64,000 nt of DNA from Apostichopus japonicus. Lineage: Eukaryota > Echinodermata > Holothuroidea > Aspidochirotida > Stichopodidae. Position 1 is the stretch's first letter. Each line of letters opens with the position of its first letter. The position numbers and the translations under genes are program-made. Of the stretch, positions 1 through 64,000 are shown in pieces. The notes under the pieces were generated by a model. That model was given only the letters and a program-made list of their open reading frames with translations, searched no databases and was not told the origin of the DNA. The stretch spans positions 9,757,501 to 9,821,500 of the forward strand of contig NC_092570.1 in assembly GCF_037975245.1 (NCBI RefSeq). Reading direction: 5' to 3'.

Positions 1-2
1 AC

Positions 3-92
3 AGAAGAATAGACCTAAAAGATGCCTCATGCGTTATATGTGACGGGAAAATGGCTTACGTTACTGTCAACGAATTACCAAAAAGACACTAA
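3..92 (+). other. possible BED-type zinc finger remnant
   Basis: A short open stretch reads SCVIC, then NELPKRH, then a stop. Cys-x2-Cys followed by an L-x-x-x-H end resembles the BED fingers of hAT transposases and ZBED-type proteins. The window edge cuts it off and only about 30 residues are visible, so this is a weak resemblance. It may be chance. Confidence 0.18.
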
Positions 93-776
93 ACGTAATC
101 GAACAACTACGAGAAGACGCTGACCCGAATCGACCAGGGTAGCATATACATGACTAAGCTTCAGCTGAACATAGTACTTACTCGTTTTAATATCCAAAAG
201 TACAAACACAGAAAAAGTATCCTTTCAATAAACAAAATTTAGCAGTGAATATCCAAATCCACGTTTCTCGTTCAATCCTGGGCGAAATACTATGGTGACT
301 CTGTGTAATTCCATAGAGTTAGGTCTAGTTGAAACAGGCCTTGACCAGTAACATCCCACAATCACAAGACAGTCACTAACGAAATAAAACGTCCGATCGC
401 AACATAGAACCGTTTTTATTCAACTCCTTGGACCACAGATGCCGGAATAAACACAACGGACAAGATAACACAATGTATCACGAACTCACGATACTGGAAT
501 ACAACAAATGAAATAGATAAATGCGATGAAATCCTAACATGACTATTTACATATGATGTGATTTGTAACTCACTACATATACTAACAATGCTACACTAGG
601 CACGGTATATACACGGTCATCTCTTACAGTAAATATTATACTGTCAATTGCGTGATATAATGTTACATGTAAGGACGTCCAGAGCTTGATTACGAGGAGA
701 CTTGAAAGGGTCAATTTCACATTAGCTATGTCCGATACAGCTATCGACAGTATATAATTTTCGCAGAATGAGACAT
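93..776. other. intergenic, nothing recognised
   Basis: No coding stretch, repeat or RNA gene could be supported here on either strand. Confidence 0.5.
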
Positions 777-986
777 TTACAGCATACACAGAGGCAGGGT
801 CATGCACGTGGACTCATGGGCATGAGATACTCCGGGTGCTGAAAATCTTTCCGCGTGGATCTCACAAAATTGATCCAAAGTCTGCGGCGTTTTACGTCGG
901 TTCTTTTTACTCGGAAATCTAAGAAAGCTGATGCTTTTGTTGGGTGACGTATAACTGCAACCTCCAACAACACAGAATTGTGGCAT
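777..986 (-). pseudogene. THAP-domain-like N-terminal exon or fragment
   Basis: On the minus strand an ATG at 986 opens MPQFCVVGGC, then SISFLRFPSKK. This is the standard start of a THAP zinc finger (M-P-x-x-C-x4-C, then an F-x-x-FP block). The next expected block, Trp followed by basic residues, appears in the neighbouring frame as RRLWINFVRSTRKDFQHPEY between about 900 and 830. One apparent frameshift therefore separates the two halves. A convincing final Cys-x2-His is not visible. THAP domains bind DNA and occur in host transcription factors and P-like transposases. No following exons were recognised. It is most likely a decayed gene or transposon exon. Confidence 0.5.
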
Positions 987-1307
987 TTCGGGGGAAAGGA
1001 GTAATATCGATGATGTTTTTGGCAGCTCAGGTATACAACTTTACACACTAAAAGTATTGTTATGAGTGAGGTATACAAACAGTGACGTCACATGGTCACC
1101 TGATGTCTTCGGAATGTTTCAGGAATGTCTGAAATAGGTTTCATAAAAAGCTGACTTTTCTTCCCATTTTTCACGTATTTAACGTCCGAAATTGGTAAAG
1201 TTAATTACAGCAATGTAATTGGAGTGAGTTAAGGATTACATATATGCAAAATGGTGGGATTTTATGTTCATCGAAAAGTCTCCATAGTTGGTTTGTAGAA
1301 TAGACAC
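987..1307. other. intergenic, nothing recognised
   Basis: AT-rich sequence without a supported feature, ending at the T-rich tract that marks the 3' end of the LINE on the minus strand. Confidence 0.4.
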
Positions 1308-1869
1308 TTTTTTTCTCTTTTTTTTCTAGGGAAAGTTGTCTTTTATTCAAACAGGGAGATGCTGAGAAGTGAAGTAATGTTCAATTAACATTGTAAAGAA
1401 GCCATAAATAAGAGGTCGGAACTGAAGAGCCTAGGTAGGGATTTCTAAAGGGGAAGGAATTTCTAAGTAAATGGGATTTAAAGACAGAGCGGTTTCTATT
1501 ATTTGGGTCGTAATTGGTTGCTATGTAGTTGGAGTTTTTGAATTGTACTTAGTGTACCTGGAATTTGGGGGCTAGACCCACTTAGGAAATGGACTTTCTA
1601 TAGGGATGAGGCTTTAAGTGAGAAGTTTGAATACAGAGATTTGGTAGTTATTTCGGAAGTAAGTTAATGCTACATTATGTTTCAATAGGAGTTTGTTGAT
1701 CATTGGATCATTCTCTAGGTTGTTTTTATATAGTCTGGTATTAAATTCTACGAGTAGGGTGAATAAAGATTTTGTTTCCTCCGAGGAGAACGTGAGAGGT
1801 AGCTATAGCCTATAAGAAGGGATATTTAGGGCAAGTCGGTAAGCTGTGGTGTGGATTCTATTTAAATTT

Positions 1870-2960
1870 TGCTTATTGGAATTTGAAATGGTAAGCAAAG
1901 AGATGCTTCCGTAACTGAGAATTGGTTTTATTTTGGAATTGTAGATTTGGATAGTGGTTTTCGCAAGAAATTATACTTGTGTGAGAGGATTTGGATGTAT
2001 ATAAGGTGGGAACAGCAGCGTCCCGCAGTTCTATTACAATGTAGGTAAAAGGATAATTTATTATCAAAAGTGATACCGAGGAAGGTTGCATTGGGAGAGG
2101 CAGTGATTGAAGTGTTAAAAAGATTGATTTTGGAAATATGGTAACGGTATTTTGAGTTTTTAAAGGAGAATTTGACTAAGTTAGATTTTGAGGGGTTTGT
2201 TTTTATTCTCCACATTGAGCACCAGTTTTCGAGATGTGTAATTGCTTTTTTGAGATTTAGTTCCGTTATGTGAATATTTTTACTGGTGCTCCAAATGGCA
2301 ATATCGTCAGCGTACTATATAGTTGCAATTTGAGAGAGGGGGGTGTTTAGATCATTTACAAAAAGGGTGTGACGAGGGGACTGAGAACAGCGCCCTGAGG
2401 GGTGCCTGCACGAAGTGGAATAGGGTTTGAATGTTGGTTTTTGTAGTATATTTTTGTGTTGCGATCACTAAGGAAAAGGAAAGAAGTCTGGTGTAATTGG
2501 AGGGAAGGTTATAGTTTAGTAGCTTAATTCTAATGCCGTTGTGCCAAGTTTTATCAAACGCATTTTCGGCATCAAGGAAGAGGGCAGTGGTATGTTTTTT
2601 TTTTATGAAGCCGATTCGAATTTCTTCGGAAAGGCGAAGAGTTTGGTTTATTGTGGATTTGTGTGTACGGAAACCTGATTGAGACGGGGAGAAGTGATCA
2701 TTTAGTTCTAGGTGTGTTCTAGTGCCAGCGGTTATCTATTATTCTTTCAAAAATCTTGCCTGAGGCTGGGAGGAGACTGATTGGGCGGTAGTTTTGGATT
2801 TTGGTGCGGTCTTTATTTGGTTTAGGTATTATAATCATTTTTTGCGTATTTTCACGGGGTTGGGAAATAGCCCAGTCTAAATAAATCGTTAAAGAGAGGG
2901 ATAATAGTGAGTTGATGAAAATTGGTGGGGATTTTTTATTTAAGAATATTCTTATTTAGT
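1870..2960 (-). pseudogene. LINE A reverse transcriptase part
   Basis: Separated blocks in changing frames give the reverse transcriptase signature: RAGTPQGAVLSPLVTPF (fourth conserved block, near 2410-2345), YADDIAIW (catalytic box, YADD at 2303-2314), KTNPSKSNLVKFSF and ATFLGITFDNKLSF (near 2210-2070). Several stops and frame changes show it is inactive. Confidence 0.75.
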
Positions 2961-3049
2961 TTTCGATTTCTGTTTTGTTTTGTTTTTAATGGGCAATGTT
3001 TTTTTGAAGGTATTGAAGATTGTTGGGCAATGCTGCCACCGTAATTGTC

Positions 3050-4510
3050 AATATATTTTAGCTCGTTGTTGTGGTTGTTGTAAATGGATATAGTGTTATA
3101 TGTTACGAGTTCCTCTTTAAATGTTGTCCCGTCTGTTTTATTGTAGTTAAATCGTTATTTTGAATGCGATTGAGGTTTAAGTCTAGCTCAAAGAGGAGTG
3201 GGAAATGGTCACTAATTAGGTCATCTTCTAGAATTTGAATCGAATGAGTTTTAGTTGCGAGGTGGTTTGAGGTTATGGCGTAGTCCAGTAGTTCAGTATT
3301 ATTGTTTATTGGGTTTATCCTAGTTTTGGTATTTTGGTTGATTATTGTTAAGTTGTCTTTATCACACACTTCTTAGAGGGATATGCCTTTTTCAGTTATT
3401 TTGGAGCTGCCAAAAATGATTTGGTGGGCGTTTAGATCTCCTAGTAGAATTGCATTTTTGTTAGAACATTTTTTTATTATATCAGTTGATCAAGGGCGGC
3501 GGAACCGGGGGAACAGGGGGCACGTGCCCCCCCACTTTTCCTCAGGTTAAAAATGTACCCTTTTTCTACATAAAAATTGAGGTGTCTCAAGTTAGCAAGA
3601 GGCCAGGGAACCAGAATGAACACTCGGGAAGGGCCGTTTCCGGCCATCTGAGGGCATTGTAAAACCAAAAATTTTCTTGTACGCTCCGCGCCAACCGATG
3701 GTGGCGCTCCGCTCAGATAGTCGTGCCTATACAACTTTGCAAATCCTGACTACGCCCCTGACTTTTGATGAATTTCTGTGGGTCAAACTCAAAGCTATTT
3801 CGAATGGAAAAAAATTGTTTAGATATTAACAAGAAATAAACTCTAATACGGAAGATTCCTACACTAGCAACTAGCATGATTTCACCTCATTCTGTCTTGA
3901 AGTTCAAAGAAAACTGGTTCCTTGTTTCCCAATTTGCACATTGGATATTGCAGTGCTAGTATGCATTTTTCCTTGAGGGTGGGGGGCTTTGATGGAGTGA
4001 TGTGTATACGCAAATAAGATAATACAATAAGAGTTATAAAGGGTACTAAATATCAGGCTGCATCAGTGCAATCGAATTTCTGCAAAGTGCCCTTTGATGT
4101 CGGTGCCCCCCCCCCTCCCCAGATTAAAAGTGCTTCCGCCGCCCTTGCAGTTGATATGGGCTCTTGGGGGACTATACTAGCTAATAATGTGGAGAAGTTT
4201 TTTATTTCTTTCGAGATTTCAATTATTTGATTATTTTTTGGGGTTGGGTTAGAGAGGAGAGTGGCTTTGAGATTATTTTTTTTACAGCTATAAGTACTCC
4301 TCCCCTAGAGTGGGAGATATCGTTTCTAAAGGTTTGGTAACCTGGGATGTTCCAGTGGGAGTTTGAATTTAGTTTAGTTTCATTTAGAGAAATTATATCC
4401 GAAGAGTGGTTGATAATTATACTTAGGAGACTTAGGAGACTTAGTTTCGGAAGGATACTGTTTATGTTTAGGTGGAGGAACTTAATCGAAGGAGGGAGAT
4501 TGCCGGTCAT
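3050..4510 (-). pseudogene. LINE A ORF2 endonuclease part
   Basis: ORF2 starts at the ATG at 4508-4510. It reads LHLNINSI, then SLNETKL, then IPGYQTFRNDISHSRGGVLI, which are the N-terminal blocks of the apurinic-type endonuclease of LINEs. After the 657-bp MITE insertion the C-terminal block follows at about 3369-3103, with LLDYAITSNHL and the SDHFPLLFEL motif (the catalytic SDH box). The sequence between them is decayed. Confidence 0.75.
3483..4155. mobile_element. hAT-type MITE, family F1 copy 1
   Basis: The element is 3491-4147 (657 bp). It has perfect 14-bp inverted ends CAAGGGCGGCGGAA / TTCCGCCGCCCTTG. The 8-bp target duplication CAGTTGAT is exact at 3483-3490 and 4148-4155. An 8-bp duplication with ends starting CA is typical of the hAT superfamily. 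No transposase is present, so it is non-autonomous. It contains one minus-strand copy of the GCGGAGCG module (about 3655-3722). Confidence 0.9.
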
Positions 4511-5692
4511 TTTGTTGATTGGGGAGGGCTAAATATTGAGGGTTGATGGAGACGTTCCATAATTATAGTTTTTGGGATGTTAAAGTTTAGGTGTTTTAGT
4601 GCTAACACGGTGGAATAGCTGGCAAGGTCTTCAGATTTAATATTAATGTCGGCTTTTTGGAAGGTGTATTGTACTAGTTCAATTACAAATGTTGCAATAT
4701 TGAGCTTTTCTTCAGTGGCGATTTTATTTGTTATTTCGATTTTAGGGGCAGATTTGGTTTCATTCACGTAAGTTCTCTGTTCTTGTTGTTTATTAATGGC
4801 TTCTGTTTTAGCTGCTTCTTAAAATTTTGGGCAGCCTTTGTATAGGGCGGCATGAGTCCCTGAGCAGTTTGCACAAAGTTCGGTGTTTTCTTTTTGTTCT
4901 GGGCAATCTTTTACCCTGTGATTTTCGCCACATCTGAGGCATCTTGTTAGGTTTTTACAGCTATGGTGGGTGTGTCCAAAGAGCTGACATTTGAAGCACT
5001 GAGTGATGTTTGTTTTGGGTTTTTTTTTGGGGGGGGGGTTCGTGATATTCCTCAGTTTTGTGTTTGGAGTTTCCTAGATATAGACCATGTTTGATTAGAG
5101 TTTGTTGGGGTTCTTTTCCTCAAATATTATTTTCACCTTCCAGGTAGGATTATTAGTGGCACGACTAATCAGTCTTTTTGTTTGGATTGGGGAGTATTCT
5201 TGATCTTTCAATTCTTGATCAATGTCTTTGATTTGGATGTCACGGTTAATGCCACAGGCAGCTACGGAGAAGTTTCTTTGTCTTATTTTTTGGGGGATTC
5301 TTAGTTTGGGGTTGCCTAGTTTAGTCTTTTGAGTCCAAGGTTGCAGGGGGATATTTGCAGATTTAGGGTCATGGGGGGGGGGGGGTAATTAGGATGTCGT
5401 TGCTACGAAGACGGTTTATATTTGAGATCATGGCATTTGGTTTTTCTTCTTTAATAAGTTTAGCAAGGGTTATTGGGTTTTTGGATACTTCTGGAAGGAT
5501 TCCTGATACTATGATTGATTGAGCGGATTTTTTGGTGGTTGTCTTGGAGTTAGGGGATGGATTTACTTCAACGGAATTTGGACGTTGTCTTTTTCTGCTA
5601 TTTTGAACAGGGATCCAGTCGTTAACGTCGAAATCAAAGAGGTTTAGGTTTTCGTCTAGGGGGTCAGTTATAGGTGGGTTAGGGGTTGCCAT
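4507..5692 (-). pseudogene. LINE A ORF1 (gag-like, CCHC knuckles)
   Basis: The ATG at 5692 opens MATPNPPITDPLDENLNLFD. Further on, at roughly 4990-4840, three zinc knuckles read CFKCQLFGHTHHSCKN, CLRCGENHRVKDC and CANCSGTHAALYKGC, as in ORF1 of Jockey and I elements, where they bind nucleic acid. At least one break interrupts the frame between 5370 and 4770. The last part (4767-4507) ends in a TGA that overlaps the ATG of the next ORF as ATGA at 4507-4510. Confidence 0.75.
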
Positions 5693-5790
5693 ATTGGCAA
5701 ACCAGCCCCTCCCTACGGGTTCTAAATGGCTTCTTAAACAATGAAAATGAACAAGACTTCACTTACCAGAGAAAAAAAAAATTGTTTCCA

Positions 5791-6999
5791 GCCTAAGGCG
5801 GCGGACGGAAAGAATAGAAACTCCTTATGATGAGGCACTATGACTTGAAATTGGCTTTGTAGCGTTGTATTGGTAACCAAGGACGCTTTCTGGGAAAGAG
5901 TGGCGGGTAAGTCACAGAGTGAAGGCTCATGGGATGGCGCTATAGTAGTATAGACGTGAACGTAACCATTACAACAATGAACTTATGAACTTATGGTACA
6001 TTCAGATTATGGATGCATCCAATTGTGGAGTATAAACTTAGACGTAAATTTTACAAGAAAACAAAACAGTATATATCAGTGTGCAACCATGACGTCACAA
6101 CTGTTTGTCCATGTTCACTATTGGTACGAAAGGTGGCAACTTCAACTGTCAATATATCAAAATCGGTACATAGGAACTGAATGCAAATTTCACTAGAATG
6201 CTTAGACCCCTTGGGTGAATAAAGTAGGTTGCTTCAAATGTAAAAAAAACCCTTTTAAATCGAGATCCGTTGAAATTCCGTTATAAGCATTTAACCGAAA
6301 ACCGGTGATAAGAAACAGTTTCATTTTGACGGTGTTTCCGACATATCTCAAAAATTAAACAAGGTATGGATTTGAAAGTAGCGCCATAGTCTTTGTCATG
6401 ACTTAATTTATCTATATTATACGTGATATTTTATTAGTTTTAGAGACGTGATTAAAGTTTGACCACTTGAGTGTGGGCGCTAATTTGTAGGTCAAATTTC
6501 ATCTTAACTCAAATCAATTAAAATTTATATAGGATGAGTGGAATCGCTAGAAACGCATGAGTTAATTTTCAAGTCAATTAAGATTCTTTATGATTTGTTA
6601 TAAATTTGTAATTGTATTAATGGGTGAAACTTTCAAGGGCAGCCATCTTGGCTATGATTAGGCTATTAACTTTAAACATATAGTATAGCAATGCATGACA
6701 CCAACATTCATCATGTGCTGTACTATCATGATGTTTACTGTTAGTGATAACTAGTTATGGCACTTGAAATTCGAAATTTAACACTTCTGGTTTAATCAAA
6801 TAAAACAAAATGGCACCAAAAAACGGCACATATATTGAGTGCATGTAGCTGAAGAATACTGTAACACATTTTGAAGTTGATAAAAGTTTGTCGTCGTCGT
6901 GTGAAAAGTGTGTGTATTCTCCTGCATAACTTGGAACAATAAGGAATGCTAAGTAAACAGGAAAGAGTTTGTGTATAAGAGAGAAGAAATAAAAAGAGA
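5791..6999. other. intergenic, nothing recognised
   Basis: AT-rich sequence. Short open stretches have no recognisable domain. Confidence 0.4.
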
Positions 7000-8330
7000 A
7001 ATAAATTGTGGGAAGGCGGAAGTGTAAGTGGAAGGCTGCCTCTGCCCTGGCTGGAGTACTTTTAAGAGAAGGAGCATTCAGAACCCTCCCGGTGGCTGTG
7101 CTGTATAGCTCACAAGCACTCTAGCCATCGGGTTCCTAGTTTTCTATAGGGCTCAGGGGCCACCAGCCCCCCCCCTATTCCCTTCTGCTAAGGCCGAGGC
7201 CTCCTTCCACGGGTTAAACTTAAGGATATTCATGGCACTTATGATTCTGTTTGATTTAAGCTGAGAATGGGAAAGTACATATTATATAATCAAGGAGTAG
7301 ATTTTTGATTATAGAGGGTCATGTATTAAGTTAGTTTTGAGAGGTTAGGTGTTCAAGTTTTTGATAGTAATATAAATGCTGGATGTTTCGCCAATTTTGT
7401 AAAGTTGTTTATTGGAAGTAAACCTTGTGGGTTTGAGGCAGATACGGTAGACAGAGTTTATGTATGCTATTTAATTTATATGTATAGTTCGGAGAGCTAA
7501 TGTAAAGGCGAAACTACCATATAAAAGAATAGGTTTGATTTTGGTATGATAGATTTTGAGGAGAGTTTCGGCTCTTAATATGTTTGTATTACTTAATGTT
7601 CTTTAGTCTTAAGGGTTCTTCATGCTATCCCCGCAACTATATTTATATGAGTTTTATATTTTAGTTCTTCATCAATTGTTACGCCTAGGAAAATAGCTTC
7701 TTTGCTATTAGTTATTGTATTATTAAAGAAGTTAATTGTGTTGGTTTTTATTTTGTTTCTACTAAACGGGTATTCGAAAAATATGAATTAACTCTTGACT
7801 GGGTTTAATTTTATTCACCACTGGTAACACCACTTTTATTGTAGATTTATTTGGGAGGTATTAAAGACGTTATTGCTATCTAGGTGGTTTCTTATTCTGT
7901 TATCCATTATTTTTTCGAATATTTTCCTATTGCTGAAAGTAGGCTTATAGGTCTGTAGTTTTTCATGGTTAGTTCAGGTTTTGTTTGGTTTAACGAAAAG
8001 TATTGTAAGCGCAATGTTTCCATGGCTCTGGAAAATAACCTGTTCTGAGTGTCTCGTTAAAAAGATGCATATTTAGTTTTATAAAGTAATCTGGGCAGCC
8101 TTTTAGCACATTACCACATCTTTCCCAGCAGAAGAATATTTTTGATTTATTTACTGAGGATTTCATTTGTAAGGGACCAGTTATTATTAACGCTTACTTT
8201 TAGGGGGCAATTTTTATTAAAGGTATCCAATATAAGTTTTGAGAGGGTTTGGGATGTTGAATCAATTTGTTCAAATGATGTACTTTGAGAGTTATTTTAT
8301 TCGGAGGTCATTAATATCTGCATGCTTCTA
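7000..8330 (-). mobile_element. LINE fragment (LINE B), 3' half of reverse transcriptase
   Basis: On the minus strand a block reading YRPISLLS, then KIFEKIMDNRIRNHL, lies near 7980-7870 (early reverse transcriptase). FLGVTIDE (late block) lies near 7697-7672. The layout parallels LINE A, but the sequence is a different, diverged family. The GC-rich stretch at 7070-7210 is probably its 3' untranslated end. There is no intact frame and no 5' half. Confidence 0.65.
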
Positions 8331-9848
8331 CATCTTTAAAAAAGAAAAGCTACGGTAATCCAATAGCGATTTAAAGATTTACGGTTGCAAAAACCGGAAG
8401 TGACGTCAGAAATTGTTTTACGCTAGTCGGTAGTACTAATGACGAGACATATTTTTGCAGGCTTTCACGTTGATAGACGTTTTAAACCAGTGAGTAACAG
8501 GGGAAGTATTGATGAGGTATGAAACTATGGTTAGGGTTCCGTGGGATTAGCCGCCATTGTGGTTTAGTAAAGATATGAAGAAAAAACATCAGGATTAGTG
8601 TAACATATCAATTCCTTAGCGCCATTCCTTGTGCGGCACGCGAACTGAGTTCGACCGCCGCAGTTTTAGGCCTATGACTTTACCATATAGACCATTTTCC
8701 TACAGCCATAGCGTGAAAAGTTAATACCGAAAAAACTTAGTTCAAACGGCACTAAACAGAGAAATGTGTTGTCTCTAAAGTTCTGTTATTTTCTTAACAA
8801 TACAGTTCAAAATTCCACCGGACTTCGGTGATTTACGATGCAAGGTTAATAAATATCGAACTCAAAACCCTCATTGAAAACACACAGTAAATACTGAAGA
8901 AAATCACCATTTGATAGCCGTACTTTGTTTGCGTAACCATCCTCTTGAATATTCATTGACAAATTTAGTTCAAACGGTTTTGGAAAGGATTTTTTCTTAA
9001 CTTTACATTGATATTAAATTCATTTTCATTGGTCGCTATCTTCAATCGGACCAAGTACAATCCAATCGAATGTCTTCTAAGAAAAATACAAGTTTCGCTT
9101 TCTTCGGTGGGCACGCCGTTATGTAATATGTGTATCCTGTACTCTGCAATAGGGTACAGCTACGCAATGCACAGTGCTCACGTATATCGCCACAGAAGAG
9201 TTTCGCTTTCAAAACGTCATATTTTTTTAACTTAATATTATTTCAAAGAAAATGACCGTGGAATATGCATCATAAATATTGAAGCAAGTAAGTGCCAATT
9301 AATTTATCTAATGCAATCCTATAATTTTAGAAATACCGTTTAAGACCCCCCTGATGAATGGAATAGTCCAAACAACTTGTCCGCACAGAGCCACAGGATT
9401 TTCGGTCAAGGTGATGAGTCATACGCGTTGGTCAGTAAGAGGGCTATTTTGAAGAATGTTTAGTGTGCATTTTAGAAAGAAAGGAATTGATATGGAGTCA
9501 GTATATATATTTACTGTCTGTCTGTAATGGCTGATTCGAAATAATGGGAAATCCACTACTTTAGTGGTGTAGAAGGAGCAATGTGTTCATTTCACTATGA
9601 ATTAGTGGACAACATCTTGATATTTGATGTAAAATGTATGATGTAAAATGTGCTGCAATGATATGATGTAAAAGGTGCTACCGTATCATTATATCCGTAC
9701 ATATTCAATTGCCTTTAATGGTGTAACAATAATTTAAATCTTCGTACTATGCTAGAACGAAGAACGCTTGAAAAATTTAACAGCAGTATAATGCAGTATA
9801 GAACACGACAGAGTGCTCAATTCTACTTTATGAAGAAGAGCGTAATGT
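8331..9848. other. intergenic, nothing recognised
   Basis: No gene or repeat could be supported. The short open stretch at 9008-9235 has no recognisable domain and is probably chance. Confidence 0.4.
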
Positions 9849-10078
9849 AAATTTTGATTTTTACAACCAAACCTCTACTCAGAGTTTCATGCTTACTAGC
9901 AATTGTCAGCAGGTGTACTAAAAAGCTATCTCTCTTTTATCTTAGTTTTGACTTTATTTTGGTTGATGTCTCAAACCAACAACAAGATGAAAGAGAAACA
10001 GCTTTTTAGTACACCTCCTGACGATTGCTAGTAAGCATCAAACTCTGAGTAGAGGTTTGGTTGTAAAAATCAAAATTT
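9849..10078. repeat. long fold-back inverted repeat
   Basis: Arms of about 80 bases (about 9849-9927 and 10000-10078) are inverted copies with few mismatches. Weaker pairing continues inward and leaves a loop of about 35 bases. It is probably a fold-back MITE. No clear target duplication was found. Confidence 0.8.
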
Positions 10079-10352
10079 ATATATATATTTTGTTTTTCAT
10101 TTTTACAGATTCGAATCAGTACAAATCTGCATTCGTGTAACTCACATGCGACACAGCTGATGCCCCCTGCATATGTTTTTCGTTCGCAGCAAATCTCAGG
10201 TGCAAACCGACGCACTTCAATTGAGATGGGTTTGATATGATTATTTGTGATTTATTGAGGTATCGCATAACGGTTATTATTTCACAAGATACTACCAGCA
10301 CCAATTGTTTCATTTAGCTTTACATGGGATACATACTATACAAAAGGATATG

Positions 10353-10543
10353 GTAAAGTAATTCCTTCAACGTCGAGTCATATAACAATGAAGCTGAGCT
10401 AATATAAAGGCATGACTGGTAGAGCTTTATATATATATATATATACATAAGGATGTATTAATTTGAAAGTAGTTGCATCAACGTCGAGTCATATTATAAT
10501 GAAGCTGACGGAACAAATAACGCACGACTGATCTAGCTTTATA
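10353..10543. repeat. diverged tandem duplication around a (TA)n run
   Basis: Two copies of about 85 bases share CAACGTCGAGTCATAT and AATGAAGCTGA (near 10370 and 10478). They are separated by a TA microsatellite at about 10430-10446. Confidence 0.65.
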
Positions 10544-10647
10544 AATGTCGTTTCAACATGTTGCCTTCTTGGTTGACCCCAACCTATTTCATGTTTGCAC
10601 TACATACTTTCTAACAGGGCTCGAAAATGACCACTGTGGTCTATAAG

Positions 10648-10704
10648 CTGCACTTGTGCGCGCACAAGTGCAGATTCTCACTCAACGCGTTGAGTGAGAA
10701 TCTG
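10648..10704. repeat. two overlapping perfect palindromes
   Basis: A perfect 26-bp palindrome (10648-10673, centre GCGCGC) overlaps by three bases a perfect 34-bp palindrome (10671-10704, centre ACGCGT). A small near-palindrome GACCAC-T-GTGGTC lies just upstream (about 10629-10641). The block follows a hAT-like end CAGGGCTCGAAAATGA at 10615; the matching other end was not found. Confidence 0.9.
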
Positions 10705-10846
10705 ACCGAGGTGGATTCGCCTAAGCCTATATGTACCTACGGATATTTAATTGTAATTAGCTGTAGCATCCTAGATATTATTTGCAAGCTAGAACCAAAG
10801 TAAAAACATAATATATACAAACGATATTGCTGTGATTTGTTGATGC

Positions 10847-12213
10847 AGTGCAACCACTGACGTCGCTAGAGGGGGGGGGGTGTGGGGGTGTCTCACCCCC
10901 CCCAATCCTGGTAAAAATGACGATAGTTGGAAAATTTGAGTGCGACAGTCGGAATTTCCGACTGTCGGAATTTCCGACTGTCGCCAGCTTCAATTCGGAA
11001 TTTCCGACTGTCACGCTCTAATTTTTCTGACTGTTGCAATCTTATTTTTATATGTTCTTGTAATTTGTGAGTGACAAAAAATTTTCGATCAAAATTGACC
11101 TTTAATCAGTCATATTTACCACGTTTTCCTCGTCACATTGAGAAATTGTATCTCGCGATCTTTATACTCCACCATACAAAACTTGTATGATTTTGAATAC
11201 TCTAAAAAAAAATACAACGTTCGCCAGCTTTAATTCGGAAAATTTATGTATTAATTTTGCTATTGGGTGGGTCGACCCTGTTCGCTAGCTAAAAGTAAGT
11301 TCAGGATATACCAGGGACGTAGCCAGGGGGAGCAGGGGAGCGACTGCTCCCCCTTTGAGTGACGAAAACAATGTTTAAAAACTGTTGTTTTTAGCATGGT
11401 ATTTTGTCAGTGCTCTTTTGATCTTGAATACTCGTCAGCTCCGTTAACTCGATTATAATCGTAGTAACATTCACGCCTACTGATTCAACTACTTACTTAG
11501 TTTGGCATATGCAATTAGCTAAATTTAGCCTATAGCCTATTTCAAACCTACAGTTGGCCACTGCGTAATAAAATACACATTGCCTACATAACCTCACTCG
11601 ATGGAATGTCACGAACCGTATGCACAACGACGACAAGTTCGTTCTCATCCATTCTATGATTCGTCCTAAGTTGTTGCACGAACAGCATGTTTATGAAGCT
11701 AAGCTAGCAATCGTACGTGATGCGCACTTCCTATAAATAATTATTACACTGTTAATACACGGAGATAACGATATTATTTTTAGGCCACTGCAAATCTGGC
11801 TGTCTTACAAAATACCCCCTCCCCTTAGATCCCTCCCCCATATCAATAGCAAAAAGTGCTTCCCCTTTCAAATTCTTGGCTACGACGTTGGGATGTACAT
11901 TGTCTCTATGGTGTACAATTAAAACACTCAATGCTAATCTACGGAAGTTTAAAAGTGCCATCAACATAAGCAAAAACTTTGCCCCATAAAGTACAGATGT
12001 ATTGAAAAAAGTTCGGAACAAAAGTGCAGTCGCGAAAGATGGGGTGTCTGACTGACACTGACCGTATCGTTGACGATGAGTGCGGGGGGGGGGGGGGGGG
12101 GTACAAGGCAGCAGTCGGAATTTTCTGACTCCAAAACCCATCCAACTGGAATTTCAGCTACTACACCCCCCCCCCCCCAATCACCAGGCCTTAGCTACGT
12201 CCCTGAGTGCAAC
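10847..12213. mobile_element. hAT-type element with a nested hAT element
   Basis: The element is 10855-12205 (1351 bp). Its ends are imperfectly inverted: CACTGACGTCGCTAG on the left and CTTAGCTACGTCCCTG on the right. The 8-bp target duplication AGTGCAAC is exact at 10847-10854 and 12206-12213. Near the left end (about 10944-11011) are three short palindromic units of CGGAATTTCCG type. A second hAT element (11312-11890) sits inside. It ends about 670 bases before the LOX-a start codon. No transposase was recognised. Confidence 0.85.
11304..11898. mobile_element. nested hAT-type MITE
   Basis: The element is 11312-11890 (579 bp). Ends are CAGGGACGTAGCCAGG and TTGGCTACGACGTTG. Target duplication is GGATATAC at 11304-11311 against GGATGTAC at 11891-11898 (7 of 8). 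Related sequence recurs in the large element at 38440-40650 and in a truncated copy at 43286-43672. Confidence 0.8.
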
Positions 12214-12871
12214 GTATAAACAAGACAAACAAATTGGTATGTTAGTATTGGTGAAAATTTGGCGCACTGAGTTAAAATTGCTCGCAACAGCTTGAAATCC
12301 CCAAAAGAAGAACAACATTCATGTGCTCCTATACCGTGGCTGTTTCTTTTTTCATTTGTTCGAACCCTTTTGCACCTTTATTTAACGCTTTAGGTCACAT
12401 AATAGTTGAAGCAATGGATATCAATTGAAGAAGGTCTACGGCAAGATGTCATATGACACTTAAATTGAAATATTACTTTAACTCAACCAGCACACAAAAT
12501 GGCTTACCGATAGCATATGTATCTATCCACTTTTTCACTGCTGTTTGTGACATATTGGTCGTGGTATCCCGCGGTATCAGGATAAGCCACAATGTCAGTA
12601 CTGAACATGCGCAGAGAAAATATTTCAATGACAAATACTGTCACAATGTTCTAACCTTTGCTGGTCGATTCTTGTGCAGACAGTCTCGCTTTCATACATC
12701 GTTCTTGCACTCAACGATAAGGACACTAGTTTATAATACTGCCAGTTATAAAGACCAACAGTTGTTTCTTATTTTGTTTCACAGCGGAGAACACAGGCAG
12801 ACAAACTCTTTTACTGCACATTTTCACAGCAAGTCAAGAAAACAAATTAAGTTTCTAACCCAACATCTACC
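12214..12871. other. upstream region of LOX-a
   Basis: No other gene was recognised between the hAT element and LOX-a. A 161-codon open stretch at 12453-12938 overlaps the LOX-a start in another frame and has no domain, so it is judged spurious. A TATA-like box is annotated separately. Confidence 0.5.
12747..12753 (+). promoter_or_regulatory. candidate TATA box of LOX-a
   Basis: TATAAAG lies 125 bases before the start codon and could place transcription start near 12775-12780, giving a 5' leader of roughly 95 bases. LOX-b has a similar box at a similar distance. Pyrimidine-CAG sequences at 12679 and 12830 could instead be splice acceptors of a leader intron. This is from sequence only. Confidence 0.35.
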
Positions 12872-14890
12872 ATGGGAAACTTCTTTGGAAAAGGTTCATC
12901 GAAATACAGTTGTGATACTGACATCGTCGTCAAAGTGAAAACAGGAGACAAGAAAGGCGCCGGTACAGATGCTAATGTTCAGATTTCGTTTGTCAACGAG
13001 AAAGGGGATGTATCGGCACCTCACTCCTTAGATGTTCTCTGGAGAAATGACTTCGAGGCTGGATCTCTGGACGATTTTGAAATCAAGAATATGGCTGATT
13101 TTGGCCATATTGTAGCCATTGATATTTGGAGAGACACGGCGGGACTGCTTGATGATTGGTACGTGGAATGGGTAGCAGTCGATCAGCTCAAACACGAGGT
13201 CAACTCTGTGTTTCCTATCCATCGTTGGATTCCAGCAAACAAAAAGTTACGCATTAAGGAATTCGACGTATTTCTGCCTCAAGACGAATCCAATTGCGAA
13301 CAGCGTCAGAACGAATTAGACAATAAGAAGAAAGTTTACGAAAGAGCAATCAAGATTGACGGTTGGCTACCTCAAGTTAAAGACCTGCCGTCCGACGAAA
13401 AGTTTTCGAATGATTATATGTGGGACATTTTGTCTTTGAAAGCGGAATTGGTTCTTCATATGAAATTCAAAGGCGCGCTCAGTGGCAAGTGGAAAAACTT
13501 TGACGAAATTTTCTCCATCTACAACGCTACGCTCGAGAAACCACTTGGAAGTGAAACATGGAAGGACGATGAAGCATTCGGCTTGCAGAGGTTGAACCAT
13601 TGCAACCCAAATCAGATCCGAAGATGCGATAAAATACCAGATCATATCGCGGTAACCGAAGAAATGCTGCAACCGTTACTGGAGGGCTACAAGATTGAAG
13701 ACGCAATTAAAGACGAAAAGCTGTACTACATAGACTACAAAATACTACAGGAGCTGCCTTGTGCAAACAATCGTATTGTAGCCGCGCCTATAGCATTGTT
13801 CTTTGTGAACAAAGAAGGAAAACTCCTTCCTGTTGCTATACAACTCTTTCAAGAGCCATCAGAGAACAATCCAGTTTTCCTGCCAACCGACGACCAATAT
13901 ACTTGGTTGTTGGCCAAGATGTGGTTTAACAATGCTGACGCCAGCTTCCACCAGACTTGCACTCACCTAGGATACACCCATTTGATAATGGAACCCATAG
14001 CCGTGGCTACTCATCGATCACTTTCTCCATCACATCCAATGTTCCGGTTACTTGCTCCCCATTTCCTTTATCTGCTGGCCATCAATTCGAGAGGATTGTC
14101 GTTTCTTATCTCCCCAGGAGGATGGGTAGACAAATGCATGACCATAGGATGCTCTGGAATGTTCAATCTTGTGGTCCGTCAACTTGGCAATTGGAGAATG
14201 GATACTCATGGCACCCTTCCCAATGACTTGAAAGAGCGCGGTGTTGATGGTAAAGTGTTGCAAAACTACTATTATCGGGATGACGCTCTCCTCATGTATA
14301 ACGCCATTAAAAACTACGTTAGTGAAGTCGCCATCAGCTTCTACAACACGCCCGATAAGGTGATCAATGACCAGGAGCTACAAGAGTGGGCACACACTTT
14401 ATCGGCGCCTCCATCCGAAGGAGGAACCGGCGTGCCTGGAGTTCCTGGTGGTGGCAAATTTCAGAGTGTGGAAGAAGTTGCTCAGGTCATCACTTCCATT
14501 ATTTTCATGGGCAGTGTGGCTCACGCTGCCTGCAATTTTTCACAATACGACGACTATGGGTTTCCTCCTAACTATCCAGCATTCCTTCAAGGTATGCCGA
14601 TTACCGACAAGAAGCCACGCACAGAGAATGACATCAACCAAACCCTCCCACCGAAAGATGTTACGCTCGACACTCTTTTGATCACTCGGTTATTGAGCAT
14701 GCAAGGCACACGACCCTTAGGCGACTTTGAGGTTAAGTATCTCTTCGATCCAGCGAGCGAAAAGGCGCTACAAAATTTCCGCAAGGAATTAAATGAAGTT
14801 GCTACAATAATTGATGAAAGGAACAAAACCAGGCCTGTACCCTACAAGTACCTCCATCCAGATCGTGTCCCTAATTCAATTACTATTTAA
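12872..14890 (+). CDS. PLAT-domain lipoxygenase, single exon (LOX-a)
   Basis: Intact 672-aa enzyme predicted to add O2 to a polyunsaturated fatty acid such as arachidonate, giving a hydroperoxide. Residues about 16-132 form the PLAT (C2-like) domain, with GTDANV (31-36), FEAGSLDDF (61-69) and WRDTAGLLDDW (86-96), the acidic loops that bind calcium and aid membrane docking in animal lipoxygenases. The catalytic domain follows: WKDDEAFGLQRLNHCNP (230-246), iron ligands His365, His370, His551, Asn555 and the C-terminal Ile672. Gly408 in AINSRG is the Ala/Gly stereocontrol position and predicts R-specificity. Length is usual for the animal family. The start is firm: an in-frame TAA at 12848-12850 precedes the ATG, whose context ACCATGG is ideal. 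There are no introns in the coding region, unlike vertebrate ALOX genes. The N-terminus MGNFFGK could be myristoylated. The exact positional specificity is unknown. Confidence 0.96.
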   Translation: MGNFFGKGSSKYSCDTDIVVKVKTGDKKGAGTDANVQISFVNEKGDVSAPHSLDVLWRNDFEAGSLDDFEIKNMADFGHIVAIDIWRDTAGLLDDWYVEWVAVDQLKHEVNSVFPIHRWIPANKKLRIKEFDVFLPQDESNCEQRQNELDNKKKVYERAIKIDGWLPQVKDLPSDEKFSNDYMWDILSLKAELVLHMKFKGALSGKWKNFDEIFSIYNATLEKPLGSETWKDDEAFGLQRLNHCNPNQIRRCDKIPDHIAVTEEMLQPLLEGYKIEDAIKDEKLYYIDYKILQELPCANNRIVAAPIALFFVNKEGKLLPVAIQLFQEPSENNPVFLPTDDQYTWLLAKMWFNNADASFHQTCTHLGYTHLIMEPIAVATHRSLSPSHPMFRLLAPHFLYLLAINSRGLSFLISPGGWVDKCMTIGCSGMFNLVVRQLGNWRMDTHGTLPNDLKERGVDGKVLQNYYYRDDALLMYNAIKNYVSEVAISFYNTPDKVINDQELQEWAHTLSAPPSEGGTGVPGVPGGGKFQSVEEVAQVITSIIFMGSVAHAACNFSQYDDYGFPPNYPAFLQGMPITDKKPRTENDINQTLPPKDVTLDTLLITRLLSMQGTRPLGDFEVKYLFDPASEKALQNFRKELNEVATIIDERNKTRPVPYKYLHPDRVPNSITI

Positions 14891-16301
14891 GTGTTGACAT
14901 TTTGAAGACAGTAATTGAACTGTAATCTATAAACATAACTCAAAAGTTACTACTGCATATGACTAATCTCTACATTTATATTAATACTTACAATTGTTAA
15001 ATTTGTTAAAGCGAAACTTTGAATGGGGATTTGCGTATAATCTAAGTGAGATAAGTGTTATGCCTTATGTTTTTACAAAAATATTTATGTAGAGAAATTG
15101 GGAAACTGGATGAACGTGTAAATACATAAGTCTCTCTGAAGGGAACAGCGTTATTAGGCTTACGTCATTTGAATTAATACTTGATAGCAACAATACGTAT
15201 TAACAACTTAAGGATTTAAAGTTGATGTTTTTTGCACGTTTTCTGCTGCCTATAGTGAACACCTCACTATTCCGTTTTACTCCTCATAGCTCGTTTTTGT
15301 TGTTGTGTTCAATTAGACGCAAGGTGGTGGAATCTGAAATTAATCTGTTACTTTAATTCACCTAATTCGTGCCAGGAACGATAGATTTATGGATACAAAT
15401 GAAACAAAGGAATAGACTGTACTATGTAAATTCATTAACAAGGAACAGCCAAATGATTTTAACCACTTAAATATGTTCGTTTTGTAACCAACGAATTGTA
15501 TCTCGGATTACCACAGCAGTACCACAAACATAAAACATAACAGAGGTATTTTCCTTTCTGTTCTGGTGTACTCTTGAAATTGGTAATATAAAATGTATTC
15601 TTCTAAACATTTACTGCACAAATAATGAGAAATGAAAAATAAAAACGTTACAGTAAGTCTTGGCATGCATTATCTTCATGAGGAAATGGAATGTTGTCAA
15701 ACTATATGTATCATAGATTACTGTCAGTCATCTTCTTATCAATATAATCATGTATATTGGTCTTATCCATGTGCATTGTCTTTGTAATAGTTCAAGGTTG
15801 ACCGGGAACGTCACACCCAAATTAAAATGTTATCTTCTTATATATTTGGTGATATGCAACATAAATCTGAATAACTGCGGAATAAATTAATGATGTAAAA
15901 TCAGTGGTATTTGTTCCATTTTATTTGAACTACTACAGAAAATTTTACAACTACATCAAATAGTTGATATATATATATATGTGTTAGATTCCTTCAAACC
16001 GTTGTAAAAGGAGGGAGCTTGTTGTCTTAATCTTCTCAAGAAGTGACCAATTTTATATTGAAGTCAGGTTCGGGCCGGGAGGGGATGGGGAGGGGGGGGG
16101 TGACTCAACTGAAATCAACTTAGCCGCTGACAAAGTGTAGATAGTGTTCAAAACTTACAGGCTTTGCAAGAAAACAAGTGATCTTTTTGACAAAATCACC
16201 GATTTTGAGAAAAAAAACGTTGAAATTTCTCATGTACTATCGTGGTCCCTTAGCATCTACAAATGAAACATTAATGTGACGAAGTTCCCCAAACTAGCTA
16301 C
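14891..16301. other. LOX-a 3' flank
   Basis: AT-rich, probably partly the 3' untranslated region of LOX-a. No other gene was recognised. Confidence 0.5.
15638..15643 (+). terminator. candidate LOX-a polyadenylation signal
   Basis: AATAAA at 15638-15643, about 750 bases after the stop. Another AATAAA lies at 15881-15886. Which one is used cannot be told from sequence. Confidence 0.35.
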
Positions 16302-18386
16302 CAGGGGCGTATCCAGGATTTTCTAACCCGGGGGGCGCGAATTACTATCTAAGCGGAGCGCCACCATCGGTTGGCGCGCAGCGTACAAGAAAATTTCGGG
16401 TTTTGTTACCCCCCAGATTACCGGAAATGGCACTTCTCGGGCTTGAAATGACCAACCAAATGTACACGTTTGCCTGATAACCAAGAATTTCCTAATAGTT
16501 TTTTTCATCCATAACATTTTTGAAGATTGTCACCAGTCACACATCCTGTTCGACCTCATTGCATCTCCTGTGGATCATTGCTTTTTGTAGGTGATTCTAC
16601 GTCGCGGCCCACAATACCCGTAAGCACAATTTTTCAAGGTTTTGAGCCCATTATTTATTCAGAGTTTGAAAATTCACACTCTCGTGAATAAAATCTCTTC
16701 CAAAAATACCCATAATGTTGCACAAATTTCATCTATGGACACCAATATAGAAAAACCTCCTTCAACCCCTAACAGACCGGTCAAAATTGCACGAGTAGAG
16801 GGAAGTATGATGAAGAATGGTGGTCAGGGAATTTTCGAAAATTCAGACACAGTTTATTTATTGGTGTACAAATATTAAAACCTCTTATAACGGCTATACT
16901 ATCAAACTTCGTTGAATGGATTGAAAAACTACCATATATTTCCGAAACCGAACACTACATACATATACCACCCGAACCGAATTGTACAGTTGCTTATAAT
17001 AGCGTTTTCGACTTGAATATATTGCGCATTTATATGCATCTGTGTTATAACATGATAACACGTGTTATGCTACAGGCCTTTTTATTGCGGCCTGTGTTAA
17101 AAAAATATATAAAAATATAAAAATATAAAAAAAAATATATAAAAATATTTTATATTATATAAAAATATAAAAAGATATAAAAAGATATAAAAAGATATAA
17201 AAAGATATAAAAATATAAAAAAAATAAAAAATATAATACCACTACGATTTACTGTATTGTATCTTTAACATATCTAGCTCTCGCATGCTCCCAAAACATA
17301 ACACGTGTTAGTGTGTTATAACACCCTGGCATATAAATGCATAATATGCTACACGTTAAGAACAAATGTAAGCTCACACCTTTTCGGCTTGGGTGCATAT
17401 ACAATTTGGAGGTTGTTCATCCTGGAAAGCCATTTTCATGCTCACTGATATGATGTGATATCTGCTGTATGCTTTACAAATTCGAGTAATTGAAAACAAA
17501 AGACTGAAATAAATAACTTTTATCTGTTTATTGTGCGATGCCCCACATTATTTTCATTTCGAAAGATGCACAGTTTCAAGTTCATTACATACTGAAGGCA
17601 TCGGTTCTCTATCTGCCTTCAGTTTAGGGTAGATCTTGGGATTTTCATACCTAGATATTGCTAGATATCCATACAGTTCAGTGTCCTTAGCATTTTTCGG
17701 GGCCTGATCTTGGAAATTGCAAAATCGGGAGTGGTCACACTCCATGTAGGTCAGTGGACGTCGACCTCTAGACGTCACTAATACACAACCCGATCACTTG
17801 TTATCGATGAAGTGGTGTGTTGCCGGATTTTGTCAAGGTCTTGGTACAACGGGCAAAAGTCATTCATCTGGAAGCGATCAGAAAGGCTGGGCGTAGGGTT
17901 CTGGGGTTGTGGGGCGCGCGTTTTTATGCAGATGGGAACAATCTCAAGGAGTGATGGGTGCGTCCGCCCCCCTCCATTACATGATATTCACAGGAGATGT
18001 GCTCAATTCTCCAATCGCATCGGAATTTATTTTTAGATTCCTTGTACGAGTTACGGTACTAGATTTGGGGGTAACAATTGGCATTCAGGTCGGAGTATAT
18101 AGCATTTTATCTTTGGATGACAGTGTTGCATCGAAGGACACAGGTCTAGTGCAGTTCGCATATAGATCCTGGTCTGATACCGAAAATGTTCGAGACCAGC
18201 CACAGTTGGTTTCATAACACAATTGTACAATAGTTTAAGGCGTCCATACACACACGCGTAATAGACCATATATGGTATAATTGTATGCATTAGTGAGAGA
18301 GGAAAAATGGAAACGTCAAAATGGAGTTGTCGGTGTAAGGGTAGGCTGAGGCGTACGCCCCTTCCGAAATCCTCGATCCGTCACTG
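16302..18386. mobile_element. repeat segment A, probable hAT-derived element
   Basis: It begins with CAGGGGCGTATCCAGG at 16302 and may end at CGATCCGTCACTG (18386); these ends are partly inverted copies. Only a 6-bp shared flank (GCTACC) was seen, so the boundaries are uncertain. A plus-strand GCGGAGCG module lies at about 16346-16400. The stretch 16640-18000 is repeated in direct orientation at about 20270-21640 (segment B). The 74-codon minus-strand frame at 17554-17778 lies in this repeat and is not supported as a gene. Confidence 0.6.
17019..17347. mobile_element. MITE with about 50-bp inverted ends and AT-rich core
   Basis: Inverted arms at about 17019-17071 and 17298-17347 share GCATTTATATGC, GTGTTATAACA and TAACACGTGTTATG. 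The core (about 17100-17235) is an array of AAATATAAAA-type units. Segment B lacks this block at the matching place, so it was inserted after, or lost from, one copy of the duplicated segment. Confidence 0.75.
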
Positions 18387-20224
18387 GCTACCCTGTGTAT
18401 ATAATAGGGATCAGCGCTGTAATTATGTCACTGTTCCTCTTTCTCTTCCCGGTGTCGTAGCGTTGTTTCTGTGTCATGACATATTTAGACCCGTCACATC
18501 ATGACTTGAGGGGTTGTTGTTATTGTAAGAGTGTTACATACATTGTACTTAATACTCAGCAGTACAATAATAAATCCAATCAATGTGATGATTGTGTGTT
18601 TAACATAGTGAATGTAACATTTATTACACAAACAGTAACATGAAATTGATATACTGTCATAGCATTCAGTGTCCCAAGAATGCTAATGGTCAGTTTAATA
18701 CAAATATGTTTCAGGTCACAAAGTTCACTATTTTTCCATTTTCTTTCAAGAAGATTATATCGGCTCATTTCATTCTTCATTCTTTATTTGGTACTGGTTG
18801 ATTGTTGACTCTTAATTGAAATTAAACTATTATCTGCAGCAGATTATGAAAATGCTGCTTATATATGGGTGACTACAGGAAGAGTTGTATCTTTGTAATT
18901 GTCTTCAAAACCGACAGTTGATTATGACTTAACTTTAGCTATAAAATGATGTTTACTATAAACGTTGAAGAGGTGGGGTATTTATGTGAAAAGAGAAGGA
19001 AACTAATTTCTTAACTGGCTAATTCCAAATATTCAAGATCCTTCAACTTACTTGAGGATGTATAAGTATTGATCCATTGTGCTTTATAGTATTATATCAT
19101 AACCCTATCAAAGCGCTGATAGTAAGTTTTACTTGTTGGAAAAGTAGAATGCTCCTTATATACCAGCATTTTTAAGTTGCAAATCTCACATGACATAGAA
19201 CGATTATCATGTTTCTTGTAATAAGATTTTTTGTTATTGAAACTAAAGTAACTATGAACAGATCATTTACGTATCCATGCAAGAGATTTTAGTTAATGCT
19301 GCGCGTAGCATTTTTAAGTGGCAAAGCTCATATGACATAGAACGATTATCATGTTTCTTGTAATAAGATATTTTGTTATTGAAACTAAAGTAACTATGAA
19401 CAGATCATTTACGTATCCATGCAAGAGATTTTAGTTAATGCTGCGCGTAGAGTTGAATCTTTGCCAAATTTTGCAATCAGACAGTTGATTATGTTAATTT
19501 TTGGGAGCTTTCAACTATTTTTACATGTTGAGGGAGTTGGGTGAAAATTCCTAAGTCGACCAATGCTTTTTTGTACATGCATCTTAGAAACTAAAAAGGA
19601 AATTATTTAAATTTTCGTAAGCATGCACCTTTAAGAGATAGTACCTTGATACCTTGCCATCCATAACTGGACACAAAGGTTAAAATATCATGACTGTAGT
19701 TCACTATTCATGTATGATTGTAGATGCTCGGGAAACCCTCTTAACTGTTGAAATGAAAGGTTGAATTCATCAAATATTCTGAATTATTTGTGTTGTCATT
19801 CCTCTTTGTTGTCTCTTAAATGTGCTTTTCTGTTGTGATCTACTTAAAGAACAAGGAATCAAGCTGCTTTTAATAATTAAACACTTATGAACGGGTGCTA
19901 TGTTGAAATCGCTGGCAAAATTGTACATAAAAATTTTGTAGTTGCGTTACATGCTGATCATGTAAAACTTTACAAAACAGCAGTTAAGTAAATTCAAGTA
20001 AATTTTACTTAAATGTTTTAGTGTTCTTATTTGACATGAACATCAAGTAAAATGATTCCTGCCACGTTGGCAGTGCATCTAATGAAAAGAGTTTCCTTCA
20101 GGCATATTTACAGTTTTTGTTAATAAAAAACATTCAAAAGTAAAATCTGAAATATAAAATTTTCGGACTAGCTTTTTAATATGATATAAGAACAATCAGT
20201 GACGATGCTGTGCATGATCGTATG
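18387..20224. other. intergenic with one tandem duplication
   Basis: AT-rich sequence with no recognised gene. The only structure seen is the 142-bp duplication at 19166-19449. Confidence 0.45.
19166..19449. repeat. 142-bp tandem duplication
   Basis: 19166-19307 and 19308-19449 are head-to-tail copies that differ at only a few bases, so the duplication is recent. No coding content was recognised. Confidence 0.9.
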
Positions 20225-20696
20225 CATTTCTGGTTTTGATACCCCCGCCCCACTTTTTAAGGTTTTAAGCTTATTTTTTGTTCAAAATTAAAACATACCC
20301 TTAATGTTGCACAAAAATTTCATCTATGGACAACCAATATAGAAAAATCTCCTTCAACCCCTAACAGACCGGTCAAAATTGCACTAGTAGAGGGAAGTAT
20401 GATGAAGAATGTTGGTGAGGGAAGTTTAGAAAATTCAGACACAGTTAAGTTATTGGTGTACAAATATTAAAACCTCTTATAACAGCTACTATAAAACTTC
20501 GTTGAAGGAAATGAAAATATACCAGATATTTCCGGAACCGAACACTACGCACATCTACAGTTTGGAGGCTGTTCATCCCGGAACGCCATTTTCATGCTCA
20601 CTGATATGATGTGATATCTGTTTGCTTTAAAAATTCGAATAATTGAAATGAGACTGAAATAAATAACTATTATCTGTTTATTGTGCAATGCTCCAC

Positions 20697-21197
20697 CAGT
20701 GGCGTAACGATGAGCCTGGGGGTGGCTCCTGGCCCAGAGGGGCCCCCATTAGGAGGCCTCGCAAGGGCGTCCGCAGAAATGTAGTACAAGGGGGGTCAGT
20801 AGGTCATATAGATTAACACACTACTTGATACTATCTAAGCGGAGCGCCACCATCAGTTGGCGCGGAGCGTACGACGATTTTTTTGCCAAAAAATACTCCT
20901 AGATCGTCGAAAAAGACACTTCCCGTTCAGGTTGCATCTACACATCGGTTATTTTGAGATCTCATGTCTTAGGATTTTGACTTTCAGTAATGCATTATGG
21001 GTCAGTATGCAATGAACATAACTAGAGAACTGTTGGCTGGGGGAAATCATTGAAATGTCAAATGCTTAACTTTTTTTTTAATTTTCCAGGGGTGAGCAAG
21101 TGCCCCCCCCCCCTACTGTTTGGAGTATAATGGAGACTACTGCACAAATACAGTTATCAAACCTAAGCATAGGGCCCATAGGAGCCCATAGGAGTTG
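20697..21197. mobile_element. insertion in segment B, hAT-like
   Basis: Comparison with segment A defines an extra 501-bp block that starts CAGTGGCGTAACGATG. Flanks TGCTCCAC and CGCCCCAC agree at 6 of 8 positions. It contains a plus-strand GCGGAGCG module (about 20832-20880). The inverted ends are weak. Confidence 0.55.
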
Positions 21198-21638
21198 CGC
21201 CCCACATTCTTTTCATTTCGAAAGACGCACAGTTTCAAGTTCATTACACACTGAAGGCTTCGATTCTCTATCTGCTTTCAGTTTAGGGAAGATCTCTAGA
21301 TTTTCATCCCTAGATATCGCTAGATACTGCTAGATGTTCATACAGTACAGTGCCCTTTGGATTTTTTCGGGGCCTGATCTTGGGAAATTGCAAAGTCGGG
21401 AGTGGTCACACTCCATGTAGGTCAGTGCACGACCCCCAGACGTCATTAATACACAACCCAATCACTTGTTATCGATGAAGTGGTGTGTTGCCGGATTTTG
21501 TCAAGAGGTCTTGGTACTACGGGCAAAGGTTATTAATTAAGTTTCGTAACTCATCGGGCAGTGATGAGAGGGGTTGGGCGTAGGGTTGTGGGCGCGCGTT
21601 TTCATGCACATGGGAACAATCTCAAGAAGTGGTGGGTT

Positions 21639-21758
21639 CGTCCTTTTCTCCTTTTTTCTCTTTCTTCTTTTTCTTTTCCGTCCTTCCTCTCCTTCCTCCT
21701 CTTTTCCCCCTCTTTTTTCCCTTTTTTCTTCTCTTTTTTCCCTCTCCTCTTTTTCTTA
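21639..21758. repeat. polypyrimidine tract
   Basis: About 120 bases are almost entirely C and T on the + strand, next to the right end of segment B. Segment A lacks a comparable tract. Confidence 0.85.
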
Positions 21759-22435
21759 CCCGGGGGCGCGCCCCCAACACCCCCCCTGGATACGCGCCTG
21801 GCTACCATACCACTTCTAAATAATACCATTTATTTCTGTCAACGTTCTATGGGTATGACCACCATGGGCGGCGATCCGGACTTCCGAGTGGGGGGATATG
21901 ACCTTGTTGACTATCAGAGCCGTATATAGAGAGAGTTTGGCCAACTGGCGATTTGTGACGTCACACGCAAACCATGGGCATCAAAATAGGTCCAGTTGTC
22001 GTTACCAGTTGCGCGAAACACGAAAAACACCACACACAATATATAGCAGCTTTGCACACTGTGCTCGTTGCGAACAAACGAAGCGACTCAGAATGTCAGA
22101 TTTTGACAGGCATACGAGGAACAAAATGGATATCAGGTAATGAATTAGAGTATGCGTTAGTTAATGACATTTACGTTTATCTTCACACCTGAAATGCATA
22201 GAAAACTAGCTGAAAACCTGTCATTACACTTGTTTTATTTTACGCCTCATACTACTAGTCCTACTTTAGTCATACAAACGAAAAGCACACATCACAGTCC
22301 TGGCTAGGCTAGATTACAGACGCACAACTTTAGCATCAGGCCTACATTAATAGATCCTTCAATTAAATAAAGTAGGCCTACACATAAAATGACAATTTAT
22401 GCTTCACTGATCTTTTCAGGTTTGCCAAAAAGTAG

Positions 22436-22741
22436 TTGTACCAGAGGTCATTGTATTAAACTCCAGAAGTTACATAGTAGGATTAATATTCGGCATAACT
22501 TTTTCTCTAAAGTCTAATTACAACTTATACAATGGTTGTGAATGGATGGTATGGTTTGCCTGAGAAGGTTGAATTGCAAGTAGTGTGAATGGGTTTAAGA
22601 ATACTTTGGATGAGTACATTAAGCATTGTAATTGGGTATGACATTTGATGTCCTCGGTTTTATTCCTCTCATATAGCCTTAGGGTCCTTAATGGGGACTT
22701 GAATGTCTCTCCTGGTCTTTTTTTCTACTAAACTAAACTAT
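22436..22741 (+). mobile_element. LINE 3'-end fragment (LINE C)
   Basis: Reading in two frames gives TRGHCIKLQKLHSRINIRHN, then VVNGWYGLPEKV, then VNGFKNTLDEYIKHCNW. This is the C-terminal tail pattern of CR1/L2/Rex-type LINE ORF2. A short (ACTAA)n run at 22725-22741 fits the simple-repeat tail of such elements. Strongly 5'-truncated and decayed. Confidence 0.75.
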
Positions 22742-23401
22742 ATACTTGAGTGTAGGAGTTAGCAATAGTTGGGAGTCTGTGGGCAAACCTAAGACTGATA
22801 TTGTGGTGTTAATTTCTCAGGAATGTAGTACTACTGTAGGCTATAGTACAGTAGGTGCAACAGATTGAATGGGTCTGTCGAGAAAAAAAAAACCCTGCAA
22901 CAACTGAATACTGGTGTATGTTGTAGCTTATGTATTTTCCATTAACATATATACTATACGATCATGTCCTTAATAAAGTTTCATGGATCACACTGACATA
23001 GTGTGCCTACTTGTCAGTGTTGTCAACTGAGCACAGGGCTGATGACATCATTCAGTTTGTTATTATGCAGACAGCAAATGGCCATACTGATAATTATTAA
23101 TTGTTACTTATTCTTCATACTGCCCTTACTGGCCTTACCTGAACAGTGATGTATAAAAATGCAAGAAGTCGTTAAGCTTTTCATTTAAGAATAGTTTCAG
23201 CCTGTCCTATTTCAAACATATGATTGGCAGGTTTCCACGTTACATAGCTTATCAAAATGGAGCTGTTCTGTAAAGCAAGAAAATCACACATATGCATGCA
23301 TACAAACACACTCATATATAACAATTTCTGAATATCTTTTCAGCTGCCCAAAGGTACTGGAATGCAAGCTCTGTTGGGTGAATTAAAAAACCCTCATTGT
23401 A

Positions 23402-23944
23402 CTCTTTTATCATGGTCAGCGTAGCTGGAACCAGCAATGATGGTGATGTGGATTTGACAGTACCTAGACAAGAATTCAATAGCTGCTTTGTGTTGAAGTG
23501 GGTTCAACTTGCTCAAGGCCATGACAGGATGACGACTAGACATTAGGATGAATTATCTGTTGCAGAGCTCTATAAACCAGGCAGTTGTTAAAACATCCAT
23601 TGGGTGACCCTCACAGTCTACCAGGCACTGCATCGCAGAAGCAAAATGAAGTGTGTGTGATACCTTCATCTTATGAGAGTGGAATGGTATCAGTGTGGCC
23701 TCTGTCAATTTGGCTTCAAGTCTTTGTTTTCTTGAAAGCTGAGAAGATCTTTCAGTGGTTTCACACTGACCTCTGTACTTGACAATTCATGTGTATTTGC
23801 CAGCTCAGGAGGAAGCCAGATTTTAATTACATTAACCAATGCTGACTTTTTTTTGGACATGTGGTACATCTGCAAGGAGGTGAAGGAAGCAGTTGGAGTT
23901 GCATGGATGTGGAATCTTGTTGATAGTCTGGCAGTCTTATCCAC
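23402..23944 (-). pseudogene. decayed coding-like stretch, unknown
   Basis: On the minus strand an open frame (23944-23705) reads SFTSLQMYHMSKKKSALVNV and IKIWLPPELANTHELSSTEV. In other frames down to 23402 there is HPVMALSKLNPLQHKAAIEF and ITIIAGSSYADHDKR. The composition looks protein-derived but I do not recognise the family. It lies inside the 4.2 kb hAT element, so it may be remains of that element's transposase or of captured host sequence. Confidence 0.3.
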
Positions 23945-24233
23945 AGATTATCCCAAAGCTTCTCCACATTGCCACATTCAGAACTTATTACATTGATAAA
24001 CTTGAAAATTGCAGGAATCTAACAAAGCACCCATCAAGGGAATTTGTTTGTATAATTATTGAAAGCTGTGACCTTCTGATGTGACAGACTAATGTGAAAT
24101 AAAGGGCAGTAGATTACCTTGTAAATGAACCTTGTTATTGTTTGATTGTATCTAATGTTTGCAAAATTTTAAGTTGCATGCTACCAATTGAAACATAATT
24201 CTTTCTCTATTAATGGGATATAAATACTTCTCC

Positions 24234-24596
24234 TTAAAGGGTGTGGAGACTCCCGCACAAAGAAACGTCTCATGCCGGTTATCTGACCTAGTTTCGAATG
24301 CGGTGTAACAGAAGTGTTAGACACCACCATTGATCCCAGAAAATACACATACAGCTTGCTACCATCTGTAAATAGACATTAGTGTACAGTCAATACAAAC
24401 ATCACAGTCAATACCCACAACACAGTGCACATAGCAGCATGGACATCTCAGGTCTAGATAAAAGATAACAAGGTATCAGGTTTCATTACTGTCTGCATTT
24501 TGTAGCGACACAAAAAAAACTTCACTTGCAAGCAACGGAAAGTAAACTTTTTCAGAGCGCGGCATGCGGTTTAGGGCGAGTCTTCAATACCTTTAA
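24234..24596. mobile_element. TTAA-target MITE
   Basis: The element is 24238-24592 (355 bp). It is flanked by TTAA on both sides (24234-24237 and 24593-24596). Imperfect inverted ends are AGGGTGTGGAGACTCCCGC and GCGAGTCTTCAATACCT. The TTAA target suits piggyBac or Kolobok families; which one is not decided. Confidence 0.75.
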
Positions 24597-25169
24597 ATAT
24601 ACTGCATCGGTTGTTGTCACTTGATCATTTGCTTGTGTGTGAGCTAAACAGCTTAAATAATATGTAAAAAAACAATACAAACTTTCAAATTGCCAGATAT
24701 TTACTTGCTCAAAATCATTATCCAATCATGATTTGTTGCTATCCTTGAGTCCATTATTCAGATGATGAGGCAGATTCCCTTCAACTCTCCATGATGAAGG
24801 TAAAACCTTATATCTTAACCAACTGCCATTGAGTGTCCATTTGAAAGTTTCAAACACACAAGTGCATTGATTAAAACAAAGACTTTATTGCTGTGGTTGC
24901 AGGAACTGGATTTCAGTCTAGTAGTCACTCACCAGGTTTGTCATCACAGTCTGCTAACTGTGGCTTTTTATGTTAGGAGTTTTTCTTCAGAGCACATGTC
25001 ACCTTTGATTTGTAAAAAAAGTCCTGAAATTCAGGGAGTTAAAATTTACTGTCTAAAGATAATTTAAAAAGATTTTTTTTAACTTCAATCATCAATGTGG
25101 GTGTCAATTAAGGGAATAAGGAGGTACTGATGCAACTTTGATAAATGATAGTTGACTGCATTCAAATTA

Positions 25170-25860
25170 AACCAAGGCCTAGGCTATACTTTTGAAGAAG
25201 AAAAAATTAGGCTGAATTCATGTTAGCCTAAAAAGGCTAGGCCAATGCTGACAATTAACACAAACCAAGGTCATTTAACCATTTGGGCACTTGTTTATGG
25301 CATACTAAAAAGGGTCTATATAATTAGGCCTGTATGTATACACAACCCACAAGTTGCCAATGAGTATAGACCTAGCCTAACTAGTTTAGGCCTAGGCTAC
25401 TTTGTTTTCCTTAGACCTAGTTTAATTGGGCCTTATACTGTGCCATATTATGTAATGTGCTATAACAGTTGTAGTAATAGACGGAATGGTCCCGGTCTAA
25501 CTAAGCCCAGGCTTAACTTATGCTTCGGGCTTAACTAAGGATTAGGGCTTTACGTGATGCCTAGAGGCTAGCCCACCCTTTTACATTAAACTAAAAGTGA
25601 TACTTTTTTAGGCTAGGCATAGCCTAGGCATACAATAACTAGGAATTAGGATAACTATATGTGCGACTGAAACTGCCATGCCTATGATTAGGAGAGCTGG
25701 CATAATGAAATCGAATTTGTGGATCGTAAAACGAGAGAGAATAGCCATGCATGTAATTACAGAAACCAGTCTGAACGTAAAATTCTCGCATTGCTTGTAC
25801 ATTACTCGTATTACACTAGGGCCTATGGCTAGTATGGGCCTAGGCTACACAGACTTTTTT
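25170..25860. repeat. stretch rich in GGCCTAGGC-type motifs
   Basis: Many scattered copies of AGGCCTAGGCTA-like sequence on both strands (for example near 25175, 25390 and 25845). It is a low-complexity palindromic motif field with no gene recognised. It lies inside the 4.2 kb hAT element. Confidence 0.5.
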
Positions 25861-26681
25861 TCATTAGATCTCCATCTTGTTCTTTCTACTTCCAAAAAAT
25901 TCCTCTTCTTTTATGGTCAGTCGGATAATCAAACAACAATATCCATGTTCTGACCGATTGCAGCATCCCCAGCACCATTTCTTTCATAATTTCGTACTTT
26001 TTTCGTGTACACAAACGATAGTCTATACACTGTGAGTATGCGTGTCGTCTGCTATAAAGTTTTCAAGTGGACCTATTTTACCACCCTGTGTGGGCGTTTT
26101 CCCTCTCGACCAATCCAAATCGGTTACATGGTTGGCCAAACTCTCTCTATATACGGCTCTGTTGACTATCAAAGCATAGCGCCACCATGAGTTGGCGCGA
26201 AGCGTACAAGAAAATTTTGGGATTTACAAACCCTCTAGATGGCCGGAAACGGCACTTCCCGAGGTTTCCAAGCGGCATATACCCAATTTTAAAATAGGGA
26301 TATCATGTCCAAAATATCTCATAATCAGGATCCAAAATACTTTTTTTTTTAAAATTTCGGGTGTTATTTTGGGAAAATTGCCCCTGTCAATCTTGTTTCA
26401 GGCGCTACGTTAGAATGTTCGAGAGCTCTTTTATATTATTCGATGAAGAAAATGGCCTCATGCAGGCTATTATAGGCCTATACACATGCAATACACAATT
26501 ACACATAGTTACATATCTAGGTACCGATTGCTAGGGCATCCAGGTGAAACGTGTATTAAGCATTACCCTGGTAACATGAGATTCTCAGCTGTTCGAGGGA
26601 ACATGTACGTGTGTAGGCCTACTATAGGGCCTATATGAATACTATGAGGGTGCATATATGTACTATATCAATACCGTGGGC

Positions 26682-27156
26682 GCAAGGTGGCATACTCCTA
26701 TTAGAGTCTATATCAATCCGCTCGATTGTTCTCCTTCAGGAAAAGTGCCAAAAAGCAGCGGGAGAACATCTTTTGTGACCTGTTATCAATCATAATCTAG
26801 TTTTTTGTGGCTTGCATGTTGAAGACCATGAATGGAAGTACATGTGGTGAGAAAATTGGGTCAATTGAGGCAATTTTAGACCCCTTTATGCCTCCCAGGA
26901 GCAGCGTAGGAAATTTGTTTACCACTGAGTGAAGAGGTTTGTTTACAAGTGACGAAAACTTCCGGCTCGGATAGCAAAAAATTTTCACGGTCATGGTACG
27001 GAAAATTGATGGTGCCATGAAAGGCCAACTTGTCAGCTATCCGGTGATGGGTAGCGTTTAGCTAGTGAAAACTTCTATCTAGACTTAGAGACCACATTAC
27101 TTTTGTGATTTAGTGTGTAAGTCAATGGGGCTTTTAATGGGCGTATGCTACCGCAA
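26682..27156 (-). mobile_element. 467-bp MITE with 4-bp target duplication, copy 1
   Basis: The element is 26686-27152. Inverted ends are GGTGGCATACTCCTATTA and GGTAGCATACGCCCATTA, each read inward. GCAA lies immediately outside both ends. A 73-codon frame (27018-26797, minus strand) starts MAPSIFRTMTVKIF and recurs in copy 2 (41770-42236, opposite orientation). Copies are near identical and of exactly equal length. Superfamily not identified; a 4-bp duplication excludes hAT. Confidence 0.85.
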
Positions 27157-27443
27157 TAATACATTTTGTTGTTATAGGGCCAATGAAGCCTACAGTCAAC
27201 TATTCTTCCTTTATAAAGACGGTTTATTTGAAAAGATCGCACTGCGTTTATGGTAGGCGAGAAATGAAGCTAAAAAAGAGCCGTACATTCACGATGATGC
27301 ATAAATGTAGGCATGAAAATATTCTTATCCCTGGCATTTGGTGGGGGGATATGGTGTATTACATCCCCTCCATCCATTTTCATGGGGGGATATATCCCCC
27401 TCCCCCCCCCCCCCCCCCCAGGATCGCCGCCCATGATGACCAC

Positions 27444-28403
27444 TGGTATTACCTAATTCTAATTCAGTGATATTTGTTATAGTATAGTGTAGACAAAGCA
27501 CGTCATCTTGATTCCAAAATAAAAACCGTAACATAATATCTAAATAGAGCAGTTAAGCGAAAGCCCACATCTGACCTGTGCGACTCGAGTTGGCCACTTC
27601 TCTGCATCAAAATTAGAGTGAGACCAGTAATCCGTTTACTTCAAAGCGAAGATTTTCATACATCTAGATATAACTACCCGAAATTTAGGCCACAAATATT
27701 ATGTAACTATGTATCAATTGTGAATATTCTGTCTATACGATAAAGGAAAGGACCGGTTTGTGTGAGACTATACGGTGGTGTTATATAAATCAGCTTTGTA
27801 CAGCAATCTGAAACTGGGTTCGGTAGGAACTGACGTGAGACCCCACCTGATTATTGCTATATTTGGTAAGTATGTTCCTTAATTGCTTACTTGTAGTATT
27901 GACCTGTATAAAGATTGGAATCATTTATCAAACAGTTGCTGCGCCCAATCAATTATGGCTCAAATATCTCGAAAGGGTCACGTGACAAGCTGTGGTAGGT
28001 GTACGAGAACCATGAGTGTCTTAGTTCACCCCAGTTCATTGCCCCAGAGGTAAGTTGAGGATTTGCTCACAACTATATAACTCAACCCCTTTCTATAATA
28101 AAGTTACACGAGTTTACGCTCTCGTAAATGATCGTCGCGGACACTGTATCAGTTATAGCACTAAAGTCTACCAAACGTGGCGACTATTTTTCATTTGCTT
28201 TCTTTTACGACTCTTCGTCCTTGCTCAATGACATATGACTCTGCTGGCACCCAGCTAATAAAACCATGACGGAGAACAGGAAAACGATATTCCATTTTCT
28301 GGATAAAGTATAAATGATTATCGAATTACACACGCATACCAGGGTCCCTGTATTACAACTTAAACTGACATCTTTGGAGGTGAGGGGGGGCGGGGGAGGG
28401 GTA
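27444..28403. other. intergenic, nothing recognised
   Basis: AT-rich sequence without a supported gene or repeat. Confidence 0.45.
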
Positions 28404-28553
28404 ATTGTTTTCAGTGGCGGCGGAACCGGGGGGCTGGGGGGGCTCAGCCCCCCCCCCCAATGAAAAAGTTAAGGGGGCAAATACATGATAAGCCCCCCCA
28501 ATATTTACCAAGGCTCCGAAACGTGCATCTGCCCATTTTTCAATGCATACTTG

Positions 28554-29609
28554 CAGGCTTGGAGTAATCGTAATCAGTAATCGTAATCGATTACAATCGA
28601 TTACATTTTTTGAAGTAATCGTAATCGTAATCGATTACTTTTGTGAAAATTACAAAGTAATCGTAATCGTAATCGATTACAAGGGCAAAGTAATCGTAAT
28701 CGTATTACATTTATGATTACAGTGAAATTTGAATGAGAAGGGCAAAATTAGTAGAAATGATTAAAACTAATTCTTACTATTGGCTTTTAGTGTGACCAAA
28801 GAAGTGTTACTGCTTCTATAATTCTCTAGCACAATAAACTTATACTAAGAAGTACTGGGGATTTGATCGCCATATTCAAGGATTTTTTATCACCTGAATT
28901 ATTCTGTTCAATGCTGCCTCTCAGCGTTCACAATCCTTTTGCATACACAACTGGTTGACATTAGTTGACATGGTGTGCTGATTATAGAAAATTATTTCAT
29001 TAGTATATTAAACACTTAACAAACAATAACAGTCAGGCTGACAAAATACACCCTTTAAATTCATTTAAGTAAGTAAATTTGATAAATAATTCCATTTGCC
29101 ATGTTCAGTGGGCCACAAGGCTCAGGTGTAGCAGCTATTGAAAGCACATTGCTATTTATGTCAGTCTATTGTTCTCATTTGAAAACAGGAAAATCTTCAT
29201 TTGTTTTACTTTAGTATTTGTCTGTTTACTCTTTGTCTGTTTAAATTGTATTTTTTACTGGACTTATGGGTTACACATCTTAAACGTGTTAAGGCATAAA
29301 TGTGTAATGCCTGGTAGGAATTGTAGATATACTTCCACAATTTTGTCCGTATACTGTAAATGCCCTTCCTTTGCCCTATTTCATTGCCCTTTTTCCCGGC
29401 AGAGAGTTATATTAAACAGATATGCAGAGGACTGTGCAAGTAACCACAATGTAATCGTGATTGTAATCACTATTACATTACAATGTAATCGTAATCGTAA
29501 TCGATTACTTCAACTTTAGGCTGTAATCGTAATCGTAATCATAATCATACATTCTCAAGTAATCATAATCGTAATCGATTACATTCAGATGTAATCGCCC
29601 CAACCCTTG
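28554..29609. mobile_element. hAT-like insertion with TAATCG arrays
   Basis: This 1056-bp block is present only in the left composite copy. The uninterrupted site is seen in the right copy. Its ends, CAGGCTTGGAG and CCCCAACCCTTG, are imperfectly inverted. Inside each end lie arrays of TAATCG hexamers broken by ATCGATTAC palindromes (28566-28720 and 29446-29597), as in known hAT families. The 8-bp duplication expected for hAT is not visible. Confidence 0.7.
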
Positions 29610-29828
29610 TCGATCTGTCCGATGCACACGTATACTATATAGGTGTAATAATTTTAGTAATTGCTGGGGGACCCTCGGCCCGTCCCCTGGCTATAGACCA
29701 CATTGCCACCCCAACCGCGTCTTCACGCCTCGTGAAAAGTGGAAGCAGTGAGTGTGAGTACCGGTAAGCGTAACACAACTTCGTCTTAGGCCAATGACTT
29801 GCCTCATTTCAGCCAGTTCTCCAACATC

Positions 29829-30240
29829 CCCTTACTTAGCGGCGGAGCCTCCATATATACAGTCAGGGGCGGATGCCCCCACCACCCCCCCCCCCCCTTG
29901 ACGGACTCAAATGGTCAGCTTTTCACTACTTTTTATTTATTCGCGATTATTGACTATTTTATTGCGCTCTCATATACCTATTGACATTTGTCATATTCTG
30001 TTGGTGTAATTTTCCGACAAAATGGCGACGACACCTATTTATTCTCCGTTTATCTGCAAATTAGCAAGGCCCGGAAAGGGTCATTTCCTGCAATCTAGGG
30101 AGTATCTTTACTCAAAATTTTTCTGTACGCTCCGCGCCAACCTGTGGTGGCGCTCCGCTTAGATAGTGTCGAAAGCGCCCCTACAGACCATTCTTGCCCC
30201 CCCCCCGACCAATACCCCTAGCTCCGCCACTGCCCTTACT
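29829..30240 (-). mobile_element. inner MITE of left composite
   Basis: The element is 29837-30232 (396 bp). The target duplication CCCTTACT is exact at both sides. The ends are TAGCGGCGGAGC and GCTCCGCCACTG. The same element at the same position, with the same duplication, lies in the right composite copy (31790-32191). It contains one GCGGAGCG module (about 30122-30168, minus strand). Confidence 0.9.
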
Positions 30241-30931
30241 ACACTCAAAAACGTCTTTGCGAGTACACTACAAGTAATAGCTACTCTCTTAAAACACCAT
30301 CGAATATACAAATTACAATGTTTTTACAGACTTTTACGTGCAATCTGAGAAATTGCAGGCTTAAGACCCATATTTTAGGGCAAGATATTAGCAGTATAAA
30401 ACACTCGGGAAGTGCCGTTTCCGGCCATCTGGGGGTTTGAAAAAACCCAATTTTTTTTTTTACGCTCCGCGCCAACTGATGGTGGCGCTCCGCTTAGATA
30501 GTCTCCACACATTAGCGCCCCCCCCCCAATAATTTTCCCGTTCCGCCGCGCCTGATTGTTTTATATCATGAGAAATGGTGTTCCGGATGGAACACCAAAC
30601 CGTAGGATGTCCATACTGATAGTGTACTGTATGATACGTTTAAGCAAACAACACACGAACGAGACATCAAAATATAAGCTTGATCAAATTGAGTTTACTA
30701 CTCATTTGTTTGAATTTTTCAAAACATTTTAACTGCTAACTGAAGTAATTTTGCTTCATGCGAACCTAGATCAATTATCTTGTAACCGCTCACATGGCCG
30801 GCTCACATTGCCGTTAAAGAAATAAAGGCATCGTTCTCCAGAAATTACGTTCGGGTTATTGAAACTAGTGGCCTCGATAAGATTGTGCATGCGTTTTAAG
30901 AATTGACATTTACACGTTTTAAGACGCAATA

Positions 30932-30991
30932 CCTTAGCCTGACCCTTAGCCTGGCCCTTAGCCTGGCCCTTAGCCTGACCCTTAGCCTGAC
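30932..30991. repeat. 12-bp minisatellite, five units
   Basis: Five head-to-tail copies of CCTTAGCCTGRC. The minus-strand open frame through it reads as an RLRVRL-type repeat and is not thought to be a gene. Confidence 0.9.
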
Positions 30992-31462
30992 CATGACACG
31001 AAAAATCAAGCCACTTGATCCGCTCTCAATCCCTGTTCCATTAAAGTAGGACATCGATAATATATCACGACTAGTGTTAAGCCTATAATTGTTTGCGATA
31101 TCGGTATCGGCCGATATTTGCAATATCGGCGGCATAACGACATCGGCTAAACTTAGCCTTGTTGCCGGTAACGGCACACCGATATTGAACGTTTTTTTCA
31201 CAACGAAGTCCCTTCTTGTTATTTGTGATGATTTATTAATCTGTCCTAAACAATACATCCTCAGTTTCGTTTTCGATTAATAGCCAGTGGTCGATATGCC
31301 CATCAGCTGTTCAACGAATCAAGACGAAAGTTCCGAAAAATATTTACTGCTAACGATCAGTAAATTACCGTGGCTGTAAAGGGACATTTCGATATTTCGA
31401 TGTTTTGACTTTTTGGTTTCGAGATTTCGACTTTCACGTTTCTGAGATTCCGATTTTTTGCA

Positions 31463-32566
31463 CGCACGGCCAGGCGCGGCGGAACGGAAAAATTATTGGG
31501 GGGGCTAATGTGTGGAGACTATCTAAGCGGAGCGCCACCATTGGTTGGCGCGGAGCGTACAAGAAAATTTTGGGTTATTTCAAACCCCCAGATGGCCGGA
31601 AACGGCACTTCCCGTGTGTTTTATGCTGCGAATACCTAGCCCTAAAATATGGGTCTCAAGTCTGCAATTTCTCAGATTGCACGTAAAAGTCTGTAAAAAC
31701 ATTGTAATTTATATATTCGATGGTGTTTTAAGAGAGTAGCTATTATACTCGTAGTGTACTCGCAAAGACGTTTTTGAGTGTAGTAAGGGCAGTGGCGGAG
31801 CTAGGGGTATTGGTCGGGGGGGCAAGAATGGTCTGTAGGGGCGCTTTCGACACTATCTAAGCGGAGCGCCACCACAGGTTGGCGCGGAGCGTACAGAAAA
31901 ATTTTGAGTAAAGATACTCCCTAAATTGCAGGAAATGACCCTTTCCGGGCCTTGCTAATTTGCAGATAAACGGAGAATAAATAGGTGTCGTCGCCATTTT
32001 GTCGGAAAATTACACCAACAGAATATGACAAATGTCAATAGGTATATGAGAGCGCAATAAAATAGTCAATAATAGCGAATAAGTAAAAAATATATTGAAA
32101 AGCTGAAAAGGGCGCCAGCAGTCCATTTGAGTCTGTCGGGGGGGGGGGGGGCATCCGCCCCCTGACTGTATATATGGAGGCTCCGCCACTAAGTAAGGGG
32201 ATGTTGGAGAACTGGCTGAAATGAGGCAAGTCATTGGCCTAAGACGAAGTTGTGTTACGCTTACTGGTACTCACACTCACTGCTTCCACTTTTCACGGGG
32301 TGTGAAGACGCGGTTGGGGTGACAATGTGGTCTATAGCCAGGGGACGGGCCGAGGGTCCCCCAGCAATTACTAAAATTATTACACCTATATAGTATACGT
32401 GTGCATCGGACAGATCGACAAGTATGCATTGAAAAATGGGCAGATGCACGTTTCGGAGCCTTGGTAAATATTGGGGGGGCTTATCATGCATTTGCCCCCT
32501 CAACTTTTTCATTGGGGGGGCTGAGCCCCCCCAAGCCCCCCCGGTTCCGCCGCCACTGCGCACGGC
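31463..32566 (+). mobile_element. composite hAT MITE, right copy
   Basis: The element is 31471-32558 (1088 bp). Ends are CAGGCGCGGCGGAACGG and CCGGTTCCGCCGCCACTG. The 8-bp target duplication CGCACGGC is exact at 31463-31470 and 32559-32566. It contains the inner MITE 31790-32191. Two GCGGAGCG modules lie about 50 bases inside its left end and about 65 bases inside the inner element. Short open frames such as the one at 31545-31739 recur in the other copy only because the DNA is duplicated. Confidence 0.94.
31782..32199 (+). mobile_element. inner MITE of right composite
   Basis: The element is 31790-32191 (402 bp), with ends CAGTGGCGGAGC and GCTCCGCCACTA. The 8-bp target duplication AGTAAGGG is exact at 31782-31789 and 32192-32199. 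This is the reverse complement of CCCTTACT seen in the left composite. Confidence 0.92.
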
Positions 32567-33218
32567 GCGGGTAACAACTCGAGAGTCCGAGTTATCTCGT
32601 CTAACCGTAACACTGCATGAGGCCTACTTGATGTAAATATGATAAGAATATCTGACATACGCAACGAAAAGGGTACAATTATCAAACAATTGTTAATTGT
32701 CTCCTTCTTGGTCATGGCATTTCGCTCTCAAAGGCAATTGATACGACTCTTGAGGGAACAAGGCATGTATCAAAGGAAATTTTGTTAGACAGGTAGGTCC
32801 GACTATTGGCCGAGTGACTCGTGTTGTTGTGTAATCGATTAGTGTAGGTATTATATACATAAACTATGCACTAAACCTTTCACTTGATTCATTTATTTCA
32901 TCTAATTTTGAAGAAAAAATAATAAATTGTAAGATAATCTCGACTTACAAAATGCACGTCCCATAATGATGGATTAAGTCAAACAAAACATTCAAATCGA
33001 AATGCCCTTTTACAGCCACGGTAGTAAATATATAGACCTTTCAGGCCACATAACATTACTACATAGCAGTTTCACCAGTCTGGATGCTGTACAAGAAAAC
33101 ACAACAAAATTAAAACCAAACATACCCGCTATCACCTGGGTGGTACCCTTGCAAATATTCTTGGCAACAATACAAGAAACGTTTTTTTCACAATCGAAGT
33201 TGTAAACATGGCAAACTC

Positions 33219-33524
33219 TACGGCGGTCATAAGGTGACATGCGAGATGCAGAGTTATCATGTTAGCATAACACGACATCACCACAACATTTTGAATATTG
33301 TCGAGATACCGGCATACGTTAACTTGACATCTCGGTAAATTTCGTCAAAGCGTCGAGTTGCCATGTTACACCCAACTCGGCATACCGAGTGACGCTAACG
33401 TTACATCTCAAATTTTAAAATTTTGTCGAAATGACGAGTTGGGTGTTATGCCATGGGTGTTACGTGTGTTGGGTGTTATGCTAACGTGGTAACTCTACAT
33501 CTCGATTGCCTTATGACCGCCGTA
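33219..33524. mobile_element. TA-target MITE (Tc1/mariner type)
   Basis: The element is 33221-33522 (302 bp) flanked by TA on both sides. Inverted ends of about 50 bases start CGGCGGTCATAAGG and include GAGATG and GTTAGCATAACAC. It lies inside the 3.4 kb hAT element. Confidence 0.85.
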
Positions 33525-34635
33525 ATATTCATACCTATAAACAATGCACCGCGGTCAAACACAACGTAAAAAGTAACTTACATGTAACGTTGAAAAACAA
33601 TTGATAAAACTATGTATATAACTGGTAGCCTATAACACTAACTTACACAGTGCTTCTGAGGTTCAGATGAGAATATAAGTTATAACACGAGGAAATCCCC
33701 ACTAAATCATTCCAAAAATTGCATATCTTGTGAAGAACTGCAAAGTGTTCCATGGATGCAGTTTGATGTTAAAACTTCAATGACTGATTAAAATATTGTA
33801 TTTTGAGAATCAAGTTTATGTATCACAATTTGGCTGGTTTACGAAATATTTCAAACACGAAGCACTTGCTCATTTTGGCTAGGCTTAGTTGTCAGTATCA
33901 TAGCCGGCTAATGGTATAGGATATAATTTTTTTACGGACATTAAAACAATTGAAGAAAATATTTTCGTTTTCGTTTTGGTTCTGGTAAACACAGAGGGTA
34001 TAGTAAAAATTCTTAGCCAGGATACGCTAATGTCTTTTCTACGTGAAATTAGTTCTTTTAACATTTTGCTAAGAAATTCGAGGCTCCACTTGACGACGGT
34101 TTGTATAAGACATGCAGCCTATAGTGTTGAACGTACAGTTGGTCAAACAGAGTAACAAATCATACAACAGCAAGTAACAGGAAGGGTAGGCTTGTGTTTT
34201 TCCACACACACAGAAAATGCTAGCACACAGTTTCATACATATCAACTTCGGGGCGGAATATGATCGTGCAATTAAAAAGAGGTAGTTAGAGTTTAAAATT
34301 AGTGTTATAGCATACGCACATGTTTTATTTACTGGCTGTTTAAAAGTATCGGTATCGTTATCGGACCGATATCGGGATTGTAATATCGGATGTCGGCCAG
34401 AACCGATGTTGGCGATATCGGCACAACACTAATCACGATGGTTTCGGACATTATGTGTAGTATATCGAATACCATTGTAAGTTATGTACGTTATACAGAA
34501 CCACTCATGAGTCAGTTACAGCAGGAAAACTTTGACAAGATCAATAACGCTGCTGTGATGTCAGCTGGTGTAAATACAATACAACGTGCCAATGTTTTCA
34601 AACACACAAAACAGAATATGCAGTAGCCTATAGCA

Positions 34636-34742
34636 TACAGCAGCTAGGTCTATGGCAAGCCTTATGGGACGAACGCCGGATACCCTTACATATATACAAC
34701 AGCTACGCCTATAGCAGGCCGTATGGGACGAACGCCGGATAA
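34636..34742. repeat. short tandem duplication
   Basis: Two units about 61 bases apart share CAGCTA and ATGGGACGAACGCCGGATA. Confidence 0.8.
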
Positions 34743-36704
34743 TATATGCGCGGATTAAATCTAACGCATAACGAAAGATACGTTGATTATAACAAATATC
34801 TACGCGTTTATATTCATAGTCAATACATGGCGTTTTATATGGTCGTTCTAAATTGAATATGTCAGTGGATTAAATAGCATATACACGTACTAAATTCGCA
34901 TTAACCTGGAAAAATATATTCGGTTTAAACCACCGATAAATTGGTAATAATAATTATGACCATATAAAAGAAAAACTTTGTGATTTGCTATGAATATATA
35001 TACGCGTATTGTATTCAGATCAATACGGGTACATTTATTTGATGTAATCCGTGTATATATATATGACTTAAATATTATCCAACATGGTTTGCCATATAGG
35101 CCTATGCATAGATTTCTGTTGCAACAGACTTCCTACACAGAATCAAATAAACGAACGAGTGAAGATTGATAACGATAACATGACAATCACTATATGTATA
35201 CAGACATACACAATCTTGGCAGCGGTACGTGATGCAGTCGCCCTGAACGGAGCGGGTATAAATCAGTGAATAATAATCCTGTAGCCTATATGGACACCCA
35301 TGGCGTTCAGGGTTGCAGCGTTCTCACATAATTTCTTCATACATGTAGTGCGATAAGATTCCATCATAAAATATCAAACTTGCTCATGATTCTTCATATT
35401 TTTGTTTGCCATCTCTAAACTACCTGGTTATAAGAAATGTCGACATCTCCGACCGTAAACTTCACGAGTAAAAACGTGAACATCCACAGGAATATAATAA
35501 ACGTATTTTATCGTCGAAAACAGGGAAGAATGCTATTTTTTTCAGCCCTTCCCAGAAATGAAACATCGTACTTAAACTGTAAAATTATCAGTTTCTCGTG
35601 TGGATTGATTTAATGCCCCTTTTCGGAATAGGCCGTTCTATTTGTAAATTCTTTAAAAGAAAGTACCAGATAACCAGCCTTATTCATAAGATCTGTGGAC
35701 AATATTGATCACATTCATGTGGTGTTACTACTGTAACGATCAGTCACAGTCGTGTTAGTTTCCAGTTCACCTTCACTGAAGATCATGATCATTTTCATTT
35801 CATGTTGGCTCTGCAAGGTATCGCCTAGTTGCCACTGACATACATTTATGTGAAGTCTGAACTTTGTTCTAAAGGCAGCTTAAAAGAAACTGGTTAATCA
35901 AGATAAGAATACCATTTGCCCAATAAGTTTTCAATTGCCAACATCTCGTCATTTCAACAATTTTCTGCAAACTGTCAACGAATTGTGGTTAGCTTTTATT
36001 ATCATGATGGCACATTTAAGCTACCGTACGGTTCTCGAAATACTGAGATGTATATGAACTTGATGGTTGTGGAGTATTGACAGTTTAACTGAAAGGGCGT
36101 ACCAGCAGAAATATGATACAATTAATTATGGCGTCAATGATTTGCAAACTCTGGGTTTCGGTACAAATCTGCTTGACTGCCTGATGAGTTGGCACGTGTC
36201 ATTGCTTCAGAATAATGTTCATGATCCATAAGTTATTAATGAGCAAAATACACATAATCTGATCAAGAAAGATTCATTTCACGAGTTATCCATCAGCTGT
36301 ATATTCTAAATGCATTTAATAAAAATAAATAAGAACGTGGGAGCTGCATATGGCGGCTGAGTTCACAAAGATTTTTCAGACAGTTGTAAAATCTCAATAT
36401 CGTTTCTCTAATTCCGGATAGGCGTTAAACACTGCATGATAAATATATGACGGTATATACAAGAACACTGTTCTAAACATCTTGATTAAAGAACACTGCA
36501 ATACAAGCTACACAGTGTAGCCACCACTTTACACCTTGTGATGCACTTTGCTCGAACAGTAATTTGCATATTTATGCATATTCATGCAAAGTATGACCCT
36601 GAATATTTATATTGATATTTTTTACAACTCTTTTCCTATTTGCAGCTTCAACTAATTTGTAACTTTGATGACATCAAACCTTTGTACGTTATATTTTGAA
36701 ATTT

Positions 36705-36724
36705 GCAAGCAAGCAAGCAAGCAA
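36705..36724. repeat. (GCAA)5 microsatellite
   Basis: Five perfect GCAA units. Confidence 0.95.
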
Positions 36725-37402
36725 ACATATCTTTTCTTTATCTTTTGATTACGGTACACATCGAAACTCTGTACAATGCGTTGATAATATCAGTTGATTG
36801 TTAGCCACAACATAATGAGGAATTTGGACGACATGAAAAGGTTATCAGCATACTCTGTACATATATCGAACTCCCCGTCTCAGAAGTTTATCGATCAAGT
36901 TTAATTTCACATTTCTGACAACCCCTTATTCAACTTTAATTGTCTTAACCCCTCACTTGTACAGGAACTCTGCCATTCAACAAATAAAACATTTCTGTTA
37001 TAAATTCAGACAGATAAATCCCGATATAGCTGGTTTGGTGATATTGTCTGAAATGTGTACTTGATTGAAGAAAAAAATGGAATTATGTCATAAAAACATC
37101 AACACCCTTCAAGTGTACACCGGATACAACACAATGGACTAATGACATACCTGTTATGTTGAATATAACAATCTTTTTTCAAGCAAACTGACGTTTATTC
37201 CAAATCTGAAAAGTTTCCATTACACAGCCCGGGGCGAATCTTTTCCCCAAACAGGTTTGAATTTACGGAGTTTTCAGCCAATGAGATTGATCGTGACGTC
37301 AGCATCAGTAATGACCATCGCTCGGCAGTTGGAAGACATACCAGGGAGTTGTTATGGAACAACTCCATGCTGGACATACACTGAATCAGAACAATGATAA
37401 GG

Positions 37403-37765
37403 TTTATAGGCAGGGTTATAGCTGGGAGATTGTGAGTGCTGGTTAAATAAATTTGCGAAGCGTAGCGAGCGTTGCGAGCGAAGCTATCGCATCTCATGGC
37501 CGGGGGTCTAGGGGCCCGCTTAAGGGTGATTTTTGCTACTTTTCAGATTTACAATTGGTAAATAACAGAAAAAGGTGACGTTATTATCATGTTTTACGGC
37601 AAGGGAAAGATAAATTTGTTACTTTTGTTGTATTTCACAAGCATTTTACTATATTTTTGTGCCTGCCAGTGGACTGTTTATTCACTTCCAATGCCGGCCG
37701 GCAGGCGTGAGTGGCGGTTACCACCGGCCGCCGCCGTCCGGCGTGGCTATAACCCTGTTCATAGG
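37403..37765. mobile_element. 347-bp hAT-type MITE
   Basis: The element is 37411-37757. Ends are CAGGGTTATAGCTGG and CCACGCCGG / GGCTATAACCCTG, inverted over about 12 bases. Target duplication is TTTATAGG at 37403-37410 against TTCATAGG at 37758-37765 (7 of 8). It contains a GC-rich stretch of GCGAGCG-like units (about 37455-37486). Confidence 0.8.
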
Positions 37766-38199
37766 TCATGAAATGTAAAAACATGAAATAAGTTCATTTA
37801 CGTCACTGAAACATGGTGCCGAAAGCTGAACAGATTAATTTGTGTTGTAGATTGACCTGTGACACTTAGTAAAGCCAATAGTTACGAGGTTTCCTTCCCA
37901 ATGCCCTAACTTTACTTTTAATGCTTGGATCACATGTTGACCTTACTTATGATACATACGCTACATTCCATTAATTCGCGTTTACGTTATCCACGATTAA
38001 GTGAGCCGTTCTATTGAAATCGGAATTCGTTTGGTTTTCGAAATGCCATGCAACTTCGACGTTCAAACGTGTGCAGCCTTTCTCTGGCAACTTCGAGCGT
38101 TACGCAGGTACCAGTGAGGGCTCTTTCTGAATCAGAATGTGTACAACTTGTTTGACTCAAACACTCTAAAGAAATACACAATTTGTGTAAACGATTACA
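37766..38199. other. intergenic, nothing recognised
   Basis: No supported feature. Confidence 0.4.
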
Positions 38200-38439
38200 C
38201 AACTATAATGGCAAACGTTGCGTACAAATAACACAACCGTGTGTAAAAACAAATGACACGTGTGACGCGAGTTATGTAAAGCTTACCACTCATATGTGCA
38301 GAAGTGACACATGTGTCAAACTAGATTACAAAACAGTTTTGTAAAGCTTACCACTTTAATGTGTAGAAACAGGTAAAAACTTGTGTAAAAACATGCTGCA
38401 CAACTGCAGTTATGTAAAGCTGACTATTCATGTGTGTAG
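38200..38439. repeat. satellite array, left part
   Basis: Degenerate tandem units of about 70 bases with GTAAAGCTTACCAC, ATGTGTAGAAACAGG and ACATGCTACACAAC-like blocks. Two unit types alternate. The array is cut by the hAT element at 38440 and continues at 40651. Confidence 0.75.
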
Positions 38440-40657
38440 CAGCGACGTAGCCAGGAATTTGAAAGGGGGGAGCACTTTTTGCGATTGATATGGATTTTCA
38501 AAGTTGTAGGCACGACTATCTGAGCGGAGCGCCACCATCGGTTGGTGCGGAGCGTACAAGAAAATTTTTGGTTTTACAAACCCGCCAGATGGCCGGAAAC
38601 GGCCCTTCCCTAGTGTTCATTCTGGTTCCCTGGCCTCTTGCTAACTTGAGACACCTCATTCAATATCACTTTTAAACCCCAAAAACAAACGAGTTAAAAT
38701 AGTACGTAATTCAATAATACATAATGTATTAAAATTAGCAAGTTACACAAGGGCGGCGGAAGCACTTTTAATCTGGGGGGGGGGGGGGGGCACCGACGTC
38801 AAAGGGCACTTGCAGAAATTCGATTGGACTGATGCAGCCTGATATTTAGTACCCTTTATAAATCTTATTGTATTATCTTATTTGCGTATACACATCACTC
38901 CATCAACCCCCCCCCCCCCCCCGTCTTAGTAGTCTTACTTTTCAACTTCTGATACTTGTAGATACAAAGATAGGCCAGAAATGTCTTTGATACAACCATA
39001 GCCAGTATTTGTCTTTGATACAACTGTAGCTAGTAAATGTTTATCGAAAAGGCTGTTTTGGAACTTGGAACGCCGATCGTGACAACAACATGCAACAAAG
39101 TGCTGCAGCTCTATACATATAAAGTCTGTTACTCAACGATAGGCTTATTTGACTGTGGAATGTTCTCAACTGAAATTTTATCTGCGTAAACGGGTTCTTA
39201 AGTAGATGTTAAAAAAACTGACAAGATCGTATCCTAGTCTTTTTCGGCGGGTAGAGTATTGAATGAAACGGCACGCGATATGAATGACAGCCTAGATGAC
39301 AGAAGAATAGGTCACCTAATTTAGCCATAATCTTGCTACGTTCATTTCAATAGTTTTTCCTGTGTAGACTCTTAAACTCGTCCAGCAAGCTTATGGATTT
39401 GAATTATGGGTGTTTTAATAAAAAAGATAACTTGGCCCAAAAAAGTGTAGGCCCGGGCCTACAGTGCTACATACTGGCTACGCCCCTGATAGTTCTAAAT
39501 TAGGATTAGATCTCTTACTGAAATATCGCTGACCTAATAAGGTGATCAAGAGTACAAGTTTTATGTAGAAAAAGGGCACATTTTTAACCTGAGGAAAAGT
39601 GGGGGGCACTTGCCCCCTGTGCCCCCAGTTCCGCCGCCCTTGAAGGTACATGTACAGAGTAGTCTTACTTTTCAACGTCTGATACTTGTAGATACAAAGA
39701 TAGTCCAGAAATGCCTTTGATACAACTGTAGCTAGTAAATGTTAAAATTAGCCTAATAAGAGAAGGCGAGAGCTATCCGACGATTGCCATCTGATGCAAA
39801 TTTCTCAAGTGTTTTCTCAACTGAAATATTATCTGCGTAAACGGGTTCTTAACTACATGTTAAAAAAACTGACAAGATCGGATCCTATAGTCTTTTTCGG
39901 GGGGGGGGGGGGGTAGAGTGTTGAATGAAACTATCGTGCTACATACTGGCTACGCCCTGATCATATGATATCAGTATCAGCAGATTTTGTTTCCTGTTTA
40001 AATTCTTTTACATGTTCTTTTACATAATATATCAGAAGGACAAACATAGTGCTCTTTTACAAGTTTTCCAGTAGGATGATTCTTGTTTATTGTCCAATGT
40101 CTGGACTTTAATACATTTGACGAACTTAACTGATGGACAATATAAACTTTCATATTTTGTAATACAGCCAAATATGCAGTGGCCTAAAAACAAATATCGT
40201 TATCGCAGTGTATTAGCAGTGTAATAATTATTTATAGGAAGTGCGTATCACGTACGATTGCTAGCTTAGCTTCATAACATGCTGTTCGTGCAACAACTTA
40301 AGACGACTCATTGAACGAACGTTGTCGACGTTGTTGTGCATACAGTTCGTGACATTCCATAGAGTGCGGTTAGGTAGGCAATATGTATTTTATAACGCAG
40401 TGGCCAACTGTAGGCTTGTAATTGGCTATAAGCTAAATTTAGCTAATTGCATCTGCCAAACTAAGTAAGTAGTTGAATCAGTAGGCGTGAATGTTACTAC
40501 GATTACAATCGAGTTAACGGAGCTGACGAGTATTCAAGATCAAAAGAGCACTGACAAAATACCATGCTAAAAAAACGACAGTTTAAAAAAAAATCGACAC
40601 TGAAAGGGGGGAGAGGTCGCTCCCCTGCTCCCCCCCTGGCTACGTCCCTGTGTGTAG
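38432..40657. mobile_element. 2.2 kb hAT-type element inserted in the satellite
   Basis: The element is about 38440-40650. Ends are CAGCGACGTAGCCAGG and CCTGGCTACGTCCCTG. The flanks GTGTGTAG (38432-38439) and (G)TGTGTAG after the right end match, with one base of ambiguity at the right edge. Satellite units continue on each side. It holds an F1-type MITE (38748-39642). A GCGGAGCG module lies about 75 bases inside its left end (about 38515-38565). Parts of 39655-40650 resemble 11312-11890 in inverse order. Confidence 0.8.
38740..39650. mobile_element. hAT-type MITE, family F1 copy 2
   Basis: The element is 38748-39642 (895 bp), with the ends CAAGGGCGGCGGAA and TTCCGCCGCCCTTG identical to copy 1 at 3491-4147. 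Target duplication is AAGTTACA at 38740-38747 against AAGGTACA at 39643-39650 (7 of 8). Terminal parts match copy 1 in inverted order. The middle differs and is partly a duplication of sequence found again at 39658-39960. Confidence 0.85.
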
Positions 40658-40890
40658 AAATATCAAAACATTGTGTGAAAACATGCTACACAACAGTTGT
40701 GTAAAGCTTACCACACCAATGTGTAGAAACAGGTCCAAACTTGTATGCAAACATGCTACACAACTGCAGTCGTGTAAAGCTTACTCCATTCATGTGTGTA
40801 GAAATACCAAAACATTGTGTGAAAACATGCTACACAACAGTTTTGTAAAGCTTACCACACAAATGCGTAGAAACAGGTAAAAAAAAAAAC
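40651..40890. repeat. satellite array, right part
   Basis: Continuation of the array at 38200-38439. A-type units (ATGTGTAGAAACAGGTCC) alternate with B-type units (CATGTGTGTAGAAATACC), giving a dimer period of roughly 140 bases. The 76-codon open frame across it is a product of the repeat, not a gene. Confidence 0.8.
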
Positions 40891-41765
40891 ATTGCGTGAA
40901 ATGCACGGTACACATAATAAAATATTTGCCACACTACATCTGATAGAATATGGAATTTCAACGCACGACATTGAACCAACTATTTTGTACAAAACATTAT
41001 TTCATTGTCCACGTTTCCTTACAGCATCATCCAGAAACATATCGATGCCTTCGCCGTCCGTGGCAGTAAGACACCAGTCGTGCTGTATTTGGCTCGGATG
41101 TTCCACACTGCAACCGTAACAAAAATCACCAAATTTTAGCTTTTAAAAGCCCAGTACAAACTAGAACAACTGTATTTGTAAAAGGTGAAAGTAAGTTAGT
41201 TGTCGATATTCAATGGAGGTGTCTTTGAAGTTATTTCGGTCACGAAGAAGCCGGTTCGGCGATTGGTCCCTTTCCCACCGAGAGACCAGATTCTGGTCTC
41301 TACCAAACAGTGTTTTTTTTTCGAAAATCATAACTTGAGATAGGAACACACTAGAAACACACTTCCCATAGCTTTATTTTGTACAGCAGACAGTCTGCAT
41401 CAATAAACCACTTTTTTAGGGGGGGTCATGTGGATTTTTTTTTTTTTTGTCTTCAGAGATTTGTTTACATTCAAAAAGTGGACATTTTTTACCTTTTGAC
41501 CTTTTTTCACACAAAAAAACGCGAGACCAGTCAATTTTTTTTATCAACTGGACCCTATCAATTCCAACTAGCTAACACATTATAGGACTCAAATCTGGAG
41601 TCTCAAAGACATCTGTATTTAGATTTCTCCGTGATGGGCAAAATATCTCAAAAATATGTAATTTTTCGGTCAAAATTTTGCTAAAATATGGTCTCTTTTG
41701 TTTTTTTCCCCTCCCGTATGCCTCAACTTACCCACAAGATTTTTACATATTTAGAACCCGGCGTC
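40891..41765. other. intergenic, nothing recognised
   Basis: No gene recognised. T-rich runs at about 41308-41520. Confidence 0.4.
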
Positions 41766-42240
41766 ACAAGGTAGCATACGCCCATTAAAAGCCCCATTGA
41801 CTTACACACTAAATCACAAAAGTAATGTGGTCTCTAAGTCTAGATAGAAGTTTTCACTAGCTAAACGCTACCCATCACCGGATAGCTGACAAGTTGGCCT
41901 TTCATGGCACCATCAATTTTCCGTACCATGACCGTGAAGATTTTTTGCTATCCGAGCCGGAAGTTTTCGTCACTTGTAAACAAACCTCTTCACTCAGAGG
42001 TAAACAAATTTCCTACGCTGCTCCCGGGAGGCCTAAAGGGGTCTAAAATTGCCTCAATTGACCCAATTTTCTCACCACATGTACTTCCATTCATGGTCTT
42101 CAACATGCAAGCCACAAAAAACTAGATTATGATTGATAACAGGTCACAAAAGATGTTCTCCCGCTGCTTTTCGGCACTTTTCCTGAAGGAGAACAATCGA
42201 GCGGATTGATATAGACTCTAATAGGAGTATGCCACCACAA
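41766..42240 (+). mobile_element. 467-bp MITE with 4-bp target duplication, copy 2
   Basis: The element is 41770-42236, with the same inverted ends as copy 1 (26686-27152) and ACAA immediately outside both ends. Orientation is opposite to copy 1 and length is identical. The 73-codon frame (41904-42125) differs from copy 1 by three amino-acid changes and one silent change. Confidence 0.87.
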
Positions 42241-42393
42241 AAAAAATCTTAGACCAAAACGAACGAGTTAGCAATAGCGCCATCGTTATTGAGTTATTCT
42301 AGCAATTCAACACAAGCATTTTCACGGTATTGAATTTCGGTCAATCACAGTTGAGATCGCGCGGGTACGCTAAATAATCACTTGGCAACAAAC

Positions 42394-42546
42394 ATGGCCA
42401 GATTACGTGAAAAAGTAAGTCTGGACGATGCTCTTGATCTCCTTTGTACGGAAAATTTGACTATCAAGCCGTTGGGAATGGAGAATGAAGACATCGCTGT
42501 TCGTATGCTATATAAACGAGTAAAACGACATTACTTATCACATTAA
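42394..42546 (+). CDS. small ORF of unknown function, 50 codons
   Basis: ATG to TAA frame reading MARLREKVSLDDALDLLCTE and ending VKRHYLSH. Composition is protein-like (acidic amphipathic start, basic tail) and differs from the transposon shadows around it. It lies between the MITE and a LINE fragment. It could be a first exon or decayed gene piece. I do not recognise a family and support is weak. Confidence 0.25.
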   Translation: MARLREKVSLDDALDLLCTENLTIKPLGMENEDIAVRMLYKRVKRHYLSH

Positions 42547-43285
42547 ATCGCAACTTCGTTTATTTGCGGATGATGATTTGCTGTATAAGCCTATTCACTC
42601 ATTTGACGATCATCTCATTCTCCAGAAAGATCTGAAGGCTCTTGAATCCTGGGCTACGCTTTGTGACATGAAATGCAATCCCTCTAAATGCCTCATGATG
42701 TCTATAAAGCGTAGCGGGCAAAATCTGTGTTTTTCTACCCATATACAATCAAATATTGGAGTGCGTCACTGCGCAACCTTATCTGGGTATCCTGTTTAGT
42801 GACAATTTGAATTTCTCTACACATATTGATAAGATATGCTCTAGGACCAGCAGAACCCTTGGCTTCTTGAATAGGAATTTGCGCTCTTGCCAACTAGAAT
42901 TACGTGAATGGGGCTATATATCTATGTGTCGTTCTACTCTTGAATATGCAGCTCAGATTTGGGACCCTCGTAAGGTCTCAGACCAAGATAAAATAGAAAA
43001 AAATTCAAAGGAAGGCAGAGCGTTTTGTAACTCGTGACTTCCGTAGGCAATCCAGCGTCACTGAGATCTTAAAGACTTTGAAATGGGAACCCCTCATAGA
43101 AAGAAAGAAAAGGGTCAGACTCATGCTTTTAATCAAATTATTAATGGCCTAGTTGCAGTCCCAAACCAGAATAATCCCTTCTTGAAACCAGGGAGGCGTG
43201 GCCGCTATACACAAATTCCACATAATCATCGTGCTTTTTAGTATAGTTTCTATCCTAGGAATATAAAAGACTGGAATACGCAATC
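42545..43285 (+). mobile_element. LINE fragment (LINE D), reverse transcriptase 3' half
   Basis: Reads SQLRLFADDDLLYKPIHS (catalytic FADD box), LQKDLKALESWATLCDMKCN, then LGILFSDNLNFSTHIDK, LEYAAQIWDP, LKWEPLIERKKRVRLMLLIK and FYPRNIKDWN. These are successive blocks of a CR1/Jockey-like LINE ORF2 from the reverse transcriptase core to the C-terminus. It is 5'-truncated, has a few frame breaks, and is cut at its 3' end by a truncated hAT fragment. Confidence 0.85.
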
Positions 43286-43680
43286 CTTGACAACGTTCGT
43301 TCTCATCCTTTCTATGATTAGTCCTAAGTTGTTGCACGAACAGCATGTTATGAAGCTAAGCTAGCAATCGTCGTGATACGCACTTCCTATAAATAATTAT
43401 TACAATGCTAATACACTGCGATAACGATATTTGTTTTTAGGCCACTGCACATCTGGCTGTCTTACAAAATATGAAACCAAATCTGCTGATAATATGATAT
43501 CATTTGATAATGATGAAACTGGCAAAACATTGCACCAGATCGCATCTAAGGACCTTCAATTGTTCAAAAATATCTCAAACGGAGGGGGACACCCCTCCCC
43601 TTAGACCCTCACCCATATCAATCGCAAAAAGTGCCGCCCCCCCCCTTTCAAATTCCTGGCTACGTCGCTGCTGTTTAACA
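43286..43680. mobile_element. truncated hAT-type element end
   Basis: Matches the right part of 11312-11890 (for example TTGTTGCACGAACAGCATG and GGCCACTGCACATCTGGC) and ends in CCTGGCTACGTCGCTG at 43672. The left end is missing, so no target duplication can be tested. Confidence 0.7.
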
Positions 43681-44117
43681 GATAAAGTTTGCCTGCCAGT
43701 TACTCATCACACCCGTCTTTGCTATAAAATTGTCTAACTGTAACTTGAGCATTGCCACGAAATGTATGTAATTGCACGTGTCTATTACCTTCGAGATAAT
43801 ATGTTTACTCACATGTGACGGTTTGCAACCACTGTGCCCAAGGTAATATGGTGGCATGTTTGGCATCGAGGTTTTCCGCAACGGAAAGTACCTGCAGAGT
43901 TGGAAACTGGGGTAGGACTTGAAGTCTGGAGGAAGGGAGTAGAAATCTAAGGTTGGCGGCTTGCCGAAATGCTACTATAGAGCATGGAGGGTACCAAAGA
44001 CAATAGATGATGACTGAAGGAAGTGAACCAAGAGCCCTTTGTGTATAAGAATCGAACTAATTTATAGGTGCGTCATTGGGCTAAAGAACTAAGAAACGTG
44101 GTTTCGTTTTCTTGTAA
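43681..44117. other. intergenic, nothing recognised
   Basis: No supported feature. Confidence 0.4.
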
Positions 44118-44490
44118 AGGAATTTTGGGAATGTTATGATATTATCGGTTCTTCAGTTTTGCTTTCATTCCAATAAATATGGCAATCCACTAAAAAAATA
44201 TTATTGTAGGAATTTTAGGAAAGTGATAATATTATCGGTTCTTTCAGTTTTGCCTTCAGTTCATTAAATATGACAATTAACTAAGATATGTCATTGTTGT
44301 AGGAATTTGGGCAATGCGATAATATTATCGTTTCTTTCAGTTTTGCCTTCAGTTCATTAAATATGAAAATTAACTAAGATATGCCATTGTTGTAGGAATT
44401 TGGGGAATGTGATAATATTATCGGTTCTTCAGGTTTGCTTCATTTCATTAAATTTGACAACAAACTAAAAAATGTTATTTTCCTTGTTGT
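44118..44490. repeat. minisatellite of about 93 bp, four units
   Basis: Units start near 44118, 44209, 44302 and 44395. Each has GTAGGAATTT, then in the later three the perfect palindrome GATAATATTATC, then TTTGCCTTCAGTTCATTAAA-like sequence. Confidence 0.9.
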
Positions 44491-44718
44491 AGGTTGCCAT
44501 GATTGAAATATGTCTTAGACTGCACCATTTGATTTCCTAACTTCTAATTATTTTGCCTGGGATTTACCTAACATCCCCAACCCACCCCCCCCCCTCCACC
44601 TTACATAGCCTAAGAGTCGGTTTTAACATCTAAGATGCGACCACACACCCTTCTTTACAACGTCCCTCATCCATAACACTCCCCTCACCACCCCTTTCTC
44701 GCATGTATGAAACCCCGT

Positions 44719-45860
44719 GTTGGTCACTGTACCTGCATATAAATTGGTGTACATGACTCAGGGCTCTGCACCCCCTGTATTTCTTGTGAGTAGTGTGACT
44801 GTAACGGTACCTTTGTGTCCGTGACTTTAAGTCTGGATACCACCTGTGTATCATTTGATTTCAATGGTGTCCAACGACTAAGGACTATGACATGACCCCT
44901 GTGTTTCGTCTGAGTAGTGTGACTGTAACGATACATTGGTTTCCGTGACTAAGGTGTAAGTACCCCTGTGTATTATTTGAGTACTGCGATACAATGTCAA
45001 TGACTTAAATCTGGGGACCACGTGTGTATCATTTGATTTCAATGGTGTCCGTGACTAAGGACTTTGTAGCCCCTGTGTTTCATCTGAGTAGTGTGACTGT
45101 AACGATACATTGGTGTCCGTGACTAAGGTGTAAGTACCCCTGTGTATTATCTGAGTACTGTAAATGGTGTCAATGACTTAAATCTAGGTACCACATGTGT
45201 ATCATTTGATTTCAATGGTGTCTGTGACTAAGTACTATGTATCCCCTGTGTTTCATCTGAGTAGTGTGACTGTAACGATATATTGGTGGCCGTGACTAAG
45301 GGCTCTGCACCCCTTATATTTCTTGTGAGTAGTGTGACTATAACGGTACATTAGTGTCCGTGACTAAGGTCTGAGTACCCCTGTGTATTATCTGAGAAGT
45401 ACGGTACGATGGTGTCCCTGACTTAAGTCTGGATACCACCTGTGTATCATCTGGGTACAATGGTGTCCGTGACTAAGGACTATGTAGCCCCTGTGTTTCA
45501 TCTGAGTAGTGTGACTGTAACGATATATTGGTGTCCGTGACTAAGGTGTAAGTACCCCTGTGTATTATCTGAGTACTGTAAATGGTGTCAATGACTTAAA
45601 AATGGGTACCGCATGCGTATCATTTGATTTCAATGGTGTCCGTGACTTAGGACTGGGTTCCCTTCTGTGTTTCGTGTTAGTAGTTCGAGTATAACGATAT
45701 ATCTGTGTATCATCTGAGTACTACAGTACAATGGTGTTCGTAACTAAGGACTGTGTACCCCTGGGTTCACAGTCCTTAGTCACGTGTTCGCCTGAGTAGT
45801 GCGAGTATAACGGTACATCTGTGTATCATCTGAGTTCTATTCAAAACAATGATCTCCGTG
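44719..45860. repeat. minisatellite with higher-order repeat structure
   Basis: Basic units of about 51-68 bases beginning GTGTCCGTGACTAAGG or GTGTCAATGACTTAAAT occur in three types that recur in fixed order, giving a period of about 175 bases (same-type units near 44866, 45043, 45218, 45462 and 45635). One interval is longer by about 69 bases, the size of one extra unit. Confidence 0.9.
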
Positions 45861-46039
45861 ACGTTATATGTATTGATAATGTGAAATTTATTGAGAACAA
45901 TGATAATTTTATACTTTTCATTTATGAAAACCATGAAACTCGTGTGTGGTTAATCTTAATTTAGACTTTACTGAAATCTTAATTGGTCAACAATCAATGC
46001 TTAAGGGTAGGGAGGGGGGACACGTTTATATGGAGGTTA

Positions 46040-46685
46040 ATACGAGTTTCTTCTATCTTATTTGTGTGTAAATGTAACGTTTGGTATTTTTTCCTTAAAA
46101 AATGCCCCCCCCCCGAAAAACCCCTTTCCGGGATTTTGACTTTTAACCCAAGATATTCTTATTCCTTATGAAATTATGGTCCACATTTTATCCTATTTGT
46201 GTGTAAATGTAACCTCTGGTATTTTTTCCTTAAAAAATGGAACCCCCAGGAAGAGCCCCCTTTTCGGGGGGGGGGGTGCTTTCAGATTTGGACTTTTTAC
46301 CCAAAATATTCTTATTCCTTTTGAAATTCTGATCTAGAAAAACCACATGAGATATTATTATTATTTGTGTGTAAATGTAACTTATGGTATTTTTTCCTTA
46401 AAATATGGACCCCCCGAAAGAGAAACCTTTTCAGGGTGTGTTCAGGATTTGGGCTTTTAACCCAAGATATTCTTATTCTTCATGAAATTATGGTCTAGAA
46501 AAACCACATTTATCCTATTTGTGTGTAAATGTAACCCTGGTATCTTTTTCCATAAAAAATGCCCCCCACCCCAAACAAAAAGAACCCACTTTTCAGGAGG
46601 TGCGTTCAGGATATGGGCTTTCTACCCAAGATATTCTTATTCCTTATGAAATTATGGTCTAGAAAAACCACATGAATTAAATCCT
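46040..46685. repeat. tandem repeat of 135-168 bp, four units
   Basis: Units start near 46061, 46196, 46364 and 46518 with TTTGTGTGTAAATGTAAC and contain TTTTTTCCTTAAAA, a C-rich run and CCCAAGATATTCTTATTC. Length varies mostly in the C/G runs. Confidence 0.9.
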
Positions 46686-49199
46686 CCTTCCAGGTGATAC
46701 CTAGCTCATTTATAGCCGGGTCTAACACTGCAATATAAAACAGACATGAATATGAATTGTTGGATTATTACATCTCATGCTGTTCTTATACTACGATTAT
46801 ACTCCCAAAACGTAGGTTTTGGAGCACTGTAAGTTATTCAGATTATATTACCATTTTAGGCTCAGCAGATCATGAAATTGGTGTAAATCTCAATAAACTA
46901 AACTGCCCATAGCAGGGACTCCTTATGGCATGATTTTCTGAACATTCAAAAAGGTACACATTTACAGTTTTCATTGGAGATGTCACTGCCCTATCATACA
47001 TCTCTTCAAAGAGAAATGTTAACAACAGTACGATATCCCGCAAACAACATGATTAATCATGAACAGTGTCATACACATAAACTGTCTATACCTCTTCATT
47101 CATTGTTTTTTACCAAGATTTAAAGTTAACACGTCTTGAGAATGTTTGCGTCCGCTCAGAAAACCTTGCACCTCCACAGACCTCCATGAAAACATGCACT
47201 TTAAAGTACCTCTACAGGAACGCACAACAAGTTATAATGACCCCTGACAATCATTGGCTTGTGCACACACAAAAATAATGATGAAAGCTGTAACTTGTAT
47301 ACAACAACAAAATTATTGTCACATTCTGAAGGGCAAAGTTTGCCATAGACTAGTTACCATATAGTTACAAGTAGTTGCATTTAAACAACAAACTTTGTGT
47401 TCATTGAAAACTATAGATGCAAGAATGCGTCCAGACAATAATATGGGCTATTAGCCAAGCAAATCACGAGAAATTTAAAAACCACCATTGACAGTTTTAG
47501 TATGAAAATCTTTGTAATGGAATTGTTGTTAACAAAGTACTTGCTTGATTGTTATGATTTATTTGTTTTCAAACAAATGCAATCATCTGTGCAAAGGATT
47601 GGAATTTTGGTTCTTTCGAGAAGAAGTTGTGGTTTTTGAAAAGAAAGAAAGAAAGATATATTCATTCAAAATATTGTTATGTTTTTCATAGGCCTAGCTA
47701 TGAGTGTACTTTGGGTTTGTTTACCCCAAAATGTAGGAGGAAGCAACTTGAAGGTCTTGCGTCTCTGGCTAAAAGTAAGACTGCTCACTAAGGTCGATAG
47801 ACCTGGCTTGAGTAGCCAAACGTTACGGTACTCACCTACAAGGCTAAATTGATACATTAGAGTATTACTTAAGTACGGCTCTCGTGCAAATGCGCTCCAT
47901 TTTATAACTCCCAAGTGTTTGAAAATCGCAGGACGTACGTAACTTTAACATATATATTAGTCACTGGGCATATATTCAGTAAATTTAGTGCACATGATGT
48001 GTGCGAATTACCACGTCAGGGCGTCAGGCAACTACTTAGCATTTTTTGGTGCTTTCTTTGTACAACCAAACAATCCTTAACATTTTCTTAAAATGAGCCC
48101 TGGCTATGAGAGAACTTACAGCTCCGCTCAAGTTGAGCAACATAAACAGTTTTTGGTACAACAAAGACAAGACATGCATGCTTTATTTTGCCTTTTATTA
48201 AGCTACAACTCATGCCATCAAGTTAAAAGTTCCACACACAATTAGTTGCAAGGCTATGGATACCATGTGCAAGTTATGCATGTAGAGGTCAATTGAGGTC
48301 ACTGGTACCATTGCAGTAACCATATCGTATTACTTCCATACAGTCCCTCCTTTTAAAGTGTTGATTTGTATTGATTTATATTCGCAAAAGTTTTGGTGAC
48401 TCACTCTCCGACAAGTGCGGAAGTATAACTTGAAGCCACTGTTGAAGTCTTTAACTTTATCATAGAGGAAATTTCTTGAGATAGTGAAATTCAGTTAAAT
48501 TAAAGTGCATGTATCTTCGAAATTTCAAAACAGAAAAACTAATTTTGTGGACTGTTGTACACTATTGTAAGCACATCCCACAGTCTATGTTGTAGATGGC
48601 AAGTCTCTGATTTCTAGTTTATTTCTCTGGGTGTATATGAGTCTTACATATCTTAATTTGTTTCATCTGTTGAAGTCAAGGTAAGTACAGCTAACTTGTG
48701 TGTTAGTGCCATTGCATTATTTATTACAGAAAGAGCAAGACTTTGATTATTTGCAACAAAGGTGTAAGAGCTCTCTTTATCAGAAATGGATGCTTTGGCA
48801 CAACAGATAATCACTATGCAAATCATGTGTATTCCACATGGCCATGACTACTGATTACCTTGTATCATTCTTCCTCATCATATGTGCTTCCTTTATTGCT
48901 TTCAACTTCTGATACAATATCCAAAATATTGATTGTTACAACAACAAAAACTAAACCTCACTGGTTTTGGTATTTACATGCAAAGATACTTACCTGTCTT
49001 CACGATGATGAGATGCAAAACACAACTGATAAAAGTAAAAAGGTGTAATTCCTAACCAAGGAATTTGTAGATAGAATAACGCTTCTTTACTTTGTGAATT
49101 TAGGAGGGAGATGTGATGGGTGTAACCAGAGGAGGGTCAATGGGAGTGAAGTTCTAAAATGTTAATAGGTCAGCTAGGTAAATGGAAAGTTGCAATAAA
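46686..49199. other. intergenic, nothing recognised
   Basis: AT-rich with no recognised gene. A short GAAA microsatellite lies at about 47639-47656. Confidence 0.45.
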
Positions 49200-49320
49200 G
49201 TAGCGAGCATTGAGACACTCCTCAATCTCTTGTTCTCTTGTACATTTACCCACGTCTATTGTCATAATTGCATACTTTAATGCGAGAGATTGAAATAAAG
49301 TCTTATGAATTGAATTGAAC
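49200..49320 (+). mobile_element. LINE 3' untranslated tail
   Basis: Sequence ending GAGATTGAAATAAAGTC, then TTATGAATTGAATTGAA resembles the 3' end and simple-repeat tail of CR1-like LINEs. No coding part is attached. Confidence 0.45.
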
Positions 49321-51715
49321 TGACATTCCAAACTATCAGGAAGCCTGAAATATGTGCAATAAGAGGGTCAATCCAACTGTTTTCCTGTTATCTAAACCAT
49401 AAAAGTGAATTGAATTGTGAAATTACACATCTGTTGGACAAACAGAGTGTGACCATGGCCTTCAGTAAGTGTCAGTCTTTGTTAAAATTGTAATCATAGA
49501 GCAGTGAGATACATTGGTGATCTCAGAAGGGGTGGGGGGGGGGGAAGAAACTTCAGTGAATGTTTTTTACTGTATCAAATTTACACAAATCACAAATCTT
49601 TTCTTGCAGGTGATATGAAGTACTTGGCATTTCTCTTGTCACTCTGTTGTTTTGGGGAAGTTCAACATTGAAGGGTGCATAACACTGCATTCACTATTGC
49701 AACCTCCTTGCAATCATTCAAGTAAGTTTTTTTGTTAAGATTAATGTTTAAATCACATGGAATTGCGTTAGCTGATAGCCCACTGATTATTGGTAAAGTG
49801 GGACCAGTTGGATATGTTAGGAAATGGAACAATTAATTTACTGGGGTGTGAGCCAGAAGTGACAGGACTTTGCAAGGAAATCGCTTTGACAGAGATCTTT
49901 CAGTGCTTCTACCTTCGTGTACCGTAATATGACAAAAACAAAAACAATCTTGAACCGATACCATACCCTTGGTTTTGAAGTGGCTTAAGTAACAAACTCT
50001 ATTGACTCATTTTGCCCCAAGCCACTATCGTGTACTGCACTATTATGCATTTGACCTTCGCCTATTATGAACGTTCATGAACACAGGCTGTGTCTACTGA
50101 AGTCTCCATTTTCTTGTTCGTTGGAAAAGATCAGAGGCAACCACCGTGAAGAAGCGTGATCCTTTATTGGCTGTCAACGCAGCCTGTTATTGCAATTGCT
50201 ATAAAACACAGGGTAATGCAATTTATTCCTTTCCTACAATCGGAACTGATAAAGAAAAGGTTTTCAAAAATATTTGGTACAAACTATAGTAGACTGAAAA
50301 AACACGATTAATCCTCTTTTTCATCCTACTAGAGTTCGTTAACACACCATTTAATACTTTAATTGTTTCATTCCTTTCCTAGATTGGTATAAAATTGCCA
50401 AAATACCTGAAGGAGGTGAAAAATTGAGATAGGCTGCTTAGTAATACAGCTTTGCAGTAGTAGAAGCATATCTCTGGCTTGGACGATGCACATCAGGAAG
50501 GTGATTGTAGCTGTTTATGAAGAAAAGTTCATTTCAATCCATCTCTCTGTCCACAATTGAAGAAAGCCTGCTTGTCCAACTTTTGTGAAACTTGGACAAA
50601 GATGACCTGTGATGAAGAGACATATAGAGGTGTTCAGAAAGTTTCATGTGCAAGGTCATTTAGGGGTCAGTTTAGTTAATTCTTTGGAAGTGTTTTTTCG
50701 TCCACGGACAGACATGTGGATTTATGCAATCGTGATCATAATTATTTTCAAGTATGAAAATGGTCATTCGGGGTCGGAGTTTCAGAAGTTTCATGTTAAA
50801 CTACACTTCGCACTATTCTTTAACTGTTATTTCAAAATCTTTTCAAATCAATCTTTCTTGTGACTATTATAAGCCACAATAACCACTTTGTATTTGAGTT
50901 AAAATAGTTTGCACAATAATGTGACGTCAAAGGAGTAGCTAATGGATAAACCATTAATGGTATCGTTGGTAACCTCATTATTGTCTTGCATAGCGTTGCT
51001 TAGATTTGATGGTTAAAGATGCTCGGTTTGCCAGTGCAAAGTGGTAAAATATATTGGTAATTAACTTCAGAATAAAAATTATTTACCAATAATTAAATAA
51101 TTAAACTATAAAAAAATATATTTGGTAATATGTCATCCTTATCAACAACAATGTGAACATAGATCTTTTAACACCTTCCTATCTAGTTCAAAGAAAAGTA
51201 GCTGCTGCTACAGGGCTGGCTTTTGTCGTAACATAAAGGTTATTACGAGAGAGGCTTTGATCAAGTTTATTAGGAGACAGGTAAAGGGTCCATTTGCCTT
51301 AGTAAATTCATATCACGTGACCTATAATTAAGTCAACGTTTGTTCAATTCTTGTTCCGTAGTGAAAACTGTTCAAGTGATTTTGTTTCCATGTGCAAAAG
51401 TGCTGAACAGGGTCTTGGTACTCCCTGCTTATACTTCACAGTTGATGTCAAGCAATCAGAGCTTCAGCATGTGGCGACGGTAATGTGAAACATATGTCAT
51501 CAAAATTTTGACTTCAGTATTGCATTTCTTATAGAAATTCATCTTATATAAATATTTTGAGGAATTAATATAAATATTTTGCGAATCTTCATTTACTCAA
51601 AATTCAAAAGAAAGGAGACACAAATAAACTTTCATTAACATTAATTATGTTGTTTTATAATGTATGCTTTGCCTTTCCATAATTTGATGCATTGCAACTT
51701 TAATCGAGGATAAGG
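49321..51715. other. intergenic, nothing recognised
   Basis: AT-rich. Short open frames (50609-50863, 51122-51331) have no recognisable domain. Confidence 0.4.
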
Positions 51716-52210
51716 TGGTATACATAATAGTATTAACAAGGAGAGTGGTGATTTAACCATGAATGAGGTGGAAAATTCTTTGATATTAACCAGGGTAGTA
51801 GTCAAAACAATTAGGAAATGCTTAATGTAACCAGGAAAGAGGTCGAATGTTCTATGATATTAACCAGGATAGTACTGGCACCAGCCAGGAAATGTTGGTT
51901 AATTTAACCAGGAAAGAGGTGGAATATGTTTGTTATTAACCAGGATAGTAGTCACATAAACCAGGAAAAATTGGTTAATTTAACCAGGAATGAGGTGAAA
52001 TACACATTGATTTTAACCAGAATAGTGATAAAATCGAACTAGGAAATTTAACCAGAATATCCTGGTTATTTCTACCAGGATTTTGTTAAAGTCTCCTTCA
52101 CCAAGAAACCTGGTGAAAACAACCAGGGGAGGGTGGCATATAAACGCAGCTCCTGGTGAAAATTTCACCAGTTCCTGAAGAACTTTCACCAGGTTGTTTT
52201 TAGAGTGTAA
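51716..52210. repeat. degenerate tandem repeat with AACCAGGA blocks
   Basis: Units of about 65-75 bases contain TAACCAGGATAGTA and AACCAGGAAAGAGGTGGAAT. The right end (52140-52210) is rich in inverted CACCAG/CTGGTG blocks and ends TTTTTAGAGTGTA, like the end of a TA-target MITE. The other end was not located. Confidence 0.7.
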
Positions 52211-54289
52211 ATAAAGACATTTTAGACGTTTTACAAGTTATGTGATGCTTATTATTGTGCTTGCTTTTATTGATGTACTGAAAGCATAACCGGCGTACTA
52301 GATTAGTCATTTTAATAGGTATATGTGTACACTGAACTTAGGCTCTATGTGATAGAAAATTCGTATACTTTCATTCATCACATTTTACGATCAAACTGGA
52401 TAAAGCAAAACCCCTCTCTACTGTGACATCTACTCCTGTGTCACACTCATAGTCTTTAGTAATATATCGTGAGAACTAATGACATGGAGTAAAGACATGA
52501 TGATCGAAACGTCAATTTGTTGAACCCTCACACATTAACATTCACTTTTAGCTAAAAACCAGTTCAATGGGGTCATTTCGTCTTCCTTCCCCACCCCCTT
52601 CGTTTTCCGTCGTACAATAACATGCAAACACGTATACAAAATTCTCTGCGGGAGACGTCATCACGTAATCGACTGAAGGCAATAATTATAGCGGTTCAAA
52701 TTATAGGGAAAGAATTTTACTTGCTTTCGCTTTCATTTTATACAGTAACTCGATTCTATGGTACAAAATATAACTTGCTTTGTATCATTATTGACAGTCA
52801 AAGTTTTCAAAAGGCTCACCTTCTGTTGACCTCGAATGACGGTTTTTTTTTTTTTGCAGGACACGTGTATTGACGTGCAAAGTATGACGTTCATTCAAGC
52901 GTCACATCTGGAATATTTGTATTTACACTATTTTCAGACCTTGCGCTGTGTTGAGCTCACATAAACTTTATAAAACGTTTATATTTAGATTTTGCAGACT
53001 TGACCTCTGTTGCCCTCAATTGACTTTTGATCTTTACACTAGTACTTGTATACTCAATGAGATGCATCCACTGATCAAGTATGAAGTTCATCCAAAATGT
53101 ATAATAATATGAGTAAATGTGTTTACACGCCATGGCGTCACACACGCACTCGTACACACACCCAATGACCATGGCATGGATCCCTTAGCCTTGGCAAACA
53201 ATGCAACAACACAAAAAGCAAGAAAGCTATCAATTATATCTTATTTTTGTCAAATATCAGACAACACCCCCCCCCCAACTTAATTCTCTATTTGATCGAT
53301 TCGAGTACGCTTGCGATGTTGCATATTTAATTTGTTGATTTGCGAAGCATTCATGAACCTTGGAAACTATCCTATTGTAGGCCTAATTTCCACTCCCCCC
53401 CCCCCCAATTCTTCATTTAGTCATATTTATCAATTTCATCCCTCACGCCCTCATGTACTTGACAAGGAGCGTCAACCCGGGGGACTGGAAAAGGCCACCA
53501 CCAAGTCCCCCCCCTCCCCTCGCCCAAGGTCACCAACCTCCCCTCCCTCAAGTTTCGTAAAAGAACAAAAGTGTCCCTGAAAAAGGGTTCCCTCAAGAAA
53601 GAAAAAAACATATTGGGAAAATATCAGGTATGTTTTACACTTGATTGAATATTATACGGAGCAGGCTATCCCAGGATATCCGAGAAAGGTTTCGACAAGC
53701 GGGAATGGAATTTTATAAATAGGATTTAGTATGTCAATTTCGGGGTCAGTCCAACACAATGGATTACGGTTTGTTAATATGATAGTAAAACTTGTATTTG
53801 CAACAATGTAAAATTTGCTGCCTTCCACCCCCCCCCCCCGCCCCACCCGCTCCCTCCACCCTCCTCGACATGGAGTTTACGAAGGCTGTCCACCGAGTCC
53901 TTATCTTTTATTTTGGCAGCTGAAGTAGTAGCGCTACAAGAGTTGGGAAACATGACTTTTTAAGAGGTATTTCGATTACAAAGTTGGAACTTCAGATTTT
54001 ACAATATGCTAACGATACCCCTTTTGTCTCGATGGCAGTAAGAAGTCTCTCAATGAAAACATCCGTATCCTTTACATGTTAAAGCAGGCTTCTGGTGTTG
54101 TAATTAATTAAACAAAATTCAATGTGTTTCCCTTAGGTCCTTTTGTACCAAGAATTCCAAATTTTGTGCGAACGTTTGATATAAATGTTACACCTGTTCC
54201 TGTGAATTTGATTAGATATTGTTTTCAACCCTGGATGCTTTCTTGGAAGTTTTTACAACTTTTAACCAGAAAACGGAACCGTTTAGTGG
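52211..54289. other. intergenic with C-rich patches
   Basis: No gene recognised. C-rich homopolymer patches occur near 53266, 53394, 53508 and 53828. Open frames over them are of low complexity. The frame at 54124-54441 runs into the repeat described next. Confidence 0.4.
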
Positions 54290-55400
54290 TTAAGATTGCT
54301 AAACATATTTATAGTGTGCCATACATGTTAAAATTTCATAAACTTGTGCACACCGATGTGAATTATCGATTGACTAATGCGACAACATATAAAGGAAGGT
54401 ACCAGAAATCAGTTATTATGTTGACAAAGGCTGTTTATTGACATAGTACAACCAGAAAATCAGTTGGTTTTGTGGTTCCTTGCCGTACAATGTGCTCAAT
54501 ACTCAAAATACCTATCTGACTAACGTAGAGCAAGTGAGTTAAATTTGTCAAAGAATTAAATGAGAGCCAGGATTGACCAGTGATTTCCAGCTCTTATATG
54601 TAGCACTCCCTTGTGGGTCAACTATTTCATTCACTGATAAGGATTTTACAGTAGGCCTATATCATGTATATTCCAAAATGAACCTCAAAATGTAAAACCT
54701 GATGGAGTGAACTTTTAAAGCAACCCTCTGAGCAGCTTTTATATCCTGGACGACATGTATGTATTGTAGAAGTTCTAAAGAGCCCTTCACAAAACTAAAC
54801 TAACCGGATATGACCAAACTATATGTTCACCAAAAGAAATTCATAGCATTGGAGAATTCACAGAGTAATTGTAGCTTTAATTTTTGAGTTATCATGATTA
54901 AAAGCTATTTAAACTCTGACACCTGTCGACCTCCATGTAACCTTTGACCTCAGTCTGTCAATTTCGAGTTCTTGCACTCACCAAGCTGGATCTACCTACT
55001 TAGTATGACATTTATTCCACTTGTGTTTGTTGCGATATCGTGTTTACAAGCTGTTTTGACAATTTCCCATTACACCCAGTCAACTATACATATTAATGCG
55101 GCAAAATTGTTGTTGCAAAGAACATGAACTTACTATGTAGTTACATCATCATACAACTATAAACTAAATCGCACATACGGTTGAAGATATTTTGACATTT
55201 TAAGTATTATATGTGTTAGGGCCCACTCACTCCTTAATATGCATGAGATGGAAACAACAGAGGGCACATCTACACATCATGGGACATCTACCTACCAAGC
55301 ATGACACTAACTCAACTTTTGGTTGTTGAGATATCGTGTATAGAAGCTAGCCGTCACACCCACACACACACACACACACGCCAGCACGATCGCAAAGGTC
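54290..55400 (+). repeat. diverged repeat segment, copy upstream of LOX-b
   Basis: Blocks such as CTTGTGCACACC, GACTAATGCGACAAC, TTCATTCACTGATAAGGATTTTA, GTAGCTTTAATTTTTGAGTT, CTCACCAAGCTGGATCTACC and CAGCACGATCGCAAA recur in the same order at 60880-62230. A (CA)n run lies at 55361-55379. It was either an ancient direct duplication or two copies of a long repeat family. Confidence 0.75.
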
Positions 55401-56531
55401 ACTGTGCTTTCTGCATCGTAACCAAAACGAAACAGAAACTATAACCAATAATATAAAGACTCTTTAAACTGAAAAATGCTTTGCATTTTTGTCTTTGTGC
55501 TACCTCGAAGGTGTATAAGGCTATTGCTAATCGAAATCCGGTTTATTCTGCTAGTCGATAAAATTCGTCAAAGACATGCATGCCGGTTTCGTTTCTACTT
55601 TCCAGAAACACAGCGTCACCATTTTCTATTTATAACTGTTTCTTTTGAGGAATGTAACATGTTGTGAAACGTGACCGAGATGTGTTTCTTTATAGTATGG
55701 ATGAGTCAAGGCCAAAAATTTACTTTGATACGTTATAGCTCCGATATATCAGACGATTTTCTATATCTTTACTGCATTAACTTTGTGGGAAATGGCCTTT
55801 TAAACATCTTAGGCTCATCAATTGAAGTGACTGGAGAGCTAATATAATATAAAATTGGTATATTATTATTATTCCAAAATTAAGTACATATGTAGTTGAT
55901 ATGTGATGGGCTTGTCACTTATGTACAGTAAGTGGTATAAAAGACAAAGCCATTGAATGAATTAATCAATATTGTCTCAAAAACATATTTACTTTCAGGA
56001 TCAAACGAAACTAGTTTGCAAAATTTCAGCAGGAGAGATAATGATGTTTGGAGACATTGGGAGCATTTGACTCATTGGTCGAATTGATCGCATTTTCTCA
56101 TGACATCATGTGTTTCCGTCGATAGACATCTTGCTGCTTTTACCATAGACTTTTACAACATTACTGGTTATAAAGAAATGTTTAAAGCTACTGCTGTTAT
56201 CAGCTACAATTTAATTAGTTGTCAATGTTTAATTAGATAGTGTGTTTAGTGCTTTCTCAAAACATCAAGATATACCTGTTTCTTATTGGACAAAAGCTCA
56301 GAGAACAAATAATTCCCTTTAAATTTCATCTCGTCACTTTGTTTTTGTTCTTTTTGTGAACCGTATACAAATTGTTCTTGCAAATTGGCTATTAACCTTT
56401 CAAGTTAATTGCGTTACCCGTTACTCGCTATGGTTCGTGAGTAAGTATAATTGATATCTGTCTTTTATTTCAGCTTTTCAAACCGTACAATTTACTGCCA
56501 CGATTTAGCATACACACGGACTGCCTACTTG
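55401..56531. other. LOX-b upstream region
   Basis: No gene or repeat recognised. A pyrimidine tract ending in TTTCAG at 56473 could be a splice acceptor for a leader intron, but it lies upstream of the TATA-like box. Confidence 0.4.
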
Positions 56532-56539
56532 TATAAAAA
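56532..56539 (+). promoter_or_regulatory. candidate TATA box of LOX-b
   Basis: TATAAAAA lies 136 bases before the start codon, close to the 125 bases in LOX-a. It would place transcription start near 56560 and give a leader of about 105 bases. Confidence 0.35.
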
Positions 56540-56667
56540 TCGAGTGCAAGTGTATAGCAATTCATTTCAAAGGCCAACCTCGGTTGCAAAATTGTGGTCA
56601 TACTGCTAACTCTGTCAACAGAATTACTTGCTACACATTTGAAAGAACTCTGAACTTGTCTGTAAAC

Positions 56668-58689
56668 ATGGAAAACATTGAAGAAATAACCAACATCACG
56701 CCTCATCCTAACACCGACTTCATTGTGAGAGTATTCACTAGAGGCATGATAGGATCAGGAACTTTCGCCAGTGTAAAGTTGTTTCTCATCAACACCGAAG
56801 GTGAAGAATCTGAAAGTCGTGAAATCAATTCGTCTTGGTGGAACTATTTGAGTGTCAATTCTATCCGTGATATCGAGTTAAGTGGTCTTGGAGATATTGG
56901 ACGCGTTAGCGCTATTCGACTGTTAAGAGGACGATCTACTCCCTGGGGAGACTGGTATGTAGATGGGCTTCAAGTTCGTGATGTTAGAAATAATCGTGTG
57001 TCCGTTTTCCCCATCCATCGATGGATTTATGCCAATCGACCTGTTCGATTTAAAGAATTTGATGCCTGTTTGCCTCAGGACGATGACGATAGCGAACAAC
57101 GAAGTAAGGAATTGGTGGAGCAACAAGAAGTATACAAATCCATAATACATCAGGAGGGTTTGCTTCCACAGGTCGAGAAACTACCGTGGCAGGAGAAATT
57201 TTCATTAAAGTACCAACTTAGCATAGGGACACAAAAATTGAAGCTGAAAGCCCATATGTTGTTTCATAAGTTTTTGAACGGATCGTTGTCTAATGCCGAC
57301 GAGGTTATGAAGCTGTACAACGCACAGTTACATCTACCTATAGCGCATGCCTTCTGGAAAACCGATGAAGCATTCGGTCAGCAGAGACTAAATCACTGCA
57401 ACCCAACTCAAATACGTCTGTGTGAGAAGATCCCTGACAAATTTGCAGTCACTGAGGATATGGTAAGTCCATTATTTGAAGAGATGACCCTTCAAGCAGC
57501 AATTAATGCTAAGAAGCTATATTATATAGACTATTGTATATTGAAAGACCTCAAATGTCCCGATAAGCGAGAAGTCTGTGCTCCATTTGCGTTGTTCTTC
57601 GTAAATAGCAAGGGAAACTTGGTGCCAATTGCTATCCAGCTTTTCCAGGTGCCGAGTGAAACCAACCCGGTGTTTCTTCCAACAGATGATCCATACGTCT
57701 GGTTGTGCGCAAAGTTATGGTTCAACAATGCTGATGCAAGTTTTCATCAGTCGTGTACCCATCTTGGTTTCACTCATCTCATCATGGAACCAATTTGTTT
57801 GGCAACCAATTGGAGCCTGTCACGATCCCACCCAATTTTCCGCCTCCTTGCGCCCCACTTCTTGTATCTTTTGGCAATCAATAACCGTGGACTCGATTTG
57901 TTAACAGCAAAAGGAGGGTGGGTTGACAAATGCATGACCATCGGAACAGATGGTATGTTCGAAATTATATCCAGAGAGCTTAAGATTTGGAGAATGGACG
58001 TACAAGGTACCCTGCCGAATGACCTCAAGGAAAGAGGTGTCGACGATCCAGAAGCATTGCCTCAATACTACTATCGCGACGACGCTCTCCTGATTTACAA
58101 TGCCATCCACAAGTACGTCACCGAAGTAGTTAACGGATTTTATGAAAACGCGGACAAAGTGAAGAGTGACAATGAAGTACAAGAATGGGCACGGTGCCTT
58201 TCTGACCCACATGAGAAGAACGGAGTCGGTATTCCTGGGGTGCACGGTGGCGGAAAGTTAGAAACCATCGAAGAAGTCGTCTGCCTATGTACATCGATAA
58301 TTTTTATTGGTAGTGTGGCCCACGCGGCGTCGAACTTTTCTCAGTACGATGATTATGGATATCCTGCAAATTATCCCGCTTTCCTATACGGAAGCCCAAT
58401 TCGTGATAAAAAACCTCGAACCTCTGCAGATGTGAGTAAACTTCTGCCGAGAGAAGACATCTGCATGGACACCCTGTTGATAACGCGTTTGTTAAGTACG
58501 AGATCAACGAAATCTTTGGGTGAGTTTGAAGTCCAGTTTCTATTCGATCCAAAGAGCGAGGCAGCAGCAAAGGAATTTCGACAAGAGTTGAAGTCCATTG
58601 GCCAGCAAATTGAATTGAGAAATATGAAGATTGGTAGACCATACAACTATCTTCATCCTGGGGAGATTCCGAATTCAATCAGTATATAA
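56668..58689 (+). CDS. PLAT-domain lipoxygenase, single exon (LOX-b)
   Basis: Intact 673-aa paralogue of LOX-a. The frame is open upstream to 56584, but the first ATG in good context (AACATGG) is at 56668, and the resulting length matches LOX-a, so that start is chosen. Iron ligands are His365, His370, His552, Asn556 and C-terminal Ile673. Gly408 in AINNRG predicts R-stereochemistry. Over residues 351-420, 56 of 70 positions equal LOX-a. The PLAT domain (about 16-132) keeps its fold pattern and GDWYVD, but the acidic calcium-loop residues of LOX-a are replaced: D33 by F, N35 by S, E62 by S, D67 by R, D88 by G and D94 by G. Trp86 is Leu. Calcium-driven membrane docking is therefore probably lost. 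The family-conserved Arg382 before the SHP motif is Trp. No introns interrupt the coding region. Substrate and position of oxygenation are not known. Confidence 0.95.
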   Translation: MENIEEITNITPHPNTDFIVRVFTRGMIGSGTFASVKLFLINTEGEESESREINSSWWNYLSVNSIRDIELSGLGDIGRVSAIRLLRGRSTPWGDWYVDGLQVRDVRNNRVSVFPIHRWIYANRPVRFKEFDACLPQDDDDSEQRSKELVEQQEVYKSIIHQEGLLPQVEKLPWQEKFSLKYQLSIGTQKLKLKAHMLFHKFLNGSLSNADEVMKLYNAQLHLPIAHAFWKTDEAFGQQRLNHCNPTQIRLCEKIPDKFAVTEDMVSPLFEEMTLQAAINAKKLYYIDYCILKDLKCPDKREVCAPFALFFVNSKGNLVPIAIQLFQVPSETNPVFLPTDDPYVWLCAKLWFNNADASFHQSCTHLGFTHLIMEPICLATNWSLSRSHPIFRLLAPHFLYLLAINNRGLDLLTAKGGWVDKCMTIGTDGMFEIISRELKIWRMDVQGTLPNDLKERGVDDPEALPQYYYRDDALLIYNAIHKYVTEVVNGFYENADKVKSDNEVQEWARCLSDPHEKNGVGIPGVHGGGKLETIEEVVCLCTSIIFIGSVAHAASNFSQYDDYGYPANYPAFLYGSPIRDKKPRTSADVSKLLPREDICMDTLLITRLLSTRSTKSLGEFEVQFLFDPKSEAAAKEFRQELKSIGQQIELRNMKIGRPYNYLHPGEIPNSISI

Positions 58690-60879
58690 CTTTTTAAAAA
58701 GGACCAGCGGTGTCCAAAAGTCGAGACGGAGGCTGAGCTACCATCAAGGGGTTGATGCAGGTTGTGAGTTGCCCTCACTGTAAGACATTTTTGGGACGAA
58801 AGATTTTACATGATTCAGGAAATGTGTGACAGGGAAATATTCAGTGTAATGTTTCTTTGTCGTGTTTGAAAAGGGGAAGTCTTTTTTATATATTTTGCAA
58901 AACAATTTGTGTTTGCTTGCAATTAAAGTCAAATTTATTCTAGATGTTGAATTTTATATTTTAGTACTCAGGTTTCTTTCTCTGGTAGCCTTTGCCAGTT
59001 ACTACAGAGGTTTTGTACATTAATAACAGGAATATGCCACATGGAAATAACCGTCAAATATTACGTGTCACCGATTGATAGTATTTGTAATATATTACCG
59101 TGTTCTATCAAAGTTGTTTACTTAACACGTGATAATGTTGAACTAACAAATTCTTCCGGGTGTTTAGGTACTAAAAGCTACGTACGGAAGATGGGGTCTT
59201 TATTGAAAAGTCGAGAAAATGTTGGTGTTGGGAGCATTTAGTCAGAAAGTTCAAGGAAAAGGTATAATGTGTCAATCAATTGTAAATAAAAAGGTTCCAT
59301 TCAATTAAAGAGCTTTGTCGGTGGCAGATTAAGTAACATTAAGACAATAATCCAAGTTTTATCAAAATTGTGTGTCTGTACCTGTAGATATAGATGTTGG
59401 AACTTAATTTGGCCAAACACTCTTCGTTCACGTAACGAATAAAGTTCGGATTCATTTCAAATATGGGATACTTTGACGCTGCCTATAGCTCTCAATCTTC
59501 AAGATTTAAATAGCAATAAGAGAAGACTAATCAACTTTAAAACTGCCTTTCAGCATTTACGAATTTGCCATTTTTATTTTGTTTCTTCGAGCACAGAATT
59601 ACATAAAATTAAAGTATCCGAATTTTAAACCTGGAAATGTAACAATTTAATCCACTTTTTTTCCTCACTTGATTTGCTATTGTGGAAGACGCTTCGACCA
59701 ATGCAGAACCAACAGGCTCATCAACTATGTGCCACCTGTACTGTCCAAAACCTTTAGCAAGGTAGCATTGTCAACAAATTTACATTGATGGATTTTAGCC
59801 AATGAAATTCTGTGAAACAGCAAAGCTGTCATTTGCAGGTATGCATTTTGAATCAGAAAGGAAACTATACTGAAATCTGTAGATCTCTCTTTACATTCAA
59901 TTATTTCGTTGAGATTTGATAACGAATTTTGTCAAACAAAGAATGGACATGGTTAACTGAGTTTCGTATTCTCACTTTGTTCAAGCAACAGTCAGGGTTT
60001 TAATCCCAAACGTCCTGAGAGAAACCAACTCATGCGTTTTCCTTCTTGTTGGTTTTACCCTAGTAAACAATACTTTAATAGTTAACCAGAAAAGCCAGTT
60101 GGCTGTGAGTCCTTGTCACGTTTTAGTATGATAACATTGAAAACAATAACAATGCAAACACTGACTTCGAGTGATCAGCAAGATTCTTGCACTAATGTAG
60201 AAATACATATCAAGTACGAAATTTATCAAAGCTTTACTTTGGCAGTTACCATTTCTACAAGGTTTCAGACCTTTTACATTCAATAATCAAGACGATTTTG
60301 TTTGCCAAGATGGATGAACATACCATGCACGAAGTTAATACAAACGTTACTTACAAGGAGTTATTACAAGGTGTTTAGAAATTGACCACTAATTAATTAT
60401 TGACACAAATCGGGTTTCTTCTACTCAAGAACACGAGAAAAAAAATTGCCCCAATAAAATTTGAGGCCTAAACGGTCCAAAACATATTTGGCCAACAAAG
60501 TGGCTTAAACAAATATTTGCCACTCAAAACTTGAACCCCAATGTGGACCCAAATGGTTAAAGCAATATGGCCCAGAGTTTTAGACCCAAGATGGCCTACG
60601 TGTAAAAGTTATTAACCAACAACTGTATAAGTTTGGCTACAAATTGACTTTTGGTTGCAGAGTGATTGCAATGTAAAGAAAATGTAGGCCAAAAAATATT
60701 GGACCCCACAAATTCTGGCCCAAAGAATGTGTCCATAAGTGCATTTTGAGGTGAAAATAAAATTTTGGCCCACACGGGCCCAGATGGTTCCAAAATATTA
60801 AGGACTAGATGTACCAGCTTTTAACCAACAATTGTGTACCAAGTTGGCTGTAATTCAAATTAAGGTTGCCGAGTTATTG
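58690..60879. other. LOX-b 3' flank, no further gene
   Basis: The first few hundred bases are probably the 3' untranslated region. The rest is AT-rich without a recognised gene. Confidence 0.45.
58922..58927 (+). terminator. candidate LOX-b polyadenylation signal
   Basis: ATTAAA at 58922-58927, about 235 bases after the stop. A canonical AATAAA lies at 59285-59290. Confidence 0.35.
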
Positions 60880-62230
60880 CAATGTAAAGATTTGTTTAAG
60901 CCCTACATGTTCAGAGTCCTTGTGCACACCAAAATGAAGAGGGATTATCTACTGACTAACGCGGCAACCAATAAAGGTACCAGGAATCATTTATATCATG
61001 TTGACTGTCATGTTGACAGTAAGTCTGTACATTGACATAACCACAAAGCCAGTTGGCTTCGTGATTCCTTGCCATAAAATATGCTCAAACCTCAAAATAA
61101 GTATCTGACTAATGTAGAGCAAGCGATTTAAATTTGTCCGAGAATTATGTGAGAGCCAGAAAAGATCAGAGATTTCCAGATCGTATCGTAGCACTCCTTT
61201 GTGGGCATCAACCATTTCATTCACTGATAAGGATTTTATAGTATAGAATTTTTATTCAAAAATGTTTCAATATCCAGAGAGGACAGTCTTCCTGTAAGAA
61301 CATTGAAACAAAGATATATGAATAAAAGAACATTTCCTTTTACTAATTTGAGCTGGGAAATTGCCTTTGCTACAGAAATATTGCTTTAATTATTATTAAT
61401 GAATGAGAGTTACAATGCATTGCTTGAAATATTTTCACAAACTACTGCCAAAGCAAGTCATGCAGTAAAAATCTCAGGGAAAATGGTTAATTTTTGCCCA
61501 TTTGAGACAACCTGTTGATCCCCTGAAGCTCAAGAGGGTGGAAACTGATAACTGCAGTTTCAGTGCAGGTTTCATTGCAACATTCTGAAGCAGATTTCAC
61601 TTCCTAGGTGATCTTATGTATTTTGTTGGAAGTCCTATGGAGACCCTCCACACACATTTTACCAAACTATGTTTCACAAAAAGAAAATCATTGCATTGAT
61701 GAAGTTACAGATTAACTGTAGCTTTAATTTTGGAGTTATCAAGTCTAAAAGGCAAACTTTGACAAATGTGATCTTTGACTTATACCAATTTTTAATAGGG
61801 TTCTTGCATTCACCAAGCTGAATCTACCTACAAAGTATGACAACTCATATTTGTTGAGATATTGTGTTTACAAACAGTTTTGAGGATTTCTCATTCAGCC
61901 ACACCCAATCGTGATATAACGAGGGGGTAAAACTTGTTGTTGCAAAGATCATGTACTTACTATGTAGTTACATTTCCAAAAACCTATAAACTAAATTGCA
62001 CATACGGTTGAAGAGATATTGATATATCTTCATGGTAAGCCCCACCCACTCATTAATATTCATCATACTCATCAAAGGGCAACTATCTACCAAGTATGAC
62101 ATTTGATTCATCTTATGTTTCTTGTGATATCATGTTTACAAGTTTGCCATCCACACACACACACCCACACGCTTACCAGCACGATCGCAAATGTTACCGA
62201 GCCTTCGTAACCAAAGCTAATGTTGGAATT
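60880..62230 (+). repeat. diverged repeat segment, copy downstream of LOX-b
   Basis: Same order of blocks as 54290-55400: CTTGTGCACACC, GACTAACGCGGCAACC, TTCATTCACTGATAAGGATTTTA, GTAGCTTTAATTTTGGAGTT, CTATGTAGTTACAT and CAGCACGATCGCAAA. It is longer than the upstream copy because of extra sequence around 61250-61650. Confidence 0.75.
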
Positions 62231-62689
62231 TTGCGACCATTCATCGAGCATATAAATTGAAGAGATACTAAATGAGGAATGTTTAACATTGCCATAAAAA
62301 TGCATATTTATGAAACTGATGTTAGAATATGGTATATTGTTAACAATTACGGCAGGTAACGTCAATACGCAACTCCTCATTCAAATATGTTAATGCATAA
62401 TCCTATATAAATGTTTAATCCTGTATAAATGTTCAATGCGGTACATACACCAACAACAATAGTTTATTTTAGAGGTAGCTCTGACCAACATTGGATAAAT
62501 AGGTCTCTATCCATGAGAAAGTACCACCTTGGAAGAAAAATACTTCCATGACCTTGGCTTACACGTTGATCAAGAAGGAGACTTTTCATGGTGATTTACA
62601 TGCATCTGTTACCAATATTGTGTACTGTTCTAGTATGTCAACTCCACTGTAAGTGAGCAAACTGTGACAAATTTAAATGAACATCTGAT
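62231..62689. other. intergenic, nothing recognised
   Basis: No supported feature. Confidence 0.4.
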
Positions 62690-62890
62690 AGGAAGGGGTT
62701 AGAGGGGGGAGTTGTCCTGCCACCCTCCCATTTCCTAAAGTGCCTCAGAATGCACCATTTGACATCAAGAATTGTCAATTTTGGGGGGAGGCATGGATGC
62801 TCCCAGACCCCTCTACATGGGCAGTCTGCTTCAACGTTTCGGGGCCACACCCGATCCTTTATAAATTCCTGGATCCAACCTTGGTGACTT
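62690..62890 (-). mobile_element. MITE-like repeat fragment
   Basis: On the minus strand the block starts near CAAGGTTGGATCCAGGAATT, a terminal motif common in dispersed invertebrate repeats. It gives a matching QGWIQEF reading frame that is not a gene. Only one end is clear. Confidence 0.4.
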
Positions 62891-64000
62891 GGGACTTTGG
62901 AGATGAAAATGATACAATACTTAATGTATGAAAACGTGGTAACACTGAAATAATGCAACTAGTTATGCAACAGTGAAGATAGGTTGTTAAATACAAAAAG
63001 CCAGCAAGGAAAGGTGAGGAAACAGGAAATGAAAGCATAAAATCTTCAATGTTAATAATTTAAATCTGGCCACAAATTTAATGCCTGACGTAAATTCATT
63101 TACAATGCATTACAAACTTGCCAATGATATACTGTATCCTTTTGTTCTATACAAGTCTAAAGAACAATTTTGCTTATGGGACTAACCGATGCAGCCTGCA
63201 TTGAACATCATTTGCCTTTAAAGATCATTTCAGAAGATTGCCGTTTATTAATGGCGAATATCAACACAAAATTTGTGCAGATATTCCATAAACGCCATAC
63301 CAATCTTATGGTCTAACAATAACAAAAGCTTTACCACTGCTGTGGACAGCAGCTAAGGAACAGACAGATATCATTTGCATTACAACATTTTAACAAGACC
63401 TCTTATAGTAGGCAAACTTCATTTTAACATAAATTCACTTTTCAATCTACACCATAAGGAGAATGGTGTAGGCCAGACAATTAAATGGGCCAACTCGGAC
63501 TGACATCTCTGTAGGGCAGAGGGTAAGGATATATAACAAAGATGAAAGAACCTCATTGCCAGAACAAATAAAGTTTTAACTCCAAATATTAAATACAAAT
63601 TGCGATATGAAAAAGACTGATATCTGCTGCAGGTGCATTAGTACAATACTACCATTGTGCTTGATGACTACTACAAAAGCTGATTACTTTTCTGCAGTAA
63701 GTAACACATGGAAATACGTTGTAAATAGCCCCTATACAAAACAAACTCCTTATACACTTGGTGAAACATATAATAAAAATTGCAAACTTATACAATTAAG
63801 AAAGCAATATGATATGTTTTTTAAATGACATGCAAGAAATGGCCATCCTCTTATATCAGATATTGTGCGATACTTACTGCATGCCTTGTCATAGCGTATT
63901 TCCCGCCTTATACTAATTGGGAACAAGTCAAACCCCACCATATATGCAGTCGATTCTTAACATATTTGATACACTGTTTGAACAATTTTCCACCCTGGCT
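62891..64000. other. intergenic, nothing recognised
   Basis: AT-rich to the window end. The short frame at 63607-63828 has no recognisable domain. Confidence 0.4.

What the first reader, a model, noticed from the sequence alone, without database searches (positions are those of the whole stretch)
28404..32566. A MITE-inside-a-MITE that moved as one unit
Two inverted composite copies, about 1087 bp (28412-30554 without its extra insertion) and 1088 bp (31471-32558), have different exact outer target duplications (ATTGTTTT and CGCACGGC). Both hold the same inner MITE at the same place with the same inner duplication (AGTAAGGG / CCCTTACT). Since the outer duplications differ, each copy arrived by its own transposition, after the inner element was already aboard. 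The inner cargo was thus carried by the ends of the outer element. This is direct sequence evidence for a stable composite non-autonomous hAT family.
Basis: partly seen in the sequence, partly recalled or inferred. Interest (0 to 1): 0.75.

Follow-up and report, generated by a model that had tools for sequence, protein, structure and literature searches.

The report
Nested hAT-like MITE that moved together
A short parasitic DNA element that had taken in a second, related one was most likely copied to a new place with its passenger on board, a clean small example of a known kind of event.

Summary
Two inverted copies, A (28412-30554) and B (31471-32558), are bounded by exact but different 8-bp duplications (ATTGTTTT, CGCACGGC). 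Both carry the same ~400-bp inner element at the same site with the same 8-bp duplication (AGTAAGGG/CCCTTACT). Flanks share no same-orientation match, so segmental duplication is very unlikely. Inner and outer parts are equally diverged (9/383 and 24/682 substitutions, p = 0.36).

Three claims need trimming. Two copies prove at least one move as a unit, not two. Gene conversion between these close inverted neighbours is not excluded. A stable family is untested: no genome is held, and the window shows no empty outer and no solo inner copy. The hAT label rests on 8-bp duplications and the type of ends; no transposase domain was found in the 24 ORFs tested, and 0 of 3 target sites fit either hAT consensus.

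Added here: inner and outer elements share a ~100-bp subterminal module, found nine times in the window, and other elements nearby are nested or mosaic. Composite MITEs that spread are already described (MER6).

The parts
28404..28411 (.). outer target duplication of copy A, left (ATTGTTTT)
30555..30562 (.). outer target duplication of copy A, right (ATTGTTTT)
28412..30554 (-). composite copy A, 2143 bp (1087 bp without the extra insert); terminal repeats 15/20 matching
28550..29605 (+). extra 1056-bp insert in copy A with TAATCG-rich ends; a 4-bp CTTG direct repeat makes 28554-29609 an equally good placement (ends CAGGCTTGG / CCAACCCTTG)
   Evidence: absent from copy B at the same place
29829..29836 (.). 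inner target duplication in A (CCCTTACT)
29837..30232 (-). inner MITE in copy A, 396 bp
30233..30240 (.). inner target duplication in A (CCCTTACT)
31463..31470 (.). outer target duplication of copy B, left (CGCACGGC)
32559..32566 (.). outer target duplication of copy B, right (CGCACGGC)
31471..32558 (+). composite copy B, 1088 bp; terminal repeats 14/20 matching
31782..31789 (.). inner target duplication in B (AGTAAGGG)
31790..32191 (+). inner MITE in copy B, 402 bp, ends CAGTGGCGGAGC / GCTCCGCCACTA
32192..32199 (.). inner target duplication in B (AGTAAGGG)
31515..31619 (+). subterminal module in the outer element, copy B
   Evidence: nhmmer
31849..31952 (+). subterminal module in the inner element, copy B
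   Evidence: nhmmer
30401..30505 (-). subterminal module in the outer element, copy A
   Evidence: nhmmer
30067..30170 (-). subterminal module in the inner element, copy A
   Evidence: nhmmer

Best explanation
A ~0.68-kb non-autonomous, hAT-like element was invaded by a related ~0.4-kb MITE, which left an 8-bp duplication. A transposase supplied in trans then recognised the outer ends and moved the ~1.09-kb composite at least once, giving copies A and B with different 8-bp target duplications. Later a third, TAATCG-rich element entered copy A. Shown: the nested structure, the matching inner duplications, the different outer duplications, the lack of shared flanks and the similar divergence of inner and outer parts. 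Inferred: the hAT-type transposase, the order of events, and a short-range hop as the cause of the 916-bp spacing.
For: Exact outer and inner duplications; no shared same-orientation flanks; inner 9/383 and outer 24/682 substitutions, p = 0.36; ends-plus-duplication scan 10 against a null mean of 0.5; the extra insert is in A only, so most simply younger than the copying.
Against: Only two copies, so only one unit move is required. Substitutions are uneven: the outer left arm has 17/317, the rest 16/748 (Fisher p = 0.010), which could mean gene conversion over the inner part; without five substitutions in and beside an A-rich tract p = 0.14. No empty outer copy and no solo inner copy in the window. 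The inner right end departs from the expected CTG. The target sites fit neither hAT consensus tested.
Confidence: 0.8

Rival explanations
1. The outer element transposed empty; the inner MITE inserted into one copy and was copied into the other by gene conversion between the two close inverted repeats.
For: Copies are inverted and 916 bp apart; substitutions are fewer from the inner element rightward (16/748) than in the outer left arm (17/317), p = 0.010; the longest substitution-free run, 174 bp (31750-31924), spans the junction of outer left arm and inner element (chance 0.096).
Against: The contrast fades when five substitutions in and beside an A-rich tract are dropped (p = 0.14) or counted as one (p = 0.096); inner and all outer divergence do not differ (p = 0.36); it needs an extra event.
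Confidence: 0.12
2. The pair arose by local inverted segmental duplication, not by transposition.
For: Proximity and inverted orientation.
Against: Homology stops at the outer ends, each copy has its own perfect 8-bp duplication, and no same-orientation flank match was found.
Confidence: 0.02
3. The same MITE inserted independently at the same site in two empty outer copies.
For: None found.
Against: It would need the same base position, orientation and element version, including the shared ...CTA right end, twice.
Confidence: 0.01
4. The inner part is not an insertion but an ancestral block of one long element that happens to have TIR-like edges.
For: Inner and outer elements share the ~100-bp module, and no empty outer copy is available in the window.
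Against: An exact 8-bp duplication sits directly at both edges of a 12-bp imperfect inverted repeat, in both copies.
Confidence: 0.05

Closest known systems
MER6/MER6A composite MITE (PMC6887750; abstract, outline and found passages seen)
   Same: A non-autonomous DNA element took in another transposable element, and the composite then multiplied.
   Different: Tc1/mariner-derived, with a SINE passenger, in mammals; here hAT-like ends with a related MITE passenger and both sets of 8-bp duplications still exact.
Mar, a hAT MITE of Drosophila (PMC3517528; passages seen)
   Same: Short, non-coding, imperfect CAG... terminal repeats, 8-bp duplications.
   Different: Mar's target sites fit nnnTAnnn and a related transposase is described; here 0 of 3 sites fit and no transposase was found.
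Composite P-MITE AgaP2-P12MITE of Anopheles gambiae (PMC1562414; passages seen)
   Same: One MITE combining sequence from two related subfamilies.
   Different: That one has a 5' end from one subfamily and a 3' end from another, not one whole element nested inside another.

Membership tests
hAT superfamily | 8-bp target-site duplications | tested here: met
   Exact for both outer copies and for the inner element in both copies
hAT superfamily | short terminal inverted repeats of the CAG...CTG type | tested here: met
   Outer ends CAGGCGCGGCGGAAC and GTTCCGCCGCCACTG, imperfect; the inner right end is ...CTA. Repeat lengths of 5-27 bp are; the CAG...CTG type as a hAT mark is recalled
hAT superfamily | target consensus nTnnnnAn (Ac) or nnnTAnnn (Buster) | tested here: not met
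   0 of 3 sites of the composite fit either. Of 8 sites typed in, 2 fit Ac and 0 fit Buster; 2 of the scan's 10 candidates (37411-37757, 37955-44133) were left out, and for 38748-39642 one of its two differing flanks was used. nnnTAnnn was read; nTnnnnAn is recalled (the listing shows it in 3 papers not opened). Small sample
hAT superfamily | related autonomous element encoding a hAT transposase | tested here: inconclusive
   No transposase domain in the 24 distinct ORFs given to Pfam (5, 10, 10, one of them given twice); the window's other ORFs were not tested and the rest of the genome is not held
MITE | short, non-coding, with TIRs and target duplications | tested here: met
   396 and 402 bp inner, 1087 and 1088 bp composite; the longest frame listed that overlaps copy B (32261-32623, 120 aa) has no Pfam match at E<=0.1
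MITE | high copy number | not testable with these tools
   Own genome not held; within the window only the two composites

The most novel reading that the evidence does not exclude
In this genome many hAT-like MITE families share one exchangeable ~100-bp subterminal module that is better kept than the cores around it. Nesting and core exchange between families, followed by transposition as a unit, would then be the normal way in which new MITE families arise here.
Probability: 0.2. Interest if true: 0.5.

Novelty: new member of a known kind. Interest (0 to 1): 0.3.

Why it matters
It is a clean two-copy case, from 8-bp scars alone, that a nested MITE can be carried by the ends of its host element. 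If the shared module and the nesting prove general, this genome would be a good place to study how new MITE families form and which subterminal sequence the transposase needs. On its own it is an ordinary event in a repeat-rich genome.

Tried and rejected
Genome-wide count of filled and empty copies: not possible, no genome is held. Exact-pattern scans for the module in viral contigs and in bacterial and archaeal genome contigs: 0 matches each; these collections are not expected to hold an animal element. Rfam at gathering score over the window: 0 matches.

Of these 20, four had a weak match below the curated cut-off (GbpC 0.022, CATSPERG_beta-prop 0.064, CR_prot_dom_plant 0.056, Antifungal_prot 0.06), which I take as chance; 16 had none.

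Literature: looked for nested or composite MITEs. One search listed 20 of 63,770 and one search listed 20 of 61; held 4, 0, 1 and 8 papers. MER6 is the one close precedent that I opened. The library lacks most subscription papers, so more precedents probably exist. One search looked for terminal and module letters in papers: 8 listed, none with a transposon title, none opened.

The first flank comparison gave a 100-bp perfect match that is an artefact: the two flanks taken overlapped. It was redone without overlap.

Full report
What was claimed. Two inverted composite copies with different outer 8-bp duplications share an inner MITE at one site with one inner duplication, taken as proof that the composite moves as a unit.

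Check. The stated coordinates and duplications are exact. Copy A is 28412-30554 between ATTGTTTT repeats; copy B is 31471-32558 between CGCACGGC repeats. The inner element is 29837-30232 in A (396 bp) and 31790-32191 in B (402 bp), between CCCTTACT/AGTAAGGG repeats. A scan of the window for inverted ends plus 8-bp duplications gave 10 candidates against a mean of 0.5 in ten third-order Markov sequences. That scan did not list A's inner element because it required a CA start, and in A the element begins TA on the + strand; its duplications were verified directly.

The copies. A and B align over 1065 ungapped columns with 33 substitutions. The inner part has 9/383 and the outer parts 24/682 (Fisher p = 0.36), so they look equally old. 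Non-overlapping flanks of A and B show no same-orientation match at E<=0.1, so a larger duplicated segment is not the likely cause. Copy A alone holds a 1056-bp TAATCG-rich insert at 28550-29605 (or 28554-29609), flanked only by a 4-bp CTTG repeat; a partly lost 8-bp duplication would fit, but that is a guess.

What the logic allows. Different outer duplications mean different insertion events of the outer ends. With two filled copies, at least one insertion must have carried the inner element; the other copy may be the founder. The unevenness of substitutions (outer left arm 17/317, remainder 16/748, p = 0.010) leaves gene conversion open as a minor rival. Five of the 17 lie in or beside an A-rich tract at 31560-31577, and the contrast is p = 0.14 without them. 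The split at the inner element's edge was chosen after seeing the data.

Mechanism. The most likely course is a cut-and-paste move by a transposase acting in trans on the outer ends. The 8-bp duplications and CAG-type ends point to hAT. The target sites of the composite fit neither hAT consensus (0 of 3). Pfam found no transposase domain in the 24 distinct ORFs given (5, 10, 10, one given twice); two of them matched reverse transcriptase and two matched lipoxygenase with PLAT. The proper label is therefore hAT-like.

The shared module. Outer and inner elements both carry a ~100-bp module (with ACTATCTAAGCGGAGCGCC near its start), ACTATC beginning at base 48-66 of the element in the four cases. 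nhmmer finds nine occurrences in the window at E<=1, the same nine from which its profile was built: four in the two composites and five elsewhere (16341-16444, 20827-20929, 26162-26266 and 38512-38616 on +, 3724-3620 on -), with pairwise identity of 69-99%. Five of the nine lie in elements with ends supported by inverted repeats and a duplication: the four of the composites, and the 26162 copy, which lies 48 bases into the 21863-27435 element once that element's 4.2-kb insert is set aside. For the other four, ACTATC lies 40-76 bases after a TIR-like start picked by eye (CAGGGGCGTAGTCAGG, CAGGGGCGTATCCAGG, CAAGGGCGTCCGCAG, CAGCGACGTAGCCAGG), with no partner end proven. BLAST of the non-module parts of inner and outer elements against the window finds the two composites and otherwise only matches of 46 bp or less, many of them in terminal repeats or G/C runs; the outer element and the 21863-27435 element match over 159 bp at 79%, module included, plus two weak matches of 25 and 29 bp at E 0.38. 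So inner and outer elements look like relatives, and the module is better kept than the cores around it. Whether it binds transposase is inference.

Other nested or mosaic elements. The 5573-bp element 21863-27435 (14/14 ends, ATGACCAC) contains a 4247-bp element 21915-26161 (14/14 ends, TTGACTAT). Two elements with CAAGGGCGGCGGAA ends, 3491-4147 (exact duplication) and 38748-39642 (duplication with one mismatch), share 172 bp at 95% at one end and 89 bp at 93% at the other but have different cores; part of the first one's core (169 bp, 95%) lies at 38492-38658, outside and upstream of the second element. Joining the flanks of 3491-4147 with one duplication removed gives, in one of three frames, 85 open codons across the junction before a stop, which fits insertion into the coding part of the LINE-like element whose reverse transcriptase frames lie at 1928-2735.

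Known or new. MER6 is described as a composite MITE formed when a SINE entered a mariner-derived MITE, which then diversified (PMC6887750; abstract, outline and passages). The present case is a new member of that kind, with a related MITE as passenger. The listings showed no title on a nested hAT MITE pair like this one, but two listings were capped, the species is unknown and the library is partial.

Setting. The window holds two long frames with PLAT and lipoxygenase domains. The first (12851-14890), the only one compared with solved structures, is closest to 11R-lipoxygenase and then to allene oxide synthase-lipoxygenase (that these are coral enzymes is recalled). This suggests an invertebrate animal; the organism was not identified.

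Scores. Observation confirmed; unit transposition 0.8; interest 0.3.

Noticed in passing
21863-27435, with 21915-26161 inside: 5.6-kb element (14/14 matching ends, 8-bp duplication ATGACCAC) nested by a 4.2-kb element (14/14 matching ends CAGAGCCGTATATA, duplication TTGACTAT); no transposase domain in the ORFs tested.
   Followed up: partly
nine places in the window, e.g. 31515-31619 and 3620-3724: A ~100-bp subterminal module shared by elements with different terminal repeats, on average one per 7 kb; no Rfam match in the window.
   Followed up: partly
3491-4147 and 38748-39642: Two elements with the same 14-bp CAAGGGCGGCGGAA ends, similar subterminal stretches and different cores; the first seems to interrupt a LINE-like retrotransposon.
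   Followed up: partly
12851-14890 and 56509-58689: Two long open frames, each with PLAT and lipoxygenase domains in one uninterrupted frame.
   Followed up: partly
whole window: The palindrome TAGGCCTA occurs 9 times against 0.8 expected from base composition.
   Followed up: no
10855-12205: Possible 1351-bp TIR element (11/14 matching ends) with exact duplication AGTGCAAC.
   Followed up: no
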